From contig NZ_PPSL01000008.1 in NCBI RefSeq assembly GCF_002954265.1, positions 62,001-126,000 on the forward strand: a stretch of DNA of 64,000 bases, given 5' to 3'. Below are positions 1-64,000 of this stretch, in pieces; position 1 is the first letter of the stretch; every line of letters starts with the position of its first letter. This DNA comes from Flavipsychrobacter stenotrophus (GTDB lineage Bacteria; Bacteroidota; Bacteroidia; Chitinophagales; Chitinophagaceae). The notes under the pieces were generated by a model, which was not told the DNA's origin, did not search any database, and saw nothing but the letters and a program-made list of their open reading frames with translations. The position numbers and the translations under genes were made by a program.

Positions 1-43
1 GATTTTTATACTAATTATATATCAAGATGAGGGGTACCTTATA

Positions 44-142
44 CACTCTCCTCCTTTTGAAGGTGCCGGTAACGGCACGAGCGTAGCTCTGTACCCGACA
101 GTATCGGCTTTTTCAGCCGATGCTGTCGGGGGAGGTGGTTAT
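44..142. repeat. Intergenic hairpin repeat, copy A
   Basis: This element begins with a CCTCCTTTTGAAGG-type sequence and ends in GGGAGGTGGTTAT. Its core is a 16-bp hairpin: arms at 94-109 and 115-130, loop TTTTC, one G-T pair. A second copy at 11367-11442 has the same ends, loop and arm length but different arm bases, with pairing kept. It lies downstream of the minus-strand redox gene, so it might act as a terminator or be a dispersed element. Confidence 0.75.
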
Positions 143-240
143 CTGCGGATCAGGGCACTAAAAACTCTATCGCTTTCAATACAAAAATTGGGTAAGGTTT
201 GGCTTAGAGACGGCCGGACAGAGCCACAACAAATCCCTCC

Positions 241-1200
241 TTATTTCTTCAACCACTTTTCCATATATACCGGATCCAACTGGTAGTAGTTACTCTGAAA
301 TTCCGCCCTCCCATTATTGATCCAATAGATAGCTGGAGTGCCCTCACCCGCCATCAGCGTAAACTCATCATTATGCGGATAGTAAAGATGCGGAATGTCT
401 ATGGCGTGAGATTCATCAAAGAATTGCTTTTCTTGTTCCGGAGCGCCCGCCAACACCATATAAATGGGAAATTCAGGGTGCTTGCGGTGAATGATCTGTA
501 ACAAGTATGCCGCTTTCTTGCAGTGTGGACAATAGTAGCTGGCAAAGATCACAATATGCTTGCCATGCAGCAGGTCTACAGCAGGCTTGGGCGTAAAGCT
601 GTAAAGCGGACTTATATCTAGTGTTTTCTTATAAGGTACAGGTGCGTTGCTGGTGTCCAACGGATTGACAATAAAGCATATAGACATAGCCGCTACTATT
701 ACCGGCGGTAGCATTATGTCCTGGTACTTATACGGTTTCACTTTGTATATGAACATCAGTACCACCGTCATGACTATCATCACCACATTCTTTATTATAG
801 CATTAAGTGGCGACATAGACAATTTGTCCCCAAAACAGCCACAGTCGCCTGCATTGCCGTGTTTAATGATCACAAAGATCAGGTAAATGATAAAAAATAT
901 CAGAATACTGATTACAGCCTTGTAGGTGAATTTTTCAAGGTATATATGTAACAGCAGAAACAAACCCAGCATAAATTCCAGGCCTATCATTCCTCGTGCT
1001 AATATTCCTGCTACCAGCTGACTATCAAACCCCAGGTCTATAAATGTCCACTGGAAATTGTCGAAAGCATTATAGCTGTGTATCTTACTATAGCCTGAAA
1101 AAAAGAAAATGCCGGCCAGTAATATCAATAAGATAAGGCCGGTAATGCGTTTAGCAGAAAATCCTTTTTTCTCAACAGGTGGGTGAACTTCAATATCCAT
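241..1200 (-). CDS. MauE/DoxX-like membrane protein fused to a thioredoxin-like domain
   Basis: The protein is an inner-membrane redox protein. The N-terminal half has about four hydrophobic segments and a GDCGCFGD motif (Cys near 120 and 122) typical of the MauE/DoxX-like methylamine-utilisation family. After a fifth hydrophobic stretch near 165-185, the C-terminal domain carries CPHC (about 224-227) in a thioredoxin-like context, facing the periplasm by inference. Such fusions are thought to pass electrons to periplasmic thiol proteins, but the partner here is unknown. I chose the ATG at 1200. An in-frame TTG at 1221 would add seven residues, but the GGAG it overlaps looks like part of the ribosome site. 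The Cys-rich lipoprotein at 1285-1533 lies just upstream on the same strand and could be a substrate. Confidence 0.8.
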   Translation of the reverse strand: MDIEVHPPVEKKGFSAKRITGLILLILLAGIFFFSGYSKIHSYNAFDNFQWTFIDLGFDSQLVAGILARGMIGLEFMLGLFLLLHIYLEKFTYKAVISILIFFIIYLIFVIIKHGNAGDCGCFGDKLSMSPLNAIIKNVVMIVMTVVLMFIYKVKPYKYQDIMLPPVIVAAMSICFIVNPLDTSNAPVPYKKTLDISPLYSFTPKPAVDLLHGKHIVIFASYYCPHCKKAAYLLQIIHRKHPEFPIYMVLAGAPEQEKQFFDESHAIDIPHLYYPHNDEFTLMAGEGTPAIYWINNGRAEFQSNYYQLDPVYMEKWLKK

Positions 1201-1284
1201 AAATAGTAAATAACGCTCCAAAATTAGCGCATTAATGTCTATTGATAATGATAAAGGAACCTTAAAGAATAATTACAGATAACC

Positions 1285-1533
1285 CTAGTATAGGTAGCAG
1301 GTTTCTACGGCAGTGATGTTATTATTAACGGTGCTGTCCGATTCTTTTTCGCAGGTAGTTTTAGCGCCCGATTTCAGATCCTGTATCTCAAATTCCTTGC
1401 TGTTAGAGGCAGGAAGACCAGGGTAGCCGCTGTACTTAATGTCGCAATGACAAATGTATTTCTTAACACATGAGGTATAAGACATCATGCTGGTAAATGC
1501 TATTGCTAAAAGTATAGTCGGGCGTAGTTTCAT
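1285..1533 (-). CDS. Small Cys-containing lipoprotein, unknown function
   Basis: This is an 82-residue protein with a Lys/Arg start, a hydrophobic stretch and a lipobox ending in YTSC (Cys near 22), so the mature lipoprotein is about 60 residues. The mature part contains further cysteines (ICHC, TTCEK, ETCYLY) that could form disulfides. I do not recognise a family. It lies 84 bases upstream of the MauE-thioredoxin gene on the same strand. Co-transcription, and a role as a redox partner, is inference only. The ATG start is supported by the signal sequence directly after it. Confidence 0.6.
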   Translation of the reverse strand: MKLRPTILLAIAFTSMMSYTSCVKKYICHCDIKYSGYPGLPASNSKEFEIQDLKSGAKTTCEKESDSTVNNNITAVETCYLY

Positions 1534-1687
1534 TGTTTACAAAAGTATTTTGCTGTTGCAAGATAATAATTCAAAAGTAAAAACACAAACTTGTTTTAAT
1601 CCGGCAATTTGACAATGAGACAATTAGCCAATGTGTGTCGCGCAAAGAGTTCTCCTTGTATACGATTAACATACAGCCACATAATAG

Positions 1688-1724
1688 CTTTTTACTTTTA
1701 ACTTTTTACTTTTTACTTTTTATT
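1688..1724. repeat. T-rich simple repeat (CTTTTTA-type units)
   Basis: Degenerate tandem units of CTTTTTA/ACTTTT overlap the 3' end of the methyltransferase gene. They look like slippage-prone low-complexity sequence. No function can be read from them. Confidence 0.5.
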
Positions 1725-2564
1725 CTCGCACATAACAAGGTAGTAACCCCATTTCTGTTTCAGATATGCCTTTTTCTGCGCCAGGCCGGTTTTGTAGTGG
1801 ATCTTAGAAAAATGACTGGCATTGTAGATCATATTATAAGCCTTGGTGCCTATCGCACCAGCCAGACTGGCAATGTACATGCGGTTCACAGACTTTACCA
1901 CTTCCTTACTCACATCCCTTATCTTGCTCACCTCAAAAGAATTGCGGGAGGTTACCTCGTGCAGTTCAGAAATAGATAGAATGTCAGACATAGCCCAACC
2001 ATTCAGCATGGTCAGCATATCCTGCTCACCGGTAATGTCGTATGGCTGAGGTTTGAAGATATCTGCAAACAGTATTTTTCCACCCGGTTTTATAATGCGC
2101 TTCATTTCCCTGAAGAAATCATCCTTATTGGTGGCTGTCTGCATACTCTCTATGCACCAGGCAAAGTCGAATGTATTATCTGCAAAGTTAGTTTTGGTAT
2201 AGTCTTGTTGTGAAAAAGTTACTTTATCACCTACGCCCTTGCTATTGGCGAGTTCCGTTGCGGTCTTTACTTGTTTCTCACTAAGTGTAATACCTTTTAC
2301 CGTACAACCAAGATTTTTTGCCAGGTATATACTCGATCCGCCTATACCACAGCCACCATCAAGAACTACGTCGGTAGATTTAATACCACCCATGTTCATC
2401 AACAGGTAATTGGAATTAAGGACGGCTTCCGCCAGGTTTTTGGTATTTTCATCCCATATGCCATAGTGCAGCCCCATACCTTCTTCCAGTTTCCAGTGCA
2501 TACGGTAGTGCACCTCCGTCTGGTCGTAGTAATTCTCAATATCCTTGTTGGTAAATAACTTCAT
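1713..2564 (-). CDS. SAM-dependent methyltransferase, class I (UbiE / CFA-synthase-like)
   Basis: A 283-residue Rossmann-fold methyltransferase. The SAM-binding motif I is VLDGGCGIGG (residues 67-76). The acidic end of the second strand is replaced by KGITLSEKQ, a form seen in the cyclopropane-synthase, phosphoethanolamine and tocopherol methyltransferase group. Later motifs are FDFAWCIESM (motif II) and IIKPGGKILFADIF (motif III). The N-terminal YYDQTEVHYRMHW segment also fits that group. The substrate cannot be read and could be a small molecule, lipid or quinone. I chose the ATG at 2564 over a TTG 33 bases upstream. The gene is divergent from carA. The C-terminus overlaps a T-rich repeat. 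Confidence 0.8.
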   Translation of the reverse strand: MKLFTNKDIENYYDQTEVHYRMHWKLEEGMGLHYGIWDENTKNLAEAVLNSNYLLMNMGGIKSTDVVLDGGCGIGGSSIYLAKNLGCTVKGITLSEKQVKTATELANSKGVGDKVTFSQQDYTKTNFADNTFDFAWCIESMQTATNKDDFFREMKRIIKPGGKILFADIFKPQPYDITGEQDMLTMLNGWAMSDILSISELHEVTSRNSFEVSKIRDVSKEVVKSVNRMYIASLAGAIGTKAYNMIYNASHFSKIHYKTGLAQKKAYLKQKWGYYLVMCENKK

Positions 2565-2716
2565 CTCAATGGCCGCTTTAAAGTACAAATGTAACAATTA
2601 TATCGCTTTATGTAGGTTGACTGCAATCGTTCTGTCGTTTTAAACATTCCATCTTGCGGTATGCATGTTTGCATGAACCACTTACAAATTCAATTATCAA
2701 AAATGAGAAATAAGCA

Positions 2717-2747
2717 TTGAGCGGTAAAATCAATTTTGTTACATTTG
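2717..2747 (+). promoter_or_regulatory. Bacteroidota-type promoter of carA
   Basis: TTG (2717-2719) is followed after 20 bases by TACATTTG (2740-2747), an exact TAnnTTTG -7 box. Transcription would start near 2753, 10-15 bases before the ATG at 2766. This excludes the in-frame TTG at 2736 as a start codon, since it lies inside the promoter. Confidence 0.75.
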
Positions 2748-2765
2748 CACAATTTGTTTTTTTAC

Positions 2766-3875
2766 ATGGCTTCTACACAAAATACTCCCGCCTGGTTATT
2801 ATTAAAGGACGGTACAATATTTAAAGGCATATCCTTTGGCGCCAAAGGCACTACTGGTGGCGAAATTTGTTTTAATACTGGCATGACCGGCTATCAGGAG
2901 GTATTCACAGATCCTTCATATACTGGGCAGGTATTGATAATGAATAATGCTTATGTGGGTAATTACGGAGTGAAGAACGAAGATGTGGAGAGTGATTCTG
3001 TAAAGATCAGCGGCCTTATTTGTAAGAATATTTCCGATCGTTTTTCGCGTATGAACGCGAACGACAACCTTGAAAATTACCTTGTTAATAATAACATAGT
3101 TGCCATTCACGATGTCGATACCCGCGCACTCGTGCAGCATATTCGAAGCAAGGGCGCTATGAATTGCATCATCAGCACTGAGTTTTCTGATGAAGCTGCT
3201 TTGAAAGAAGCATTGGCCAAAGTGCCCGATATGGATGGACTAGAGCTTTCATCGGAAATATCTACAAAAGAACCGTACACTGCAGGTTCACCAGATGCTG
3301 CCATTCGTATTGCTGTTATGGACTTCGGTGTAAAGAAGCACATAATACAATGCATGGTCGACAGAGGTGCATACATAAAAGTATTCCCTGCAAAGACTGG
3401 TATTGATGAACTGAAGAAGTTTGAAGCCCATGGTTACTTCATATCTAATGGTCCCGGCGATCCTGCTTCTATGGACTATGCGGTGAAAACAGTAAAGGAT
3501 ATATTGGCTACCAATAAACCATTCTTTGGTATCTGTCTAGGTCACCAGTTATTGGCTCGTGCTAATGACATCCCTACGTTCAAGATGCACCATGGTCATC
3601 GCGGCTTAAACCATCCGGTAAAGAACATCATTACAGGCAAGAGCGAGATCACTACCCAAAACCATGGTTTTGGCGTAGATCCTGAAGCCGTGAAGAACAG
3701 CGATAAGGTAGAAGTAACGCACGTAAACCTTAATGACGGTTCTATTGAAGGTATCCGCATGAAGGGTAGGGCAGCGTTTTCCGTACAATATCACCCTGAA
3801 TCAACACCGGGTCCATTCGATAGCCGCTACCTGTTTGATGACTTTATAGGCAATATCAAAAAAGAGATGCTTTAA
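2766..3875 (+). CDS. carA: Carbamoyl-phosphate synthase small (glutaminase) subunit
   Basis: CarA hydrolyses glutamine and passes ammonia to CarB to make carbamoyl phosphate for arginine and pyrimidine synthesis in the cytoplasm. The 369 residues match the usual length of about 380. The N-terminal CPSase small-chain domain has TGMTGYQEV and DVDTRALVQHIR. The C-terminal class I amidotransferase domain has GICLGHQ, with the nucleophile Cys near 257, and YHPES, with His near 343 and Glu near 345. The start is fixed by the promoter at 2717-2747. CarB is not next to it: a small lipoprotein gene and threonine dehydrogenase follow on the same strand. Confidence 0.97.
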   Translation: MASTQNTPAWLLLKDGTIFKGISFGAKGTTGGEICFNTGMTGYQEVFTDPSYTGQVLIMNNAYVGNYGVKNEDVESDSVKISGLICKNISDRFSRMNANDNLENYLVNNNIVAIHDVDTRALVQHIRSKGAMNCIISTEFSDEAALKEALAKVPDMDGLELSSEISTKEPYTAGSPDAAIRIAVMDFGVKKHIIQCMVDRGAYIKVFPAKTGIDELKKFEAHGYFISNGPGDPASMDYAVKTVKDILATNKPFFGICLGHQLLARANDIPTFKMHHGHRGLNHPVKNIITGKSEITTQNHGFGVDPEAVKNSDKVEVTHVNLNDGSIEGIRMKGRAAFSVQYHPESTPGPFDSRYLFDDFIGNIKKEML

Positions 3876-3888
3876 ACCACACTTACTT

Positions 3889-4212
3889 ATGATAAAGTGT
3901 GCAGTTATTATTTTCTGTCTATTAGCTGTCGGATGTAATACATCTCATCGTATGTACACAATTTCCGGAAAGCGAATTTATTATAGAGAAGTAAAAAAGA
4001 GAATAAAACCAGTTGTTGATAGCGCATATTTACATGAATGGGGTGTGAAAAGATGGCAGATTACATGCTATAAATATAATATTTTTGATGGAGTGATATC
4101 GGTAGAAACAGAAAATAATAAAAAAAAGTATAATAAAATATCAATTAAATTGGATTCTAACTACAATGTATTGAAAACAACGATGTGGTATGATTTTCCA
4201 CCTGTATATTAG
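3889..4212 (+). CDS. Small lipoprotein, unknown function
   Basis: This is a 107-residue protein with a short hydrophobic signal and a lipobox ending LAVGC (Cys near 16). The mature part is basic and rich in Tyr and Lys, and I recognise no domain. The gene starts 13 bases after carA, so it may be read from the carA transcript. It is much richer in A and T than carA or the dehydrogenase that follows, which suggests a recent arrival or weak selection. It could be an orphan gene limited to close relatives. Confidence 0.6.
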   Translation: MIKCAVIIFCLLAVGCNTSHRMYTISGKRIYYREVKKRIKPVVDSAYLHEWGVKRWQITCYKYNIFDGVISVETENNKKKYNKISIKLDSNYNVLKTTMWYDFPPVY

Positions 4213-4288
4213 ATAAGTTTTATTGGCAATGAGTATTATACTCCGAAAGCAACTTTATACTAAATAAGCAACTAACTACACAACAAAA

Positions 4289-5242
4289 ATGAAGCAGGAA
4301 AAGGTACTCATCATAGGTTCGGGTGGACAAATAGGCGTGGAACTGGCAATGGCCTTACGCAAGGTATATGGCACTGATAATGTTATAGCCAGCGATCTTC
4401 GCGAAGCGCACCCCTTACTGAAAGATGCAGGGCCTTATGTGATACTGGATGCAATGGATGGTAAAGCCATTCATGAATTAGTGAAGAAAGAAGGTATTAC
4501 ACAGATCTACCTGCTGGCAGCTATGCTCTCTGCAACGGGAGAAAAAGCGCCTATGAAGGCATGGGATGTGAATATGAACAGCCTGCTGCAGGTACTGGAA
4601 ATAGGTGTACAGGAAAAGCTGACCAAGATTTACTGGCCAAGTTCTATAGCTGTTTTTGGTCCTACCACACCCACGTTAAACACTCCTCAGCAAACAATAG
4701 TAGAACCACGTACAGTATACGGCATCAGTAAGTACACCGGTGAACTGTGGTGCCAGTATTACAACCAGCGTTGGGGACTTGATGTGCGTAGCATCCGTTA
4801 CCCTGGCCTAATTAGCTGGAAGTCTGAACCCGGTGGTGGCACAACAGATTATGCGGTGGAGATCTATCACGAAGCACTAAAGAATAAGAAATACACAAGT
4901 TTCTTGTCGGAAAACACCTACCTGCCCATGATGTATATGGACGACGCTATTCGCGCCACCATAGAACTGATGGAAGCACCGGTAGAAATGATGAAGACAA
5001 GAATGTCTTACAATCTGTCGGCAATGAGTTTCTCCCCTAAAGAAATTGCCGCAGCCATACAAAAGCACATCCCCGATTTTACAATAGACTATAAACCCGA
5101 TTTCCGCCAGGCAATAGCCGACGGATGGCCTAAGAGCATAGACGATTCTGTAGCCCGCTCAGACTGGGGCTGGAGAAACAATTTCGACCTCGACAGCATG
5201 ACAGCAGATATGCTGATGCACCTAAGAGAAAAAATGGGATAA
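4289..5242 (+). CDS. tdh: L-threonine 3-dehydrogenase, short-chain (SDR) type
   Basis: The enzyme oxidises L-threonine to 2-amino-3-ketobutyrate with NAD+, the first step of threonine breakdown to glycine and acetyl-CoA. At 317 residues it has an N-terminal NAD-binding glycine motif GSGGQIG (about 10-16) and the catalytic YGISK (Tyr near 144, Lys near 148). It also has the stretches SSIAVFGPTTP, RYPGLISW and PGGGTTDYAV, which I recognise from the SDR-type threonine dehydrogenase of flavobacteria. It is not related to the zinc-dependent Tdh of E. coli. No ketobutyrate CoA ligase gene (kbl) is next to it. A perfect terminator hairpin follows 32 bases after the stop. Confidence 0.9.
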   Translation: MKQEKVLIIGSGGQIGVELAMALRKVYGTDNVIASDLREAHPLLKDAGPYVILDAMDGKAIHELVKKEGITQIYLLAAMLSATGEKAPMKAWDVNMNSLLQVLEIGVQEKLTKIYWPSSIAVFGPTTPTLNTPQQTIVEPRTVYGISKYTGELWCQYYNQRWGLDVRSIRYPGLISWKSEPGGGTTDYAVEIYHEALKNKKYTSFLSENTYLPMMYMDDAIRATIELMEAPVEMMKTRMSYNLSAMSFSPKEIAAAIQKHIPDFTIDYKPDFRQAIADGWPKSIDDSVARSDWGWRNNFDLDSMTADMLMHLREKMG

Positions 5243-5273
5243 TGGGTTAATGGAAAATAATATTTTTGATGAT

Positions 5274-5300
5274 AATAAAGCCGCATTTTGCGGCTTTATT
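5274..5300 (+). terminator. Rho-independent terminator after tdh
   Basis: Perfect 11-bp stem AATAAAGCCGC / GCGGCTTTATT with loop ATTTT, A-rich before and T-rich after. It ends the carA-lipoprotein-tdh stretch. Confidence 0.8.
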
Positions 5301-5466
5301 CATTTTCGCCGGCTGTCGGTCTGACCGACGGCACATCGAGGCGTATCGTCTTTGTGTATTATTCGGAAGTTTCTCTTTTTTGCTAATATCAGTTAGACTA
5401 CAAAATATGGTATTCAAAACATGTCATTGCACCGTTAGGGCAATGTCATTGACCTTATGGTTTTTA

Positions 5467-5590
5467 ATACTCTAAATGTATTGCCCTGAAAGGGCAAACT
5501 CAATAGCGTGGGGCGTTAGCCCTACGTAGAAAACACCCCAATGACGAAGCCCTGTAAGGGCGCACTCCTGTGACTGCGGCATTAGAGTAT
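5467..5590. repeat. Intergenic repeat unit with terminal inverted repeats and GCCC/GGGC hairpins
   Basis: An 8-bp inverted pair, ATACTCTA (5467-5474) and TAGAGTAT (5583-5590), bounds a block of short hairpins: TTGCCCT-GAA-AGGGCAA (5481-5497), a GGGGC/GCCCT pair near 5511-5523, and GCCCT-GTA-AGGGC (5549-5561). Repeats with 'ccctgaaagggc' units are familiar from intergenic regions of Bacteroidota genomes. The rest of the gap between tdh and the next gene (5301-5466) holds no convincing gene. It contains a duplicated TGTCATTG near 5420-5452. Confidence 0.55.
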
Positions 5591-5607
5591 GGCAAAGTTC
5601 CTGATCT

Positions 5608-6291
5608 CTATCGTTGAATCATTTTTGCGGGTTGCATCGGATTTACGTCTGGCTGCATATCTACTCGTTGTCTCCAAAGCTTATGTGCCAGAGCCTGGGC
5701 TTCTTTAACAGACGCATGCTTGTTGCTTATTTTCTTAAAAATCATGTTACTGCGCGGTTGTAATATTTTGTCGGCATCCTGCTCAAGCCTCTCTTTTACC
5801 TGCGCTGAACTCGTAAGAACATGTAAAGTAGTATCGAAAAGCGGTGTGAGTATAGCCTCTTTATGAGCTTTATCTATCTTTATTTTTACAAAAAAATAGG
5901 CGCTTTTCGGTTCTCTATGATGAAGGGTTTTTCTTGGAACTGCACATATATTAGCAAACATTCCTTTACTTGTTTTAGACATAAAAGCCATAAACAGGGG
6001 TATTGCCATCTTCCGCTCCCCAATTTCAGTTAAATAATAGAGGTATACCTTATTATGCTCTTCTAAAACATAGCCACTGTCTTTTTTGTCGATCTCCGGG
6101 AATGGCTTGTAAACTTCATCAAAGGTCTGAACTAAGTAAAACTCATGCTGATCCGTTTCCCATAAACCTAATAAGTTAGTATCAACTTTTATCTGTGGTT
6201 TTTCATCTATTGTGTGAAACGAGATGGAGTCGCATCCGGTTAAAATAGTGCCGGTAATTATGAACAGGAGGAAAGAGAGATGTCTTTTCAA
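5608..6291 (-). CDS. Lipoprotein, unknown function
   Basis: A 227-residue protein with a basic N-terminus (MKRHLS), a hydrophobic core and the lipobox LTGC (Cys near 20), so it is probably an outer-membrane or periplasmic lipoprotein. The mature part begins with a LGLWETDQHEFYLV segment, reminiscent of small beta-rich lipocalin-like or copper-resistance-type lipoproteins, but I cannot assign a family. The C-terminal 60 residues are basic and helical. It is a single gene, divergent from the M28 peptidase at 6478 and facing the repeat block at 5467-5590. Confidence 0.65.
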   Translation of the reverse strand: MKRHLSFLLFIITGTILTGCDSISFHTIDEKPQIKVDTNLLGLWETDQHEFYLVQTFDEVYKPFPEIDKKDSGYVLEEHNKVYLYYLTEIGERKMAIPLFMAFMSKTSKGMFANICAVPRKTLHHREPKSAYFFVKIKIDKAHKEAILTPLFDTTLHVLTSSAQVKERLEQDADKILQPRSNMIFKKISNKHASVKEAQALAHKLWRQRVDMQPDVNPMQPAKMIQR

Positions 6292-6477
6292 AGTAGGTAT
6301 TTTAGTAATTAAAAGTAAGTGAATAGTGGCTAATGTCGTATGAGTTCACATTCAAAAGGTATACACCAACCGGGACATGCCCGAAGGCTTTAACAATTTA
6401 TCTAGTCAACGTAATTCTACAACCAAATTAAAATTTCTCTCCCTTTTTTCCTATTTTGCTGACTACAAAAAATCTTA

Positions 6478-8034
6478 ATGAAATATACAATTATACTTCT
6501 GGCAGTCGCGGCTTCAATTCTGTCTTTTAAAGGTGATCACTCTGAAAGGGTTGATATTCATACGGTAATGCAGATAAAAAATGAAGGATTCAACAACTCC
6601 AAGGTGTTGGGTACTTTGTTTGAGCTGACCGACGTTAACGGCCCGAGGCTCACCGGCTCGGCAGGTATGAAAAGCGCGGAAGTATGGGCAAAGAATAAGC
6701 TAACAGAATGGGGACTGGCTAATGCCGCAATAGAGCCATGGGGAGGCTTTGGCAAAGGCTGGGAGATCAATAAGAACTATGTGGCCATGACCGCACCTTA
6801 CTATCAGGCTTTGATTGCCTGCCCTAAAGCCTGGACACCCGGTACCAATGGATTGGTAAGTGGTAACGCTGTATTGGTAAAAATAGACAGTGTGCAGGAT
6901 ATGGCTAAATATGCCGGGCAACTACGTGGCAAGATAGTGGTAATGGGCGGCATGAGTACCGAGGTAAAACCAAATTTCACTGCGGATGCCAAGCGTTATA
7001 CAGACGAAGAGTTATCTAAAATGCTCGATTGGCATAATGAAGAGAGTGCTACAAATCTTAGTCAGAAACCTAAAGCGTCGGCACCGGCAGGCAGGCCGGG
7101 AGGCAATCTCAGAAAAATGGTCGACTCGTTTTTGTATGCCGAAGGTGCTACTGCGGTGCTGAGTGGCGGTCGTGGTACAATGGGTACTTTATTTACCAGC
7201 AATGGCGCATCACGCGCCTGGGATGCCAAACCGGTATTGCCTGAAATGGAAATGGGTAGTGAACACCTGGCCCGTTTAATAAGGTTGCTGGAAGTGAACA
7301 AAGAAGTAAAGATAGAAATGGATACCCGCACCACCTTCCAGACTGTTGATAGTATTGAGAACAACGTTATAGCCGAAATCCCAGGCACAGATAAAAAACT
7401 AAAGTCTGAGCTGGTCATCATTGGCGCACATATGGATAGCTGGCATGCATCTACCGGTACTACAGATAATGCTACAGGTGTAGTGGTAATGATGGAAGCA
7501 ATGAGAATTTTGAAAGCCATTGATATCAAGCCACGCCGCACCATTCGTATTGTGCTGTGGAGTGGGGAAGAGCAGGGGTTATTGGGTTCTCGTGCTTATG
7601 TAAAAAATCACTTTGCAGACAGGCTTACTATGGAGTTAAAAGATGACCACAAAAAGGTATCTGCTTATTACAACCTCGATAATGGTGCAGGTAAGATCCG
7701 GGGTATTCACCTGCAGAGCAATGATGAGGTGAGAAATATCTTTGAATCGTGGATGGAGCCGTTTAAAGATCTGGGAGTTACCACTGCTACTATCAGAACT
7801 ACCGGTTCTACCGATCATATTTCTTTCGATGAAGTGGGTATACCCGGCTTCCAGTTCATTCAGGATCCATTGGAATATGGTAGCCGCACGCACCACACCA
7901 ATATGGATTCTTATGATCGTATCAACGGTAATGACCTTATGCAGGCATCTATAATAGTAGCATCATTTGTGTATAATACTGCCATGCGCGATGAAATGAT
8001 ACCGCGTAAATCACTACCCGTTATCAAAAAATAG
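6478..8034 (+). CDS. Secreted M28-family zinc aminopeptidase / carboxypeptidase
   Basis: A 518-residue exopeptidase with an N-terminal signal peptide (about 1-18). A PA-like insert follows (about 120-250), then the M28 catalytic core. Zinc ligands and active-site residues are visible: GAHMDSW (His near 318, Asp near 320), TTDNATG (bridging Asp), SGEEQGLLGS (Glu near 364 and 365), YNLDNGAG, and the late STDHISF/THHTNMDS histidines. Members cleave N-terminal amino acids or dipeptides from peptides in the periplasm or outside the cell. There is no T9SS sorting domain, so export is probably only by Sec to the periplasm. It is a single gene. Confidence 0.9.
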   Translation: MKYTIILLAVAASILSFKGDHSERVDIHTVMQIKNEGFNNSKVLGTLFELTDVNGPRLTGSAGMKSAEVWAKNKLTEWGLANAAIEPWGGFGKGWEINKNYVAMTAPYYQALIACPKAWTPGTNGLVSGNAVLVKIDSVQDMAKYAGQLRGKIVVMGGMSTEVKPNFTADAKRYTDEELSKMLDWHNEESATNLSQKPKASAPAGRPGGNLRKMVDSFLYAEGATAVLSGGRGTMGTLFTSNGASRAWDAKPVLPEMEMGSEHLARLIRLLEVNKEVKIEMDTRTTFQTVDSIENNVIAEIPGTDKKLKSELVIIGAHMDSWHASTGTTDNATGVVVMMEAMRILKAIDIKPRRTIRIVLWSGEEQGLLGSRAYVKNHFADRLTMELKDDHKKVSAYYNLDNGAGKIRGIHLQSNDEVRNIFESWMEPFKDLGVTTATIRTTGSTDHISFDEVGIPGFQFIQDPLEYGSRTHHTNMDSYDRINGNDLMQASIIVASFVYNTAMRDEMIPRKSLPVIKK

Positions 8035-8111
8035 TATGGCTAAAATGTTGGCAATTAGTTTTGTTTAGTTTTTTATTGAAAAAATTAAACAATAGTTTGT
8101 TAGTATAATTG

Positions 8112-8119
8112 TATGTTTG
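8112..8119 (+). promoter_or_regulatory. Probable -7 box of oxyR
   Basis: TATGTTTG is an exact TAnnTTTG match, 33 bases before the oxyR ATG. No clean TTG sits at the usual -33 distance. Weak -33 boxes are common at activator-controlled promoters, so autoregulation is possible. Confidence 0.45.
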
Positions 8120-8151
8120 TATCCTGATTCACGATAACATCACACTTCCAT

Positions 8152-9108
8152 ATGACCATAATACAATTAGAATACGCTATTGCACTCGCTACTTACAAGA
8201 GTTTCGTTTCGGCGGCAGAAAAATCTTTTGTAACACAGCCCACGCTCAGCCTGCAGATACAAAAACTGGAGGAAGAACTGGGGGTTAAAATATTTGATCG
8301 CAGCAAGCATCCTATTGACATAACGGCAATGGGTAAGGTGATCATCGATCAGATTCGTAAAACACTCGAAGAGTTTGAACGTATTCACGAACTGATACAA
8401 CAGCAGCAAAATGTTATTTCGGGCACCTTCAAATTGGCTGTAATTCCTACAATTGCACCTAGCATACTGCCTACATTGCTGGAACATTATGCTATCAATT
8501 TCCCCGATATCAGGCTCGATGTAACTGAAATGGAAACTAACCGCATCATCACAGCGCTTCGCAATAACGAAATAGATGCCGGTTTGTTGAGCACGCCATT
8601 AGAGCAGAAAGATATCAAGGAATATCCATTGTATTATGAGCCATTTGTTGCCTACCTCCGCAGTGATGATAAGTTGCTGAAGAAGCGCATGATCGAGCCT
8701 TCGGATGTAGAGTTGGAGCGCATCTGGATGTTGAACGAGGGCCATTGTATGCGCAATCAGATCATTGATCTGTGCAGCGACCAAGTGCAGCGCCTGCAGG
8801 CCAAGAGGCCATTTCGCTATGAGAGCAGCAATGTGGAAACACTGCGCCGCATGGTAGATAAGAATGGCGGATTAACTATTCTCCCTGAAATGGCTACAAC
8901 AGAATTTGACGAAGACAGGATAGAAAATGTACGCTACTTCGTAGAGCCTGAACCGGTACGCGAAATTAGCCTCGTAACAAATGATCATTTTGTTCATTTC
9001 TCCATACTCCAGTCTATGATGGATGAAATTCTGAAGCTGGTACCTGAAAAAATGAGGGTGCAGAAGAAGAACAGAAAAGTACTTCGTATACAGAGCGCAA
9101 GGTTGTAA
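8152..9108 (+). CDS. oxyR: Hydrogen peroxide-inducible LysR-type activator OxyR
   Basis: OxyR senses peroxide through a reversible disulfide and activates catalase and peroxiredoxin genes. The 318 residues have an N-terminal winged helix (about 1-60, with SFVSAAEKSFVTQPTLSLQI) and a LysR substrate-binding domain. The diagnostic motif GHCMRNQIIDLC places cysteines at 199 and 208, the same numbers as the redox pair of E. coli OxyR, which makes the call firm. The C-terminal tail is basic. It stands alone between the M28 peptidase and the phosphate uptake pair and ends in a strong terminator. MsrA, a likely functional relative, is 12 kb away. Confidence 0.92.
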   Translation: MTIIQLEYAIALATYKSFVSAAEKSFVTQPTLSLQIQKLEEELGVKIFDRSKHPIDITAMGKVIIDQIRKTLEEFERIHELIQQQQNVISGTFKLAVIPTIAPSILPTLLEHYAINFPDIRLDVTEMETNRIITALRNNEIDAGLLSTPLEQKDIKEYPLYYEPFVAYLRSDDKLLKKRMIEPSDVELERIWMLNEGHCMRNQIIDLCSDQVQRLQAKRPFRYESSNVETLRRMVDKNGGLTILPEMATTEFDEDRIENVRYFVEPEPVREISLVTNDHFVHFSILQSMMDEILKLVPEKMRVQKKNRKVLRIQSARL

Positions 9109-9126
9109 ATATCTATTTTTATATAA

Positions 9127-9162
9127 GAGCGGGGTGTTGAAAGCAATTTCAACACCCCGCTC
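9127..9162 (+). terminator. Strong terminator after oxyR
   Basis: Perfect 16-bp stem, arms at 9127-9142 (GAGCGGGGTGTTGAAA) and 9147-9162, with the tetraloop GCAA. It lies 18 bases past the oxyR stop. Confidence 0.85.
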
Positions 9163-9324
9163 CTTTAGAGCTAAATTGGTTAATTGTATATAAAACAGTT
9201 CATAAATTGTGCACTGTGGTGCCCTATAAACCATCTAAGAATCAATTGTTTTGGCCGAAATTCAGGTCAATGTTACCAAATCATTAAGACTGGGTAATGG
9301 CTTTTAAAGCCGGGATAATGGGGA

Positions 9325-9332
9325 TAGTTTTG
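9325..9332 (+). promoter_or_regulatory. Probable -7 box of the DUF47-pit operon
   Basis: TAGTTTTG matches TAnnTTTG exactly, 28 bases before the start codon at 9361. The -33 region (TTTTA near 9302-9306) is only a partial match. Confidence 0.5.
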
Positions 9333-9360
9333 CAGTGTATATCAAATTTTGGTTTGAATT

Positions 9361-10008
9361 ATGTCACTCGGTTCGATTTTAAAGATTTTCCTTCCTAAAG
9401 ACAAGGTATTTTACAATTTGTTTGAGCAGGTAGCTGTTAACCTTGTGCAGATGAGCGACATGTTCAGTGCGGCAATGAAAGAGACAGATCTCTCGAAAAG
9501 AGACGCTATCCTGAGAAAGCTGGAAGAAATGGAGCATAAGAATGATGATGTTACCCATGAAATATTCATCCAGTTGGGCCAAAATTTCATTACACCTCTT
9601 GATCGGGAAGACATCCATTACCTGGCTACTTCGCTTGATGATATTGCAGATTATATGTGGGGCGCAGGTAAGCGGGTAGTGAACTACCAGATCAACGATA
9701 CAAATGGGGCTTTAGCCGGCTTTGCCGACATTATTGCGAAATCAGTACATGCAATTAATGTAGCAGTATTTGCTTTGAGAGAGATGAAAGATCTTTCCGG
9801 CATTACAAAATCCTGCGTTGCCATCAATAGTCTCGAAAATGATGCCGACGATCTGCTGGACGCTACTTTGCTTAAATTGTTTTCTTCTCAGATATCAGCT
9901 GTTGAGCTGATCAAGCAAAAGGATATTTTCCAGATGCTCGAAATTGTTACTGACAAGTGTGAAGATGCAGCTAATGTAATAGAGTCCATCATTATTAAAT
10001 ATTCATAA
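9361..10008 (+). CDS. DUF47 (PhoU-like) Pit accessory protein
   Basis: A 215-residue all-helical protein of the DUF47/PhoU-like family, cytoplasmic. The E/D-rich repeats EEMEHKNDDVTHEI, TPLDREDIHYLATSLDDIADYMW and NSLENDADDLLDATL are the family metal-binding helices. DUF47 genes regularly precede Pit phosphate transporters and are thought to modulate their activity or respond to phosphate. Here the stop is 7 bases before the pit start, so the two are co-translated from one operon. The promoter is probably at 9325-9332. Confidence 0.9.
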   Translation: MSLGSILKIFLPKDKVFYNLFEQVAVNLVQMSDMFSAAMKETDLSKRDAILRKLEEMEHKNDDVTHEIFIQLGQNFITPLDREDIHYLATSLDDIADYMWGAGKRVVNYQINDTNGALAGFADIIAKSVHAINVAVFALREMKDLSGITKSCVAINSLENDADDLLDATLLKLFSSQISAVELIKQKDIFQMLEIVTDKCEDAANVIESIIIKYS

Positions 10009-10015
10009 GGCGCTT

Positions 10016-11215
10016 ATGTCAGTATTACTGATCGTTATTATTATACTTGCACTAGGGTTTGACTACATCAATGGGTTTCATGATGCGGCTAATTCTATTG
10101 CAACTATTGTTTCTACAAAGGTGCTTACTCCATTACAGGCAGTAATATGGGCAGCTATTTTCAACTTCGTGGCCTTCTTCATTTTTAAAGATCATGGTGT
10201 TGCCAATACCATTGCTAAAACGGTGCAGGACAGTGCAATTACATTGCCGGTTATTATGTCGGGCCTCATTGCAGCTATCATCTGGAATCTGATCACCTGG
10301 TGGTTCGGAATTCCTTCCAGTTCTTCGCACACATTGATAGGTGGTTTTGCAGGCGCGGCCATTGCCCATGCCGGTTTTGGAGCAGTTAATTCCGAGCCAA
10401 TTATCAAAACTGTAAGTTTTATCTTTCTCGCGCCTTTCATAGGTATGATCATGGCCTTCATCATTTCGCTTTGGTTCATTTATTCATTCAGAAAAGGACC
10501 GTGGCCAAAGATAGTTTCACTGGTCATCATGACTTTGTTGTCGGTGTTTTTGTATTATACAATAGATACAGACCCAACCAAACTCAAAAATCTGTACGAA
10601 AGCCATATTTTGAATGTGATATTGGAGGGTAAAAATTTAAAGTGGATTCTCCTTGCTACTGTGTTGTTTGCCATCTGCATATTCACTATGATATTAGGAT
10701 CGTTAAATACAGCAAAAGCCAATGTCTATCTTAAGAAATTCCAGCTTATATCATCTGCAATTTTCAGTATAGGACATGGTGGTAATGATGCTCAGAAAGT
10801 TATGGGTATTATTTCCGCAGCTTTATTGTGTGATCACATGATTCCTAGCCTTTCTGCAATGCCTGTATGGGTGCCTCTGGCTTGCTATACTGCAATCTCT
10901 GTAGGTACTTTGAGTGGCGGTATGAAGATCATTAAGACCATGGGAACGCGTATTACCAAGGTTACGCCATTCGAAGGCGTTGCTGCGGAAACGGCCGGCG
11001 CTATTACTTTGTTTCTTACAGAAAACCTCAAGATTCCCGTCAGTACCACGCATACCATCACCGGTGCTATCATAGGTGTTGGAGCTACTAAACGACTATC
11101 GGCAGTACGTTGGGGACTTACTATCAACTTAATGTGGGCATGGATAATTACTATTCCTATCAGTGCCCTGATGGCTGCGATCATCTTTGCTATTGTTAAT
11201 TTGTTTGTAAAGTAA
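10016..11215 (+). CDS. pit: PiT-family inorganic phosphate transporter
   Basis: A 399-residue inner-membrane carrier that takes up phosphate (or a metal-phosphate complex) with protons or Na+. It has about ten membrane segments. The two inverted family signatures are GFHDAANSIATIVSTKVLTP near the N-terminus and GHGGNDAQKVMGI in the second half, each followed by a PSSSSHTLIGG or PVSTTHTITGA motif. The length agrees with short bacterial Pit proteins. It is the second gene of the DUF47-pit operon and is followed by a terminator at 11236. Confidence 0.95.
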   Translation: MSVLLIVIIILALGFDYINGFHDAANSIATIVSTKVLTPLQAVIWAAIFNFVAFFIFKDHGVANTIAKTVQDSAITLPVIMSGLIAAIIWNLITWWFGIPSSSSHTLIGGFAGAAIAHAGFGAVNSEPIIKTVSFIFLAPFIGMIMAFIISLWFIYSFRKGPWPKIVSLVIMTLLSVFLYYTIDTDPTKLKNLYESHILNVILEGKNLKWILLATVLFAICIFTMILGSLNTAKANVYLKKFQLISSAIFSIGHGGNDAQKVMGIISAALLCDHMIPSLSAMPVWVPLACYTAISVGTLSGGMKIIKTMGTRITKVTPFEGVAAETAGAITLFLTENLKIPVSTTHTITGAIIGVGATKRLSAVRWGLTINLMWAWIITIPISALMAAIIFAIVNLFVK

Positions 11216-11235
11216 ATATTGAACTTATACCGTAG

Positions 11236-11266
11236 TACAAAAGCCTCCCAGCGGGAGGCTTTTGTA
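11236..11266 (+). terminator. Terminator after pit
   Basis: Perfect 14-bp stem TACAAAAGCCTCCC / GGGAGGCTTTTGTA with loop AGC, starting 20 bases past the pit stop. Confidence 0.85.
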
Positions 11267-11366
11267 TTTCTGTATGACCCTTATGGAGTACTTGTAGTCC
11301 CGCACCACCTGGCCAAAGCTAATTATATCAAATAGACTTCTATTTTACACTTTTGAATACGTCAAC

Positions 11367-11442
11367 CACTCTCCTCCTTTTGAAGGAGGAGTACCCCAAC
11401 ATTTCGGCTTTTTCAGCCGAAATGTTGGGGGGAGGTGGTTAT
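11367..11442. repeat. Intergenic hairpin repeat, copy B
   Basis: The second copy of the element at 44-142. It begins CACTCTCCTCC, holds a 9-bp CTCCTCCTT/AAGGAGGAG hairpin, then a perfect 16-bp hairpin (arms 11394-11409 and 11415-11430, loop TTTTC), and ends GGAGGTGGTTAT. The large hairpin differs from copy A at five arm positions and each change is matched on the other arm. The rest of the gap 11267-11785 holds no gene. It has the tandem palindromes at 11595-11638 and a small CCTACC/GGTAGG hairpin near 11740-11757. Confidence 0.75.
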
Positions 11443-11594
11443 TACATGGGGTGTATATTTAAAGTCGAACTGGTATCATACCTAAAACTTTCTCATATGC
11501 GAAAATATTTTTTCATAACTACGAAAAAATAATACACTCCATCCTAACTGTGAGAAAACTGACACGAGTTATCCACACAAAAAAGTTTTATTGT

Positions 11595-11638
11595 GGTACG
11601 AAAAGCGTACCATCATGGTACGGAAAGTGTACCACCAT
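11595..11638. repeat. Two tandem 22-bp palindromic units upstream of the terminase-like gene
   Basis: GGTACG-AAAAG-CGTACC (11595-11611) and GGTAC-GGAAAGT-GTACC (11617-11633) form two hairpins repeated with a 22-bp period and few differences. Their position, about 150 bases before the gene at 11786, and their spacing of about two helical turns would suit a protein-binding operator. This is inference. Confidence 0.55.
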
Positions 11639-11785
11639 AGATTTTCGTTCCCTCCATTTATTCGTTGTTCGGCAACTTTACCTCCCCAAAATCGCGGCAT
11701 GTACAAATCTCATATCCCGCCACTTTTTGGTTTTGACCCTGCCTACCGGCAGGTAGGTTTTAACTTTTGACTTAACGAGAATCAC

Positions 11786-12520
11786 ATGGAAAGCAACAAC
11801 GACAAAAAACAAGCCGCACGAAACCTCTTTCTTCACTCCGACAGAACCCGTGCCGAGATCGCCGACCTCATCGACATCAACACCAAAACCCTCTACCTCT
11901 GGATAAAACACGGTCGCTGGGAAGAAATGAAAACAGCAGCACGCCAAACACCCGCATCGCTGCTACAAGATGTGTATGACCACATCGAGGCAGTCAACAA
12001 CAAAATAAAAGCCCGCGAAGACCGTTGCCCCACATACCAGGAAGTGGAAATGCTACGTAAATTATTCGCGTCTACAAAACACATTCAGAAGCTCAATATC
12101 GGCACTTACATCGAAGCATTTACCGAACTGACCTCGTTCATCAACGACCATGACAGCGAGCTAGGCAAGGCAGTAGTGACCCTAACCGACAAATACATCA
12201 AAGGTCTGGTCAGCCCGTTCCACCCCAAAGCATACAAAAATGTATGTGATGTCAAGGACAACCTCGAAGCCCTGGAACAAGAAGAAGAAAAAGACATGGC
12301 CGAACTACAGCAGGCAGAAGCGGCTCTGGCAGATCATGAAGCAAACAAAGCGGAAACCAATACAGCCATCATCATCCCGCTTACACCAAACCACGAAACC
12401 CAAACCGACAATACTATACTGCCGCAATCAACACCACATCTGCCAACCAATATAGCGGGCATCAATAAAAATTATAACACATTCAAAATCAAACATCTAT
12501 TCAAATTCCATGCCCGATGA
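11786..12520 (+). CDS. Phage terminase small-subunit-like DNA-binding protein, orphan
   Basis: A 244-residue protein. Residues 8-45 form a helix-turn-helix of the kind found at the N-terminus of phage terminase small subunits (RAEIADLIDINTKTLYLWIK). A helical middle part with KHIQKLNIGTYIEAFTELTSFI follows, then an Ala/Glu-rich coiled segment (about 155-190) and a Thr/Pro/Asn-rich tail. There is no large terminase, portal or capsid gene nearby, so it is an orphan. Codons are C-rich (AAC, ACC, CTC) unlike the neighbours, which supports transfer. A regulatory role for a domesticated phage gene is possible. The function is not established. Confidence 0.6.
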   Translation: MESNNDKKQAARNLFLHSDRTRAEIADLIDINTKTLYLWIKHGRWEEMKTAARQTPASLLQDVYDHIEAVNNKIKAREDRCPTYQEVEMLRKLFASTKHIQKLNIGTYIEAFTELTSFINDHDSELGKAVVTLTDKYIKGLVSPFHPKAYKNVCDVKDNLEALEQEEEKDMAELQQAEAALADHEANKAETNTAIIIPLTPNHETQTDNTILPQSTPHLPTNIAGINKNYNTFKIKHLFKFHAR

Positions 12521-12601
12521 AAAATCCCGACAAACAGGGCAAAAGGATAGAAACTGACATATTTGTTGATAAAAAGTGCAGTGAGAATGATCCACAATTT
12601 C

Positions 12602-13216
12602 TTACACGATCTCTCCGGGTGGCAGTGTATCGCTGAACAGTTTCCATTTCTTAGACAGGGCAGTTGCCTCATCTGTTCCTAACCTTAATTCGCCATTATA
12701 GAAACCGGCAACACTTCTTTGCCTGAATGCTTCGTACAATGTTACTGCGCAAGCCACAGAAATATTGAGTGATTGTATCATACCCACCATGGGAATGATA
12801 AAGTTACCATCGCAGTATGCAAGGCAGGCATCTGTTACCCCTTCTTTCTCATTGCCAAATACCAGCGCCATGCTCTCTGTGAGGTCAAGATCGTAAAGCG
12901 ACTTTGATTCCACCCCCAGGTGGGTAGCATATATTTTCCCATACCGTTCCTTTACCGCCTTCATGCAGGTGTCGGTATTGTCATATTCATGAACTGTAAG
13001 CCAGCCAAGGGCACTTGAACTACTCTTTTTACCAAAATGCTTATGCCTGCTCATTACCGTATTCAGCACATATATGTTCTGCACGCCCATTGCTTCGCAG
13101 GTGCGCATTACGGCAAAAACATTGTGTGGATCAGAAACATTTTCCATTACAACGGCCAGATCGGGTTGGCGACGGTTGAGTACGTGAAGTATTTTATTGG
13201 TTCTTTCAGGAGTCAT
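12602..13216 (-). CDS. trmH: tRNA (guanosine-2'-O)-methyltransferase TrmH, SPOUT family
   Basis: TrmH methylates the 2'-O of G18 in the D-loop of tRNAs using SAM. The 204 residues match E. coli TrmH over the start (MTPERTNKIL..RRQPDLAVVMENV.DPHNV), motif 1 (RTCEAMGV), motif 2 (LVFGNEKEGVT) and the trefoil-knot motif 3 (IPMVGMIQSLNISVACAVTL). I chose the ATG at 13216, whose N-terminus aligns with the family. A longer frame adds 14 unrelated residues. It stands alone on the minus strand, divergent from the NRPS gene. Confidence 0.9.
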   Translation of the reverse strand: MTPERTNKILHVLNRRQPDLAVVMENVSDPHNVFAVMRTCEAMGVQNIYVLNTVMSRHKHFGKKSSSSALGWLTVHEYDNTDTCMKAVKERYGKIYATHLGVESKSLYDLDLTESMALVFGNEKEGVTDACLAYCDGNFIIPMVGMIQSLNISVACAVTLYEAFRQRSVAGFYNGELRLGTDEATALSKKWKLFSDTLPPGEIV

Positions 13217-13469
13217 ATTGTTTGTGTGCAGGTATATTGTAGCAAAAATAAACAACACAGTTTAATTAGTGCATGTCTATTAACACATTTATCTCTACGG
13301 GTTGAAAGATATATTAGCCAAAACATGATTGTTATCATAATTCTCTGGCAGGAATTTGGATAAGATTTCAGTCGTGCAGTGGAGATATTGTTGTACTTTT
13401 CACGCTGAATGTATGGCTGCTCAATAAGTGCAGTTTTCGTTTTTTTAATTTTACCTATTAAGTTGTTGA

Positions 13470-16400
13470 ATGCCCCCTGGTATAGTACTCGGAATATCGC
13501 GCCCTGATTTTTTGCTGGAGGAAACTCTGGCAGAAGTATTCCGTATGTCTGCACAAAAACACGCATCTAAGACAGCGCTTATATTCGATGACAGGTCTGT
13601 CACTTATGGTGAGTTGGACAGGTGGAGCGATGCAATGGCTTTGTATCTGTCTGAAAAGGGCATAAAGCCGGGTGATGCGGTAGGGCTTTGGTGGCCGCGT
13701 AGTCTGGAATTGCATGTAGCGGTTCTGGGTATTGTGAAATGTGGGGCCGCTTATGTGCCACTGGATAGGGAAATGCCTGCTGAAAGAGTAGAAACGGTGC
13801 TGAATGAGGTGCAGGCGAAAGCATGTATCAGTGACGGAGCCCTGAATATCGATTGTCCTGTTTTCGGTGTTGTGGGTATGCCCGCAGCAAATACAACAAT
13901 TAGTTTGGTAGATGGTCCTGCGCCTGATAATTGGGCATATGTATTATATACATCTGGTAGTACCGGTAAACCAAAGGGTATACCGATTACCCACAGAATG
14001 ATCACTCATTTTGTGCGTGCCGAACAGAGTGTACTCAACATACGGACAACCGATAAAGTATATCAGGGATTTTCTGTGTCGTTCGACATGTGGTGCGAAG
14101 AAGTTTGGATCTCTTACTTTGTTGGTGCTACTATGTGGGTTGCCGATGCAACTACAACCAAATCTATAGATGAGCTGGATGAGGTGCTGCGCAGGCAGCA
14201 TATAACAGTACTACATACTGTGCCTAGCCTGCTGGCGGTAATGAACGATGATGTGCCGTTGGTAAGATTAGTGAATGCAGGTGGAGAAGCCTGTACCGCA
14301 CAGGTTGTGTCTCGATGGTCAGTACCGCCAAGGCAATTCTTTAATAGCTATGGTCCAACTGAAACGACCGTTACAGCAACTATTACTACATTAAAGCCGG
14401 GCGAACCAATAACTATAGGTCAACCATTACCTAACTATAATCTTGCAGTTGTTGATGAACAGCTTAACCTGTTGCCCGTAGGTGAGCGGGGCGAGCTGGT
14501 GATAACAGGCCCCGGCGTATCTCATGGATATGTGAACAGGCCCGACCTTACTATTGAAAAGTTTGTAGCCAAGCCTGAAAGTCTATCGGTGCTGCCGGGA
14601 GATTTTGTTTACAAAACGGGTGATGCTGCTATCATTAATCCCGACAGAAGCATCGATTTTCAGGGCCGACTAGATGACCAGATCAAACTGCGTGGCTATC
14701 GTATAGAGTTGGGGGAAATAGAAAATCAACTGAGTAACCTTACTGATATTACTGCCGCGGCAGTGGCGGTAAAGAAAGATATAAACGGACAGGATCACCT
14801 GGCAGGCTATGTAGTTTGTGATGATCCTGTGAATATGAATCAGCAGAGCATAAGAGATGCGTTGGCCAAAGTACTGCCGGCCTACATGGTGCCGAGTGTT
14901 ATTGTGCAGCTATCCGAAATGCCCCGTCTGCCAAGCGGTAAGATCAACCGTAAAGAACTGCCCGTCCCTGCCATGCTTATGGAAAGCTCGGTTTCAGGCG
15001 CAGACGATATTATAGATATTGATGCGCCGTTGGGCGACAGGGTAATTGCGGCGCTGAGAAAGAATTTCCCTAACAGGCAAATAGACGGATCTCTCGATTT
15101 CTTTACCGATTTGGGTGGGCATTCCTTGCTTGCGGCCTCATTTGTGTCGCGGTTGCGTAAGGAGGCTAATATTCCCCAGGCTTCGCTAAAGGATATATAT
15201 CTGAACCGTCCATTGGGTGCCCTCATTAATTACTGGGAAAGTAAAAAGGCAGAAAAGCCTAAAGAGAAAAAGGTATTTAACCAGATATCTAAAAAGCGGT
15301 TTTACATGTGCTGGGCAGCGCAGACATTGTCTCTGTTGCTGATGTACGGATTATTTGCTGTGCAGATATTTTTCCCATACCTGGGTTACTACGGCATTAA
15401 AGAGTATACGGGTAACATTGGCCTGGGTATAGCTACGGCCCTTGGAGTGTATTTCCTTATTCCACCATTCTTTGCCACGCTCAGCATATTGGTGAAGTGG
15501 CTGGTGATTGGTAAGATGAAGGAAGGCGATTATCCGTTGTGGGGTGGTTATTATTTCCGTTGGTGGTTTGTAAAGACGTTTCAGCGCCTGCTGCCATCAG
15601 AGTTTTTGAATGGCACACCACTTTATTGCAGCTTTTTACGCAGAATGGGCGTGACCGTGGCCAAAGACACGCAGCTGGCTGCCATTACCATAGGCGCAGA
15701 AGATCTGGTAAGTATTGGCAGCGACGCCAGCCTTAGTTCGCAGGTGGTGATCAACAATGCATGGGTGGAAGATGGACTGTTGAAATTGCGTAAAGTACAC
15801 ATTGGTGCTCATGCCTACATAGGGAGTAGTGCCATTATAGCGGGTGGTGCTACAGTAGAAGATTGGGGTGAACTGCAGGACCTTAGTTATCTGCAAGAGG
15901 GCAAGACAATTAAGAGCGGTGAGATATGGCAGGGTAGTCCGGCGGTATTAAAACAGACCAAGCCAATAGATGAACTTCCGCAACCCATATTTGTTTCAAA
16001 CGCACGGAGAAGGACCTATAAAGTAATATTCCTTTTACTATTGTTGCTGTTCCCTTTTGTGATCTTATTGCCTCTGCTGCCTACTGTTATTATCCTAAAT
16101 GATCTGGATAATTCTACGCCTGATTATGACTTTAGTTATATGATCGTAACACCTTCATTAGCATTGAGTTATATCATTATTTTCTCGCTGGTGACAATAG
16201 GCCTCACCCGCCTGCTGCAGCGGGGCATAAAGCCGGGCAAATATCCGATCTATAGCGGTTTCTATCTTAGGAAATGGTTTGCTGATCAGTTGATGAGCTT
16301 GTCGCTAATAGTACTTCACCCCATATATGCCACAGTATTTGTAAGTATCTGGTTCAGGGCACTTGGTGCTAAGGTGGGCAAGAATACCGAAATTTCAACA

Positions 16401-17408
16401 GCAAGTAGTGTTACACATCCACTGCTGGAAATAGGCAAGAATGCATTTGTGGCTGATGCAGTAACACTGGGTGAATCTGATGTCAGAGGTCAGCAATTGA
16501 TTCTGGAAAAGACCATTATAGGTAACAATAGCTTTGTAGGTAACAGTGCTTTGATACCGCAAGGGTATCACTTGCCGGGTAGAATGTTGATAGGGGTCCT
16601 GTCAACACCGCCTGATGCACAGCAACTGGAAGGTGCCAAGGCCAAAGACTGGTTTGGCTCACCGGCCATAGCGTTGCCTCGCAGGCAGGAAAGCCGTACA
16701 TTTCCTGCTGAGCAGACGCTTAGGCCTTCGCCTCAACGTATACTGGGTAGGACCATTGTAGAGTTTATCCGCATACTCATACCAGAAACTACGATCATCA
16801 TTTGCAGTATATTATTCATTGCCTATTCTCACGATCTGCTTGTAGAAAAGCATTGGTGGGAAATAGCCTATACATTGCCTGTCTATTATCTCTATTACAT
16901 GGGCTTGCCTGCCTTTCTGGTCACTTTTGTAATGAAGTGGGTGTTTGTGCGCAGGTTCAATGCCGAGCAGAAGCCTATGTGGACGCCAAAGGTGTGGATA
17001 AGTGAGGCTATCACATCTACTTATGAAGCATTGACAGTGCCATTTGTGCTGGATTATATGCGTGGTACCCCTTGGTTGCCCATATTGTTAAGATTAATGG
17101 GTGTGAAAATAGGCAAGCGTGTATGGATGAACACGACCGACATTACCGAATTTGACATGGTAAGTATTGGCGATGATACTGCACTTAATGAAGACTGCGG
17201 ACCACAGACCCATTTGTTTGAGGATAGAGTAATGAAGGTCGGTCCGATAAAAATAGGGCAGCGCTGCAACATTGGCGCTCGCTCTATCATACTCTATGAT
17301 AGTGAAATTGGTAACGATGTAGGTGTTGATCCACTATCGTTGGTAATGAAAGGAGAGAACCTGCAACCGGAAACAAACTGGGGAGGGAGTCCGGTTCGTT
17401 CAGCCTAA
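13470..17408 (+). CDS. Pls/PosA-family nonribosomal peptide synthetase (poly-amino-acid synthetase-like)
   Basis: A single-gene NRPS of 1312 residues, about the size of the epsilon-poly-L-lysine synthetase Pls. An adenylation domain (about 20-500) shows A3 YVLYTSGSTGKPKG (from about 157), A5 NSYGPTETT, A7 YKTGD, A8 GRLDDQIKLRGYRIELGE and A10 LPSGKINRKELP. A carrier domain follows with GGHSLL (phosphopantetheine Ser near 552). Then come three tandem blocks (from about 605, 850 and 1095), each with membrane helices followed by a hexapeptide-type beta-helix. By analogy with Pls these form peptide bonds between free amino acids in the membrane. There is no condensation or thioesterase domain. Reading against GrsA, the pocket is D-M-E-H-V-A-S-V-K. 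The acidic Glu at 239 hints at a basic amino acid (inference). Confidence 0.88.
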   Translation: MPPGIVLGISRPDFLLEETLAEVFRMSAQKHASKTALIFDDRSVTYGELDRWSDAMALYLSEKGIKPGDAVGLWWPRSLELHVAVLGIVKCGAAYVPLDREMPAERVETVLNEVQAKACISDGALNIDCPVFGVVGMPAANTTISLVDGPAPDNWAYVLYTSGSTGKPKGIPITHRMITHFVRAEQSVLNIRTTDKVYQGFSVSFDMWCEEVWISYFVGATMWVADATTTKSIDELDEVLRRQHITVLHTVPSLLAVMNDDVPLVRLVNAGGEACTAQVVSRWSVPPRQFFNSYGPTETTVTATITTLKPGEPITIGQPLPNYNLAVVDEQLNLLPVGERGELVITGPGVSHGYVNRPDLTIEKFVAKPESLSVLPGDFVYKTGDAAIINPDRSIDFQGRLDDQIKLRGYRIELGEIENQLSNLTDITAAAVAVKKDINGQDHLAGYVVCDDPVNMNQQSIRDALAKVLPAYMVPSVIVQLSEMPRLPSGKINRKELPVPAMLMESSVSGADDIIDIDAPLGDRVIAALRKNFPNRQIDGSLDFFTDLGGHSLLAASFVSRLRKEANIPQASLKDIYLNRPLGALINYWESKKAEKPKEKKVFNQISKKRFYMCWAAQTLSLLLMYGLFAVQIFFPYLGYYGIKEYTGNIGLGIATALGVYFLIPPFFATLSILVKWLVIGKMKEGDYPLWGGYYFRWWFVKTFQRLLPSEFLNGTPLYCSFLRRMGVTVAKDTQLAAITIGAEDLVSIGSDASLSSQVVINNAWVEDGLLKLRKVHIGAHAYIGSSAIIAGGATVEDWGELQDLSYLQEGKTIKSGEIWQGSPAVLKQTKPIDELPQPIFVSNARRRTYKVIFLLLLLLFPFVILLPLLPTVIILNDLDNSTPDYDFSYMIVTPSLALSYIIIFSLVTIGLTRLLQRGIKPGKYPIYSGFYLRKWFADQLMSLSLIVLHPIYATVFVSIWFRALGAKVGKNTEISTASSVTHPLLEIGKNAFVADAVTLGESDVRGQQLILEKTIIGNNSFVGNSALIPQGYHLPGRMLIGVLSTPPDAQQLEGAKAKDWFGSPAIALPRRQESRTFPAEQTLRPSPQRILGRTIVEFIRILIPETTIIICSILFIAYSHDLLVEKHWWEIAYTLPVYYLYYMGLPAFLVTFVMKWVFVRRFNAEQKPMWTPKVWISEAITSTYEALTVPFVLDYMRGTPWLPILLRLMGVKIGKRVWMNTTDITEFDMVSIGDDTALNEDCGPQTHLFEDRVMKVGPIKIGQRCNIGARSIILYDSEIGNDVGVDPLSLVMKGENLQPETNWGGSPVRSA

Positions 17409-17420
17409 AATATGAGTAAG

Positions 17421-17873
17421 CTAGTAGAGTTGAGAACTATCTTTAATAAAAAACGAACTGAAATGGACTTCCTTACTTTTGATAAAATCGTCACTTATAC
17501 AATAAGCTAATATATTTTTCAATTCTGTGTAACTTTGTGGCTTCCTTATATATAATGAGGCACCATTATTGTAAGCTTCTCTTACATCGTGCTCATTAGT
17601 GCTTGTGGAAAGCATTAATATTCGGGAAAAACTATATTCTTTATTATTTTTAATGTATTTAAGGCAATCTAATCCATTTATCTTAGGCATATTGATGTCT
17701 AAGACAATGATGTCGGGAACGGAGTTTGAATTGTTAATGAAATTGATCAGTTTTTCGCCATCATCTACGTAAGCAACACTACATCTGTTGTTGATTTCAT
17801 TCAGCGCAGACTCAAAAATATACCGGTCGTCATCGTCGTCATCAGCAAGCAATATCGAAAAATTACAATTCAT
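17421..17873 (-). CDS. Single-domain response regulator (CheY-like receiver)
   Basis: A 150-residue receiver domain with nothing after it except a 20-residue tail. The acidic patch is the run of Asp at 11-16, the phosphoacceptor is Asp59 in IIVLDINMPK, the switch Ser/Thr lies in ILMLSTST, and the conserved Lys is in YIRKPQSY. It probably relays phosphate within a phosphorelay or binds a partner protein, since it has no output domain. I chose the ATG at 17873 over an upstream TTG. It converges with the NRPS gene, 12 bases apart, and diverges from the LuxR-type regulator and kinase at 18020-19756, which are its most likely partners. Confidence 0.85.
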   Translation of the reverse strand: MNCNFSILLADDDDDDRYIFESALNEINNRCSVAYVDDGEKLINFINNSNSVPDIIVLDINMPKINGLDCLKYIKNNKEYSFSRILMLSTSTNEHDVREAYNNGASLYIRKPQSYTELKNILAYCISDDFIKSKEVHFSSFFIKDSSQLY

Positions 17874-18019
17874 ACGTTGCGGATAATGCAAATGAAGTTA
17901 GACGTTCAAAAGTAGTTTTATTATATCGGAAAACTATTAGGGGATTTCCCTGATTTTTCCGCTAACTTATTGGTTATTAAAAAGTAATTGTAATTTTATC
18001 ACTCTCCATAATCCACCCC

Positions 18020-18688
18020 ATGATCTCGATTTACAACCTGGAAGACTATAAAATTATTAGAGACGGAATCAAGTATTTACTTACCCAGGAACCGGATTTT
18101 AAGTGGATCGGAGATAGCCGGGATGTTGATGATCTGTATGCTGCATTAGATAGCCAAAATATAGATATTGTTTTGTTAGATATTTACCTTGATGGAATGC
18201 AGGATGTTAAGACTTCTAATGGATTTGAAATATGTAGATATATAACAAATAATTATCCATCGGTGAAAGTTATCGCACATTCTATGTATGATGATAGTGA
18301 TAAGGTAGTAAAGATGTTTGCTGCGGGTGCAAAAGGTTTTGTTTCAAAGCGGACAGGATATGATTACCTCATCAAAGGAATACGAACTGTTTATGATGGC
18401 GGGATTTTTATATGCAGTGAAAGTGGGAAGAATTTAAAGAACGTAAGCGACTATATAAACGGTCAGGCAATAGAATTAAAGGCAATCAATGAATTCTTCT
18501 CCAAACGCGAAAAGGAAGTGCTGGAGCTTATGGCAAAGGGGTTTCTTAGTAAGGACATAGCCAAAGAGTTATTCATTACAGAAAAAACTGTAGAAAGCCA
18601 TAGGAGAAACATGGTGCAGAAGGCGAAAGTAAAGAACACCATGGAGCTTATCTCTCTGGCTATTAGCAGGGGTATAATAAAGACATAA
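18020..18688 (+). CDS. NarL/LuxR-family response regulator
   Basis: A 222-residue two-domain regulator. The receiver (1-125) has Asp54 in VLLDIYLDGM and the late Lys in GFVSKRTGYDYL. The LuxR-type helix-turn-helix (about 155-215) has SKREKEVLELMAKGF.SKDIAKELFITEKTVESHR. It lacks the typical N-terminal hydrophobic-DD signature (the start is MISIYNLEDYK), with Glu8-Asp9 in its place. It is followed with no gap (TAA then ATG) by a histidine kinase gene, so the two form a cognate pair that should be co-translated. Confidence 0.9.
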   Translation: MISIYNLEDYKIIRDGIKYLLTQEPDFKWIGDSRDVDDLYAALDSQNIDIVLLDIYLDGMQDVKTSNGFEICRYITNNYPSVKVIAHSMYDDSDKVVKMFAAGAKGFVSKRTGYDYLIKGIRTVYDGGIFICSESGKNLKNVSDYINGQAIELKAINEFFSKREKEVLELMAKGFLSKDIAKELFITEKTVESHRRNMVQKAKVKNTMELISLAISRGIIKT

Positions 18689-19756
18689 ATGACCGCTAAC
18701 AACAATTTATATATTGATATTAAGAAGATCGGCGAGCGATCGCACGATGGTGTATTTATTTATGATTATACCGAACAGAGATTCTTATACATTAATCCAA
18801 CGTTTATTGAGATATTCAGTTTAGATGGGAAAGATCTTTTTGCACAAACGCGAATAATACTCGACTATATATTTACTGAAGATCATCAATACCTGCAATC
18901 GAGGTTTCAAACGCTGTTAGCGGAAGGCAGCATCAGTACTACCGAACTCAAAATTAACCTGGAGGATGACAAGAAACATCTAAGCTGCGACGCCTTCCTG
19001 ATAAGTGATTCTACAATTGCCGGATTTATTAAGGATATAACCAATGATAAGGAGCATGAAAACTACCTGGTAGAAATTACAGCGCAGAAAGATGCTTTTC
19101 TGGACATGATCACCCATAATTTATCGGGCCCGCTGCTTTTTTCTCAAAATGTATTGTCGTGGGTGCAACAGTCTGTAGCCGGTAATAAGGGAGACGTCAA
19201 TTCCCTGCTACTCATGTTGCAGGAAAGTACGCAGGAATGTATAGATATTGTGGAGGACTTTTTGAGCGATGAACATAAAGATTCACAAGGCATTTTTGTA
19301 AAGAAAACGAGATTTACAGTTGTTGATAAGGTAAATACAGTGCTTAATAAGCTACAGGAGCTGTCTCCTGAAAAGAAGTTCAAATTGAATGTAAATATCT
19401 CTGATAATTACATAACCACAGACAGCGTGAAGTTCTTCCAGATCATTCACAATCTTATTTCTAATGCAATAAAATTTACGCGCGAAGACGGCGAAATAAT
19501 AATTACAATTGACGAAAAGGGGAGCGACTATATTTTCTCTGTTACCGACAATGGGATTGGTATTCCCGATGACCTGAAACCACATATTTTTAAGAAAAAA
19601 GGCCTGGCCGGTAGGGATGGGCTAAAAGGAGAAAAATCACATGGTGTGGGTTTGTCGGTAATAAAGAGACTGGCAGAGCTTATAGAAGGGGAGTTGTGGT
19701 TTGAAAGTGTGGAGGGCAAAGGCACTAGCTTCTTCCTGAAGTTGCCCAAAGAGTAA
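18689..19756 (+). CDS. PAS-domain sensor histidine kinase, soluble
   Basis: A 355-residue kinase with no membrane segments. A PAS domain (about 10-120) is followed by a dimerisation helix with the phosphoacceptor His near 143 in MITHNLSGPL, a variant of the usual HDLxxPL. The HATPase_c domain has an N-box (IIHNLISNAIKFT), G1 (VTDNGIGIPDD) and G2 (SHGVGLSVIKRL). It is cytoplasmic and probably senses a ligand, redox state or light through the PAS domain, although no cofactor-binding residue is clear to me. The start codon touches the stop of the response regulator gene. Confidence 0.9.
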   Translation: MTANNNLYIDIKKIGERSHDGVFIYDYTEQRFLYINPTFIEIFSLDGKDLFAQTRIILDYIFTEDHQYLQSRFQTLLAEGSISTTELKINLEDDKKHLSCDAFLISDSTIAGFIKDITNDKEHENYLVEITAQKDAFLDMITHNLSGPLLFSQNVLSWVQQSVAGNKGDVNSLLLMLQESTQECIDIVEDFLSDEHKDSQGIFVKKTRFTVVDKVNTVLNKLQELSPEKKFKLNVNISDNYITTDSVKFFQIIHNLISNAIKFTREDGEIIITIDEKGSDYIFSVTDNGIGIPDDLKPHIFKKKGLAGRDGLKGEKSHGVGLSVIKRLAELIEGELWFESVEGKGTSFFLKLPKE

Positions 19757-19903
19757 TCAATTCCCGGTGGGTTTATTAAAACATTAACGGAGCGCTATAC
19801 AATAGATGCGGTAAATTTACGTTGTTGAGCCTGTATTGAAGGCACAGTAGCAGCAGTAAATATTGTGTTTACTTTCTTACATTTACCATCCGAAAACTAA
19901 CTC

Positions 19904-20617
19904 ATGCAAATACTTTCCGTTTTATTTCTTCAGGCAGCAACCGTACTGCCGGATACCGCTGCGAAGGTGGTAACGCAGGCCGCAACAGTGCCGGCAGAAA
20001 AGATCTCATTGTTTCACTTGTTGATGGAAGGTGGGGTATTAATGATACCGCTATTGCTTTGTTCATTGGTACTGGTCTATGTGTTCTTTGAGCGTCTTTC
20101 GATCATTCGTAAAGCGTCGGTAATAGACGATAAGTTTATGGCGCGGATCAGAGAGCAAGTTGTGAACAAGAACATTGAAGCTGCCAAGGCTAGCTGCAGG
20201 ACCAGTAATACACCGGTAGCGCGCATAATAGAAAAAGGCCTCGAAAGGGTAGATAAGCCATATGATATAGTGGAGAAGACACTTGAAAACAATGGTAAAC
20301 TGGAAGTGTATAAACTGGAAAGGAATCTATCTGTGATCAATGCAATAGCAGGGATAGCCCCGGTTCTGGGTTTCTTGGGTACCATTGCCGGTATGATCAT
20401 TCTGTTCTTTAACGTACAGCACCAGGGCTTTTCACTAGAGACTATAGCGGGCGGTATTTATACCAAGATGGTAACATCAGCATCGGGCCTTATCATTGGC
20501 TTGTTTGCCTATCTGGGTAGTGCCTATCTTAATGCACAGATCAATAAGAGTGTAAACCGCATGGAAGCGGCTTCTGTAGAGTTTTTGGATATCGTCATGG
20601 AAACAAAGGGAGAATAA
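19904..20617 (+). CDS. exbB: MotA/TolQ/ExbB proton channel protein
   Basis: A 237-residue inner-membrane protein that with ExbD forms a proton-driven motor powering TonB-type or Tol-type transport. It has an N-terminal hydrophobic stretch, a membrane segment near 35-60 (GGVLMIPLLLCSLVLVYVFF), a cytoplasmic loop, and a conserved pair of membrane helices near 140-225 with GIAPVLGFLGTIAGMIILF and TSASGLIIGLFAYLG. Those segments are the family hallmark. The stop overlaps the exbD start (TAATG). TonB is not present here, so the pair could serve TonB or Tol; the exb name is by similarity. Confidence 0.88.
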   Translation: MQILSVLFLQAATVLPDTAAKVVTQAATVPAEKISLFHLLMEGGVLMIPLLLCSLVLVYVFFERLSIIRKASVIDDKFMARIREQVVNKNIEAAKASCRTSNTPVARIIEKGLERVDKPYDIVEKTLENNGKLEVYKLERNLSVINAIAGIAPVLGFLGTIAGMIILFFNVQHQGFSLETIAGGIYTKMVTSASGLIIGLFAYLGSAYLNAQINKSVNRMEAASVEFLDIVMETKGE

Positions 20618-21021
20618 TGAACATCAGGAGGCATTTAAGAGACGAACCGCACGGACATTCATCTGCACTGAATGATATATTATTCATACTGCTTTTGTTT
20701 TTCCTGATCATATCTACATTGGCTAACCCCAATGTGGTGAAATTGAGCATACCCAAAGCTAAGAGTGATACTAAAGCTAAACAAACTGTAGTAGTATCCA
20801 TTAACGATAAGCAACAGTTTTTTGTTGGTACTACCGGGGTTGGGGTAGACTCATTGAAGCAGTATATATCAGGTGCTTTAGCAAAGTCGCAGGACGCTGA
20901 ACCTACCGTAGTTATTAATGCAGATAAGTTGGCTACTGCCGATAATATTGTAGCTGTGATGCGTGCAGCACATGACCTTAATCTTCGTACAGTACTGGCT
21001 GTAGATAATAACAGCAGGTAA
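20617..21021 (+). CDS. exbD: ExbD/TolR biopolymer transport protein
   Basis: The 134-residue partner of ExbB has one N-terminal membrane helix (about 22-42, LNDILFILLLFFLII) and a periplasmic domain. The key membrane Asp, which usually lies in a PLVD-type motif, is represented by the Asp of LNDILF. The periplasmic end, PTVVINADKLATADNIVAVMRAAHDLNLRTVLAV, matches the ExbD fold. It is translated from a start that overlaps the exbB stop. A shared bidirectional terminator at 21046-21075 separates it from the convergent msrA gene. Confidence 0.85.
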   Translation: MNIRRHLRDEPHGHSSALNDILFILLLFFLIISTLANPNVVKLSIPKAKSDTKAKQTVVVSINDKQQFFVGTTGVGVDSLKQYISGALAKSQDAEPTVVINADKLATADNIVAVMRAAHDLNLRTVLAVDNNSR

Positions 21022-21045
21022 TGATTGAACGTCAAGTCATTAAAA

Positions 21046-21075
21046 TAGAAAAGCCTTCGTGAGAAGGCTTTTCTA
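21046..21075. terminator. Bidirectional terminator between exbD and msrA
   Basis: Perfect 13-bp stem TAGAAAAGCCTTC / GAAGGCTTTTCTA with loop GTGA. It has A and T runs on both sides and lies between two converging genes, so it can serve both. Confidence 0.85.
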
Positions 21076-21089
21076 ATGAGGTGTTATTT

Positions 21090-21764
21090 CTATTTGGTTG
21101 ATTTCAATTTGTCCTTAAATACCTTTTGAAACTTCTCGACCTTTGGTCTTATAACGAAGGAGCAGTAGGGAGCATCGCCATTGGCGTTGTAATAATCCTG
21201 ATGGTAATCTTCTGCCTTGTAGAACACGGTAAACGGTACGATCTCTGTTACTACCGGTTTGTCAAATACCTTTTCATCATTTAGCTTCTTTTTGTACTCT
21301 TCTGCCTTAGCCTTCTGCAGCGCACTATGGTAGAATATTGATGACCGGTATTGGGTCCCTACGTCGTTTCCCTGTCTGTTTAGTTGGGTAGGGTCGTGGG
21401 TGGTCCAGAATGCGGCCAGCATTTCGTCATAGCTAATGATGCTGGGGTCGTAAACTATGTTGCAAACCTCTGCGTGGCCTGTGGTGCCGTTACATACTTC
21501 TTTATAAGAAGGATTCTTTACGTGGCCGCCGCTAAAACCCGATTCTACAGAAATTACTCCCTTTAATTGTTGAAACTGAGCTTCGGTGCACCAATAGCAT
21601 CCGGCACCAAAAGTAGCGGTGTCTAAATGAGCTGTGACCTCGCTCTTTTGTCCATTCATTTTCTGGAATGTTTTTGATTGTGGAAGATTGTCGTGCTGGG
21701 CACAGGCGGATAAGCCAGCCAGCTGAAACAGTATTAAAACGCCGTGTTTGATTTTGTTGAACAT
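21090..21764 (-). CDS. msrA: Peptide-methionine (S)-S-oxide reductase MsrA, lipoprotein form
   Basis: MsrA reduces methionine-S-sulfoxide in damaged proteins. The family signature FGAGCYWCTE puts the catalytic Cys near 55, and GFSGGHVKNPSYKEVC, GHAEVCNIVYDP and GTQYRSSIFY follow as in other MsrA enzymes. Unlike cytoplasmic MsrA it starts with a signal and lipobox (LSAC, Cys21), so it should sit in the envelope and repair exported proteins. I chose the ATG at 21764 because the signal sequence begins there. The electron donor may be a periplasmic thioredoxin-like protein, such as the one at 241-1200 (inference). Confidence 0.93.
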   Translation of the reverse strand: MFNKIKHGVLILFQLAGLSACAQHDNLPQSKTFQKMNGQKSEVTAHLDTATFGAGCYWCTEAQFQQLKGVISVESGFSGGHVKNPSYKEVCNGTTGHAEVCNIVYDPSIISYDEMLAAFWTTHDPTQLNRQGNDVGTQYRSSIFYHSALQKAKAEEYKKKLNDEKVFDKPVVTEIVPFTVFYKAEDYHQDYYNANGDAPYCSFVIRPKVEKFQKVFKDKLKSTK

Positions 21765-21955
21765 CGATATCAAATTTAGGACTATATACGATGATAAAAC
21801 AAGCAAGGATTTCTATAGCGGTATTGGCAGAATTCAATTGGCATTTTTTTAACATAACCATTGATAATAAAGGCTTTCAAGAGATTTGATAACAATGACT
21901 TTATCATTAAATAACATGCTATCAGAAAATATGTCAAAAAAGACAAAAAAAGACT

Positions 21956-21984
21956 TTGAAAATCAACTCAATGCTTTAATTTTG
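21956..21984 (+). promoter_or_regulatory. Promoter of tRNA-Ser
   Basis: TTTG (21956-21959), a 17-base spacer, then TAATTTTG (21977-21984), an exact TAnnTTTG box. Transcription would start within a few bases of the mature tRNA 5' end at 21990. Confidence 0.7.
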
Positions 21985-21989
21985 TCCTC

Positions 21990-22074
21990 GGAGAGATGGC
22001 AGAGTGGTCGATTGCGGCGGTCTTGAAAACCGCTGACTGTTAAAGGTCCGGGGGTTCGAATCCCTCTCTCTCCG
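21990..22074 (+). tRNA. tRNA-Ser (anticodon TGA)
   Basis: An 85-base class II tRNA. The acceptor arms GGAGAGA (21990-21996) and TCTCTCC (22067-22073) pair fully, with discriminator G at 22074. The anticodon loop is CTTGAAA with TGA. There is a long variable arm and a TTCGAAT T-loop with a 5-bp stem. CCA is not encoded. A serine tRNA reading UCA and related codons is the only fit. An integrase remnant begins about 240 bases downstream, as expected if this gene was an attachment site. Confidence 0.95.
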
Positions 22075-22083
22075 CTTCCAAAC

Positions 22084-22112
22084 AAAAAGGGCACCTACAC
22101 GGTGCCTTTTTT
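22084..22112 (+). terminator. Terminator after tRNA-Ser
   Basis: A 12-bp stem with one G-T pair (arms 22084-22095 and 22101-22112, loop TACAC) ending in a T run, 10 bases past the tRNA. Confidence 0.85.
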
Positions 22113-22310
22113 ATTTGTCCTAAGTCTGCTGGATGGCACGCCAAGCGTGCATTTGAGCCAGTTTAGACTTGGAAGCCTGCTTCCAAGAGTTGAGAGTTCA
22201 GAGGTCAAATGGAGTCTAATTCATGTCACCCAACCAAAATCTCCGTGTCACCCAAAAAAAAGCTGTAAATAGTTGATTGACAATTACATATACATATTCG
22301 TTGAGTGAGG

Positions 22311-23102
22311 ATGCCTGTTGGTGCTTTAAAATCAAGCATTATGGACAACCGTCTATACATATCATATTTCCTACATAAAGAAAGTGCAGTAACCCAGAAG
22401 CGTACTATATACATTAGTATCACAATAGCTGGAAAAAGGGAACGGGTGAACACGGGTGGGTCCGTAAGGGATGTCCATTGGGATGCAGCAAAATGCCGTA
22501 TCAAAAATCAGGATGAAGATGCCTTTACCAATAACAAGTTGTTAGCTGCCCTCAATACAAAAGTGACTGAAATCTATACGGACAGTCTGAAACAGAATCT
22601 CCCTGTATCTGCCAAGATGATTCGAGACAAGCTTCGTAGCCCTGGAGAAACGTCTGAATATCTACTCAGGTTGATACAGCTGCATAATGACTATGTTAAG
22701 CGAAAGGTAGGTATTGAGGTCAGTAAGGCAACATATACTAAGTATTGCACGTTGCAGCTGAAGGTAAAGGCATTTATCCGCAAGGAGTATAAGTCTAATG
22801 ACATTGCGCTCGATCAGTTAAACAAAGGCTTCCTGATGGGCTTCGAGCTATACCTTAAGGCTGACGAGCATATAGGGCACAATACGGCCATCAAATACAT
22901 ACAATTCCTAAAGCGTGTTATTAACTATGGGATAGGTATGGAATGGCTCAAATACCACCCGTTTAAGGCCTTTAAATGCAGTCTGCATCAAGTTGTAAGG
23001 GAATGCCTAACACAGGAGGAAATTGACGCAATAAGGTATAGACTATTAAATGTTACTTCGGCATATCGCTTTGCGTTACCTTGTCATCTGTTAAAAGGAT
23101 AG
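22311..23102 (+). pseudogene. Tyrosine recombinase/integrase, truncated, catalytic domain missing
   Basis: What remains is the N-terminal arm-binding domain (RTIYISITIAGKRERVNTGG, about 25-50) and the SAM-like core-binding domain (about 110-225, with EYLLRLIQLHNDYVK and HIGHNTAIKYIQFLKRVINYGI), typical of Bacteroidota tyrosine integrases of about 400 residues. The homologous sequence stops near ECLTQEEIDAIRYRLL, just where the catalytic domain should begin. The last 17 or so codons are only the antisense of the cheB-like gene. All of the R-H-R-Y catalytic residues are absent, so it cannot be active. It is probably the scar of an element inserted at tRNA-Ser. The ATG at 22311 is a choice among nearby GTG and ATG codons. 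Confidence 0.8.
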
Positions 23103-24084
23103 CTTTGATACGTTCAATGTGGACCTGCGACTGTTTAGCTCGTTCAATTGCAGATTTCGATGCACCACCTTTCAGATTTTTGGACATCGTTGTCAGCAGG
23201 TTCCTCCGTTCTTCAAACATGCGCAATGCCGTCCACATCGTCTCTTCAATTTGTTTTGTTTGTTCAGCAAGCAATGCCGCTGCAGTATAGGCATGGCCGG
23301 TATGACAGCGATAACGCATTAAAGGCCCTTTATCTATACGCCATAATACACCACCACAACCAGGACAATTAAATGGCACCTGTTCACCTAATGAGTTGAC
23401 GGAAGGCAAGTCGCTTAACACCCTTTCTGCTATGGTAGATTCAATTTCAATATCTTTGGGAATATTCTTTTGGGATTTAAGTTTTCGCTGCATTAGAGTT
23501 AACAGCACTCCACCCATTTGTGCAATCGGCAGACAATAATTTACTTTGAGTTGGTTTAAGGCATTCGCCGGCATGTCGGGATAGTCTGCATCCTTGGGGT
23601 CTTGAACAATGCAAATACCTCCGCATCTCTGTATAGCAATTAATCCTGCGGTTCCGTCATCTAAATAACCAGTGAGAGGTATTCCAATTACCTTGTTCCC
23701 AAACGCTACTGCCGCAGAACGAAACAATGGATCGATGGCAGGGCGGTAACGGTTTTCTTGCGCCCCTTTTGTGACCAACAAGGTTCCACCTTTTTCAATC
23801 ATCAAATGATGATCTGATGGCGCTAAATAAATGTTGCCTGCTTGGACAATGTCGCCTTGGACTGCGTGACGACTACAGAGTTTTCCATTTTTGTTCAGGG
23901 CATCCATCAATACATCCCCTGTTGCATCCGAAGAAATATGTTGAACAATAAGCAAAGGAGCCGGGAAATCAGAAGGTAACTGGCTAATTAAACTTATCAA
24001 TGCTTTCAGTCCACCGGCAGAAGTACCGACCACAACAATTTGTTTGTTTTTATGACTTGTATGCTTTGGTATCGCTGTTTTCAT
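23053..24084 (-). CDS. Stand-alone CheB-type methylesterase with C-terminal zinc-ribbon-like segment
   Basis: A 343-residue protein with a CheB methylesterase domain (about 14-195) and no receiver domain. The catalytic triad is visible as Ser22 in GTSAGG, His in IVQHIS and Asp in TGYLDDGTAG. CheB normally removes methyl groups from chemoreceptors. In Bacteroidota, receiverless versions without chemotaxis genes are common and their targets are unclear. The C-terminal part has CPGC and a later CHTGH, suggesting a metal-binding ribbon, then a long helix. It lies 76 bases downstream of a sigma factor gene on the same strand, so a stress or sporulation-like signalling role is more likely than chemotaxis (inference). 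Confidence 0.82.
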   Translation of the reverse strand: MKTAIPKHTSHKNKQIVVVGTSAGGLKALISLISQLPSDFPAPLLIVQHISSDATGDVLMDALNKNGKLCSRHAVQGDIVQAGNIYLAPSDHHLMIEKGGTLLVTKGAQENRYRPAIDPLFRSAAVAFGNKVIGIPLTGYLDDGTAGLIAIQRCGGICIVQDPKDADYPDMPANALNQLKVNYCLPIAQMGGVLLTLMQRKLKSQKNIPKDIEIESTIAERVLSDLPSVNSLGEQVPFNCPGCGGVLWRIDKGPLMRYRCHTGHAYTAAALLAEQTKQIEETMWTALRMFEERRNLLTTMSKNLKGGASKSAIERAKQSQVHIERIKAILLTDDKVTQSDMPK

Positions 24085-24160
24085 ATAGTATGATTATGCA
24101 GTAATATGTATGTGATGTAATATTCACCTTAGGATTGAGCCGCGATATTTTCTTTTCTTG

Positions 24161-24733
24161 TTATGCTATATTGGATTCCTTTTGACTGAGATATTGGAAA
24201 CTATTTTTGATCGATTTTAACGACACCCGGAGGCGTGTCTTAACTGTTCCTTCGGGTATTTTCAATTTGGTTGCAACTTCTTTAATCGTAAAACCTTCCA
24301 AATAAATGAGCTTTAATATAATTTGAAATTGAGGCCGGAGCTTTAAAATTAAGGCCGTTACACCGATCAAGTCTATTTGCTCTGCTGATCTGGCAAAAAC
24401 ATTGTCCGGAGCATTTTCGGAATGAGTGTTGCGTTTAATCATCTCACCACTTGAGCGTAAACTATCTATTGCAGTATTAGATGCGATAGTCCTCATCCAA
24501 GTGAAAAAAGCTCCTTTTTGGGAATCATATAAACCCATTTTTCCCCAGATTTTTACAAATACATCCTGTAAGACATCTTCCGATGTATGAAAATCCCCTG
24601 TTATTTTATTGATTATAATAAACAAGCTACCCGAATAATTATCGAAGAGATAGTCAAAAACAATCTTGTTATTTTCTTTGAGAAAGCTCACTAATTCCTG
24701 TTCACTATATATAATACCCTTTGTAGTACTCAT
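24161..24733 (-). CDS. RNA polymerase sigma factor, ECF / sigma-70 family
   Basis: A 190-residue sigma factor. Region 2 is at about 20-90 (FDYLFDNYSGSLFIIINKITGD..SEDVLQDVFVKIW, then WMRTIASNTAIDSLRS). Region 4 is at about 130-180 (LEGFTIKEVATKLKIPEGTVKTRL). It lacks regions 1 and 3, as is usual for ECF factors of the SigK-like type. No anti-sigma gene follows. Instead the CheB-like gene does, which might act in its control. The promoter recognised is unknown. Confidence 0.88.
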   Translation of the reverse strand: MSTTKGIIYSEQELVSFLKENNKIVFDYLFDNYSGSLFIIINKITGDFHTSEDVLQDVFVKIWGKMGLYDSQKGAFFTWMRTIASNTAIDSLRSSGEMIKRNTHSENAPDNVFARSAEQIDLIGVTALILKLRPQFQIILKLIYLEGFTIKEVATKLKIPEGTVKTRLRVSLKSIKNSFQYLSQKESNIA

Positions 24734-25085
24734 TTAATATTGTACAATAATTATTATGCCCTTGGATAAAATTATATGCCGTTTGGGCAATTATTTAGCA
24801 ATTCATGATTCTACGTTATAAAAATTATGAAAGAATAGTTTAATATCAACAAAAAGATGAGATTGGCTTCCGGTAATCCAAATATGAATTTTAAGGAAAT
24901 GCGTTTTATATCACAACGAATATTGTTCTATATCTCTGATTATGTTTGGCTTGACAGAAAGAAAGCATGAATAAGTTGCATTGTTGTCCTTACTAAAATC
25001 ATAATTTGTAACATCGAATGGCAACCATAAAAAATCTCAAGTACTTAAATTAATTACAAGCAGAGTTTTATGCAATTGAAATAAA
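24734..25085. other. Intergenic, no gene seen
   Basis: AT-rich sequence between the sigma factor start and the end of the acetyltransferase-like gene. It has stops in all frames and no clear hairpin. It may hold the promoter of the sigma factor operon, but no clean TAnnTTTG pair was identified. Confidence 0.5.
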
Positions 25086-26294
25086 TTATCCAATCCGGCT
25101 CCGCTCCATAGAGATGGGCTTGTAGCGTTTGAACTCTCTGTTTTTATCAAATATAAATCGATAGGTAATATGCTTTCTTGCCCGTACCGCACCTACTGCA
25201 CTGTGCAGGCGGTTTATCTTTGGATTGAAGTCGCCAGCCCAGCGCAGCTCAATACTTTTGAAACCTAATTTGCGCACGTCTTCCAATGAGGACATTATCA
25301 TACCGGTCTCTAAACCACATTGTTGAAATTTGGGCTTTACACCTATAGCAATGGCGTGACCCTTGGTAAGAATACCTCTCTTCCTATACCATGCAAAATC
25401 ATTTCGGCTGCGCCAAAGGAATTTCAGCAATTGAAACGGACCAATGTGTCCTTTGAATTCTTTGAATATTTGGTTGAGGTCTGGTGTGCAAATGAGGAAA
25501 GCTGCGGGCTCGTCTCCAATGAACGCAAACGGAATCATCTTCCTTATGAACAGCACGCGGATCTCTTTTGCGAATTTTAAAGCCCGCGTTTCCGTGATAG
25601 GTTTGTACTCTTCATGAAACTGCCACGCCTCATTATAGATCTCCTTGAAATGTTGAGCAAAAACATTGAGTTCCTTTTTTTGGGGATGCCTGAATTGAAC
25701 GTTGTTCTTTTCTTTTACTCTACTCCAAATTCTTTCGAATCGTTCATCCAGAGGCTTTTCAAGATCTATGACATTGCTGGTCATTTCGTAATAGTCTTTG
25801 AAGCCATAATTCTCAAACAGTTGTCGATAATAGGGGTGATTATAGTTGGTAGTAAACGGCGGCTCAGTGAAGCCCTCAACAAGTAATCCCCAAAAACGGT
25901 CGTTCTCTCCAAAATTTATCGGCCCGTCCATCGCTGCAACATGGTTTTCTTCTAGCCACGTCCTGGCGGTATCAAAAAGCAGATTGGCGGCACATTGGTC
26001 GTTTATACACTCAAAAAAGCCCACACCTCCGGCATGAAGCTGATTATTTTTCTTTTTATCATTATCGATAAACGCTGCAATCCTACCGATACTTTCTCCC
26101 TCTGCGTTTTTGAGAATCCACCGTCTGGCACATCCATGTTCGAAGTAGCTATTCTTAGCCGGCTCAAAAATATTATGTATCTGTTTATTTAGCGGGGCTA
26201 TCCAGTTGTTATCCAATATGTATATATCGTGTGCTACTTTAAGGAAGTTCGCCTTCTCCTTCTCCGTTACTACCTGGGCTATTGTAAAAGACAT
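25086..26294 (-). CDS. GNAT-like acyltransferase, conserved hypothetical
   Basis: A 402-residue soluble protein. The N-terminal third (TIAQVVTEKEKANFLKVAHD.Y..D..WIAPL) and the C-terminal segment (KGHAIAIGVKPKFQQCGLETGMI) resemble two GNAT acetyltransferase folds. The second has the V-x-x-x-x-Q/G acetyl-CoA loop in weakened form. Such proteins are widespread in Bacteroidota and annotated only as hypothetical or GNAT-like. The substrate is unknown. It starts 18 bases after the flavin monooxygenase gene on the same strand, so they form a probable two-gene operon. Confidence 0.75.
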   Translation of the reverse strand: MSFTIAQVVTEKEKANFLKVAHDIYILDNNWIAPLNKQIHNIFEPAKNSYFEHGCARRWILKNAEGESIGRIAAFIDNDKKKNNQLHAGGVGFFECINDQCAANLLFDTARTWLEENHVAAMDGPINFGENDRFWGLLVEGFTEPPFTTNYNHPYYRQLFENYGFKDYYEMTSNVIDLEKPLDERFERIWSRVKEKNNVQFRHPQKKELNVFAQHFKEIYNEAWQFHEEYKPITETRALKFAKEIRVLFIRKMIPFAFIGDEPAAFLICTPDLNQIFKEFKGHIGPFQLLKFLWRSRNDFAWYRKRGILTKGHAIAIGVKPKFQQCGLETGMIMSSLEDVRKLGFKSIELRWAGDFNPKINRLHSAVGAVRARKHITYRFIFDKNREFKRYKPISMERSRIG

Positions 26295-26312
26295 AAATGA
26301 TAAATTAGCAGT

Positions 26313-27491
26313 TCAATGCAAATCGGGGCCGCTGTTGATGAGCAACTTTTTTAAATCGTTCTGAATCCACCTGTCAGGGATTCGTTGCCAGCAATAATTT
26401 CTCAATCGGCACAAATGCGGATTCTTGAGTTGTCCGATTTTGCCCAACAAATTAGACTTCTTCTGGATGGAACGGGTTCGGGGCCAACGCTCGGACTGAA
26501 AGCGCTTCAGACTATTTTCGATATTCCATTTGTCTGTAAGACTTGCCGCTAAAACTACCGCATCCTCAATTGCCATAGATGCTCCTTGAGTCATATTGGG
26601 TGTCATGCCATGCGCAGCATCACCTATAAGTAACAACCGACCCTTGTAGAATTGTTTTAAATGCACATCTTCAAGATCATTGTACATCAAATCACAGTTG
26701 TTTTTAATAGCGCCTAAAAGATCAGGCACATAACCACCGAAACACGAAAAGAGAACCCTAAAGTCATGCAGGCTTATCTTCTTGTTCGCTTCAGAGTTTT
26801 GCTGGGTATTCACTGATGCAAAGCAGTGTATCTTATTGCCTTTAAGAGGGACTATACCAAATCTCTTCCCAACGCTCCACATCTCAGTAAGAGTGTCTTG
26901 CTGTACTTTTACGCCTTTAGCAATGAAACGCCAAGAAGCATAGCCGCAATAGTCATTAATTTTATCACCAAATAGTGTCCGCCGTACAAATGAATTGATG
27001 CCATCACAACCAACTACAAGATCATAACTGCACTCCGGCTTATTAGTGAACGATACTTTTACTTTATCTCCCTCATCTACTATGGCAGTACATGATGTGC
27101 CTAAGTGAATACGTGTATCTGATAAATGGCTGATCAGGGCATGGTGCATATCATGACGCAGCACTGTGTATGTTTTAGCGTAGGCTTCAGCATATCCCGC
27201 CAGATCGAACGTAGAAAGCTTTTTGCCCAGCTGGTCAGTGATATCAACGTGGCTTATTTCGTTGGCGTATGGCTTTATGGAATCAAGCAAGCCAATATCC
27301 TGCAGCATCTTAACACCGTTAAGAGTAAGTGTAATTCCACCACCTATTGGTTTCCACTCTGTCGACTTTTCTACCAACGTAGTGTTATATCCTTTGCGTT
27401 CAAGCAATATAGAGAGTAGTAAACCTGAAATACCTCCACCAACAATCAAAAGATTAATTGTAGGCAATTCCTGAATAGGCATTCTTAGCAT
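26313..27491 (-). CDS. FAD-dependent monooxygenase (PHBH-like aromatic hydroxylase family)
   Basis: A 392-residue class A flavoprotein monooxygenase. It has the FAD-binding motif GGGISG (near 18-23) with VEKS at the end of the second strand, the DG motif VVGCDGINSFVR, and the late GDAAHGMTPNMTQGASMAIED motif that binds the FAD ribityl chain. These enzymes hydroxylate or oxidise aromatic or polyketide-like compounds using NAD(P)H and oxygen. Some members (TetX group) inactivate antibiotics, but nothing here shows that. It is the first gene of an operon with the acetyltransferase-like gene; its upstream side is decayed sequence. Confidence 0.88.
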   Translation of the reverse strand: MLRMPIQELPTINLLIVGGGISGLLLSILLERKGYNTTLVEKSTEWKPIGGGITLTLNGVKMLQDIGLLDSIKPYANEISHVDITDQLGKKLSTFDLAGYAEAYAKTYTVLRHDMHHALISHLSDTRIHLGTSCTAIVDEGDKVKVSFTNKPECSYDLVVGCDGINSFVRRTLFGDKINDYCGYASWRFIAKGVKVQQDTLTEMWSVGKRFGIVPLKGNKIHCFASVNTQQNSEANKKISLHDFRVLFSCFGGYVPDLLGAIKNNCDLMYNDLEDVHLKQFYKGRLLLIGDAAHGMTPNMTQGASMAIEDAVVLAASLTDKWNIENSLKRFQSERWPRTRSIQKKSNLLGKIGQLKNPHLCRLRNYCWQRIPDRWIQNDLKKLLINSGPDLH

Positions 27492-28226
27492 TTAATATAA
27501 TTGTGCTGTAATATCGTGCCAAGGTGGAAGACTTGAATTCTGAGCTTACCGATTTTTTGATATAGCTGGACGAGACCTCAAGGAACCTTTAAGGAAAGTA
27601 TATAGTTTCCTCAAAATGATATTGAATAAGGGAGCACCTATTTTAACCAACGTATGGCGTAGCTACTTCTAGCGAGCACATAATGCTATACACCTGCTTT
27701 ATCTTATCACTGATGACATTTTAGTGTTTTCATATGTAAGTTCCTATTCCGGGAATGCACATGCGGTGAAGCTGTCAGAGGTTTTTAATCAGGTATTGTT
27801 GACATTAGAAAGCCCTACAAAAATTACAGGTAGTGAAGAACCTTAATCGTCAACGCACAAGTTTATGAATGCCATCTGTAAAGTTGTTAGAAAGAAGCAG
27901 TTTGGTAAATATTTTATATATTTGACATTCATGTAAATTACCTTCATGGACTCAAAAGCTACTCAGGTAAAAACCGTCTTTATTGTAGCCAAAACAAAAG
28001 AAATTGAAAAAAAGACTGATTTTGTAAGAGTATCGATTTTACTGGGTTTTGGCACAACGCACCCCCAAAAGGTACTTTGTGTCTTTGTCAGAAATCGAAT
28101 CCATTGGTTGGAAGGCAGATAGATGCGATGTTTCAGCGTTGTCGCAAGTATTTAGTGCAGAAACGGTGAAGCAGTTTTACTTTAAAATCGAATAGCATAG
28201 TGTTATTAAATAAAACTTGTAGGGAG
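27492..28226. other. Decayed intergenic segment with gene debris
   Basis: There is no intact gene. A plus-strand stretch near 27690-27846 reads as a protein-like fragment (AIHLLYLITDDILVFSYV..SGNAHAVKLSEVF) that I cannot assign. A 58-codon frame starts at 27946 (MDSKATQVKTVF). Both are cut by stops. Together with the broken regulator that follows, this looks like remains of lost genes. Confidence 0.45.
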
Positions 28227-28605
28227 TTAGTAAAGGAACGTGAAAAACAATCGCAGAAATAACCAGTAATAGTCCGCCACAATGGATCGTATGAAGAGAT
28301 TCAAAAAGAAGATGCTATTGGGTTCTTTTATTAGCGAATTTTGAGCCAGGACATGCCAAATAGTACGATCGATGTTGTCTTACTGACACTTTTACCTGGG
28401 TCTTCAAGGCCTCTTGTGAGACAGATGCTATGGAACTAAAGTACATTATAAGTGGCAGCGTAGCTTATAATGTAGATGGCAATATTTATGAAGTACATAC
28501 AGGAGATTCTATTTTTTCAATGGCATGATGCCCCACGTACCGCAATGCATCGGAGACATACCTGCGGTGATGCTTATTGTTTATTTCTTTGCAACGACCA
28601 CATAA
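28227..28605 (+). pseudogene. Cupin-domain (XRE-cupin type) regulator, broken
   Basis: A cupin sensor domain can be read only by switching frames. PVIVRHNGSYEEIQKEDAIG and RILSQDMPNSTIDVVLLTLL lie in one frame with two in-frame stops (at 28260 and near 28333). TDAMELKYIISGSVAYNVDG and YEVHTGDSIFF lie in the next. After another shift comes NGMMPHVPQCIGDIPAVML, ending in VYFFATT at 28603. In intact homologues this follows an N-terminal XRE helix-turn-helix and binds a small molecule. The helix-turn-helix is not recognisable here. At least two stops and two frameshifts make it a dead gene. Confidence 0.75.
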
Positions 28606-28739
28606 TCGCTGATAGCGTTGGATTCATTGTTGACCTGCGAATGGAAAATCGAGAAAAGTTTCGCCTGAATTTTGTTTAGAAGAATAATAAGTGGAGTCCA
28701 GGAAAATTATCAGCGATTACTAATTGCCTAGTAGGAGGT

Positions 28740-29327
28740 TTATTCGCCTGCGAAAAGTTTTGCTGCTTTTATCTTTTCTTCATTTACTATTGCCTTGGCC
28801 TTTTCACTTTGATATTTTGAAGCAACAGACTGGATTATAGAATCATTTGCTTTTATTTCTTCAGCCATTTTCAGTATACTGATAATGCTGTTGGTGTCAG
28901 CTTGCTGCCACGCAAGACCCCTTGTTTTGGCCTTTAAGGCATTTATGTCCATTTTTTTATACGCCTGTATTGTCATGAATAATGATTCTACCTCTTCATT
29001 TGAAAGGTAGTCAGGATCGTATTTGACTTTATTTTGTATTTCTCCCTCGATATTTACATTAAAGAAATTTTTTAGTCTTTCGGCTACGTTGCCCTCGCCT
29101 TGGTTGTTAAGTTCCATTAATAGGGAAAGGATATTAAATGGTACCGGACCGTTTTTCATTGCCAGGTAAAAATTGCCGAAAGTCAACCTGCCGTGTATAC
29201 TTAAGAAGCGAAGATCTGCCAGATAGAATATAATGAATGCCATATTGGGGGTTACTTTCCCGCCAAGACTTTGAATAACAAACAGTAACAATTGAATACT
29301 TTTTCTAACCTCGTAGCCTAATGACAT
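28740..29327 (-). CDS. Panacea-domain (SocA/DUF4065-like) protein, probable antitoxin
   Basis: A 195-residue protein. The N-terminal half has the Panacea/SocA pattern: a helical start (SIQLLLFVIQSLGGKVTPNMAFIIFYLADL), HGRLTFGNFYLAMKNGPVP with the conserved GPVP, then a helical C-terminal part. Panacea proteins act as antitoxins for many unrelated small toxins (PanAT systems) or as proteolytic adaptors, as SocA does. No toxin gene is seen on either side: the upstream side is 460 bases without a gene and the downstream side is decayed DNA. It may be a solitary antitoxin or a survivor of a lost pair. Confidence 0.75.
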   Translation of the reverse strand: MSLGYEVRKSIQLLLFVIQSLGGKVTPNMAFIIFYLADLRFLSIHGRLTFGNFYLAMKNGPVPFNILSLLMELNNQGEGNVAERLKNFFNVNIEGEIQNKVKYDPDYLSNEEVESLFMTIQAYKKMDINALKAKTRGLAWQQADTNSIISILKMAEEIKANDSIIQSVASKYQSEKAKAIVNEEKIKAAKLFAGE

Positions 29328-29791
29328 ATTATACCAATAATGTAATTATGATAAATGTTAATTATATTGATATTATGGGTTCATAAAGTGTTGGTTTGAG
29401 GTATTAATTGTGTTGGGATACAAATTTATCTGCGACTAACACATAATATACCCTTGCAATGTTAAATATATAATACATAATCGTTAAACAACAAGTTTGC
29501 GTTACTAAATTGTTGCCATTTCCTTTAATGACGTTTATTCTATTAATTTTTATTATAATCTAATATATATATTAATGTTTATCGTGTTTTCGCCTGATTT
29601 ATAAGCATAATCCAATCTGGTTTACTTGTTTATAGTGGTTTTCCTTAAAGGAAATTAATTATAAGTTAAAGTTAATTATTTGGTAACTCATTTTTTCGTA
29701 GTAACAATACGATCAATTATAGTTATTATGTTAATAACAAATTCAAAACATGAATATTTGAAATTTGTGTCTCACAGTTAAAAACTTGTTT
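29328..29791. other. AT-rich divergent intergenic region
   Basis: There is no gene. The region must hold the promoters of the Panacea gene and of the first giant T9SS gene. Just before the latter there is an imperfect inverted repeat, ACAAATTCAAA (29737-29747) with TTTGAAATTTGT (29757-29768), which could bind a regulator or shape the 5' leader. Confidence 0.45.
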
Positions 29792-32700
29792 ATGTCACAA
29801 ATTAACCTCGGAGGCCTTACGGGCTTTCCTGCGGCTCTCAAAAGAGAAGCCGGCATCTGGAAAACAAAGCGCGACGCAAAAGAGTCCCGCTTTTCGAAGA
29901 CAATGACACTGTTGAGCGGTGCTATTATATTGTCTTTGCAATTATTAAGCGGCAAAGCTGATGCGCAGATAGCTACGTATCACGGAACCGGTGGTACAAG
30001 TACGAGTGTTACATATGCAGCCAACTCAACTGGCACCGCACTTACGTCAACAGGTTTAGGCAGCAACAGCCCCTGCGGTAGTGGTGGCCTGAGCGGCTTA
30101 ACAAACAACGGTGTGACTACTTACAGCTCAAGTAACGGTCATCTTTACTTCACGGTAACTGCAAACCCCGGTTATGTACTGAATGTAACGGGTTACACAG
30201 CAAAATTGAGAAGGTCTGGTTCGGGTCTTTCGAAGGTGCGTATGGCGTATGTGACCACAGGTGGTGTTATTAATGATCTTGTTGACAAAGCTCCTGATAA
30301 CACAGGCTGCGGAGGTGGTTCTACTGTATTTTCATGGAACACAGCAACTGGTGGCGCTTTGCCAACCGGTGTTACCAGCTTCACAGCTGAATTGTTTCCT
30401 TATGCCCCAATTTCATCGGGCGGCACTATCCAGTTCAACGATATTACCATCAACGGTACAGTTACCATTAACCCGGTATCTTGTCCTGGTGTTATCGCGG
30501 CCGGCACAGTGACTCCTTCTTCAACCACAATCTGCGGTGGCAACAACGTTGCATTGGCATTGACAGGGTTCTCTACAGGTACTAATATAGGCTACCAGTG
30601 GCAGTCGTCGCCAGACGGTATTACTTACAGTAACATAACTGGTGCAACTAACACCACTTATAATGCTGTTAGCTCACCTACTGTTACAACGACAACCTAT
30701 TACAAAGCTACTACAACCTGCACCGTGGGTGGTGCATCAAACACTTCTTCGGTTGGTACAATTACAGTTAACTCTACGCCTAATGCCGGTGCTATTACCG
30801 GTTCGTTGGTTTTGAACATAGGTGGCACAGCTACATTGACTAACCCTACTGCATCTACAGGTGGAAGCATAGTAGGTGTCTGGAATAGCAGCAACACTTC
30901 AGTTGCTACAATTGACAATGTTACAGGTAATTATGGTGGTGTTTCTGCGGGTAATTCTACTATCAGCTACACTGCTACAGACATCTCTACAGGTTGCGAT
31001 GCTACAACAACGGCTAACGCATCTGTAGTATTCCCGGGTACATTGGCTACTTACATTGGTACAGGTGGTACAAGCACTATTGTTACAGGTATTGCTGACG
31101 AAGCAGTTTCTGCACTTTCTGCATCAGGTTTTGGTTCTGCTACTACATGCACAACAGGTGGTTTAAGTGGTCTTACTATTCCTACAAGCGTTACATCTTA
31201 CAGCGCTTCCGGTCCTAAGGTTGCTTATACTGTGACTGCAAACGCCGGTCACGCGCTTAACGTTTTTGGTTTTTGGGTTAAGTCAAGATCTTCTGGCACA
31301 GGTCCTGATATGGCAAGGCTTGCATATAGCATAGACGGTGGTACTACATGGATCGATGAAGGCGTTACTCATACCTTGTCTACAAGCGGTAGCTGCGGTT
31401 CAAATACCAATACATGGCATTGGGTACCTTCGGCGGCGATCAGCGGCGCAAGCAGCATTATAGTTGCAGTGTTCCCTTACTACTCAGCTTCAGCAACAGG
31501 CACATTCCAGGTTAATACTCTTGAAGTTGATGGGGTTGTTTCTTCAAACGCTACATGTTCAGTTACTCCTTTAGCGGGTGTTATTACTCCATCAGTTACT
31601 GTTGCCTGCCTTAGCGGTTATGCATCACTTTCTTTTGCAGGTGACGCAGGTCCTGGTATCAGCTATAGCTGGGAAGCTGACAATGGTTCCGGCTTTGCTC
31701 CAATTGCCGGTGCTTCTAACACATCTTATCTGTCCCCTGTTTATACAACTGTTCCTACTAACATTACGTATAGGGTTGTTACTACATGTGCAAGTGTTGG
31801 TTCTGCTAACTCTGCAACATCATCATTCTCCGTAGTAGGTCTTCCTGCTGCGATTTCAGGTGTTCCTTCTCCATATCTTTTTGCAGGTTCAAGTGTTACT
31901 CTGGTAGATGCAACTACAGGCGGTACATGGAGTAGCAGCAATTTCTCTGTAGCAACTATTGACGCTACTACTGGTGAGGTTACAGGTCTTATCCCAGGTT
32001 ATACAGTTGTAAGGTACAGCACTGCAGGTTTCGGTTGCGCAGTTACAGACACAATTGCGGTAATTGAGCCGGCTTCAATCTCTGCTTACTTAGGCACTGG
32101 TGGTAACAGCACAACAGTTACTCCAATAGCCCCGGTTACTACTTCTGCATTTTCTGCTGCGGGAGCTTTCGGTTCTGCTACTGCTTGCGGTTCAGGCGGT
32201 CTGAGCGGTCTTACAGTTAATAACACTATAACCACCTATGCAGCTTCAAACCCACACGTGGTTTACACCATTACTCCTGCTGCTTCAGGTGCTACTATCA
32301 ATGTTACTGGTATTCATGCTACAGTAAGGTCTTCTGCTACAGGTCCACAGTTGGTAAGAATAGCTTACAGCACAGATGGCGGTACTACATGGACTGATAA
32401 TGGTACAGACCTTTCTTCAGATATCCAGAGCTGCGGCGTAAGCACAATAGATGTTAATTTTCCTGCATCATTCTCTAATGCCGGTAGCATATTAGTAGCT
32501 ATCTATCCATTCGCATCAGTGAGCAGCACAGGTACGTTCCAGGTTAACGCTTTGAATGTAACGGGTACTGTTACCTGCCCTGTAATAAGCACTATTACTG
32601 AATTGATAGGCGCTTATGATCTTAACGGCACATCTTACAGCCCTATTTTCTGCAATGGTATCACTGCTTCTGCAACTCCTGCAGGTGGCAGCTGGAGCAG

Positions 32701-33127
32701 CTCTGATGTAGTTGTGGCAACTGTTGATCCTGCTACTGGTGAGTTGTTCTTCCTTACTGATGGCGTTTTTGATGTGGTATACACAGCTCCTTGTGGTGAC
32801 ACTGCTAACGCTACTATTACAGTTAACTCTGCTGATGGTCCGATTTGCGATGGTACAGGTGCAAAATATACAATTTCTACTGCTGTGGCAACTGTTAACA
32901 CTGCAAGCGATATCAAGTTGTTCCCTAACCCTGCAAGCAACGTATTGAACATTTCAGCTGCTGAAAATGTAAATGTTGTTGTTCTGAGTATGGACGGCAA
33001 AACACTGATCGAGCAGACAAATGCTAAGAACATCAATGTTAGCAAACTGGCAACAGGTGTGTACATGGTGAAGATCTATAACACCAATAACAATCTTATC
33101 AAGACTGTTAAGTTCGAAAAGAACTAG
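29792..33127 (+). CDS. Large secreted T9SS cargo protein with three repeated GTGG-start domains and Ig-like domains
   Basis: About 1111 residues. A long basic N-region precedes the signal core (MTLLSGAIILSLQLL) with cleavage after ADA. Three related domains of about 150 residues start TYHGTGGTSTSV, TYIGTGGTSTIV and AYLGTGGNSTTV. Each has a CGSGGLSGLT-type motif and ends with an F-Q-x-N-x-L strand pattern. They are separated by Ig-like and Big_2-like units (GGSIVGVWNSSNTSVATID, GGTWSSSNFSVATID). The end is a type A T9SS sorting domain (KLFPNPASNVLNIS, YMVKIYNTNNNLIKTVKF), so it should be exported and anchored or released by T9SS. I chose the ATG at 29792; an upstream TTG is unlikely. The role is probably adhesion or matrix. 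Confidence 0.85.
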   Translation: MSQINLGGLTGFPAALKREAGIWKTKRDAKESRFSKTMTLLSGAIILSLQLLSGKADAQIATYHGTGGTSTSVTYAANSTGTALTSTGLGSNSPCGSGGLSGLTNNGVTTYSSSNGHLYFTVTANPGYVLNVTGYTAKLRRSGSGLSKVRMAYVTTGGVINDLVDKAPDNTGCGGGSTVFSWNTATGGALPTGVTSFTAELFPYAPISSGGTIQFNDITINGTVTINPVSCPGVIAAGTVTPSSTTICGGNNVALALTGFSTGTNIGYQWQSSPDGITYSNITGATNTTYNAVSSPTVTTTTYYKATTTCTVGGASNTSSVGTITVNSTPNAGAITGSLVLNIGGTATLTNPTASTGGSIVGVWNSSNTSVATIDNVTGNYGGVSAGNSTISYTATDISTGCDATTTANASVVFPGTLATYIGTGGTSTIVTGIADEAVSALSASGFGSATTCTTGGLSGLTIPTSVTSYSASGPKVAYTVTANAGHALNVFGFWVKSRSSGTGPDMARLAYSIDGGTTWIDEGVTHTLSTSGSCGSNTNTWHWVPSAAISGASSIIVAVFPYYSASATGTFQVNTLEVDGVVSSNATCSVTPLAGVITPSVTVACLSGYASLSFAGDAGPGISYSWEADNGSGFAPIAGASNTSYLSPVYTTVPTNITYRVVTTCASVGSANSATSSFSVVGLPAAISGVPSPYLFAGSSVTLVDATTGGTWSSSNFSVATIDATTGEVTGLIPGYTVVRYSTAGFGCAVTDTIAVIEPASISAYLGTGGNSTTVTPIAPVTTSAFSAAGAFGSATACGSGGLSGLTVNNTITTYAASNPHVVYTITPAASGATINVTGIHATVRSSATGPQLVRIAYSTDGGTTWTDNGTDLSSDIQSCGVSTIDVNFPASFSNAGSILVAIYPFASVSSTGTFQVNALNVTGTVTCPVISTITELIGAYDLNGTSYSPIFCNGITASATPAGGSWSSSDVVVATVDPATGELFFLTDGVFDVVYTAPCGDTANATITVNSADGPICDGTGAKYTISTAVATVNTASDIKLFPNPASNVLNISAAENVNVVVLSMDGKTLIEQTNAKNINVSKLATGVYMVKIYNTNNNLIKTVKFEKN

Positions 33128-33148
33128 TAATGAATAAGTTGTAATCCG

Positions 33149-33178
33149 GCAAGTGCCACACATATATGTGGCACTTGC
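33149..33178 (+). terminator. Terminator after the first giant T9SS gene
   Basis: A 12-bp stem GCAAGTGCCACA / TGTGGCACTTGC with loop CATATA, followed by CTCTTTTTAT. It isolates this gene from the next giant gene. Confidence 0.8.
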
Positions 33179-33364
33179 CTCTTTTTATAATGAGGGCTAC
33201 GTGGCCGTGCCAATAGTGGCAAATCACAATGTTATGTTTATAATATTTAATCAGTCGCGCCAGCTGAAGTAAACAATTTGTTAGCGTGCAAATAACGGGT
33301 GAATCGACTTGCAGCGATATTTTGCTATTTAATATTGCATAATTAAAATCTAAAGTGTGTTACC

Positions 33365-36300
33365 ATGAACAAAGTCTTTTTTCTTTTTACTAGAATGATC
33401 TGTGTAGTCGGAATTTGCTTTATTTCCTCACTTGCCACAGCTCATTCAAAGAGCGACGTAAGTGCAGATAAATTCAAACTGGAATTATTATTTACCCCAA
33501 ATCTTGGCCAGGTTGCGGATATGGCGGGAGCAGTGAGGCCTGATATATTGTTTACAGCCCATAGTGCAAACACCAACGTATATATTACAGCTACCGGGAT
33601 AGCATACCAGTTCTCAAAAACGAATTATCCTGAAGGGTACGACCCTTTAGTTACAGATATAAATAACAAGGACATACAAGCCGAGACGCAAACATTTTTG
33701 CTCACGGTGCAACTGGTTGGTGCCAACACCCATGCGAAGGTCCGCAAGGAAATGATGACAGACAGGAAAGAGAATTTTTATCTTTCCAATTGCCCTGATG
33801 GGATTACTAATGTAAGTACCTATAGAAAACTTGTTTATGAGAATGTATATCCAAAGATCGACTGGGTAGTATATTCTAAAGGCAACAGTCTTAAGTATGA
33901 TTTTATAGTAAGGCCAGGTGGCAACCCTGAGCAAATAAAGCTTTCAATTAATAATGCTGATGATGTGGTAATATCGGCGGAAGGTGAATTGCTGATGCAT
34001 ACCCGGTTGGGGACAATTAAGGAGCAGACACCTGTAAGTTTTGCGGGTAGCCGGCCCATCAAAACCGGATTCCACAAGAACGCTGATGGGACCATAGGTT
34101 TTATTGTCGCTCCATTTGAAAAAAATGCAACGCTTATTATCGACCCTGCTGTTACCTGGTCAACTTACTACGGAAATTCTGCTTTAGACCTGTTTAATAG
34201 CATTAAGGTTGATCTGTCGGGGAATGTTTTTGTGTCAGGACTATCTGCCTCCGTTGCGGGTATTGCTACCTCCGGAGGGTTTCAGACCACTTTTGGAGGA
34301 GGAACCGGCGATGCTGTTCTTGCCAAATTCGATGCGTCGGGAAACCCGCTTTGGGTAACCTACTATGGAGGTGCGGGGCAAGAAACGGCTGGCTCTTGCG
34401 CAGTTGATATGAGTGGCAATACATTTTTGACTTGCCTTACGAATTCAACCACTGGTATTGCTACGCCCGGTGCGTATCAGACCGCTCTTTCAGGAACTGC
34501 GTCAGACGCCTGTTTGGTGAAGTTCAGCTCATCAGGTACCAGATTGTGGGCAACTTATTTTGGTGGTTCCGGTGCTGAATATGTATGGGGGTGCGCCTCT
34601 GATGCAACAGGAAACGTTTATGTCTCCGGTACCACTAACTCCACAACGGGAGTTGCAACAAGCGGTGCTTACCAGACAGTACTGAACGGACTTTCTGATG
34701 CTTATGTGACTAAATTCAGCCCTTCTGGATCGATACTCTGGGCTACTTATTATGGAGGTGCAGGCACTGAAACGGGCAACTACGGTAATATGTGCGCAAT
34801 TGATGCGTCTGATAAATTATACCTCGCCTTCTATACAACATCGACCACCGGAATAAGCACCACAGGTGCTCATCAAACTGCATTCGGTGGTGGCACATCC
34901 GATGCCTGCCTGGTCAAGTTCGATGCTATGGGTGTTCCACTTTGGGGCACTTACTTTGGAGGAGGGGGCAATGAGGCCGGTGGTTTTAGTTGCACAACTG
35001 ATAGCCGACGAAATGTTTATCTGGTAGGAGTGACTACCTCTACTGCCGGTATCGCTACGCCCGGTGCTTTTCAAGCATCGAACGGAGGTGGCACAGATGG
35101 ATTTATTTCCAAGTTCGACTCGGCTGGCAACATTATATGGTCTACCTACTATGGAGGGAGCGCTACCGATGGTGTTGCAGGCTGCACAATTGATAATTAT
35201 ACAGCTAATATTTACGTAGCAGGCAACTCGCAATCTTCCGCCAATATATCCACGCCAGATGCTTTCCAGACGGCACTGGCTGGTACTTCGGATGCATTTA
35301 TTGCCAAGTTCGACTCAGCAGGTTCAAGACAGTGGGGTAGTTATTTTGGTGGTAACGTTACTGAAACTGCCTTCGGGTGTGCATATGACGGTTCGGGCAG
35401 TGTATATATGTCGGGTTTTACTAAGTCGGCCACTGGAGTTGCTACTACAGGTGCATACCAGACAACATTTGGTGGCGCTTCCGACGCTTTTCTTACTAAG
35501 ATATCAGATCTGTCTATCACTACTGATACCTCGTCTGTGACAACTTTTTGCCAGGGAGATACAATAGATGTGCCCTTTACTATCGTCGGTACTTTCCATG
35601 CAGGTAATATTTTTACAGCGGAGCTTTCAGATGCATCAGGCTCCTTTGCCTTACCCGTAGTCATTGGAAGCCTTATAGGGACAATCTCCGATACTATTAC
35701 TGCTGTAGTACCTTCAGGTACAACACCCGGAGTTAACTATAGGATCAGGGTAACCGGTTCGATACCGACTGTAGTTGGAGCTAATAATGGCATTGACCTT
35801 ACTATAAATCCTTTGCCTGTGGTTGGTATAATATCCGGTGCTACGTCAGTATGCTCAGGTGCAGCCGTAACCCTTAGTGTTGGTGTAGCAGGTGGGGCAT
35901 GGACAAGCGGTGTTGCCGGTATTGCTACTGTCAACTCCAGTGGACAGGTAACCGGTGTACTTGCGGGAACGACATTGATCTCATATACTATCACCAATAG
36001 TTGCGGTATAATTTCCGACACCGCTATTATGACCGTCAACCCTACACCTTCTGCGGGCACTATAACTGGTGCTACCACATTTTGTGTGGGTGCCGGAGGC
36101 GCACTTGCGGACACAGCTACCGGTGGTGCCTGGATAAGCCTGTTGACTGGGATAGCTACAATAAACAGCAGCGGAATGGTGACACCTGTTGCCGCAGGCG
36201 CTGATACTATTTTATACATTGTTACCAATGGTTGCGGGACTGATACTGCATCAGTTGCAATTGTAGTAAATGCATTGCCGGCAGCAGGGGTTATAACTGG

Positions 36301-37954
36301 TGTTACTTCAGTATGTGTAGGTGCAACATCTGCGCTGACCGCAACCCCATCAGGTGGAGTGTGGATCAGTACTATGCCATCCATCGGAACAATAAATAGT
36401 ACGGGAGTTGTGACAGGTGTAGCGACAGGTGTAGACACAATCTTATATGTAGTAACAAATACTTGTGGTGCAGACACCGCCCTGGTGCTGATGACAGTTA
36501 TTTCAACACCATCAGCAGGATCGATAACCGGATCCGGATTTGTTTGTTCGGGTAGTACAGCCTCGTTGTCTTCATCTGTTGGCGGTGGCTCATGGAGCAG
36601 CAGCGCTCCCGGCATAATATCTGTAAATAGCAGCGGAATAATAACGGGAGGACTGACAGTGGGCAGCGCTGCAATTATCTCCTATACGGTAACCAACGCT
36701 TGCGGCACTTCGGTAGATACAATGGCTGTTACCGTGAGCGGAACAGGATCGGTAGCACCTATAACCGGCACTGCAGTAGTTTGTGCCGGTGCAACTACAA
36801 TGCTTTTTGAAATTACCACAGGTGGAGTGTGGAGTAGTACATCTCCTTCTGTAGCAACAGTAAACGCTACCGGTATAGTGACAGGAGTATCAGGTGGAAG
36901 TGCCATCATTTCGTACACGATTACAACCAGCTGCGGAACGATTGCTGCTACAAGAATAGTTACTGTTGGTCCTGCACCGGTACCGGGTATAATTTCAGGT
37001 GGTTCAATTGTTTGCGTTGGTGCGCATCTTACGCTTAGTGAATCGGTTGCCGGTGGGGTATGGAGCAGCTATGCACCATTGGTGGCTACGGTGAGTAGTA
37101 GTGGTGTTGTGTTGGGCATTACTACGGGGTCAACTATTATATCCTATACTGTTACCAATAGCTGTGGAAGCGCCTCAGCTATAACTGTTGTTGCTGTATC
37201 TCCAGCGCCTTATGCCGGCACAATAAGCGGCCCGTCTTCAGTATGTGTCGGTAATGCAATTACGTTGACAAGTTCAGTTTTTAGTGGTGTATGGACAAGT
37301 TTACCATCAACTACATTGATCACAAGTAGCTGGGGACTTGCTACAGGTATCTCGCCGGGTAATGCTACAGTTTACTATTCAGTAACCAATAGCTGCGGCA
37401 CTGCTACAGACTCAGTAAGTATCAATGTTATGGCGCCTGCAATTGCGGATAGTGTTACGGTTCCGGCAGGCGTATGCATAGGCGCTACCATTATGCTCGG
37501 CTCATCATCTTACCCGGGTACATGGACTGCTGATACCACTTATGCTAAGGTTACAGCAGGTGGAGCGCTCACAGGTTTAGCATCGGGAATTGCTACAGTG
37601 ACTTACACGATCACCAACGCCTGTAACACGGATACTGCTATAAGGCAGATAACGGTATATACCCCAGCGATATGTGACTCAATAGTGTCGGTAAATATTG
37701 TAGCAAACCAATCAGCTATTACCCTTTACCCTAACCCGACCGTTGGTACATTCATAGTCTTGTTGCCTGAAATGATTGAACCTGCTACTATTGCAGTAAC
37801 CGATATATATGGCCGGGTAGTCATGAGACAGTTTACAGGCATTAATGTCGATCGAAGTATTAAAGTAGATCTCTCTGACTATGCAGCTGGTACTTATTTT
37901 GTCTCAGTAACATCTGGTAAAACAAACTTTAGAGAGAAGTTGGTCAGGCGATAG
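33365..37954 (+). CDS. Giant T9SS cargo protein: SBBP seven-bladed propeller plus eight Big_2-like repeats
   Basis: A 1529-residue exported protein. A signal peptide (about 1-27) leads into a DUF7948-type N-terminal domain (about 30-260, with NLGQV, YPKIDWVVYSKGNSLKYDF and RPGGNPEQIKL). Seven SBBP repeats (about 264-715) follow, each with a W-[SVAG]-[TS]-Y-[YF]-G-G core and a D..GN.[YF]..G strand, enough for a closed seven-bladed propeller. After one Ig-like domain (about 720-820) come eight Big_2-like repeats of about 73 residues, each with a [VF]C[VSA]G and a GGxW[ST]S motif. The end is a type A T9SS sorting domain (ITLYPNPTVGTF, GTYFVSVTSGKTNFREKLV). It is a close paralogue of the N-terminal part of the next protein. 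Confidence 0.87.
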   Translation: MNKVFFLFTRMICVVGICFISSLATAHSKSDVSADKFKLELLFTPNLGQVADMAGAVRPDILFTAHSANTNVYITATGIAYQFSKTNYPEGYDPLVTDINNKDIQAETQTFLLTVQLVGANTHAKVRKEMMTDRKENFYLSNCPDGITNVSTYRKLVYENVYPKIDWVVYSKGNSLKYDFIVRPGGNPEQIKLSINNADDVVISAEGELLMHTRLGTIKEQTPVSFAGSRPIKTGFHKNADGTIGFIVAPFEKNATLIIDPAVTWSTYYGNSALDLFNSIKVDLSGNVFVSGLSASVAGIATSGGFQTTFGGGTGDAVLAKFDASGNPLWVTYYGGAGQETAGSCAVDMSGNTFLTCLTNSTTGIATPGAYQTALSGTASDACLVKFSSSGTRLWATYFGGSGAEYVWGCASDATGNVYVSGTTNSTTGVATSGAYQTVLNGLSDAYVTKFSPSGSILWATYYGGAGTETGNYGNMCAIDASDKLYLAFYTTSTTGISTTGAHQTAFGGGTSDACLVKFDAMGVPLWGTYFGGGGNEAGGFSCTTDSRRNVYLVGVTTSTAGIATPGAFQASNGGGTDGFISKFDSAGNIIWSTYYGGSATDGVAGCTIDNYTANIYVAGNSQSSANISTPDAFQTALAGTSDAFIAKFDSAGSRQWGSYFGGNVTETAFGCAYDGSGSVYMSGFTKSATGVATTGAYQTTFGGASDAFLTKISDLSITTDTSSVTTFCQGDTIDVPFTIVGTFHAGNIFTAELSDASGSFALPVVIGSLIGTISDTITAVVPSGTTPGVNYRIRVTGSIPTVVGANNGIDLTINPLPVVGIISGATSVCSGAAVTLSVGVAGGAWTSGVAGIATVNSSGQVTGVLAGTTLISYTITNSCGIISDTAIMTVNPTPSAGTITGATTFCVGAGGALADTATGGAWISLLTGIATINSSGMVTPVAAGADTILYIVTNGCGTDTASVAIVVNALPAAGVITGVTSVCVGATSALTATPSGGVWISTMPSIGTINSTGVVTGVATGVDTILYVVTNTCGADTALVLMTVISTPSAGSITGSGFVCSGSTASLSSSVGGGSWSSSAPGIISVNSSGIITGGLTVGSAAIISYTVTNACGTSVDTMAVTVSGTGSVAPITGTAVVCAGATTMLFEITTGGVWSSTSPSVATVNATGIVTGVSGGSAIISYTITTSCGTIAATRIVTVGPAPVPGIISGGSIVCVGAHLTLSESVAGGVWSSYAPLVATVSSSGVVLGITTGSTIISYTVTNSCGSASAITVVAVSPAPYAGTISGPSSVCVGNAITLTSSVFSGVWTSLPSTTLITSSWGLATGISPGNATVYYSVTNSCGTATDSVSINVMAPAIADSVTVPAGVCIGATIMLGSSSYPGTWTADTTYAKVTAGGALTGLASGIATVTYTITNACNTDTAIRQITVYTPAICDSIVSVNIVANQSAITLYPNPTVGTFIVLLPEMIEPATIAVTDIYGRVVMRQFTGINVDRSIKVDLSDYAAGTYFVSVTSGKTNFREKLVRR

Positions 37955-38098
37955 ACCAGAGTGTTAGTGATAACACAAACTTCATTTCCCTTTTTGCTAG
38001 AGGTTATGTTCATTTTAATTTTCTTTCCGGCGGATCGTCGGGTCTTTATATATAACAAATATATAACATGCAGTAACTTCCTTGTTAATATCTTTCTC

Positions 38099-41000
38099 AT
38101 GAAAACACTTTCTTTATCTATAATAACCTTTGGGTTGGTGCTGTTGTCTTTTTTATGTAATGCAAAGGGCAATGATCTGTTAGTGGAAAACTATTCACAA
38201 AAATTATTACATCAGCCATTACTTTTTACTGAAAATAGCGGGCAGGCATACGACCAAAGCGGCAAGCTAAGGAATGATGTATTGTTTACAGGCCACAGAG
38301 GAGCCATGAGCTTTTGTTTGACAACCGTGGGTATTGAATATCAGTTTACAAAACTGGTCGGTGACAAAAACAGGAGAAGAAACGTGACTGTAAAAACCCA
38401 TCGTTTTTCGCTGGAACTTGTTGGAGCCTCCAGGACGGCTTCAATAGTTAAACTCGGTAGAAGCAACTATACTGAAAACTTTTTTAGTGGTATGAACAGC
38501 AGTGGCATTACGGGTGTTGCTAGTTTTGAAAAGGTTGTATATCAGAACGTATACCCAAACGTTGACTGGGTGGTGTATAGTGCTGACGGGCATATAAAAT
38601 ATGATTTTGTGGTAAGACCCGGAGGTAATCCCGATCAGATACGGCTAAAAGTAAAAGATGCCTCGAGGGTCAGCATAACAAAAGATGGTGCATTACTAAT
38701 GCAAACGCGTTTGGGTGAGGTAAATGAAGCCCCGCCCAGTAGCTTTGCAAGCGGCCGGAGTATACCAACAAAATTCAGGCTTTATGACAATAATATCATT
38801 GGCTTTGTCATTGCGTCGTACCCTGGTAATGCCACATTGACCATTGATCCAGCTGTAAGCTGGACTACATATTATGGCGGAACCGGTAATGAACAGGCCT
38901 ATGGCTGTGCAACCGATGCATCTGGCAATGTATATCTATCCGGCACTTTAGCTACTAATGCGACGTCGCTGGCATCAGGTGGATACCAGATAACTTACGG
39001 AGGTGGTACTTCTGATGCGTTCCTTATAAAATTCAGGCCTGATGGCACAAGAGCCTGGGCAACTTATTATGGTGGTGCTGGTAATGAAACAACACCGTTG
39101 TGTGCGGTGGACAATTCAGGTAACGTTTATATGTGCGGTGGTACAACTACTACAGTGAGTGCCAGTATTGCAACATCGGGTGCATTTCAGACAGCCATCA
39201 GCGGCACAAGCGATTTGTTTCTGGCTAAGTTCGATGCTTCTGGTGTCCGCCTCTGGTCAACTTATTATGGTGCGAGCGGAGCGGAAGGAACCCCGACATG
39301 CTGCGTCGACGCATCTGGAAATGTATATTTATCCGGTACTACAGGAGCAGTTTCGATCACAAATCCCGGTAATATTGCTAACAACGGGAATCAGAATATA
39401 CCATCGTCCGGAGGTACAGGAAATGATGTTTTCATTGCAAAATTTAATGCCTCCGGCGTTCGTCAGTGGGGTACTTACTTTGGAGGAGTCGGCAATGAAG
39501 TGATCGGTAATCACTCTTGTGCGGTAGACAATTCGGGTAATGTATACCTATGTGGATCAACTCCTTCAACACTTTCCATTGCAACGAGCGGCAGCTATCA
39601 GGCAACCTATGGTGGCGGTACAGGAGACGCCTTTCTTGCTAAATTCAACCCTTCTGGTGGTCCGGGGTCACTTTTATGGTGTACGTATTTTGGTGGCTTG
39701 ATGACTGAAAGCACGGTGAATTGCGCAATGGACAATTCGGGAAATGTGTATCTCGCAGGATCAACAACTTCAACAAATAATATTGCCAGCAGTGCAACGG
39801 TAGCGCAACCTACATATGGTGGAGGCACTTCTGCCGACGCGTTTTTGGCCAAATTTACCACCAGCGGTACGTTGCTCTGGAGCACATATTACGGTGGATC
39901 GTTGGCCGATAATGCCAATGCCTGCGCTACCGCTTCTGATGGCAGCGTATACATATCTGGTAGTACGGCATCTACATCGGCAGTAGCTACCGGTGGTTTC
40001 CAGAACGTAAATGCAGGTTCTACTGACGCTTTAATTGTTAAGTTCAATTCAGCGGGAGCGCTGCAATGGGGTTCTTACCTTGGCGGGCCGGCGGCGGACG
40101 CAGCAAACGGGATTTTTGTAAGTAGTACGGATACAATATTTGTCTGCGGTTTTACTCAGAGCACTTCAGGCATAGCCACATCAAGTGCTTTTCAGGGAGC
40201 GTTCGGAGGGGTTTTAGACCAGTTCTTATCTAAAATATCAGATGGTACAGCAACCGCTCCCATAACAAGTATCACAACCGGTGCCATTTCAGGTACGTTA
40301 TGCGCAAGTGGCGCATCCGTAAGTGTGCCATTTATTGCCACAGGCACCTTTGCGCCCGGCAATATTTTTACTGCACAGCTATCCGATGCTGCCGGTTCCT
40401 TTACCAGCTCATTGATCATAGGCACACTAGCCAGTACCACTTCAGGAGCTATTTCCGCAAATATTCCTGCAGCTACGCCTGCGGGAAGCGGGTATAGAAT
40501 ACGTGTGGTAAATAGTTTAACTATTGGAACTGATAATGGGTCTGATCTTGCGGTGACACCGCTGGCCGGTTCTATTTCAGGGCCACTTACACTTCTGCCC
40601 GGAGAGATCGTAACAGTAATCGTAACTGGTGCCGGCACAGGTGGAGCATGGTCAAGCACTTCTTCTTCGGTAGCATCTATAAACGTATCTTCAGGTGTTC
40701 TTATAGCAGCATCTACTGCTGCTGCATATAGCACCACTGATACATCCACAATTCAATACGCGGTTCCGGTAACCGGTTGTGGAACTGTTAGCTTTACAAC
40801 CAGGGTAACAGTGAAACCCGCATTTACACCACGTAATCTGGTGGTTTACCAGGTTGCCGGTACTACAGAGGCGGCAGGTGCGGTTTCGTTGTTGGAATAT
40901 ACAACTACGGGTTCTTCGGTAAACACTGTAGTGCTTCCGTCGAGCGGTGCCGTTCAAATTACAGCTGGTGCCAGTCGTGTAGTTGAGGGACAAATGTCTC

Positions 41001-44000
41001 TGGACGCCGAGCAAACTCATCTTATTGTGCCAGGATTTGATGCAGCGGCAGGTACTGCCTCTCCACACGGTCAGTTGAGCGCAACATACAAAAGAGAGCT
41101 TTTTACAGTTGACCCGCAAAAAAGCGCTACACTAGCCTATAAGCAAGATGTTTATAACGTAAATGATATTAATGGCGCTACAGCAAATGGTTCAAACTAT
41201 TTTGCATCAGGATCAGGCAGCAATGGTATAACGTTTATGAACACACCGGCAACTGTATACAGCAATAACTTTCTCAGGAATGTTCACATATTCAATGGTC
41301 AACTATATTGTTCAGGTCAATCTCCTGTAGGCATATCTGCAATCGGTTCTGGTATGCCAACTTCATCTGCCTCAGTATCGCTACTTAGTACATCGGGTCT
41401 TACTTTGTCTAGTCCGTACGCCTTCGCGATAAGCCCGGATGGTAACACGCTTTATGTTGCTGATGACGCTGCGGGAATATTCAAATATTCAAACGTGGCC
41501 GGTACGTTTGTTTTCCAATATAAGGTCACTACTACTACTTGCCGTGGACTGACGGTTGATTTTACTACGGTGCCTTTTATACTTTATGCAACAACGGCAA
41601 ATTCGCCTGCCAACTCAGTCATTAAGATCACTGATAACGGTGCAAGTTCTACCATTATTACATTGGCCACTGCAACAAGCACCAATAATTTCCGGGGTGT
41701 TTCATTTACTCCGTCTCCATTTGTTAAGATTAAAGTGACGACGCCTGCTATCTGCTCCGGCAACCTCGACACGGTTATCATTTATGCTAATCCGGGCGCT
41801 ACGGTTACTTATAGCAACGGTATTACTAATTCGTCAGTTACGATCGATGCAACGGGTATGGGGATTGTTAGTGTCTCGCCCACAAGTACAACAACCTATT
41901 CGCTCGTCAGTATTGCTACTTCTGTTGGAACGTTTCTGGCTATAGACAGTGCAACTGTGACAGTTAATCCGGGTGGTGCACCGGCTATTACAACCATACA
42001 TTCGGACCCTACTGTTTGTGCCGGCAACCCACTGCACCTTAATACTGCAATAGCCTCGGGAGCCCTACCTTATACCTATACCTGGACAGGACCCGGATCT
42101 TTTACTACATCGTCTGCATCATCTGCTACAACAAACTCAGTAAATGTAACGTCGATACCGTCGGTGCCAGGGAATCCGGTATATACTCTGTCGGTAGTTG
42201 ATGCCAATGGATGTCGCGCAACCGGCATAAATACGGTAACAACCACAGTTGGCTCGCCGGGTATCTATACTGTAACCGGTACCGGTGGTTATTGTTTGGG
42301 TGGTACGGGCATAATTATTGGGCTTAACGGTTCTCAATCGGGCACAAACTATCAATTGTATAGTGGCGCAACAGCGATAGGTAGTCCGGTTGCGGGCACA
42401 GGTAGTACACTTGCTTTTGCGGCGGTAACAGCTGCCGCCACCTACTCAGTTGCAGGAACAGACGGCGCGTCGGGCTGTAGTATTGGAATGTCTGGCTCAG
42501 CTACTGTTACCATATTGCCGCGTCCTGCTATCTTGTCCATTTCAGGAGAGGGTATTTTATGCGCAGGGTCTGCTTTGCATCTTACCTCTTCTATTTCGGC
42601 AACATCGCCGAGCTATAACTACACATGGAACGGGCCATCGTCTTACAGTAATTCAGCAACCTCAACCTTGCTTTCCAACTCCCTGACCATTACATCGGTA
42701 CCGGCTACGCCAGCTACACAGGTCTATACACTGATAGTTACAGATGCTAATGGCTGTGATGCTACAGGTGTCAATACAGTAACTACTACCGTCAATCCGT
42801 CGCCAAATGCCGGTGCGATATCGGGTGCGGCATCGCTTATACCGGGGCAGATAAGTACGCTAATGTCTTCTGGAGACCCCGGAGGTGTATGGAGTATCAG
42901 TGCCCCTGCCTTTGCTACAGTTAGTCCCGGTGGTGTTATCACGGGGCTTTCGCAAGGTAGTGCAACTACCAGCTATAGTCTGTCAACAGGCAGTTGTTCG
43001 GTATTTGCAACTTTGCCTGTTGTGGTTAGCAATGCTTTTGCAAATGCGAATATTATTGTGCTTAAGCAAAATGGAAATTCGACATCATCTGCAAGTGTGT
43101 CGCTTATTGAATATACAACAAGCGGTGGGGCAATTGGTGCACTCAATTTTCCAACAGCATCGGGTAATGTTAAGCTCACACAGGCACCTGTAGGACATGT
43201 GCAGGAACAAGGATTTATGACACTGGATGCGGAAGGTACGCACATAATTGTTGCTGGTTTTGATACCACAGCGGGTGTTGCGGGTATAACTACTATTCCG
43301 GGGTTAGGTGTTCGTAAAGAGATACTGTCGGTCTTGCCATCTAAAGCCTATTCAAGAGTATCTGTAATACCGGGCACTACCTTGTTTTGTTATGATGATT
43401 ATTCTTCAGCCACTGCATCGGGGAGTATCTATTATGGTGCCGGATGCTCTACGGGTACTCCCACAAGTGCGGGTACACAGTTAATGGGCGCAACCGCCAA
43501 TACTCAGGTGTCAGCTACACCCAACAGCACACGGGTAAACAGCATATTTAATGGTCAGCTATACACCTCGTCTGTTGTGCCCTCGCCTGGTATTTACCAG
43601 GTAGGCACGGGTACTCCTACTGCTGCAGCTACATCAATACTGATTACATCGGGTGGGGGAAGTAGCCCTTATGCTTTTATGATCTCGCCTGATAGTAAAA
43701 CAATGTATGTGGCAGATGACGTTGCGGGTATTCAGAAATTTACTAAAACAGGCGGTACCTATAATTTTTCATATAACGTTACTACCACCGCATGCCGTGG
43801 CCTTACGGCTGATTTTACTGTAGTGCCCTATATAATATATGCTACCACAGCCGCCACACCGGTAAATACAGTGATAAAGGTTGCAGACAACGGCGCGGGG
43901 TCATCTGTCACAACTCTTGCCGCAGGCACCGCTGCAGTTAAATTTAAGGGGGTAGTACTTGCACCTTCATCTAAGGCCGGGATAACCACCAATGCAACTA

Positions 44001-47000
44001 CTTTGTGCTCCGGCAATCCAGACACAGTTACTTTTTATGGTAATCCGGGATCAGTTATCAATTATACCCGGAATGGGGTAGCGGCATCAATAATTATAAA
44101 TAGTACCGGGGGTGGTTTTATTGTAGATACTTTGCCTGTTTCTACTACCTATTCTCTGGTGAGTATTGTTACCTCTTTGGGTACTTTTACTGCGTCAGGT
44201 AGTGTCACCGTAACCGTCAATCCTTCGCCTGTCATCTCTGCGCTTTCAGCTGCGGCGAATGTTTGCGCGGGAAGTGATCTTACACTTGCCTCCACACTTA
44301 GTTCTGGAGCGGCACCCTTTACTTATGTCTGGAGTGGCCCATCGGGTTATTCTTCTTCAATAGTCAGTTCCGCGACCAATTTATCCGTAGTAGTTTCTTC
44401 CGTTTCTGCAACGCCTGCAATCCATGTCTATTTATTGGTCGTTACAGATGTGAATGGTTGTTTTGCAACTGGTACCAATACAGTTACTACAGTAGTGAAC
44501 GTTGCTCCATCATCCGTTACGGCTATAGCATCCGGTATTTCATTATGCACAGGCGCATCGCTGTCTTTAACAGGAACCGCAACCGGTGCAACCAACTATC
44601 ACTGGTATGGGCCGGGTGCGTATGCTGCCGGTGTATTAAATCCACCGTCGCTTTCTGTTTCCATGCTTTCTTCAGGCGTTTATACGCTTTCTGCCGGCAG
44701 TATGTGCGGTACTATTACCGCCACCACGGCACCTGTAACAGTCAATAATTATCCAATAGTTTACAACGTGACCGGTGGTAACGGCTGCAGTGCGGCCGGC
44801 CTTGTTGCCGGTCTTGATGGCTCTCAGACATCTGATGTCAACTATCTTTTAAGAAGATTTCCATCTACTACTGTTGCTACATTCAGTGGTGCCACCGCAC
44901 CAATCTCATTTGCAGCTGTTTCTGTTCCGGGTGTGTATAGGGTAGTGGCTATAGGCCCGGGTGGCTGCCAGTCAGATATGGCGGGAGCAGATACTGTGAA
45001 TCAATCTCCTGCTATTGCTCTGGGAACGATAGGAGGAATATGTCAACCTGCAACTTCCCTACCTGTTAGTTTTAGTGGCGTTGTAGGTAGCCCGTCTGTT
45101 TATATTCTTGATTGGGATACGACAGCTAATGCTGCCGCTTTTACTGATATTGCAGCCACCCCGCTAAGTGGATCATCTATAACATTGGCTATTCCTTCGG
45201 CGGGCATGCCCGGCACATTCAATGGAAATTTAACGGTGTCTGACGGCCTTTGCGGCAGCACCGCTTACCCGGTTAATGTTGCTGTATACACAGATCCTTT
45301 CACGTTGGTTACAGGTATTAATCCGCCATGTTCAGGATATTCAGGTAGTATAGATTTCTCCGGATCGATAGGGACAGTTGTAGAATATTCTATTGATGGT
45401 GGTACTCCAGTGTCATTTACGTTTGCTGGTTCCGCATATTCTCTGTCAACAGGGGTTATGTCGATACCACATACTTATTATTTGATGGGTGCCCACAATC
45501 CTGCCTGCTCTGCAGTACTTTCGGATACTATAACTATAAGCCCAATTCACATGACATGGCTGGGTGCCTCTTCTGACTGGGACGATTCAACCAACTGGTC
45601 GTGTGGTTTTGTACCTGGTGTGTCTGACGATGTGTCGATAGGCACAGCAACTTTCGGGCCTTCGATTGTACTGTCTGGTGCTGCAAGAGATATTCAGTTA
45701 AACCCGGGCTCTGCATTGGTTATTGCCAGTGGCAGTCAGCTAGCGGTAAAAGGCACATTGATCAACAATAGCGCGGTGTCCGGTCAGGGCAAAATAGTAT
45801 TGAATGGCCTGATACCTCAAATGATAAAGGGGAAAGGTAATATTTCCAATCTTGAGCTGGATAATATCGCTGGTGCTACAATAGACACAGGCGCACGTCT
45901 CGTGATCGGTACTACATTATTTGTAACCTCGGGTACACTAACTACTAACGATAGTCTTGAACTCGCATCAGGCGATTCGCTAAGTACGGCAAGGATAGCC
46001 GAATTGCCTCTTTCGGGTAGTTCAATATACGGAAAAGTAAAGGTAGACCAATACGTGCAGGGGCACTTTCGCAGGTATCGCTTCTGGAGTCACCCATTCA
46101 ATTCTTCGCTATCGCTAAGCCAGTTGCAGCGATACATAGATATTACAGGCCCCGGAGGTGCCGGCAATGGATTTACCTCTACATCTAGTAATGCGCCATC
46201 CGCATTCAGGCTAGACCCTTATACAGAGAATGATACCCTGGGTTACGATCCAGGATGGAAGCCATTTACAAAGATCAATTCATCTGCCGCCGACAGCAAT
46301 AAGATAAAGAGATTCCAGGGCATCCGTTTATTTATCAGGGGTACAAAAGGGGAGGGTCTTGGGTATCTGGGGTACTATGGTATGTATGACCCTTCGCCTG
46401 TAGTTGTAAAAATGTCCGGATACATTAATCAGGGATCACAAACGGTCTTTCTGGCACAGGGCTATGCTGATCCTTTACATCAGTCTTTCAACATGATAGG
46501 TAACCCTTACCCATCTCCGGTTGACATTGGTACTGTTCTTTACCATGCTGCACAAACAGGCAATGTACAAGGTGGCGCATTTTATGTCTGGGATCCTACA
46601 TGGGGAGCCGGTGGAAACTTCGTGACAGTACCTATCGGTACTTCAACGCCAATTCCTTATAACATAGGGACCAATACCTGCTTTCAGGTGCGCGCAGCTC
46701 ACAATGGCGACTCACTCAATTTTGTAGAAAGCGATAAGTCAGCTGCATACAATAATTATCTTTTCAAAATGCCTTCAGACTATCTGACGCTCTGCATTTA
46801 CGACAGCAACTATCATATCTGGGATGCCCTTCATTTTCGGTTTGATGATAGTTCGACTGATGCCGAAGACAGTAAGTTTGATGCAGTAAAACAATTGAAT
46901 GCTGATTTTGTATTCTACAGCCTTTCATCTGACAGTCGTAAAATGGCAATAGATGATCGTCCTTTCAGTGCGGGTAAAGTGATACCCCTTGGTATTGCGA

Positions 47001-47458
47001 GCGCATACAATCAGAACTTTATAATCAAGTCCGAAAATGTAGCGCTTCCTTCGGGGAATACTCTATTTCTGCATGACAAGCTATTGGAAAGGTTTACGGA
47101 ATTAAAGCCGGGAGCTGAATATGGCTTTACAATCAACAAAGAAAAAGCATCACAGGGCGATGCAAGGTTTGAATTGGTGCTTAGGTCAGAATCGAGATCT
47201 GCAGATAATGATCTAAAGTTAACCATGATGCCTAACCCAGCATCTGAAGAGTTGAACATACTTTTCACTTCTACCAGGAATGAGCAGACAAGTGTAAGAA
47301 TAATGGACCTGTCAGGTGTGAATATTTACAGTAAAGATTTGGGTATAACACAAGGTGGTATAGTAAACATACCCTTTAACAATGTCACATCTGGTATATA
47401 CGTGGTAGAACTTACATCTGGTGCGAAGAAAGTAATACAAAAGTTATTGAAGGAATAG
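38099..47458 (+). CDS. Giant T9SS cargo protein (3119 residues): SBBP propeller, duplicated 300-residue domain, T9SS sorting domain
   Basis: The longest protein in the window. I chose the ATG at 38099 because a signal peptide (MKTLSLSIITFGLVLLSFL) starts there; the open frame runs further upstream without support. A DUF7948-like domain and seven SBBP blades (about 250-710) match the preceding protein. Two copies of an unnamed domain of about 300 residues follow (about 911-1205 and 1648-1958), each with LIEYTT, SLDAE.THLIV, YAF.ISPD and YVADD.AGI.K motifs, separated by PKD/Ig-like units. Near 2490 a SSDWDDSTNWSCGFVPG segment starts a region typical of very large T9SS proteins (FRRYRFWSHPF, GNPYPSPVDIG). 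The type A sorting domain ends it (MMPNPASEELNIL, GIYVVELTSGAKKVIQKLL). Confidence 0.87.
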   Translation: MKTLSLSIITFGLVLLSFLCNAKGNDLLVENYSQKLLHQPLLFTENSGQAYDQSGKLRNDVLFTGHRGAMSFCLTTVGIEYQFTKLVGDKNRRRNVTVKTHRFSLELVGASRTASIVKLGRSNYTENFFSGMNSSGITGVASFEKVVYQNVYPNVDWVVYSADGHIKYDFVVRPGGNPDQIRLKVKDASRVSITKDGALLMQTRLGEVNEAPPSSFASGRSIPTKFRLYDNNIIGFVIASYPGNATLTIDPAVSWTTYYGGTGNEQAYGCATDASGNVYLSGTLATNATSLASGGYQITYGGGTSDAFLIKFRPDGTRAWATYYGGAGNETTPLCAVDNSGNVYMCGGTTTTVSASIATSGAFQTAISGTSDLFLAKFDASGVRLWSTYYGASGAEGTPTCCVDASGNVYLSGTTGAVSITNPGNIANNGNQNIPSSGGTGNDVFIAKFNASGVRQWGTYFGGVGNEVIGNHSCAVDNSGNVYLCGSTPSTLSIATSGSYQATYGGGTGDAFLAKFNPSGGPGSLLWCTYFGGLMTESTVNCAMDNSGNVYLAGSTTSTNNIASSATVAQPTYGGGTSADAFLAKFTTSGTLLWSTYYGGSLADNANACATASDGSVYISGSTASTSAVATGGFQNVNAGSTDALIVKFNSAGALQWGSYLGGPAADAANGIFVSSTDTIFVCGFTQSTSGIATSSAFQGAFGGVLDQFLSKISDGTATAPITSITTGAISGTLCASGASVSVPFIATGTFAPGNIFTAQLSDAAGSFTSSLIIGTLASTTSGAISANIPAATPAGSGYRIRVVNSLTIGTDNGSDLAVTPLAGSISGPLTLLPGEIVTVIVTGAGTGGAWSSTSSSVASINVSSGVLIAASTAAAYSTTDTSTIQYAVPVTGCGTVSFTTRVTVKPAFTPRNLVVYQVAGTTEAAGAVSLLEYTTTGSSVNTVVLPSSGAVQITAGASRVVEGQMSLDAEQTHLIVPGFDAAAGTASPHGQLSATYKRELFTVDPQKSATLAYKQDVYNVNDINGATANGSNYFASGSGSNGITFMNTPATVYSNNFLRNVHIFNGQLYCSGQSPVGISAIGSGMPTSSASVSLLSTSGLTLSSPYAFAISPDGNTLYVADDAAGIFKYSNVAGTFVFQYKVTTTTCRGLTVDFTTVPFILYATTANSPANSVIKITDNGASSTIITLATATSTNNFRGVSFTPSPFVKIKVTTPAICSGNLDTVIIYANPGATVTYSNGITNSSVTIDATGMGIVSVSPTSTTTYSLVSIATSVGTFLAIDSATVTVNPGGAPAITTIHSDPTVCAGNPLHLNTAIASGALPYTYTWTGPGSFTTSSASSATTNSVNVTSIPSVPGNPVYTLSVVDANGCRATGINTVTTTVGSPGIYTVTGTGGYCLGGTGIIIGLNGSQSGTNYQLYSGATAIGSPVAGTGSTLAFAAVTAAATYSVAGTDGASGCSIGMSGSATVTILPRPAILSISGEGILCAGSALHLTSSISATSPSYNYTWNGPSSYSNSATSTLLSNSLTITSVPATPATQVYTLIVTDANGCDATGVNTVTTTVNPSPNAGAISGAASLIPGQISTLMSSGDPGGVWSISAPAFATVSPGGVITGLSQGSATTSYSLSTGSCSVFATLPVVVSNAFANANIIVLKQNGNSTSSASVSLIEYTTSGGAIGALNFPTASGNVKLTQAPVGHVQEQGFMTLDAEGTHIIVAGFDTTAGVAGITTIPGLGVRKEILSVLPSKAYSRVSVIPGTTLFCYDDYSSATASGSIYYGAGCSTGTPTSAGTQLMGATANTQVSATPNSTRVNSIFNGQLYTSSVVPSPGIYQVGTGTPTAAATSILITSGGGSSPYAFMISPDSKTMYVADDVAGIQKFTKTGGTYNFSYNVTTTACRGLTADFTVVPYIIYATTAATPVNTVIKVADNGAGSSVTTLAAGTAAVKFKGVVLAPSSKAGITTNATTLCSGNPDTVTFYGNPGSVINYTRNGVAASIIINSTGGGFIVDTLPVSTTYSLVSIVTSLGTFTASGSVTVTVNPSPVISALSAAANVCAGSDLTLASTLSSGAAPFTYVWSGPSGYSSSIVSSATNLSVVVSSVSATPAIHVYLLVVTDVNGCFATGTNTVTTVVNVAPSSVTAIASGISLCTGASLSLTGTATGATNYHWYGPGAYAAGVLNPPSLSVSMLSSGVYTLSAGSMCGTITATTAPVTVNNYPIVYNVTGGNGCSAAGLVAGLDGSQTSDVNYLLRRFPSTTVATFSGATAPISFAAVSVPGVYRVVAIGPGGCQSDMAGADTVNQSPAIALGTIGGICQPATSLPVSFSGVVGSPSVYILDWDTTANAAAFTDIAATPLSGSSITLAIPSAGMPGTFNGNLTVSDGLCGSTAYPVNVAVYTDPFTLVTGINPPCSGYSGSIDFSGSIGTVVEYSIDGGTPVSFTFAGSAYSLSTGVMSIPHTYYLMGAHNPACSAVLSDTITISPIHMTWLGASSDWDDSTNWSCGFVPGVSDDVSIGTATFGPSIVLSGAARDIQLNPGSALVIASGSQLAVKGTLINNSAVSGQGKIVLNGLIPQMIKGKGNISNLELDNIAGATIDTGARLVIGTTLFVTSGTLTTNDSLELASGDSLSTARIAELPLSGSSIYGKVKVDQYVQGHFRRYRFWSHPFNSSLSLSQLQRYIDITGPGGAGNGFTSTSSNAPSAFRLDPYTENDTLGYDPGWKPFTKINSSAADSNKIKRFQGIRLFIRGTKGEGLGYLGYYGMYDPSPVVVKMSGYINQGSQTVFLAQGYADPLHQSFNMIGNPYPSPVDIGTVLYHAAQTGNVQGGAFYVWDPTWGAGGNFVTVPIGTSTPIPYNIGTNTCFQVRAAHNGDSLNFVESDKSAAYNNYLFKMPSDYLTLCIYDSNYHIWDALHFRFDDSSTDAEDSKFDAVKQLNADFVFYSLSSDSRKMAIDDRPFSAGKVIPLGIASAYNQNFIIKSENVALPSGNTLFLHDKLLERFTELKPGAEYGFTINKEKASQGDARFELVLRSESRSADNDLKLTMMPNPASEELNILFTSTRNEQTSVRIMDLSGVNIYSKDLGITQGGIVNIPFNNVTSGIYVVELTSGAKKVIQKLLKE

Positions 47459-47619
47459 CGATTGCTGAAGCAGATAGCGGTAATTTATTTTATTAAATCA
47501 TAAGTTAAAATACTTGTTCTTTTTGATCGTGTCATTGTAGATATTGTAATTGTTTGAAAATGAATATCTTAAAAAAAGGTACTGAAATCGTTTAATAATT
47601 CGATAATCATGCGTTAACA

Positions 47620-50600
47620 ATGACCTGTTATTGGGGTAATACAATTGGTGGATTTTTGCCCAAAATAGACTCGGAGATGGGAAATAAGAATCTGTATTCA
47701 TTACACGTGAAGGAAGACCGATCAGAGTGCAGGAAGACGAGAATAAGTTTTAGATGGAATAATTGCAGCGCTTTTAGGAACCTGCTTTTAGTTGCATTGC
47801 TTTTTGTTACAGTAAATCTGAGTGCACAAGTTGGTTTTAGTGGTTCTTACTTCGAGAATTTTAACTCATTTAGTTTAGGCACTGCCCCGTTGGGATGGTC
47901 TTACTCAGGAACTTTCAGGGGTACCGGTACCGGTACAAGTAATACAGGGGGGATATGGTGCTATGGAGCGGGATCTGATTGGTCAATGGGGTTGCTACAT
48001 TCCGGCTCTGCCGGTATCATCTACATTACGGGTTCTTTTACAAATGCTACTGCATCTACAATTACAGCATTGACTATTTCTTATAATTTTGAGCAATGGA
48101 GATATGCTAACGGGTCGGGGTTAGTAGCAACAAGTGCAGGCGCCCTTGCAGGATCAAGCGCTACGATACAGGCTGCGTTGAGTGGCTCTGGATCTGCAAG
48201 TGGTTCGTCAGGTACGGTGACAACAACTCCCAAAACAGTATCGTTGACCGGACTTTCAATAGCACCGGGTGCTGCTTTTTCAATTACCTGGACCGTAGAT
48301 GATCCTGGTGGCTCTGATAATGGAGTGTCCGTTGATGATTTCAGAATGTGCATTCCGAATGCCTCATTCCCCGTAACTGCAGCCAATACAACACCTGTAA
48401 CCGCAGGTACTTCATTTACACTGTCAAGTACACCAACGGGAACTTATACACCATTCACGTATAGCTGGACAGGTCCCGCGGGCTCCGGTTTCAGCAGTAC
48501 CAATCAAAACCCGTTTATCCCTGGTGCCGGAGTTACTGCCGCCTATGACGGCTCCTATACTGTCGTAGTGACTGATGCTAATTCTTGTACAGCTTCGGTT
48601 ACTACTACCGCTACTGTTACTACGGTTAGTTGTACTGTACCACCTACGGCTGTGACTGCTACGCCTTCTTCAACTGCATTATGCAGTGGAGGGGTGCTTA
48701 CGCTTACGGGAACTGCTACCGGAGGGGCTACTTATTCCTGGACAGGCCCAAATAGCTACTCATCTGTATTTCTAAATCCGCCTGCATTTTCAACCAGCAC
48801 GGCCAGCTCAGGTATATATACCCTCGTAGCTACAAATGCCTGTGGCAGCACTACAGTTACAACTGCCTCTGTGACCGTTACAGCAGCACCCACAGCATTG
48901 CTTGCTACCGCATCTGCGACTACTCTGTGTGCTGGAACTTCCTTAACACTTACTGGATCAGCAACAGGTGCTACTTCTTTTGGCTGGTCCGGATCAAGTG
49001 GTTATTCATCTTCTGTTCAAAACCCGCCTGCGTTTGTTACGTCAGTTACATCTACTGGTATTTATACATTTACTGCTTCCAACAGTTGCGGAATTGCCAC
49101 TACTACTACGGGGATGATAACGGTCATCACATTGCCTGCTGCAGTTTCTGCTGCAGTATCGGCTACTGGTGTTTGCGTTGGGGGCACACTTACGCTTAGT
49201 GGTACCTCTACGGGGGCGACTTCATATTCGTGGAGCGGACCAGGCAGTTATAGCGCTGCGGTGCTTAATCCTCCCGGGTTTGTTACTTCACCTACGTCGG
49301 GCGGGATATATACGCTTACTGCCACCAATATGTGCGGTAATACAACTGCAACCACGACTACCGTGACCATCCTAACCGTACCAACAACAGTAACAGCAGC
49401 ATTGTCTGCCTCGGCACTATGCTTGGGTGATGCATTAACACTTACCGGTACTGCCATTGGCGCTACCACTTATTCGTGGAGCGGCCCGGGTACTTATTCT
49501 GCTGCAGTGCTTAATCCGCCTGTAATTACTACATCCACATCATCGGCAGGAGTGTATACACTGACAGCTACCAATGTATGCGGTAATACGACAGCAACAA
49601 CAACAACTTTAACAGTTAACACGGTACCTACTGCAGTTGCAGCTACTGCAAACCCAACTACATTATGCAGAGGAGATGCATTAACATTGACAGGTGGCGC
49701 TACCAGCCCTATTACTACCACTTATTCCTGGAGTGGACCGGGCAGTTATTCATCTGCGGTGCAGAACCCACCAGCGATAATTACCGACGCATCATCGGCT
49801 GGAGTATATACAGTTACTGCAACCAATCTATGCGGTAGCGCTACCGCTACAACGGCTTCTGTTACTGTCAATACTGCGCCTATAGCCGTTACGGCGACTA
49901 CATCTGCAACAACTTTGTGCAGCGGCAATGTGCTTACTCTTACCGGTACAGCCATCAGCCCTTTGAGTACTACCTATTCATGGAGCGGGCCAGACAGTTA
50001 TTCTTCCGCAGTACTTAATCCAGCTGGCATCACCACCTCTACTATGTCGGCAGGTGTATATACACTAACAGCCACTAACATTTGCGGTAGTACCATTACT
50101 ATGACATCATCTATTACTATCAATACTGTACCTTCGGCGGTTACGGCTACCGCATCTGCTCCGACCCTCTGTGCGGGCAATACGCTTACACTTACGGGTG
50201 TTGTAACTAATGCCACCAGTTACCAGTGGAATGGCCCCGACGGCTACCTATCTTCTAGCCTAAACCCGGCTGGTATTATCACTACAACTCTGTCCTCGGG
50301 TATATACACACTTACCGCAACCAATAGCTGTGGCAATACCTTTGGAATTACTGCTCCTGTAACTGTAAACGATGTGCCTCAGTCAATAACTGCAACACCA
50401 TCTGCCACGGTAATATGCAGCGGGTCTGCACTTACCCTTACCGGTACCGCTGTAAGTGCTCTGGCCACCACTTATGGATGGGCGGGACCAGATAGTTATA
50501 CGTCGACAGATCTGAACCCTGCCGGTATTATCACTACCACTTTATCGGCCGGCATTTATACATTTACAGCTACCAACAGCTGCGGCAGTTCAGTTGCTAC

Positions 50601-50922
50601 AACGTCTTCTATAATCATTCGCACCGTACCAACTGCTGTGACCGCAACTGCATTGCCAACAACACTCTGCAGTGGCAGTACGTTATCGCTCACAGGCACT
50701 GCTACCAGCCCCATCGCAATATCGTATTCATGGTCGGGCCCTAATAGTTATACTTCTACTTTGCTTAACCCCACACCTTTTATAACTTCTACACTATCTG
50801 CAGGCGTATATACGCTTACTGCTAACAATGTTTGTGGCAGCGCCATCGCCATTACATCTTCTGTTACTGTTAATACCGCCCCAACATTAGTAACGGCTAC
50901 AGCTTCATCCATCGTTGTGTAG
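47620..50922 (+). CDS. Giant Ig-repeat T9SS protein, 5' part (frameshifted gene)
   Basis: 1100 residues up to a premature stop. A signal core (FRNLLLVALLFVTVNLSAQ) lies after a long polar start, so the ATG at 47677 is as likely as 47620. A jelly-roll-like N-terminal domain (FENFNSFSLGTAPLGW, about 80-250) is followed by a PKD-like domain and nine near-identical Ig-like repeats of about 75 residues (P.AVTATPS..LC.G..LTLTGTA...YSWSGP.SYSS...NP). The tenth repeat breaks at about 50911. The frame one base further on resumes exactly at SLCSGAPLTLTG and runs on in the next entry. Without the repair this part lacks any T9SS sorting signal and could not be anchored. Confidence 0.75.
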   Translation: MTCYWGNTIGGFLPKIDSEMGNKNLYSLHVKEDRSECRKTRISFRWNNCSAFRNLLLVALLFVTVNLSAQVGFSGSYFENFNSFSLGTAPLGWSYSGTFRGTGTGTSNTGGIWCYGAGSDWSMGLLHSGSAGIIYITGSFTNATASTITALTISYNFEQWRYANGSGLVATSAGALAGSSATIQAALSGSGSASGSSGTVTTTPKTVSLTGLSIAPGAAFSITWTVDDPGGSDNGVSVDDFRMCIPNASFPVTAANTTPVTAGTSFTLSSTPTGTYTPFTYSWTGPAGSGFSSTNQNPFIPGAGVTAAYDGSYTVVVTDANSCTASVTTTATVTTVSCTVPPTAVTATPSSTALCSGGVLTLTGTATGGATYSWTGPNSYSSVFLNPPAFSTSTASSGIYTLVATNACGSTTVTTASVTVTAAPTALLATASATTLCAGTSLTLTGSATGATSFGWSGSSGYSSSVQNPPAFVTSVTSTGIYTFTASNSCGIATTTTGMITVITLPAAVSAAVSATGVCVGGTLTLSGTSTGATSYSWSGPGSYSAAVLNPPGFVTSPTSGGIYTLTATNMCGNTTATTTTVTILTVPTTVTAALSASALCLGDALTLTGTAIGATTYSWSGPGTYSAAVLNPPVITTSTSSAGVYTLTATNVCGNTTATTTTLTVNTVPTAVAATANPTTLCRGDALTLTGGATSPITTTYSWSGPGSYSSAVQNPPAIITDASSAGVYTVTATNLCGSATATTASVTVNTAPIAVTATTSATTLCSGNVLTLTGTAISPLSTTYSWSGPDSYSSAVLNPAGITTSTMSAGVYTLTATNICGSTITMTSSITINTVPSAVTATASAPTLCAGNTLTLTGVVTNATSYQWNGPDGYLSSSLNPAGIITTTLSSGIYTLTATNSCGNTFGITAPVTVNDVPQSITATPSATVICSGSALTLTGTAVSALATTYGWAGPDSYTSTDLNPAGIITTTLSAGIYTFTATNSCGSSVATTSSIIIRTVPTAVTATALPTTLCSGSTLSLTGTATSPIAISYSWSGPNSYTSTLLNPTPFITSTLSAGVYTLTANNVCGSAIAITSSVTVNTAPTLVTATASSIVV

Positions 50923-52372
50923 CGGGGCTCCGCTGACACTTACCGGTGCTGCTGCCAGCCCCATAACTACTACTTATTTTTGGACGGGTCCAGATGGTTA
51001 TTCTTCATCAGTACTCAATCCTGTCAGTTTAATTACCAGCTCTTTATCTGCCGGTGTGTACACGCTGACAACCACAAATGTATGTGGTAGTACTTCTGCG
51101 AATACAGGATCTGTAAATGTTATCAGCACACCAACGTCGGTATCCGCAAGTGCAGTGACCAGTTCTCTTTGTACAGGTGCAACTTTGTCTCTTATTGGAG
51201 CTGCTACGGGAGCTACCAGCTATTTCTGGTCAGGGCCCGGTGGCTACAGTGCTGGTCTGCTTAATCCGGCTTCTTTCGTCACTACTGCTGGTTCGTCCGG
51301 TGTTTATACCCTAACTGTTGGTAACAGTTGTTTTACTGTCACTGCAACCACGTCTGTTATTTTAACTCCCTTGCCGGCAATGGCAGCCATCACCGGCACA
51401 ACTACAGTATGCGCTGGCAGTAATACTACTCTTTCCGATGTTGTGCCTGGGGGAGTGTGGAGTAGTGGTGATTTGGCAATTGCTACAGTGAGTGGAGTAG
51501 GTGCTGTATTTGGAGTTGCCGCCGGTAGTGCTATTATTTCCTACGCTACAACTAATTCTTGCGGTACTGCATTAGCCACAACAACTGTTACTGTTGTTCC
51601 AATTCCAACATTTATACCTATTGCCGGTTCATCGTTGATCTGCCAAAGCAGTACCGCATTATACACTAATGGGATACCTGGTGGTACATGGTCCAGCAGT
51701 AATCCTGCCATAGCGACTATTGATGTCACGGGGGTAGTCACAGGCACGAATGTGGGTAATGCAGTAATCTCTTACACTGTAAATAATGGCTGCGGTGCTC
51801 CGACTACCGACACTCTTGCAATAAGTATTATTACATTACCAGACGCCGGCAACATCTTTGGCCCGGTGCGTCTGTGTATGAGTGACACTATAAGGTTGTA
51901 TAATTATACGACGGGTGGTACCTGGTATTTGGCCAATAACCATGCTTCAATAACTTCGATAGGAGGTCTTGTAACTGGTATCACATCGGGAGTTGATACA
52001 GCCTATTATGTGTTGAACAATACCTGCGGAACAGATACTGCCCGGTTTGCGTTCTATATATATACGCCGGCGCAATGCGCAGCACTGGGTGTAGCACCGA
52101 TCGCAGCTGATGGCATCAGCTGTGGTATCTATCCAAACCCCAACACTGGTTCATTTACATTGTCGGGTTCATGGATACCGGGAGACAATGAAGCAATAGT
52201 AGAAATATTAGATCTGCTGGGTCAGGTAGTGTACAAAAAATCCTTCATCTTAAGTAACGGGAAGATTGATGAACAGGTGCAATTAGACCATAATTTTACT
52301 TCAGGGTTGTATTTGGTACATATCAATTCTGTCAATGCACACCAGGTCATTCGTTGTACCATTAGTCAATAG
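50915..52372 (+). CDS. Giant Ig-repeat T9SS protein, 3' part (continuation after frameshift)
   Basis: This is the continuation of the gene at 47620. It has no real start: the frame opens at a TTG inside the tenth Ig repeat. It holds the rest of that repeat, an eleventh Ig repeat (PTSVSASAVTSSLCTGA), three Big_2-like units (MAAITGTTTVCAGSN, IPIAGSSLICQSS, NIFGPVRLCMSD) and a type A T9SS sorting domain (GISCGIYPNPNTGSFTLSG, GLYLVHINSVNAHQVIRC). Joined to the 5' part it gives a protein of about 1580 residues. The repeated sequence makes an assembly or sequencing indel as likely as a real mutation. Confidence 0.7.
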   Translation: MCSGAPLTLTGAAASPITTTYFWTGPDGYSSSVLNPVSLITSSLSAGVYTLTTTNVCGSTSANTGSVNVISTPTSVSASAVTSSLCTGATLSLIGAATGATSYFWSGPGGYSAGLLNPASFVTTAGSSGVYTLTVGNSCFTVTATTSVILTPLPAMAAITGTTTVCAGSNTTLSDVVPGGVWSSGDLAIATVSGVGAVFGVAAGSAIISYATTNSCGTALATTTVTVVPIPTFIPIAGSSLICQSSTALYTNGIPGGTWSSSNPAIATIDVTGVVTGTNVGNAVISYTVNNGCGAPTTDTLAISIITLPDAGNIFGPVRLCMSDTIRLYNYTTGGTWYLANNHASITSIGGLVTGITSGVDTAYYVLNNTCGTDTARFAFYIYTPAQCAALGVAPIAADGISCGIYPNPNTGSFTLSGSWIPGDNEAIVEILDLLGQVVYKKSFILSNGKIDEQVQLDHNFTSGLYLVHINSVNAHQVIRCTISQ

Positions 52373-52461
52373 GTTAAGATGAGCAAAAATATGTATTCAG
52401 TATGAATTCACTGTGTTTACTGGTCGAACTATCATTAAATAGTCGAAGCCTTAAATTATAA

Positions 52462-53428
52462 TTATAGTTTATCAATATTTTCTGTGATTCTAGCAAGCAA
52501 TTCTTCAAAAGGTGGCTGTCCTTTATAGTAGAGCTTTTCTGTTGTTTTATATCGCTCTATAAATTGCGCTCTCAACGCTAGGTCACTAAGCAGAAATGCT
52601 TCATTTTGAGATATCGGGGTCAATAAATCTACCTTAGGGAATCTTACATTTTTATGGTCAATATATTGCTGTGTACCAATGAATGCCTGAACATCGCTAC
52701 TTACCAGCAAGCTATAAACATCATAATATTGGCGCATTAGGTTTTGATTTTGATAGCCTGTTTCTTGTTCTTTTCTAAATTTAGTAGCAATTGTCTGAAG
52801 TTTCTCTACAAACGTGTAACCTGGATGATAACAGGTAATACCAACAGCTTTATTGTCGATGATATTAACACCGACTGTGTTCGAAGCTCTGTCGTAGGCC
52901 CATGAACTTATTGTTCTGCTCTCGTTCGGAGTTACATTATCAAACCCTGCTTCGAGCAAGATACCTTCTTTTACTCCATCTTCTTTCTCGGCATAGCTTT
53001 TGTATTTGAGCCTTATGCCTCCGCTATTGTAAGTATCGGTATTATCAAATTGTTCATCCCTAACAATTGAGATAATTCCGGCAATTTTTATGTTTTGGGC
53101 CAGCCAGTCGTAATAGTCCTTAAGAGATTTTACTGCACTGGGCTTGTTATTTTTAGGGTTTGTGTTAACTGGCAAATCTTTTGGTGGCTTAATGTGTATG
53201 TCGATATCTTCGGAAAATCTATCAATAATGTCTATAGCCTTTCGACAGCGAAGTTCCGCCTTTCAATTCAAATTCAAATCCTTGCTGTCTAAGACCACTT
53301 AATACATTCATTATCCAATAGTCTTTCTCAATCAAATAAGCCTGTATATTTAAGTCCTTTTCCAAAATTCTCAATAGTTCTGGAAACTCATTCAATTCAT
53401 GAAGGTATTTAGCGGGCATAAGCAACAT
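52462..53428 (-). pseudogene. abiEii: AbiEii-type nucleotidyltransferase toxin, frameshifted
   Basis: AbiEii toxins are nucleotidyltransferases of the DNA polymerase beta fold that block growth or phage infection. The 5' part (53428-53222) encodes the helical start and the GGTSLSK motif, then hits a stop. The other frame immediately continues with IDRFSEDIDIHI, the metal-binding D-x-D strand, and on to the end at 52462 (SVKSLKDYYDWLAQNIKI.., LRAQFIERYKTTEKLYY). One extra base near 53222-53232 accounts for the break. As written, the toxin would be 68 residues and inactive. Its start overlaps the antitoxin gene by 20 bases, as usual for abiE pairs. Confidence 0.8.
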
Positions 53429-54011
53429 TATTTTTTTGCGTTATCAAGGAACTAAATAAAGATTTAGCTTTTGTATTACCATAACTTGTAACTGTTCTTC
53501 TTAGTTGTCTTGCATCCATTGTCTTGGCTTTGGCAAGAACCTTCGTTAAAACCTCAGTTTTATCCTCGGCCAGGTTCTCTATATTGTTTACGAGATCAAC
53601 TAATAGAAATTCCTGAGTTAGTTTTTTAGGAAAACGGTGTTTTGCATGGAAAAAGAACTTCCTTCCCCCTAAGTCAAACTCGCCGTGTCTTTTATGGTTA
53701 TACACAACACGGACGTTATAGAGTTGTGTTGTGCCAACTCCAAGGCTGTTATAAGCATTAGGCGACGTGATTAAGAAATCATCTTCTTTAAGAAAAGTGC
53801 GTACAAGCGATTCATCTTCGGGTGGCACCACACCAAAAATAGATTTTTTGGGAGCGTAGTAAAGCCCGACAGATAATTTCTCAAGATATCCGCTCTTAAC
53901 TAACTCATTTAAGTGGCGGTCTACAGCATTTGACCACTGAGTTAAATCTGCTCTCCTGTACACACTACCTTCTTTTAAGTGCCTCTTCAGTTCTTCTATT
54001 CTCTTAGTCAT
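53409..54011 (-). CDS. AbiEi-type antitoxin / transcriptional repressor (DUF6088-like)
   Basis: A 200-residue protein. The N-terminal winged helix (about 5-60, with VYRRADLTQWSNAVDRHLNELVKSGYLEKL.VGLYYAPK) is the AbiEi DNA-binding domain. The C-terminal domain (ITSPNAYNSLGVGTTQLYNVRVVYNHKRHGEF, then a basic tail) belongs to the DUF6088/AbiEi group. In type IV AbiE systems this protein represses its own promoter and counters AbiEii without contact. It is intact, while the toxin downstream is frameshifted. A promoter and an inverted repeat over its start codon fit autorepression. Confidence 0.8.
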   Translation of the reverse strand: MTKRIEELKRHLKEGSVYRRADLTQWSNAVDRHLNELVKSGYLEKLSVGLYYAPKKSIFGVVPPEDESLVRTFLKEDDFLITSPNAYNSLGVGTTQLYNVRVVYNHKRHGEFDLGGRKFFFHAKHRFPKKLTQEFLLVDLVNNIENLAEDKTEVLTKVLAKAKTMDARQLRRTVTSYGNTKAKSLFSSLITQKNNVAYAR

Positions 54012-54061
54012 AAGATCTCTTCATCTTATGTAAAGATACCATATTAAATTTCTTTTTGCAA
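54009..54061 (-). promoter_or_regulatory. abiE promoter with putative AbiEi operator
   Basis: Read on the minus strand, TTG (54061-54059) is followed after 20 bases by TATCTTTA (54038-54031), a one-mismatch TAnnTTTG box. Directly after it lies the inverted repeat CATAAGAT - 6 bases - ATCTTATG (arms 54023-54030 and 54009-54016). It covers the expected transcription start and the ATG. A repressor bound there would block transcription. Confidence 0.65.
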
Positions 54062-54884
54062 GAGTTTTTATTGAGAAGTCATGCAAATTTATTGAATACC
54101 TAAAATCTGAGTGTAATAAGATTCCACAATAGAGTGTTGTTTCGCTTCTTTATGATTTTGGGGTGACGGATTTATTGCAATTATTTTATTTTCGAATAGT
54201 GCAGTTACTCTTCGCCTGGGTGGAACTAGACATATTAAAAGAGCTGTATAAATTTTAGGAAATGCTGGTCTTGAATTTGAAATTACAGACTAATTCTACT
54301 AAGGACGACTAATACTCGAAAATTGCCTTCAAATCCTCCATGAAATAGTTCAAAAGTTGTCCCTTACAGTCCGCAGAAACATAATAGCACCTATTAAGGG
54401 TGCTATTTTTGTTTGTGGGTGAGTCTGTAAGTTATTGATTATCAATAGCTATAAGTTAGAAATTGATAATTGACTATTGTCAGGATCAAGTTTTGAGTAG
54501 AATTCTAAGACAACCTCAAGACATAAAGTCAAATTCGCCAAGACATAACTATTTATCTTCTGATGGACTGAAATTCAATTACATATACGTTTCGGATAGT
54601 AATGGCAATCAGTCGTGCTTTACTATTATTCTACCGCATCTTGTAGATTAGCATATGTTCCGTTAATTCCCTACGGAAGATAATCGCCGCAGACTTAATT
54701 TATGTTTTTATTGTGTGACTCGCCAATAGTGCGTTTGAGGCAGTTTGTTTCTGGAAGAGGGATTTGCATTACAATTTCCCAAAAAACACATCACTATCTT
54801 TTTTGTTCTTTTTTTAACACTTTCATAATAGTAATGCTATCAGAAAGGAGAGTGTTTATGTGTATTTGCCAAAATTACTTGTAT
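54062..54884. other. Long intergenic region upstream of the type I secretion operon
   Basis: No convincing gene is seen. A 62-codon plus-strand frame at 54463-54651 (RILRQPQDIKSNSPRHNYLSS) has no recognisable family and may be debris. A terminator-like hairpin at 54383-54407 lies just after a stretch ending CAGTCCGCAGAAACA that resembles the sequence found after tRNA genes, though no tRNA folds there. The in-frame extension of the ABC gene (from 54702) is probably leader or noise. Confidence 0.5.
54383..54407 (+). terminator. Terminator-like hairpin
   Basis: AATAGCACC / GGTGCTATT (9 bp, loop TATTAAG) followed by a T run. No plus-strand gene precedes it, so it may be the leftover end of a lost gene. 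Confidence 0.6.
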
Positions 54885-56561
54885 ATGGCAGAGAAGCGAA
54901 TGAGCACATTATTGAAACTTCTTGAGGTATTAAAATTTGAAAAATCAGAAATATCGTCCATATACTTTTATGCGATAATAGCTGGTGTTGTTCAGTTGTC
55001 ATTGCCGCTAGGTATCCAATCTATAATAAGTTTTGTACTTGGCGGTACAATTTCCACATCAATGGTCTTGCTCATAGCGCTCGTTATAATAGGGGTATTG
55101 GTGGCTGGTTTACTTCAGGTAAATCAAATGAAGTTGATCGAAAAAATACAACAGCAACTCTTTGTAAGGTATGCTTTTAAATATGCCGACACTATTCCGA
55201 AATTGAATCTGCAGGACGTTGATAACTACTACCTGCCCGAGTTGGTGAACCGGTTTTTCGATACGGTATCATTACAAAAAGGTATATCGAAAATTCTGCT
55301 TGATATTCCGGCCGCGTCAATTCAAATAATTTTCGGTCTGATATTGCTTTCGTTCTATCATCCAGTGTTTATCTTTTTTGGCTTACTTCTACTTGTTGTA
55401 CTGTACCTGATTTTGATTACAACCGGGAATAAGGGCTTACAAACAAGTATGGAAGAAAGTAACTACAAGTATAAAGTTGCCGGCTATTTGCAGGAGATTG
55501 CAAGAGTAATTACCACTTTCAAGTTTTCCCGGAATAGTTCATTGCACATCAATAAAACAGATGATTATGTTTCCGGGTACCTGCAATCAAGAACCTCGCA
55601 TTTCAAAATATTGCTTTTTCAATATTGGACATTGATTGTTTTTAAGCTACTGATCATTTCCGCTATGCTGATTGTTGGTGCTATACTGCTTGTAGATCAG
55701 CAAATTAACGTTGGGCAATTTATTGCATCAGAGATAGTTATTCTCATGATCATAGGCTCAGTAGAAAAAATGATAGTTAGCCTCGATAATATTTATGATG
55801 TGCTGACCTCAGTCGAGAAGATCAATAAGTTATTGGAAAAACCTAAAGAAAAAGTGGGCAGCCAGCAATTAATACACGCCAATGCCGGGTTCTCTCTTGA
55901 AGTCAAAGATGTATCTTTTGGATATAGCAGTGAAAAACTAATACTGAAAGATTTGTCCTTTAATATACCAGCGGGTAGTAGGGTATGTGTCATGGGGGCC
56001 AATAGTGCCGGTAAATCCACACTTATAAGATTATTAAGCGGCGCTTATCAGGATTTTGAAGGAACTATACTCATAAATAATATTCCCATATCTAACTATG
56101 ATATCCGTTCGATAAGAGGAAATATAGGTGTATTATTGAGTATACAGGAGATATTTCAAGGTACTATAAAGGAAAACATCTGCATTGGCAACGATGCGAT
56201 ATCCTATGAGCAGATGAATTACCTGGCTGAAATAACTGGATTGAAACAGTTTGTAGATAGTCATAAAGAGGGTTATGATTTTGAAATAAAACCCATTGGT
56301 AACCATCTGCCAGATAAGATAGTAAAAAAGGTATTACTTGTGCGTGCACTTATTCATAATCCGCAGATGTTGTTGCTTGAAGAACCATGGCTGGGACTTG
56401 AGGAGCAATATGTGAAACAAATACAGGCTCATATTCTGCAGAAGTTAACAGGTAAGACAATCATTGTTGTTACAAATGATGTTGCTTTCGCTGACCAGTG
56501 CAATCTGGTAATAGAAATGGAGAGAGGTGCAGTAAAGTCGATAAAAACGAACAACCTATGA
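54885..56561 (+). CDS. Type I secretion-type ABC transporter with degenerate ATPase motifs
   Basis: About 558 residues. A six-helix membrane domain (about 25-310) is followed by a nucleotide-binding domain (about 345-555). There is no N-terminal C39 peptidase. Walker A is intact (GANSAGKST, near 371). The ABC signature LSGGQ is replaced by LPDKI, the Walker B Asp is Glu (MLLLEEPW) and the H-loop His is Asn (VVTND). Such changes usually abolish or slow ATP hydrolysis, so this may be a special subfamily or a weak motor. The ATG at 54885 (MAEKRMSTLL) starts just before the first helix region. The stop overlaps the start of the HlyD gene (ATGA). With HlyD and TolC it forms a complete three-part export system. 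Confidence 0.85.
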   Translation: MAEKRMSTLLKLLEVLKFEKSEISSIYFYAIIAGVVQLSLPLGIQSIISFVLGGTISTSMVLLIALVIIGVLVAGLLQVNQMKLIEKIQQQLFVRYAFKYADTIPKLNLQDVDNYYLPELVNRFFDTVSLQKGISKILLDIPAASIQIIFGLILLSFYHPVFIFFGLLLLVVLYLILITTGNKGLQTSMEESNYKYKVAGYLQEIARVITTFKFSRNSSLHINKTDDYVSGYLQSRTSHFKILLFQYWTLIVFKLLIISAMLIVGAILLVDQQINVGQFIASEIVILMIIGSVEKMIVSLDNIYDVLTSVEKINKLLEKPKEKVGSQQLIHANAGFSLEVKDVSFGYSSEKLILKDLSFNIPAGSRVCVMGANSAGKSTLIRLLSGAYQDFEGTILINNIPISNYDIRSIRGNIGVLLSIQEIFQGTIKENICIGNDAISYEQMNYLAEITGLKQFVDSHKEGYDFEIKPIGNHLPDKIVKKVLLVRALIHNPQMLLLEEPWLGLEEQYVKQIQAHILQKLTGKTIIVVTNDVAFADQCNLVIEMERGAVKSIKTNNL

Positions 56562-57865
56562 GAGAGATAAAACAAACCATAGAGCAGGAGATCACTAACG
56601 CTAAGTTTCGGTCTTTTGATCTTGTGTATAGGATTGGTGTGAAAAATCATGTGAGATACTGGTTGATAGGCGCCTTGCTGTTACTGATTGCTGTGCTCTT
56701 TTTGCCATGGACACAAAACATAAGAGCCAAAGGTGCGATAACTACACTGAGGCAGGAGCAACGTCCTCAGGAATTAAATTCGATCATTCCCGGTCGTATT
56801 ATTAAATGGTACGTAAAGGAGGGTGATGTTGTGAAAGCCGGAGATACGATAGCCCAGCTTGCCGAGATAAAAGATAGTTACCTCGATCCGGAGTTATTGA
56901 ACAGAACAAAAGAGCAGATCAACGCAAAAAAATCGAGCGTAGGTTTTTATGGGGATAAGGTAGCTGCTACTGATGCACAGATAACAGCGATGCAGCAGGT
57001 AGTAATATTAAAAATGAAGCAATTATCGCTCAAGGTGATTGCCGATAGCTTTGAAGCGGTATCTGCAGCTAATGATATGAAAATTGCTGAAGCGCAATTT
57101 CGCAGGCAGAAGATAATGAGAGACAGTGGCTTGTCGTCGCTTGTGCAGTTGGAGCAACGAAACCAATATTATCAGAGTGCCTTAGCTAAGAAAACGAGTG
57201 CTGAAATGAAATTCTTTAATACCAAAACAGAGCTGATTCAGGCTCAGGCGGAGTTTCTGGAGAAGAAGTCAAAGGCCCAGGGCGAAAAGGCAGCGGCGCA
57301 AAGTGAGATATCTAACAGCACAGCCGATGTGGCTAAACTGAGTAATCAATACGAAAATTACAGGATAAGAAATGGTATGTACTACCTTATTGCGCCGCAA
57401 GGAGGACAAATAGTGCAGGCCAACAAATCGGGACTTAATGAGATACTGAAGGAGGGAGAAAAAATTGCTGAGATCGTTCCGTTGCAGATTGATCATGCGG
57501 TTGAAATTTATGTAAGGCCTGTAGATCTTCCCTTATTATCAAAAGGACAAAAAGTACGCTTCCTTTTCGACGGATATCCCGCGATCGTATTCAGTGGTTG
57601 GCCTAAAGCTTCATATGGTATTTTTAGTGGTGAAATTGCTGTAATAGAAAGTTCAGTCAGCAGTAATGGTAAATTCAGAATTCTTGTTGGAGAAGATAAG
57701 TCCTACCGGCCCTGGCCAAAGACACTGATGCTTGGCACCGGAGCATCGGCCATAGCACTCCTCCACGATGTACCTGTTTGGTATGAATTGTGGCGAAATA
57801 TAAATGGGTTCCCTCCTGAATACTACCAGACAAAAGAAAAAAATAATGATAAAGGAAAGAAGTAA
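56558..57865 (+). CDS. HlyD-family membrane fusion protein
   Basis: A 435-residue periplasmic adaptor linking the ABC pump to the outer-membrane channel. It has one N-terminal membrane helix (about 35-55, YWLIGALLLLIAVLFL) and a lipoyl-like half motif (IIPGRIIKWYVKEGDVVKAGDTIAQL, near 80-105). Long coiled-coil helices follow (about 110-260, rich in K, A, E and Q), then the returning lipoyl and beta-barrel part (YYLIAPQGGQIVQANKSGLNEILKEGEKIAEI, about 265-300). The ATG at 56558 overlaps the ABC stop, so translation is coupled. The C-terminal 20 bases overlap the TolC gene. Confidence 0.9.
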   Translation: MREIKQTIEQEITNAKFRSFDLVYRIGVKNHVRYWLIGALLLLIAVLFLPWTQNIRAKGAITTLRQEQRPQELNSIIPGRIIKWYVKEGDVVKAGDTIAQLAEIKDSYLDPELLNRTKEQINAKKSSVGFYGDKVAATDAQITAMQQVVILKMKQLSLKVIADSFEAVSAANDMKIAEAQFRRQKIMRDSGLSSLVQLEQRNQYYQSALAKKTSAEMKFFNTKTELIQAQAEFLEKKSKAQGEKAAAQSEISNSTADVAKLSNQYENYRIRNGMYYLIAPQGGQIVQANKSGLNEILKEGEKIAEIVPLQIDHAVEIYVRPVDLPLLSKGQKVRFLFDGYPAIVFSGWPKASYGIFSGEIAVIESSVSSNGKFRILVGEDKSYRPWPKTLMLGTGASAIALLHDVPVWYELWRNINGFPPEYYQTKEKNNDKGKK

Positions 57866-59252
57866 ATATTTGCTCGTTTGGGTGTTGGTTTTGCTGTCTG
57901 TTTGCTGTAGGGCAGGGGATAGCACATATCATGTTTTGACCAAAGACGATTTTATCAATATTGTAAAGCTGTACCATCCAATCGCCAAACAAGCCGACCT
58001 ACAGGTAGAACGGGCAAAGGCTAACGTGCAGCAGTCTCGCGGCGCGTTTGACCCCGAAATAGGCACTACACTTGACAGAAAAACATTTGATGGTAAGCTA
58101 TATTACAGCTATTTTAAACCCGAACTGACAATACCAACCTGGTATGGTATAGATCTGAAAGCAGGGGTGGAAGAAATTGTTGGGAGCAGAGTTTCTTCCG
58201 AATCTACTTTGGGACAAACAAGCTTTGTAGGTGTAAAGGTAGCTGCCAACCAACTGTTATTTGATAAGCGTAGAGCCGCGCTGAGGCAAGCAAAGGCACT
58301 ACAGCAACAAACTGCTGAGGAAAGAAAACTTGCCGTGAACAACCTACTGTATGAGGGCCTGGCTGCCTATTGGAATTGGGTGGAGAAATATTGTAGCTAC
58401 AAAATTATTTCAAGCGCTGTAGCAGTGGGTGAAGAGCGAGTACGTTTTGTAAAACTAGAGTACGAGCAGGGCCTGCGTCCTGCTATTGACACCATAGAGG
58501 CAATAACTCAACTGCAAACTTTCTATTTTCAGGAAAGTGTTATGCTGCTTGCTTTCCGCAACGCAGGAATGGAATTATCGAACTATCTGTGGTTGGAAAA
58601 TAATTCACCTGTTGAGTGGTCAGACATGATACTGCCTGATACTGCCGATTTTGATAAAGCTGCCGTGACGATACCAGACCTCAATGCGCTGATGGCCGCA
58701 CTGGATGAGCACCCCAAGTTAAGAGCTATCAACTACAAGATGGATATACTAGCTATTGAAAAAAGGTTGAAAGCACAGTCGTTGATGCCCAAGCTGAGTG
58801 TGAGTGGCAATATTCTGAGTAAAGGTTATAAATATCCGCAGGAATTGAATTTACCTCTGCTGGAAAATAACCATAAATTGGGCCTCAGTTTTGCAATGCC
58901 ATTGTTTTTAAGAGATGCCAGAGGCGCATACAGTGCAGCTAAATTAAAAATTTTGGAGACCGATCTGGATAGGAACAACACAAGGCTGCAAATTGAAAAT
59001 AAGACAAGAAGTTATTACAATGAGTTGCTGGCAGTAAGGCAACAACTCAATATAATGACAAGCACAAATACCAACTTCATGAAGCTGTACCAGGGCGAGC
59101 GGTTAAAATTTGAAACCGGCGAAAGCTCGCTGTTCCTGCTTAATGCACGTCAAAGTAAGGTGCTGGAAACAGCACAGAAACTTATAGAGTTAAAAGCTAA
59201 GTGGCAAAAGGCTTATGTGAGCCTCCTGTGGTCTTCAGGAACTCTTATATAA
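57846..59252 (+). CDS. TolC-family outer-membrane efflux protein
   Basis: About 468 residues with a signal peptide (YLLVWVLVLLSVCC). Long helical repeats typical of TolC follow: the first half starts DFINIVKLYHPIAKQADLQVERAKANVQQSRGAFDPEI, and the second half has LRAINYKMDILAIEKRLKAQSLMPKLSVSG with the NxLxxG-type beta strand pattern. It forms the trimeric channel through the outer membrane for the HlyD/ABC system. I chose the ATG at 57846 because the signal starts there; it overlaps the hlyD end by 20 bases. It is the last gene of the operon, with no small substrate gene behind it. Confidence 0.9.
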   Translation: MIKERSKYLLVWVLVLLSVCCRAGDSTYHVLTKDDFINIVKLYHPIAKQADLQVERAKANVQQSRGAFDPEIGTTLDRKTFDGKLYYSYFKPELTIPTWYGIDLKAGVEEIVGSRVSSESTLGQTSFVGVKVAANQLLFDKRRAALRQAKALQQQTAEERKLAVNNLLYEGLAAYWNWVEKYCSYKIISSAVAVGEERVRFVKLEYEQGLRPAIDTIEAITQLQTFYFQESVMLLAFRNAGMELSNYLWLENNSPVEWSDMILPDTADFDKAAVTIPDLNALMAALDEHPKLRAINYKMDILAIEKRLKAQSLMPKLSVSGNILSKGYKYPQELNLPLLENNHKLGLSFAMPLFLRDARGAYSAAKLKILETDLDRNNTRLQIENKTRSYYNELLAVRQQLNIMTSTNTNFMKLYQGERLKFETGESSLFLLNARQSKVLETAQKLIELKAKWQKAYVSLLWSSGTLI

Positions 59253-59323
59253 AGCTACCAGAAAAGTATCCAACAGAAACTAATGACATGTATGAACTAA
59301 TTATATATATACGATAGGTAGTT

Positions 59324-59494
59324 GACATACACGATAGAGATATTAGTATCATTCTTGCACATTTTAAAGAAAGAAATATTGCCGAAGGTAAATGCGCTCT
59401 AAAGAAAGGACACATTACGCACAAATTCCTCATTATGCAATCTGGAAAACTGCTATTTATTTCCAAAAAATTTGACAGCCCATTATTGAGATGA
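59324..59494 (+). pseudogene. Crp/Fnr-type cNMP-binding domain fragment
   Basis: The plus-strand frame reads DIHDRDISIILAHFKERNIAEG followed by a LKKGHITHKFLIMQSGKLLF segment, like the first half of a Crp/Fnr effector domain. It then stops at 59492. The DNA-binding half is missing and no start codon is evident. It is probably a remnant of a regulator. The gap 59253-59589 holds nothing else convincing. Confidence 0.5.
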
Positions 59495-59589
59495 TCGCAG
59501 TTAAAAGGATGGATTGAACAGATTGAAAGCAAAGGTTCCTTTACTATATCTTCAAAAGTCAGAGTTATTCTATTGTCTTTATATATAGC

Positions 59590-59961
59590 TCATTTTACCC
59601 AATAGCTCCAGGGAATAACAAATGGCAGGACCAGCACCCAGACTAAGAAGAAAGATGCCATGCCTGTGGGGAAGGCTTCCTCCTTTTTAATTGCGGGTAC
59701 CGCCACTACTAATAGCCATGCTGCTTTGTAGATAAGCTGTAGCAATAGCACCGGAGAAAAAGAAATGGGCAACCAAAGCCCTAATAATGATAAGAGGGCT
59801 ATTGCCAGCCACAAGGCTCCTACTAACCTGATAACTTCAGTCGATGGGTAGACATTTTGTAAAATCGTTGCGGAAGGTAATTTCGGGAAAAACAGCGAAC
59901 AAATACCTATCCACCCTGCAACAACAATGTTGGCCAAGTATACTAGTCTTATTGCTATCAT
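59590..59961 (-). CDS. Small four-helix membrane protein, unknown
   Basis: A 123-residue hydrophobic protein with about four predicted membrane helices (IRLVYLANIVVAGWIGICSLFF, VIRLVGALWLAIALLSLLGLW, VLLLQLIYKAAWLLVVAVPAI, ASFFLVWVLVLPFVIPW). It resembles the small membrane proteins found in Bacteroidota next to regulators, without a named function. It starts 10 bases after the SRPBCC gene on the same strand, so the two are co-transcribed. Confidence 0.7.
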   Translation of the reverse strand: MIAIRLVYLANIVVAGWIGICSLFFPKLPSATILQNVYPSTEVIRLVGALWLAIALLSLLGLWLPISFSPVLLLQLIYKAAWLLVVAVPAIKKEEAFPTGMASFFLVWVLVLPFVIPWSYWVK

Positions 59962-59971
59962 AAACTTTTAT

Positions 59972-60472
59972 TTAAAGAGTGTTAATCAGCTGTTCTTTGG
60001 TTTCCGCCATCTGCCTTATGTTTTTAAGAGTTTCCGGCAATATCAGTCTATATTTTTTACCAAGTTTGTTACCCAGTATTTTTTTAAGTATACCGGTAAA
60101 CTGTACGTCATGGGTAAAATATGTTCTAGCATTCTTTCCTTCCAGTGTTCTCTTGATGACCAAACGGCCAAGCGGTATCCTGGTCTTAAACGTATACGAA
60201 CGGCCCGGTACAATTTCAGTAATAATAAATTTTGACTTCGGGCCTTGGTCGGGAATAAGTGTTCCGCGTGTACCAACCATAAATGTGCCAAAGAGCTGAG
60301 CGTCTTTGAGTCCTTTATCCCAATTTTCCCAATCAGGAACGTTGGTCCAAATTTGCCAGATTTTTTCGGCAGAGGCGGTAGTGCTATCTGTGCTGCTGAA
60401 ATGATAATTTGTTTGTTGTGCGCTTGAGTTTATTACAGCACACAGAGAGAGGAAAAGAAATGCTTGCTTCAT
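59972..60472 (-). CDS. SRPBCC / START-like (polyketide cyclase-like) exported protein
   Basis: A 166-residue protein with an N-terminal signal (MKQAFLFLSLCAVINSSAQ) and an SRPBCC fold. The start STTASAEKIWQIWTNVPDWENWDKGLKDAQL, the middle GTRGTLIPDQGPKSKFIITEIVPGRSYTFKTRIPLGRLV and a final helix with the ILPETLKNIRQMAE pattern are typical. These proteins bind hydrophobic ligands. Export is unusual for the family. It sits 63 bases below the Crp-type regulator gene, which may control it together with the membrane protein that follows (inference). Confidence 0.82.
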   Translation of the reverse strand: MKQAFLFLSLCAVINSSAQQTNYHFSSTDSTTASAEKIWQIWTNVPDWENWDKGLKDAQLFGTFMVGTRGTLIPDQGPKSKFIITEIVPGRSYTFKTRIPLGRLVIKRTLEGKNARTYFTHDVQFTGILKKILGNKLGKKYRLILPETLKNIRQMAETKEQLINTL

Positions 60473-60535
60473 CGTTCTAAAGATTAGTGAAATGATGAAG
60501 CGAAATTCACTTTAATTCTAGTCGACCCACTGCAC

Positions 60536-61117
60536 CTATGTTAACTTCGAAGGAGCCACTAGCTTTTTTCTTATCCTGCTCAGTGATTGCGGTGCGATGC
60601 CAAGGTACGAAGCAAGGTATTTTAGCGGTACACGCTGTAGTAGCGGAGAGTGCGTAACCAGCATTCGCTCGTACCTCAGTTCTGCTGTTTCCGTTTGTAT
60701 TTCCTGCAAAATTTCTTCAGTATATTGTTGCACTTCCTGTATGAGTTTGCGTATAAAGGTGTTCCAGCTCCTCAATTCCAGGAGTGCATTTGCCTGAGCT
60801 AAGGTTATCTGCCATATTACGGATGGCTCTATTGCTTGTATATTCTCTTTTGCTGCTTGTTCCGTGGTAAAACTGACCTGCGAGGTAAAACAATACGGCG
60901 CCAATGTAAAGAACTTGGTAATGTCACTGCCGTCTTTATTGATAAAAAAACGAAGTAGGCCACTCTCTACAAAATAAAGATAACGGCAAACTTTGCCTTC
61001 ATGTAATAGTATTTCATTTTTTTTAACTACTCGTTCCTCCATACACGAAAGGATGGCCGCCCATTCGCTGTCAGGAAGAGATGTATAGTTTTGTATGAAT
61101 GCTCTGAATTGGTTCAC
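60536..61117 (-). CDS. Crp/Fnr-family transcriptional regulator
   Basis: A 193-residue regulator. The N-terminal cNMP-binding-like jelly roll (about 1-115) has ILLHEGKVCRYLYFVESGLLRFF, but the phosphate-binding cassette is not conserved, so the ligand is unknown. The C-terminal winged helix has RVPLKYLASYLGIAPQSLSRIRKKL. This form is very common in Bacteroidota. The start is GTG at 61117. It lies 8 bases after the TetR gene, so the two regulators are in one transcript, followed by the SRPBCC and membrane protein genes. Confidence 0.87.
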   Translation of the reverse strand: MNQFRAFIQNYTSLPDSEWAAILSCMEERVVKKNEILLHEGKVCRYLYFVESGLLRFFINKDGSDITKFFTLAPYCFTSQVSFTTEQAAKENIQAIEPSVIWQITLAQANALLELRSWNTFIRKLIQEVQQYTEEILQEIQTETAELRYERMLVTHSPLLQRVPLKYLASYLGIAPQSLSRIRKKLVAPSKLT

Positions 61118-61125
61118 GATACAGC

Positions 61126-61812
61126 CTACTTCTTCTTTGCATTATCCAACACACTATATACCATGTGGCTGAGATAGCTCACTACTATATTAGTATCTTT
61201 AACATTCCCAAAATCAGTAAGGCGCGGCAGGTGATCTTTAAAATATATTTGCCGGTGAGCTGTTTCTATTAGCGTGCTGGCTAAGGAGTGAGGGTAAGGA
61301 TATCCGGGCTTGTATTCCAAAAATATTTCCGCTATTCTATGACATAGGTCTTTATAAGGTTTAAATAGCATTGCCTTGTTATCCTCAGTTACGTGCTTGG
61401 TAAGATATGATTTATCACCTTCTGATATTATGATCTTTTGCAGCACACTCTTGTTTATATGCTCAAGTGCAAATTCGTCTTTTTCCTGAAACGTCAATAA
61501 TTTTAAAACAGCGTCAATTTTTTGTTTACTGTCACTTATATTATTGGTACTAAATACAAGTTGGTATTCCAGCCATGTCCAGAACCAGGTTGTTATATAA
61601 GTGAGTAGTCTATGTTTATTTTCAAAGTATCTGTATATGCTGGCTTCTGTAGTACCTACCTTTATGGCCAGCTTTTTGAATGTAAACTCTTCGAAGCCCA
61701 ACTCATAGATCATTTCAATTCCATGCCTTATTATGCCTTTGCCCAGTTCTGACGTTTCAGGATCGCGCAAATATAACTTAGCGTTCATTTTTATTTGTAA
61801 TTGGACTTCCAT
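61126..61812 (-). CDS. TetR/AcrR-family regulator
   Basis: A 228-residue regulator. The N-terminal helix-turn-helix (about 20-70) shows the TetR pattern GIEMIYELGFEEFTFKKLAIKVGTTEASIYRYFENKHRLL. The C-terminal ligand domain is all-helical and diverse, with no known ligand. The ATG at 61812 lies 16 bases below the likely transcription start. It heads the minus-strand group TetR-Crp-SRPBCC-membrane protein. An 11-bp palindrome GAATA-A-TATTC (61869-61879) upstream could be an operator. Confidence 0.87.
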   Translation of the reverse strand: MEVQLQIKMNAKLYLRDPETSELGKGIIRHGIEMIYELGFEEFTFKKLAIKVGTTEASIYRYFENKHRLLTYITTWFWTWLEYQLVFSTNNISDSKQKIDAVLKLLTFQEKDEFALEHINKSVLQKIIISEGDKSYLTKHVTEDNKAMLFKPYKDLCHRIAEIFLEYKPGYPYPHSLASTLIETAHRQIYFKDHLPRLTDFGNVKDTNIVVSYLSHMVYSVLDNAKKK

Positions 61813-61835
61813 AATAGTAATAACATTTGCAGAAG

Positions 61836-61843
61836 CAAAGTTA
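61836..61843 (-). promoter_or_regulatory. -7 box of the TetR gene
   Basis: Minus-strand TAACTTTG is an exact TAnnTTTG match, about 24 bases before the ATG at 61812. The -33 side shows no clean TTG. The palindrome at 61869-61879 lies near the -33 position, where a repressor could act. Confidence 0.5.
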
Positions 61844-61921
61844 GCATTTAAGATTGACTCAGTTTAATGAATAATATTCTTTTGTACGTTTGCGATAGTA
61901 ATACAATCATTCAATAATTAC

Positions 61922-62884
61922 TTAAAACGACTGTATCACCAACCAATAAAATGGCAGTCCGATGGTAATATTGAAGGGGAATGTTAACCCCAGTGCCATG
62001 GGTACGTACAGGCCGGGATCTGCTTGAGGAGCGGCTTGTTTCATAGCAGCTGGCACAGCAATGTAAGACGCACTGGCGGCCAGAATTGCTATCAATAGTC
62101 GGTTACCGGGGTGAATACCCATATAGTGGGTAATTATGACCGACATTAAACCATTTACTATCGGTATGATGATTGCAAATAGCGTTACAAACCAGCCGTA
62201 ATTTTTGAATGCTGAGAAGCGTCTTGCAGCTACCATTCCCATTTCTAAAAGGAAGATCGCCAGAAAACCCTTGAAAATATCGGTGGTAAATGGTTTGATC
62301 CCTTCAGCCCCCTTCACATCTGCAATGATCCCTATTACTAAACTGCCTACGATCATAAACACACTCCCATTTGTAAGAGATTCGTGTACAATGCTTCCCA
62401 TGCCATGATCATTGCCTGTTTGTGTTCCGTATTTCCGCATCAGCATTACCCCTATTATTATTGCCGGGGCTTCCATTAATGCCATTGATGCTACCATGTG
62501 TCCGCCGTAGTTTACCTTCAGGCTATCTAAAAACAAAGTGGCTGTTACAAATGTTACAGCACTTACAGAGCCATATGTAGCGGCTATTGCTCCGGCATTT
62601 TCTACACTTAGTCTTGTCTTCAGCAGAAAGAATGTATACATAGGAACCACAGTAGCAAGTGATATGGATAATAGCAATGTAACAATGATCTCCCTGTTCA
62701 AGCCGCTATGAGCTAGTTCCTGGCCCCCCTTAAAGCCAATTGAAAATAAAAGATACAGGGATATAAATTTTGAAGTCGATGGTGGTATTTCAAGGTCACT
62801 TTTTACCAGAGAAGCTAGCACCCCGAGGGCGAAAAATAGCAATGTTGGATTGGTAAGGTTGTTTATCAAAAGGTTGTAATTCAT
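61922..62884 (-). CDS. SbtA-type sodium-dependent bicarbonate transporter family permease (DUF897)
   Basis: A 320-residue inner-membrane protein with about ten membrane segments. It matches the SbtA family over NPTLLFFALGVLASLVKSDLEIP near the start, GAIAATYGSVSAVTFVTA in the middle, MEAPAIIIG and LLEMGMVAARR. SbtA takes up bicarbonate with Na+ in cyanobacteria; the substrate of the Bacteroidota homologues has not been established as far as I know. The length is close to the family (about 320-375). It is read from the same strand as the DUF6671 gene, 15 bases downstream of it. SbtA is normally controlled by the PII-like SbtB, which is not recognisable here. Confidence 0.87.
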   Translation of the reverse strand: MNYNLLINNLTNPTLLFFALGVLASLVKSDLEIPPSTSKFISLYLLFSIGFKGGQELAHSGLNREIIVTLLLSISLATVVPMYTFFLLKTRLSVENAGAIAATYGSVSAVTFVTATLFLDSLKVNYGGHMVASMALMEAPAIIIGVMLMRKYGTQTGNDHGMGSIVHESLTNGSVFMIVGSLVIGIIADVKGAEGIKPFTTDIFKGFLAIFLLEMGMVAARRFSAFKNYGWFVTLFAIIIPIVNGLMSVIITHYMGIHPGNRLLIAILAASASYIAVPAAMKQAAPQADPGLYVPMALGLTFPFNITIGLPFYWLVIQSF

Positions 62885-62899
62885 CTCTTTGTTTTATGT

Positions 62900-63757
62900 T
62901 CAGGGGTTGCAGTAATCGCAATACATCGGGTCTTCATATTCCTGCCCGTTGGGGTATTTTATCTCGGCTCTATGTTCGCACTTTTGGCACTCGTATACAA
63001 ATGAGTAGGTGCTTCTTGTTGGCGATCCGCACATCTTGCAAGGCAATCCGACCCTCACAGTTTTCACATCAAATCCTGGTAAGGAGCAATTGGGGCATAT
63101 GTTATGAATGGTTTTTACAAGCTTCGTTGTTGCCTCATGTATTACTCTTTGCCGGGTAGGGTTGTGCATTGCTCTCATGTCGGTCTCTACAAAGACCGCA
63201 CCGTATTTTCTAAAGAACACTTCAAATGTGTCCTGAAGACTGTCCCAAGATGAAATGCCCTTCACTATATCTTCATTACCGTTCTTTGATTTGCGGACAA
63301 TAAGGCTATGAGATGGAAATGAAGATGCTTCAGCAAATTTCTTAGTTTCCGGCCAATCTGTAAACAGGTCTCCGGCAAAGTTTGTATCTCTACTGATTAC
63401 CCTCGCTTTTATTTCCAGTTTGTTCTTCAGGTCAACAAATACAAGTATTTCATCGTCCGCTGCTGCGAAAAACATTGTCGGGTGCGGGCCAAATGAGCCT
63501 TCACTGGCAATAGCCAGATCGCATCCGGTCAGTTCACATGCGGCAATGCACTTTATTCTTCCTGCTTCTACCGGGTCAACAATTCGCTCAATTTCACCAC
63601 TAAAGGTTCCGTATGTATCTGTATTGAAATGCTCAGGTACAACGATCTCTACACCCAATTCTCTCGTCAGAATTGGACCTATGGTGGCTTCTTTACCATG
63701 CATTGTTGCGATAACGAGTTTTCGCCCCGCGAAGTATTGTCTGATTTTATCATTCAT
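62900..63757 (-). CDS. DUF6671-family protein with C-terminal zinc ribbons
   Basis: A 285-residue cytoplasmic protein. The N-terminal domain is conserved (LVIATMHGKEATIGPIL, FNTDTYGTFSGEIERI, SEGSFGPHPTMFFAAADDE). The C-terminal 90 residues hold paired cysteines (CPNC, CKMC, CQKC, CDYC) that form two zinc ribbons. The motif set agrees with DUF6671, whose role is unknown. An enzyme or nucleic-acid partner is possible. I chose the ATG at 63757; a TTG three codons upstream is less likely. It overlaps closely with the gene upstream (stop at 63759-63761) and lies 15 bases before the SbtA-type gene, so the three form an operon. Confidence 0.82.
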   Translation of the reverse strand: MNDKIRQYFAGRKLVIATMHGKEATIGPILTRELGVEIVVPEHFNTDTYGTFSGEIERIVDPVEAGRIKCIAACELTGCDLAIASEGSFGPHPTMFFAAADDEILVFVDLKNKLEIKARVISRDTNFAGDLFTDWPETKKFAEASSFPSHSLIVRKSKNGNEDIVKGISSWDSLQDTFEVFFRKYGAVFVETDMRAMHNPTRQRVIHEATTKLVKTIHNICPNCSLPGFDVKTVRVGLPCKMCGSPTRSTYSFVYECQKCEHRAEIKYPNGQEYEDPMYCDYCNP

Positions 63758-63758
63758 A

Positions 63759-64000
63759 TTAATCAACCACCGGTTCTACAACAAATATTGCATGAAGATT
63801 TACTCTTTTGTTTCCGATCTTATCTAACGCTTTATTCAATTCTTCTCCTACTATATTTCTTCTTTCCTCGTCGTATTCCAAGTAGTCCTCTTCTATACTA
63901 TTGCCTTTGAAACTTCAAAGCTCTACCTGAATTTTATCTTTTATCAAATTCATGATCAAGCCTTTGGCATGTTCCGACTGAAAGCAGCCCTGTATCATTA
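63759..64000 (-). CDS. Partial gene at the window edge, with an in-frame TGA
   Basis: The frame ending at 63759 reads, from the edge of the window, MIQGCFQSEHAKGL, then KDKIQVEL, a TGA at 63917-63915, then SFKGNSIEEDYLEYDEE and ELNKALDKIGNKRVNLHAIF to VVEPVVD. The stop is one base before the DUF6671 start, which argues for a real operon member. I do not recognise the family. The TGA may be a nonsense mutation, a sequencing error or an unusual readthrough codon. The start lies outside the window. Confidence 0.5.

Follow-up and report, generated by a model that had tools for sequence, protein, structure and literature searches.

A predicted delta-poly-L-ornithine synthetase in Flavipsychrobacter stenotrophus and the GNAT acetyltransferase that accompanies many of its relatives

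Results and Discussion

What should a single-module synthetase that stands alone in a Bacteroidota genome be expected to make? The gene in question lies in a 64,000-nucleotide stretch of DNA from Flavipsychrobacter stenotrophus (the window; contig NZ_PPSL01000008.1, positions 62,001 to 126,000) and reads through 1312 uninterrupted codons (Table 1). An NCBI model already names proteins of this type, and the synthetase is therefore a further member of an established family. By analogy with PosA of Acinetobacter baumannii, it is probably a membrane-bound Pls/PosA-family synthetase that activates L-ornithine and yields short isopeptide delta-poly-L-ornithine.

Table 1. Features of the synthetase gene, in window coordinates
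Feature	Coordinates	Strand	Basis
Pls/PosA-family single-module synthetase, 1312 aa, predicted delta-poly-L-ornithine synthetase	13470..17408	+	TIGR02353, 645 vs cut-off 423 bits
Adenylation domain, residues about 17-499; YTSGSTG from 160, YGPTE from 294, YKTGD from 381, A10 lysine Lys491	13518..14966	+	
Substrate pocket: Asp206, Met207, Glu210, His249, Asn269, Gly271, Ser293, Val301, Thr302 (Lys491 lies further on)	14085..14375	+	Ungapped alignment to PosA 8G95-8G98; MAFFT alignment
Carrier (thiolation) domain, residues 534-584	15069..15221	+	PF00550, 21.5 vs cut-off 20.8 bits
Presumed phosphopantetheine Ser552 in GGHSL, within carrier domain		+	
Predicted C-terminal polymerization region: three repeats of paired long helices (residues about 608-680, 844-917, 1088-1160) then beta-helix	15291..17405	+	TIGR02353, AlphaFold2, PF00132

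Architecture of the synthetase

Eight Pfam families matched the synthetase at E values up to 1: AMP-binding (residues 24-354), AMP-binding_C (416-491), PP-binding (534-584, weak but over the Pfam cut-off), four hexapeptide-repeat or beta-helix families, and a sub-threshold GH3 match; the same scan returned no condensation or thioesterase domain. The core motifs are intact. NCBI's Pls/PosA model, TIGR02353, scored 645.2 against a cut-off of 423.1 bits over residues 617-1309 (model positions 2-695 of 695), and the best solved-structure match of the one adenylation domain was PosA (8G95-98; 192 bits over residues 205-369), not a siderophore or capsule enzyme. An AlphaFold2 model of residues 601-1312 built with 24 relatives aligned (mean pLDDT 84.8, pTM 0.87) contains three copies of a unit in which paired long helices lead into a beta-helix; a simple hydropathy scan gave six segments without three clean pairs. 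The intact frame, the Pfam and TIGR02353 matches and the model thus bear out what the first-pass annotation had read from the sequence, namely a single-module enzyme of the Pls/PosA family with adenylation, carrier and three membrane plus beta-helix blocks.

The substrate pocket

Residues 205-369 align without gaps to PosA chains 8G95-8G98, and alignment to these solved structures gives the specificity code D-M-E-H-N-G-S-V-T-K. The published code of PosA, as it appears in the main text of PMC10522769, is D-M-E-H-N-G-T-V-S-K. Eight of the ten positions are identical and the other two (positions 7 and 9) are Thr/Ser exchanges, with Ser293 and Thr302 here for Thr304 and Ser313 in PosA. Asp206, Met207 and Glu210 occupy positions 1, 2 and 3, while Asn269 and Gly271 (positions 5 and 6) are PosA's Asn and Gly. 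Seven of the nine pocket residues listed by the first-pass annotation stand; V299 and A301 give way to Asn269 and Gly271, and position 9 (Thr302) is new to that list. The basic amino acid that it had predicted for this pocket agrees with a realigned code that is nearly PosA's. Its proposed product, an uncharacterized homopoly(amino acid), becomes the less likely outcome, since the corrected code is close to that of an enzyme whose product is known, and a new substrate was dropped as first choice once the pocket had been realigned.

According to the main text of PMC10522769, Asp217, Met218, Glu221, Thr304 and Ser313 of PosA interact with the substrate, Glu221, Thr304 and Ser313 through the delta-amine, and changing Asp217 or Glu221 abolishes activity. 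Both Thr/Ser exchanges therefore fall on residues that contact the side-chain amine in PosA. The same text ties code position 2 to chain length (Phe for short acids, Met for ornithine, Ala for lysine). Because the code equals PosA's at 8/10 positions and the rest are Thr/Ser exchanges, delta-poly-L-ornithine is the likeliest product. The pocket alignment is validated by A. baumannii homologue L132, for which the same script returned the published PosA code exactly, and by two Rhizobium rows, which returned the DLEDIGTVVK type that PMC10522769 lists for rhizobia. Two loci with DFECLS-type codes (L138 and L141) adjoin a diaminobutyrate transaminase, and the pocket thus tracks chemistry.

An enzyme of the same type could instead take another cationic substrate (lysine, diaminobutyrate, arginine or a modified ornithine) and make another homopolymer. 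The Ser/Thr swap at positions 7 and 9 would allow for this, as would two points in the main text of PMC10522769: PosA was crystallized also with D-ornithine and L-lysine, and a Bdellovibrionales homologue with a different code preferred arginine, an example of how pocket codes can mislead. We consider this reading unlikely, given that the ornithine-length Met occupies position 2 in all 76 complete codes from the best 80 of 132 related loci, whereas two Bacteroidota rows with lysine-type pockets (L096 and L199) carry DAESIG.

Relatives and distribution

The best 80 of 132 related loci from a scan of genome contigs all come, by their titles, from Bacteroidota, among them Chitinophagaceae, Flavipsychrobacter, Taibaiella, Niabella, Chitinophaga, Mucilaginibacter and Chryseobacterium. 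A full code could be read in 76 of these 80, the other four being too short; 75 read DMEHNG[ST]V[ST]K, that of L034 being identical to PosA's, and one reads DMESNGSVSK. Within the genus, 10/11 genomes have a synthetase match at E <= 1e-50, nine of them above the family cut-off. The eleventh genome is 82% complete. In the family sample 43/294 genomes carry the synthetase, all above the cut-off. Codes of 38 of these 43 comprise three incomplete ones and, among the remaining 35, 33 DMEHNG[ST]V[ST]K, one DMEHKGTVTK and one of lysine type (DAESIGSVIK); the other five genomes all give DMEHNGSVTK (rows Q, L122, L123, L125 and L127). Six of 395 genomes in the phylum sample exceed the cut-off; 325/395 match in all at E <= 0.001, those below the cut-off being short and weak among the matches listed. 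A control search matched 1/14 well-known genomes. Going by the predicted codes, several genera of Bacteroidota have the ornithine type.

A 43-row maximum-likelihood tree combined 30 ornithine-code Bacteroidota chosen among the loci with 12 outgroups from a plasmid collection (7/12 of these loci have codes beginning DFE) and the lysine-type Bacteroidota row L096 (DAESIGTVIK). The 30 stand on one side of a branch with SH-aLRT 100, by a quick method with long branches and a split outgroup, and L096 falls outside them. Under the same long branches and split outgroup, their neighbors are the A. baumannii row, which sits on a long branch with Azospirillum and Rhizobium rows of DLEDIG type, and those rows; a Sphingomonas row whose code resembles the ornithine type branches separately. 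The tree therefore does not display a clade restricted to ornithine enzymes. We know of no substrate assay for DLEDIG-type enzymes.

Delta-poly-L-ornithine has been reported from A. baumannii (main text of PMC10522769). The word 'bacteroid' is absent from that main text, although the supplementary homologue tables may list Bacteroidota members, and we found no paper mentioning both poly-L-lysine synthetase and Bacteroidetes. Our results suggest that delta-poly-L-ornithine is made in several Bacteroidota genera, where the polycation could act on fungi and on neighbors.

Chain formation and fate of the product

For substrate, linkage and chain formation we infer from PosA the following route. 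The adenylation domain would activate L-ornithine with ATP, Asp206 holding the alpha-amine, Glu210, Ser293 and Thr302 the delta-amine, and Met207 limiting the length of the side chain. The activated ornithine would then be loaded onto a phosphopantetheine arm at Ser552, and the three-fold C-terminal membrane/beta-helix domain would link the units through their delta-amines, giving a short isopeptide-bonded delta-poly-L-ornithine that presumably crosses the inner membrane on its way out. Two matches to PF01648 (4'-phosphopantetheinyl transferase superfamily) may serve carrier loading, and two to PF00491 (arginase superfamily) are candidate ornithine sources. If exported, the product may perhaps serve in competition with fungi or other microbes.

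A different use of the same chemistry would dispense with polymerization, the enzyme attaching individual ornithine residues to an acceptor, for instance a lipid or a polymer of the envelope. The C-terminal beta-helices resemble those of acyltransferases, and a structure search found partial beta-helix alignments but no solved structure covering the entire domain. Such transfer seems distinctly improbable all the same, since the match spans the full length of the 695-position Pls/PosA terminal model and the characterized family members covered in the main text of PMC10522769 make polymers.

The locus

Ten neighbors of the synthetase were scanned, comprising a LysR regulator, a DUF47 gene, a PHO4 phosphate transporter, a small protein with weak similarity to the terminase type, a SpoU methylase, two response regulators, a histidine kinase and ExbB/ExbD-type genes. 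A biosynthetic cluster was rejected, as none of the ten is linked to ornithine or to a polymer. A cluster shared with the contig's upstream AMP-binding genes was also rejected: there are two, of which the one scanned encodes a 2195-aa protein of AMP-binding/PKS/aminotransferase type some 35 kb ahead of the synthetase and was taken as unrelated. Predicted promoter sites were no more frequent than in shuffled sequence, and terminators little more, and we therefore make no promoter or terminator claim. In a cluster of 12 related loci a further gene lies near the synthetase, and its one tested member (L022) is a 4'-phosphopantetheinyl transferase (PF01648).

The gene is under strong purifying selection: comparison with L011, a relative at 93% identity, shows change at 77% of synonymous sites, a saturated figure, but at 5% of nonsynonymous sites. 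That the synthetase has decayed or fallen out of use, as neighbors with no obvious link to it might hint, is hardly credible with its motifs intact, this selection and a match in 10/11 genomes of the genus.

A GNAT acetyltransferase as candidate partner

The first-pass annotation's remark that the gene stands alone holds for the locus, but a recurrent neighbor of its relatives has an unlinked homologue here. In at least 21 of the best 80 of 132 related loci, a GNAT acetyltransferase of about 160-180 residues lies directly downstream of the synthetase on the same strand (tblastn); the count is a lower bound because some loci are too short. These 21 loci comprise 11 from Chitinophaga and six from Chryseobacterium, with others from Niabella, Taibaiella KBW10, a Flavipsychrobacter MAG and a Bacteroidetes MAG. 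The homologue in this genome shares 55% identity with the GNAT of locus L039 (E 1.7e-58) and is unlinked, lying on contig C12 while the synthetase is on C16.

Genomes were searched at E <= 1e-15 with an eight-row profile, A1, built from synthetase-linked GNATs plus this genome's own and thus biased toward such GNATs. The GNAT was found in 10/11 genomes of the genus, exactly those with the synthetase, and in 21/294 of the family sample, where all 21 best matches reach E <= 1.4e-48, which marks the GNAT family as discrete. The synthetase is present in 18 of these 21 GNAT genomes against 43/294 overall (Fisher p 2.5e-14, genome kinship ignored; counts tallied by hand, with the GNAT and synthetase samples taken as the same 294 because they agree in size and have genome identifiers in common). 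By genus, it is present in 9/11 GNAT genera against 21/101 (p 6e-6), a comparison that corrects for kinship only in part. The phylum sample has the GNAT in 2/395 genomes, both with the synthetase, and four of its six synthetase genomes are without it. Among the genomes behind 50 of the best 80 of 132 loci, some of them also in the genus, family or phylum samples (identical coordinates), 37/49 have the GNAT; the 12 others are 11 Mucilaginibacter and the genome of L064.

The dependence appears to run one way. Within the family, 25/43 synthetase genomes lack the GNAT, while only three GNAT genomes lack a synthetase match (G441, 79% complete; G489 and G587, each 99% complete), and it is therefore the GNAT that tends to follow the synthetase, not the other way round. 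The pair is adjacent in seven of the 18 family genomes that have both and on different contigs in 11, and the states adjacent, unlinked and none require seven changes on a synthetase tree of 45 rows.

A named identity for the GNAT was rejected, as NCBIfam and solved-structure searches gave only weak or generic GNAT matches, including polyamine, aminoglycoside and N-terminal acetyltransferases. The L039 model shows a GNAT fold (best of five predictions at mean pLDDT 80.6, the others at 57-59), and its structural neighbors are mixed: PaiA, the DpA polyamine acetyltransferase, Naa50 and aminoglycoside acetyltransferases. Net charge is acidic (-1 to -11) in all seven of the eight A1 rows evaluated, which suits a cationic substrate but proves nothing. 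The GNAT may acetylate the polycation or its ends, for self-protection or polymer tailoring; alternatively, it may act on ornithine or another amine. Tentatively, we speculate that Bacteroidota pair a polyornithine synthetase with a dedicated GNAT that acetylates or caps the polycation inside the cell, protecting the producer or setting charge and length, that the exported product is perhaps partly acetylated, and that the partner is kept when the genes separate; we rate this as possible but doubtful. Partly acetylated polyornithine would, to our knowledge, be unlike any known cationic homopolymer. No title among the literature matches listed concerns a GNAT partner. Such a partner would come as a surprise to a specialist starting from the main text of the PosA paper (PMC10522769). 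The conserved GNAT offers a concrete starting point for asking how a producer could live with, or modify, the polycation that it makes.

Comparison with known systems

The synthetase shares family and architecture with Pls, the epsilon-poly-L-lysine synthetase (7WEW), which matches it at 112 bits against 192 for PosA. The first-pass annotation had proposed comparing the pocket with characterized Pls and PosA enzymes; the code proves near-identical to PosA's, of ornithine type, while 7WEW, by aligned residues, differs at positions 2 and 4, where Ala and Ser mark the lysine type. The poly-diaminobutyrate and diaminopropionate synthetases likewise share family and architecture, with Phe instead of Met at code position 2 (main text of PMC10522769).

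PosA, the delta-poly-L-ornithine synthetase of A. baumannii (8G95-8G98), has the same architecture as the synthetase here, and its terminal domain, as presented in the main text of PMC10522769, comprises three paired-helix/beta-helix repeats like those of our AlphaFold2 model. The two differ in host, here a Bacteroidota, and the A. baumannii homologue L132 is about 39% identical over aligned columns. Five annotated features in 9 kb around L132 include no GNAT, whereas this genome has an unlinked one. PosA and the synthetase here share eight of ten pocket positions, occupy single-gene loci and have the same predicted product.

Synthetase types, neighbors, and associated genes

Across the Chitinophagaceae, occurrence of the GNAT acetyltransferase and occurrence of the synthetase are statistically tied, and the GNAT encoded in the genome of F. 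stenotrophus is homologous to the one that adjoins the synthetase gene in relatives including Chitinophaga and Chryseobacterium. Two further Bacteroidota synthetases carry lysine-type pocket codes (DAESIGTVIK in L096 and DAESIGSVIK in L199), and represent a second synthetase type within the phylum; in the tree, L096 falls outside the ornithine-type rows.

Features in the genome of F. stenotrophus
Feature	Location	Remarks
Hybrid protein, 2195 aa	L009:8764-15351, contig C16	~22 kb upstream of window start
Second AMP-binding match	C16:41864	after the hybrid protein
GNAT acetyltransferase (L144)	G000:C12:367566-368048	not linked to synthetase locus
Two tandem proteins, both very large (1529 aa and 3165 aa)	window 33365-47458	both with DUF7948, SBBP repeats, and Por secretion tail
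ABC transporter, HlyD-type protein, and outer-membrane efflux protein	window 54702-59252	ORFs with short overlaps; trio type I secretion-like

The hybrid protein combines AMP-binding, ketosynthase, acyltransferase, carrier, and class-III aminotransferase domains, and its region is possibly an unrelated lipopeptide-type cluster. Because diaminobutyrate transaminase genes adjoin the DFECLS-type synthetases L138 and L141 (Streptomyces and Skermanella plasmids), the genes neighboring a synthetase may point to its substrate.
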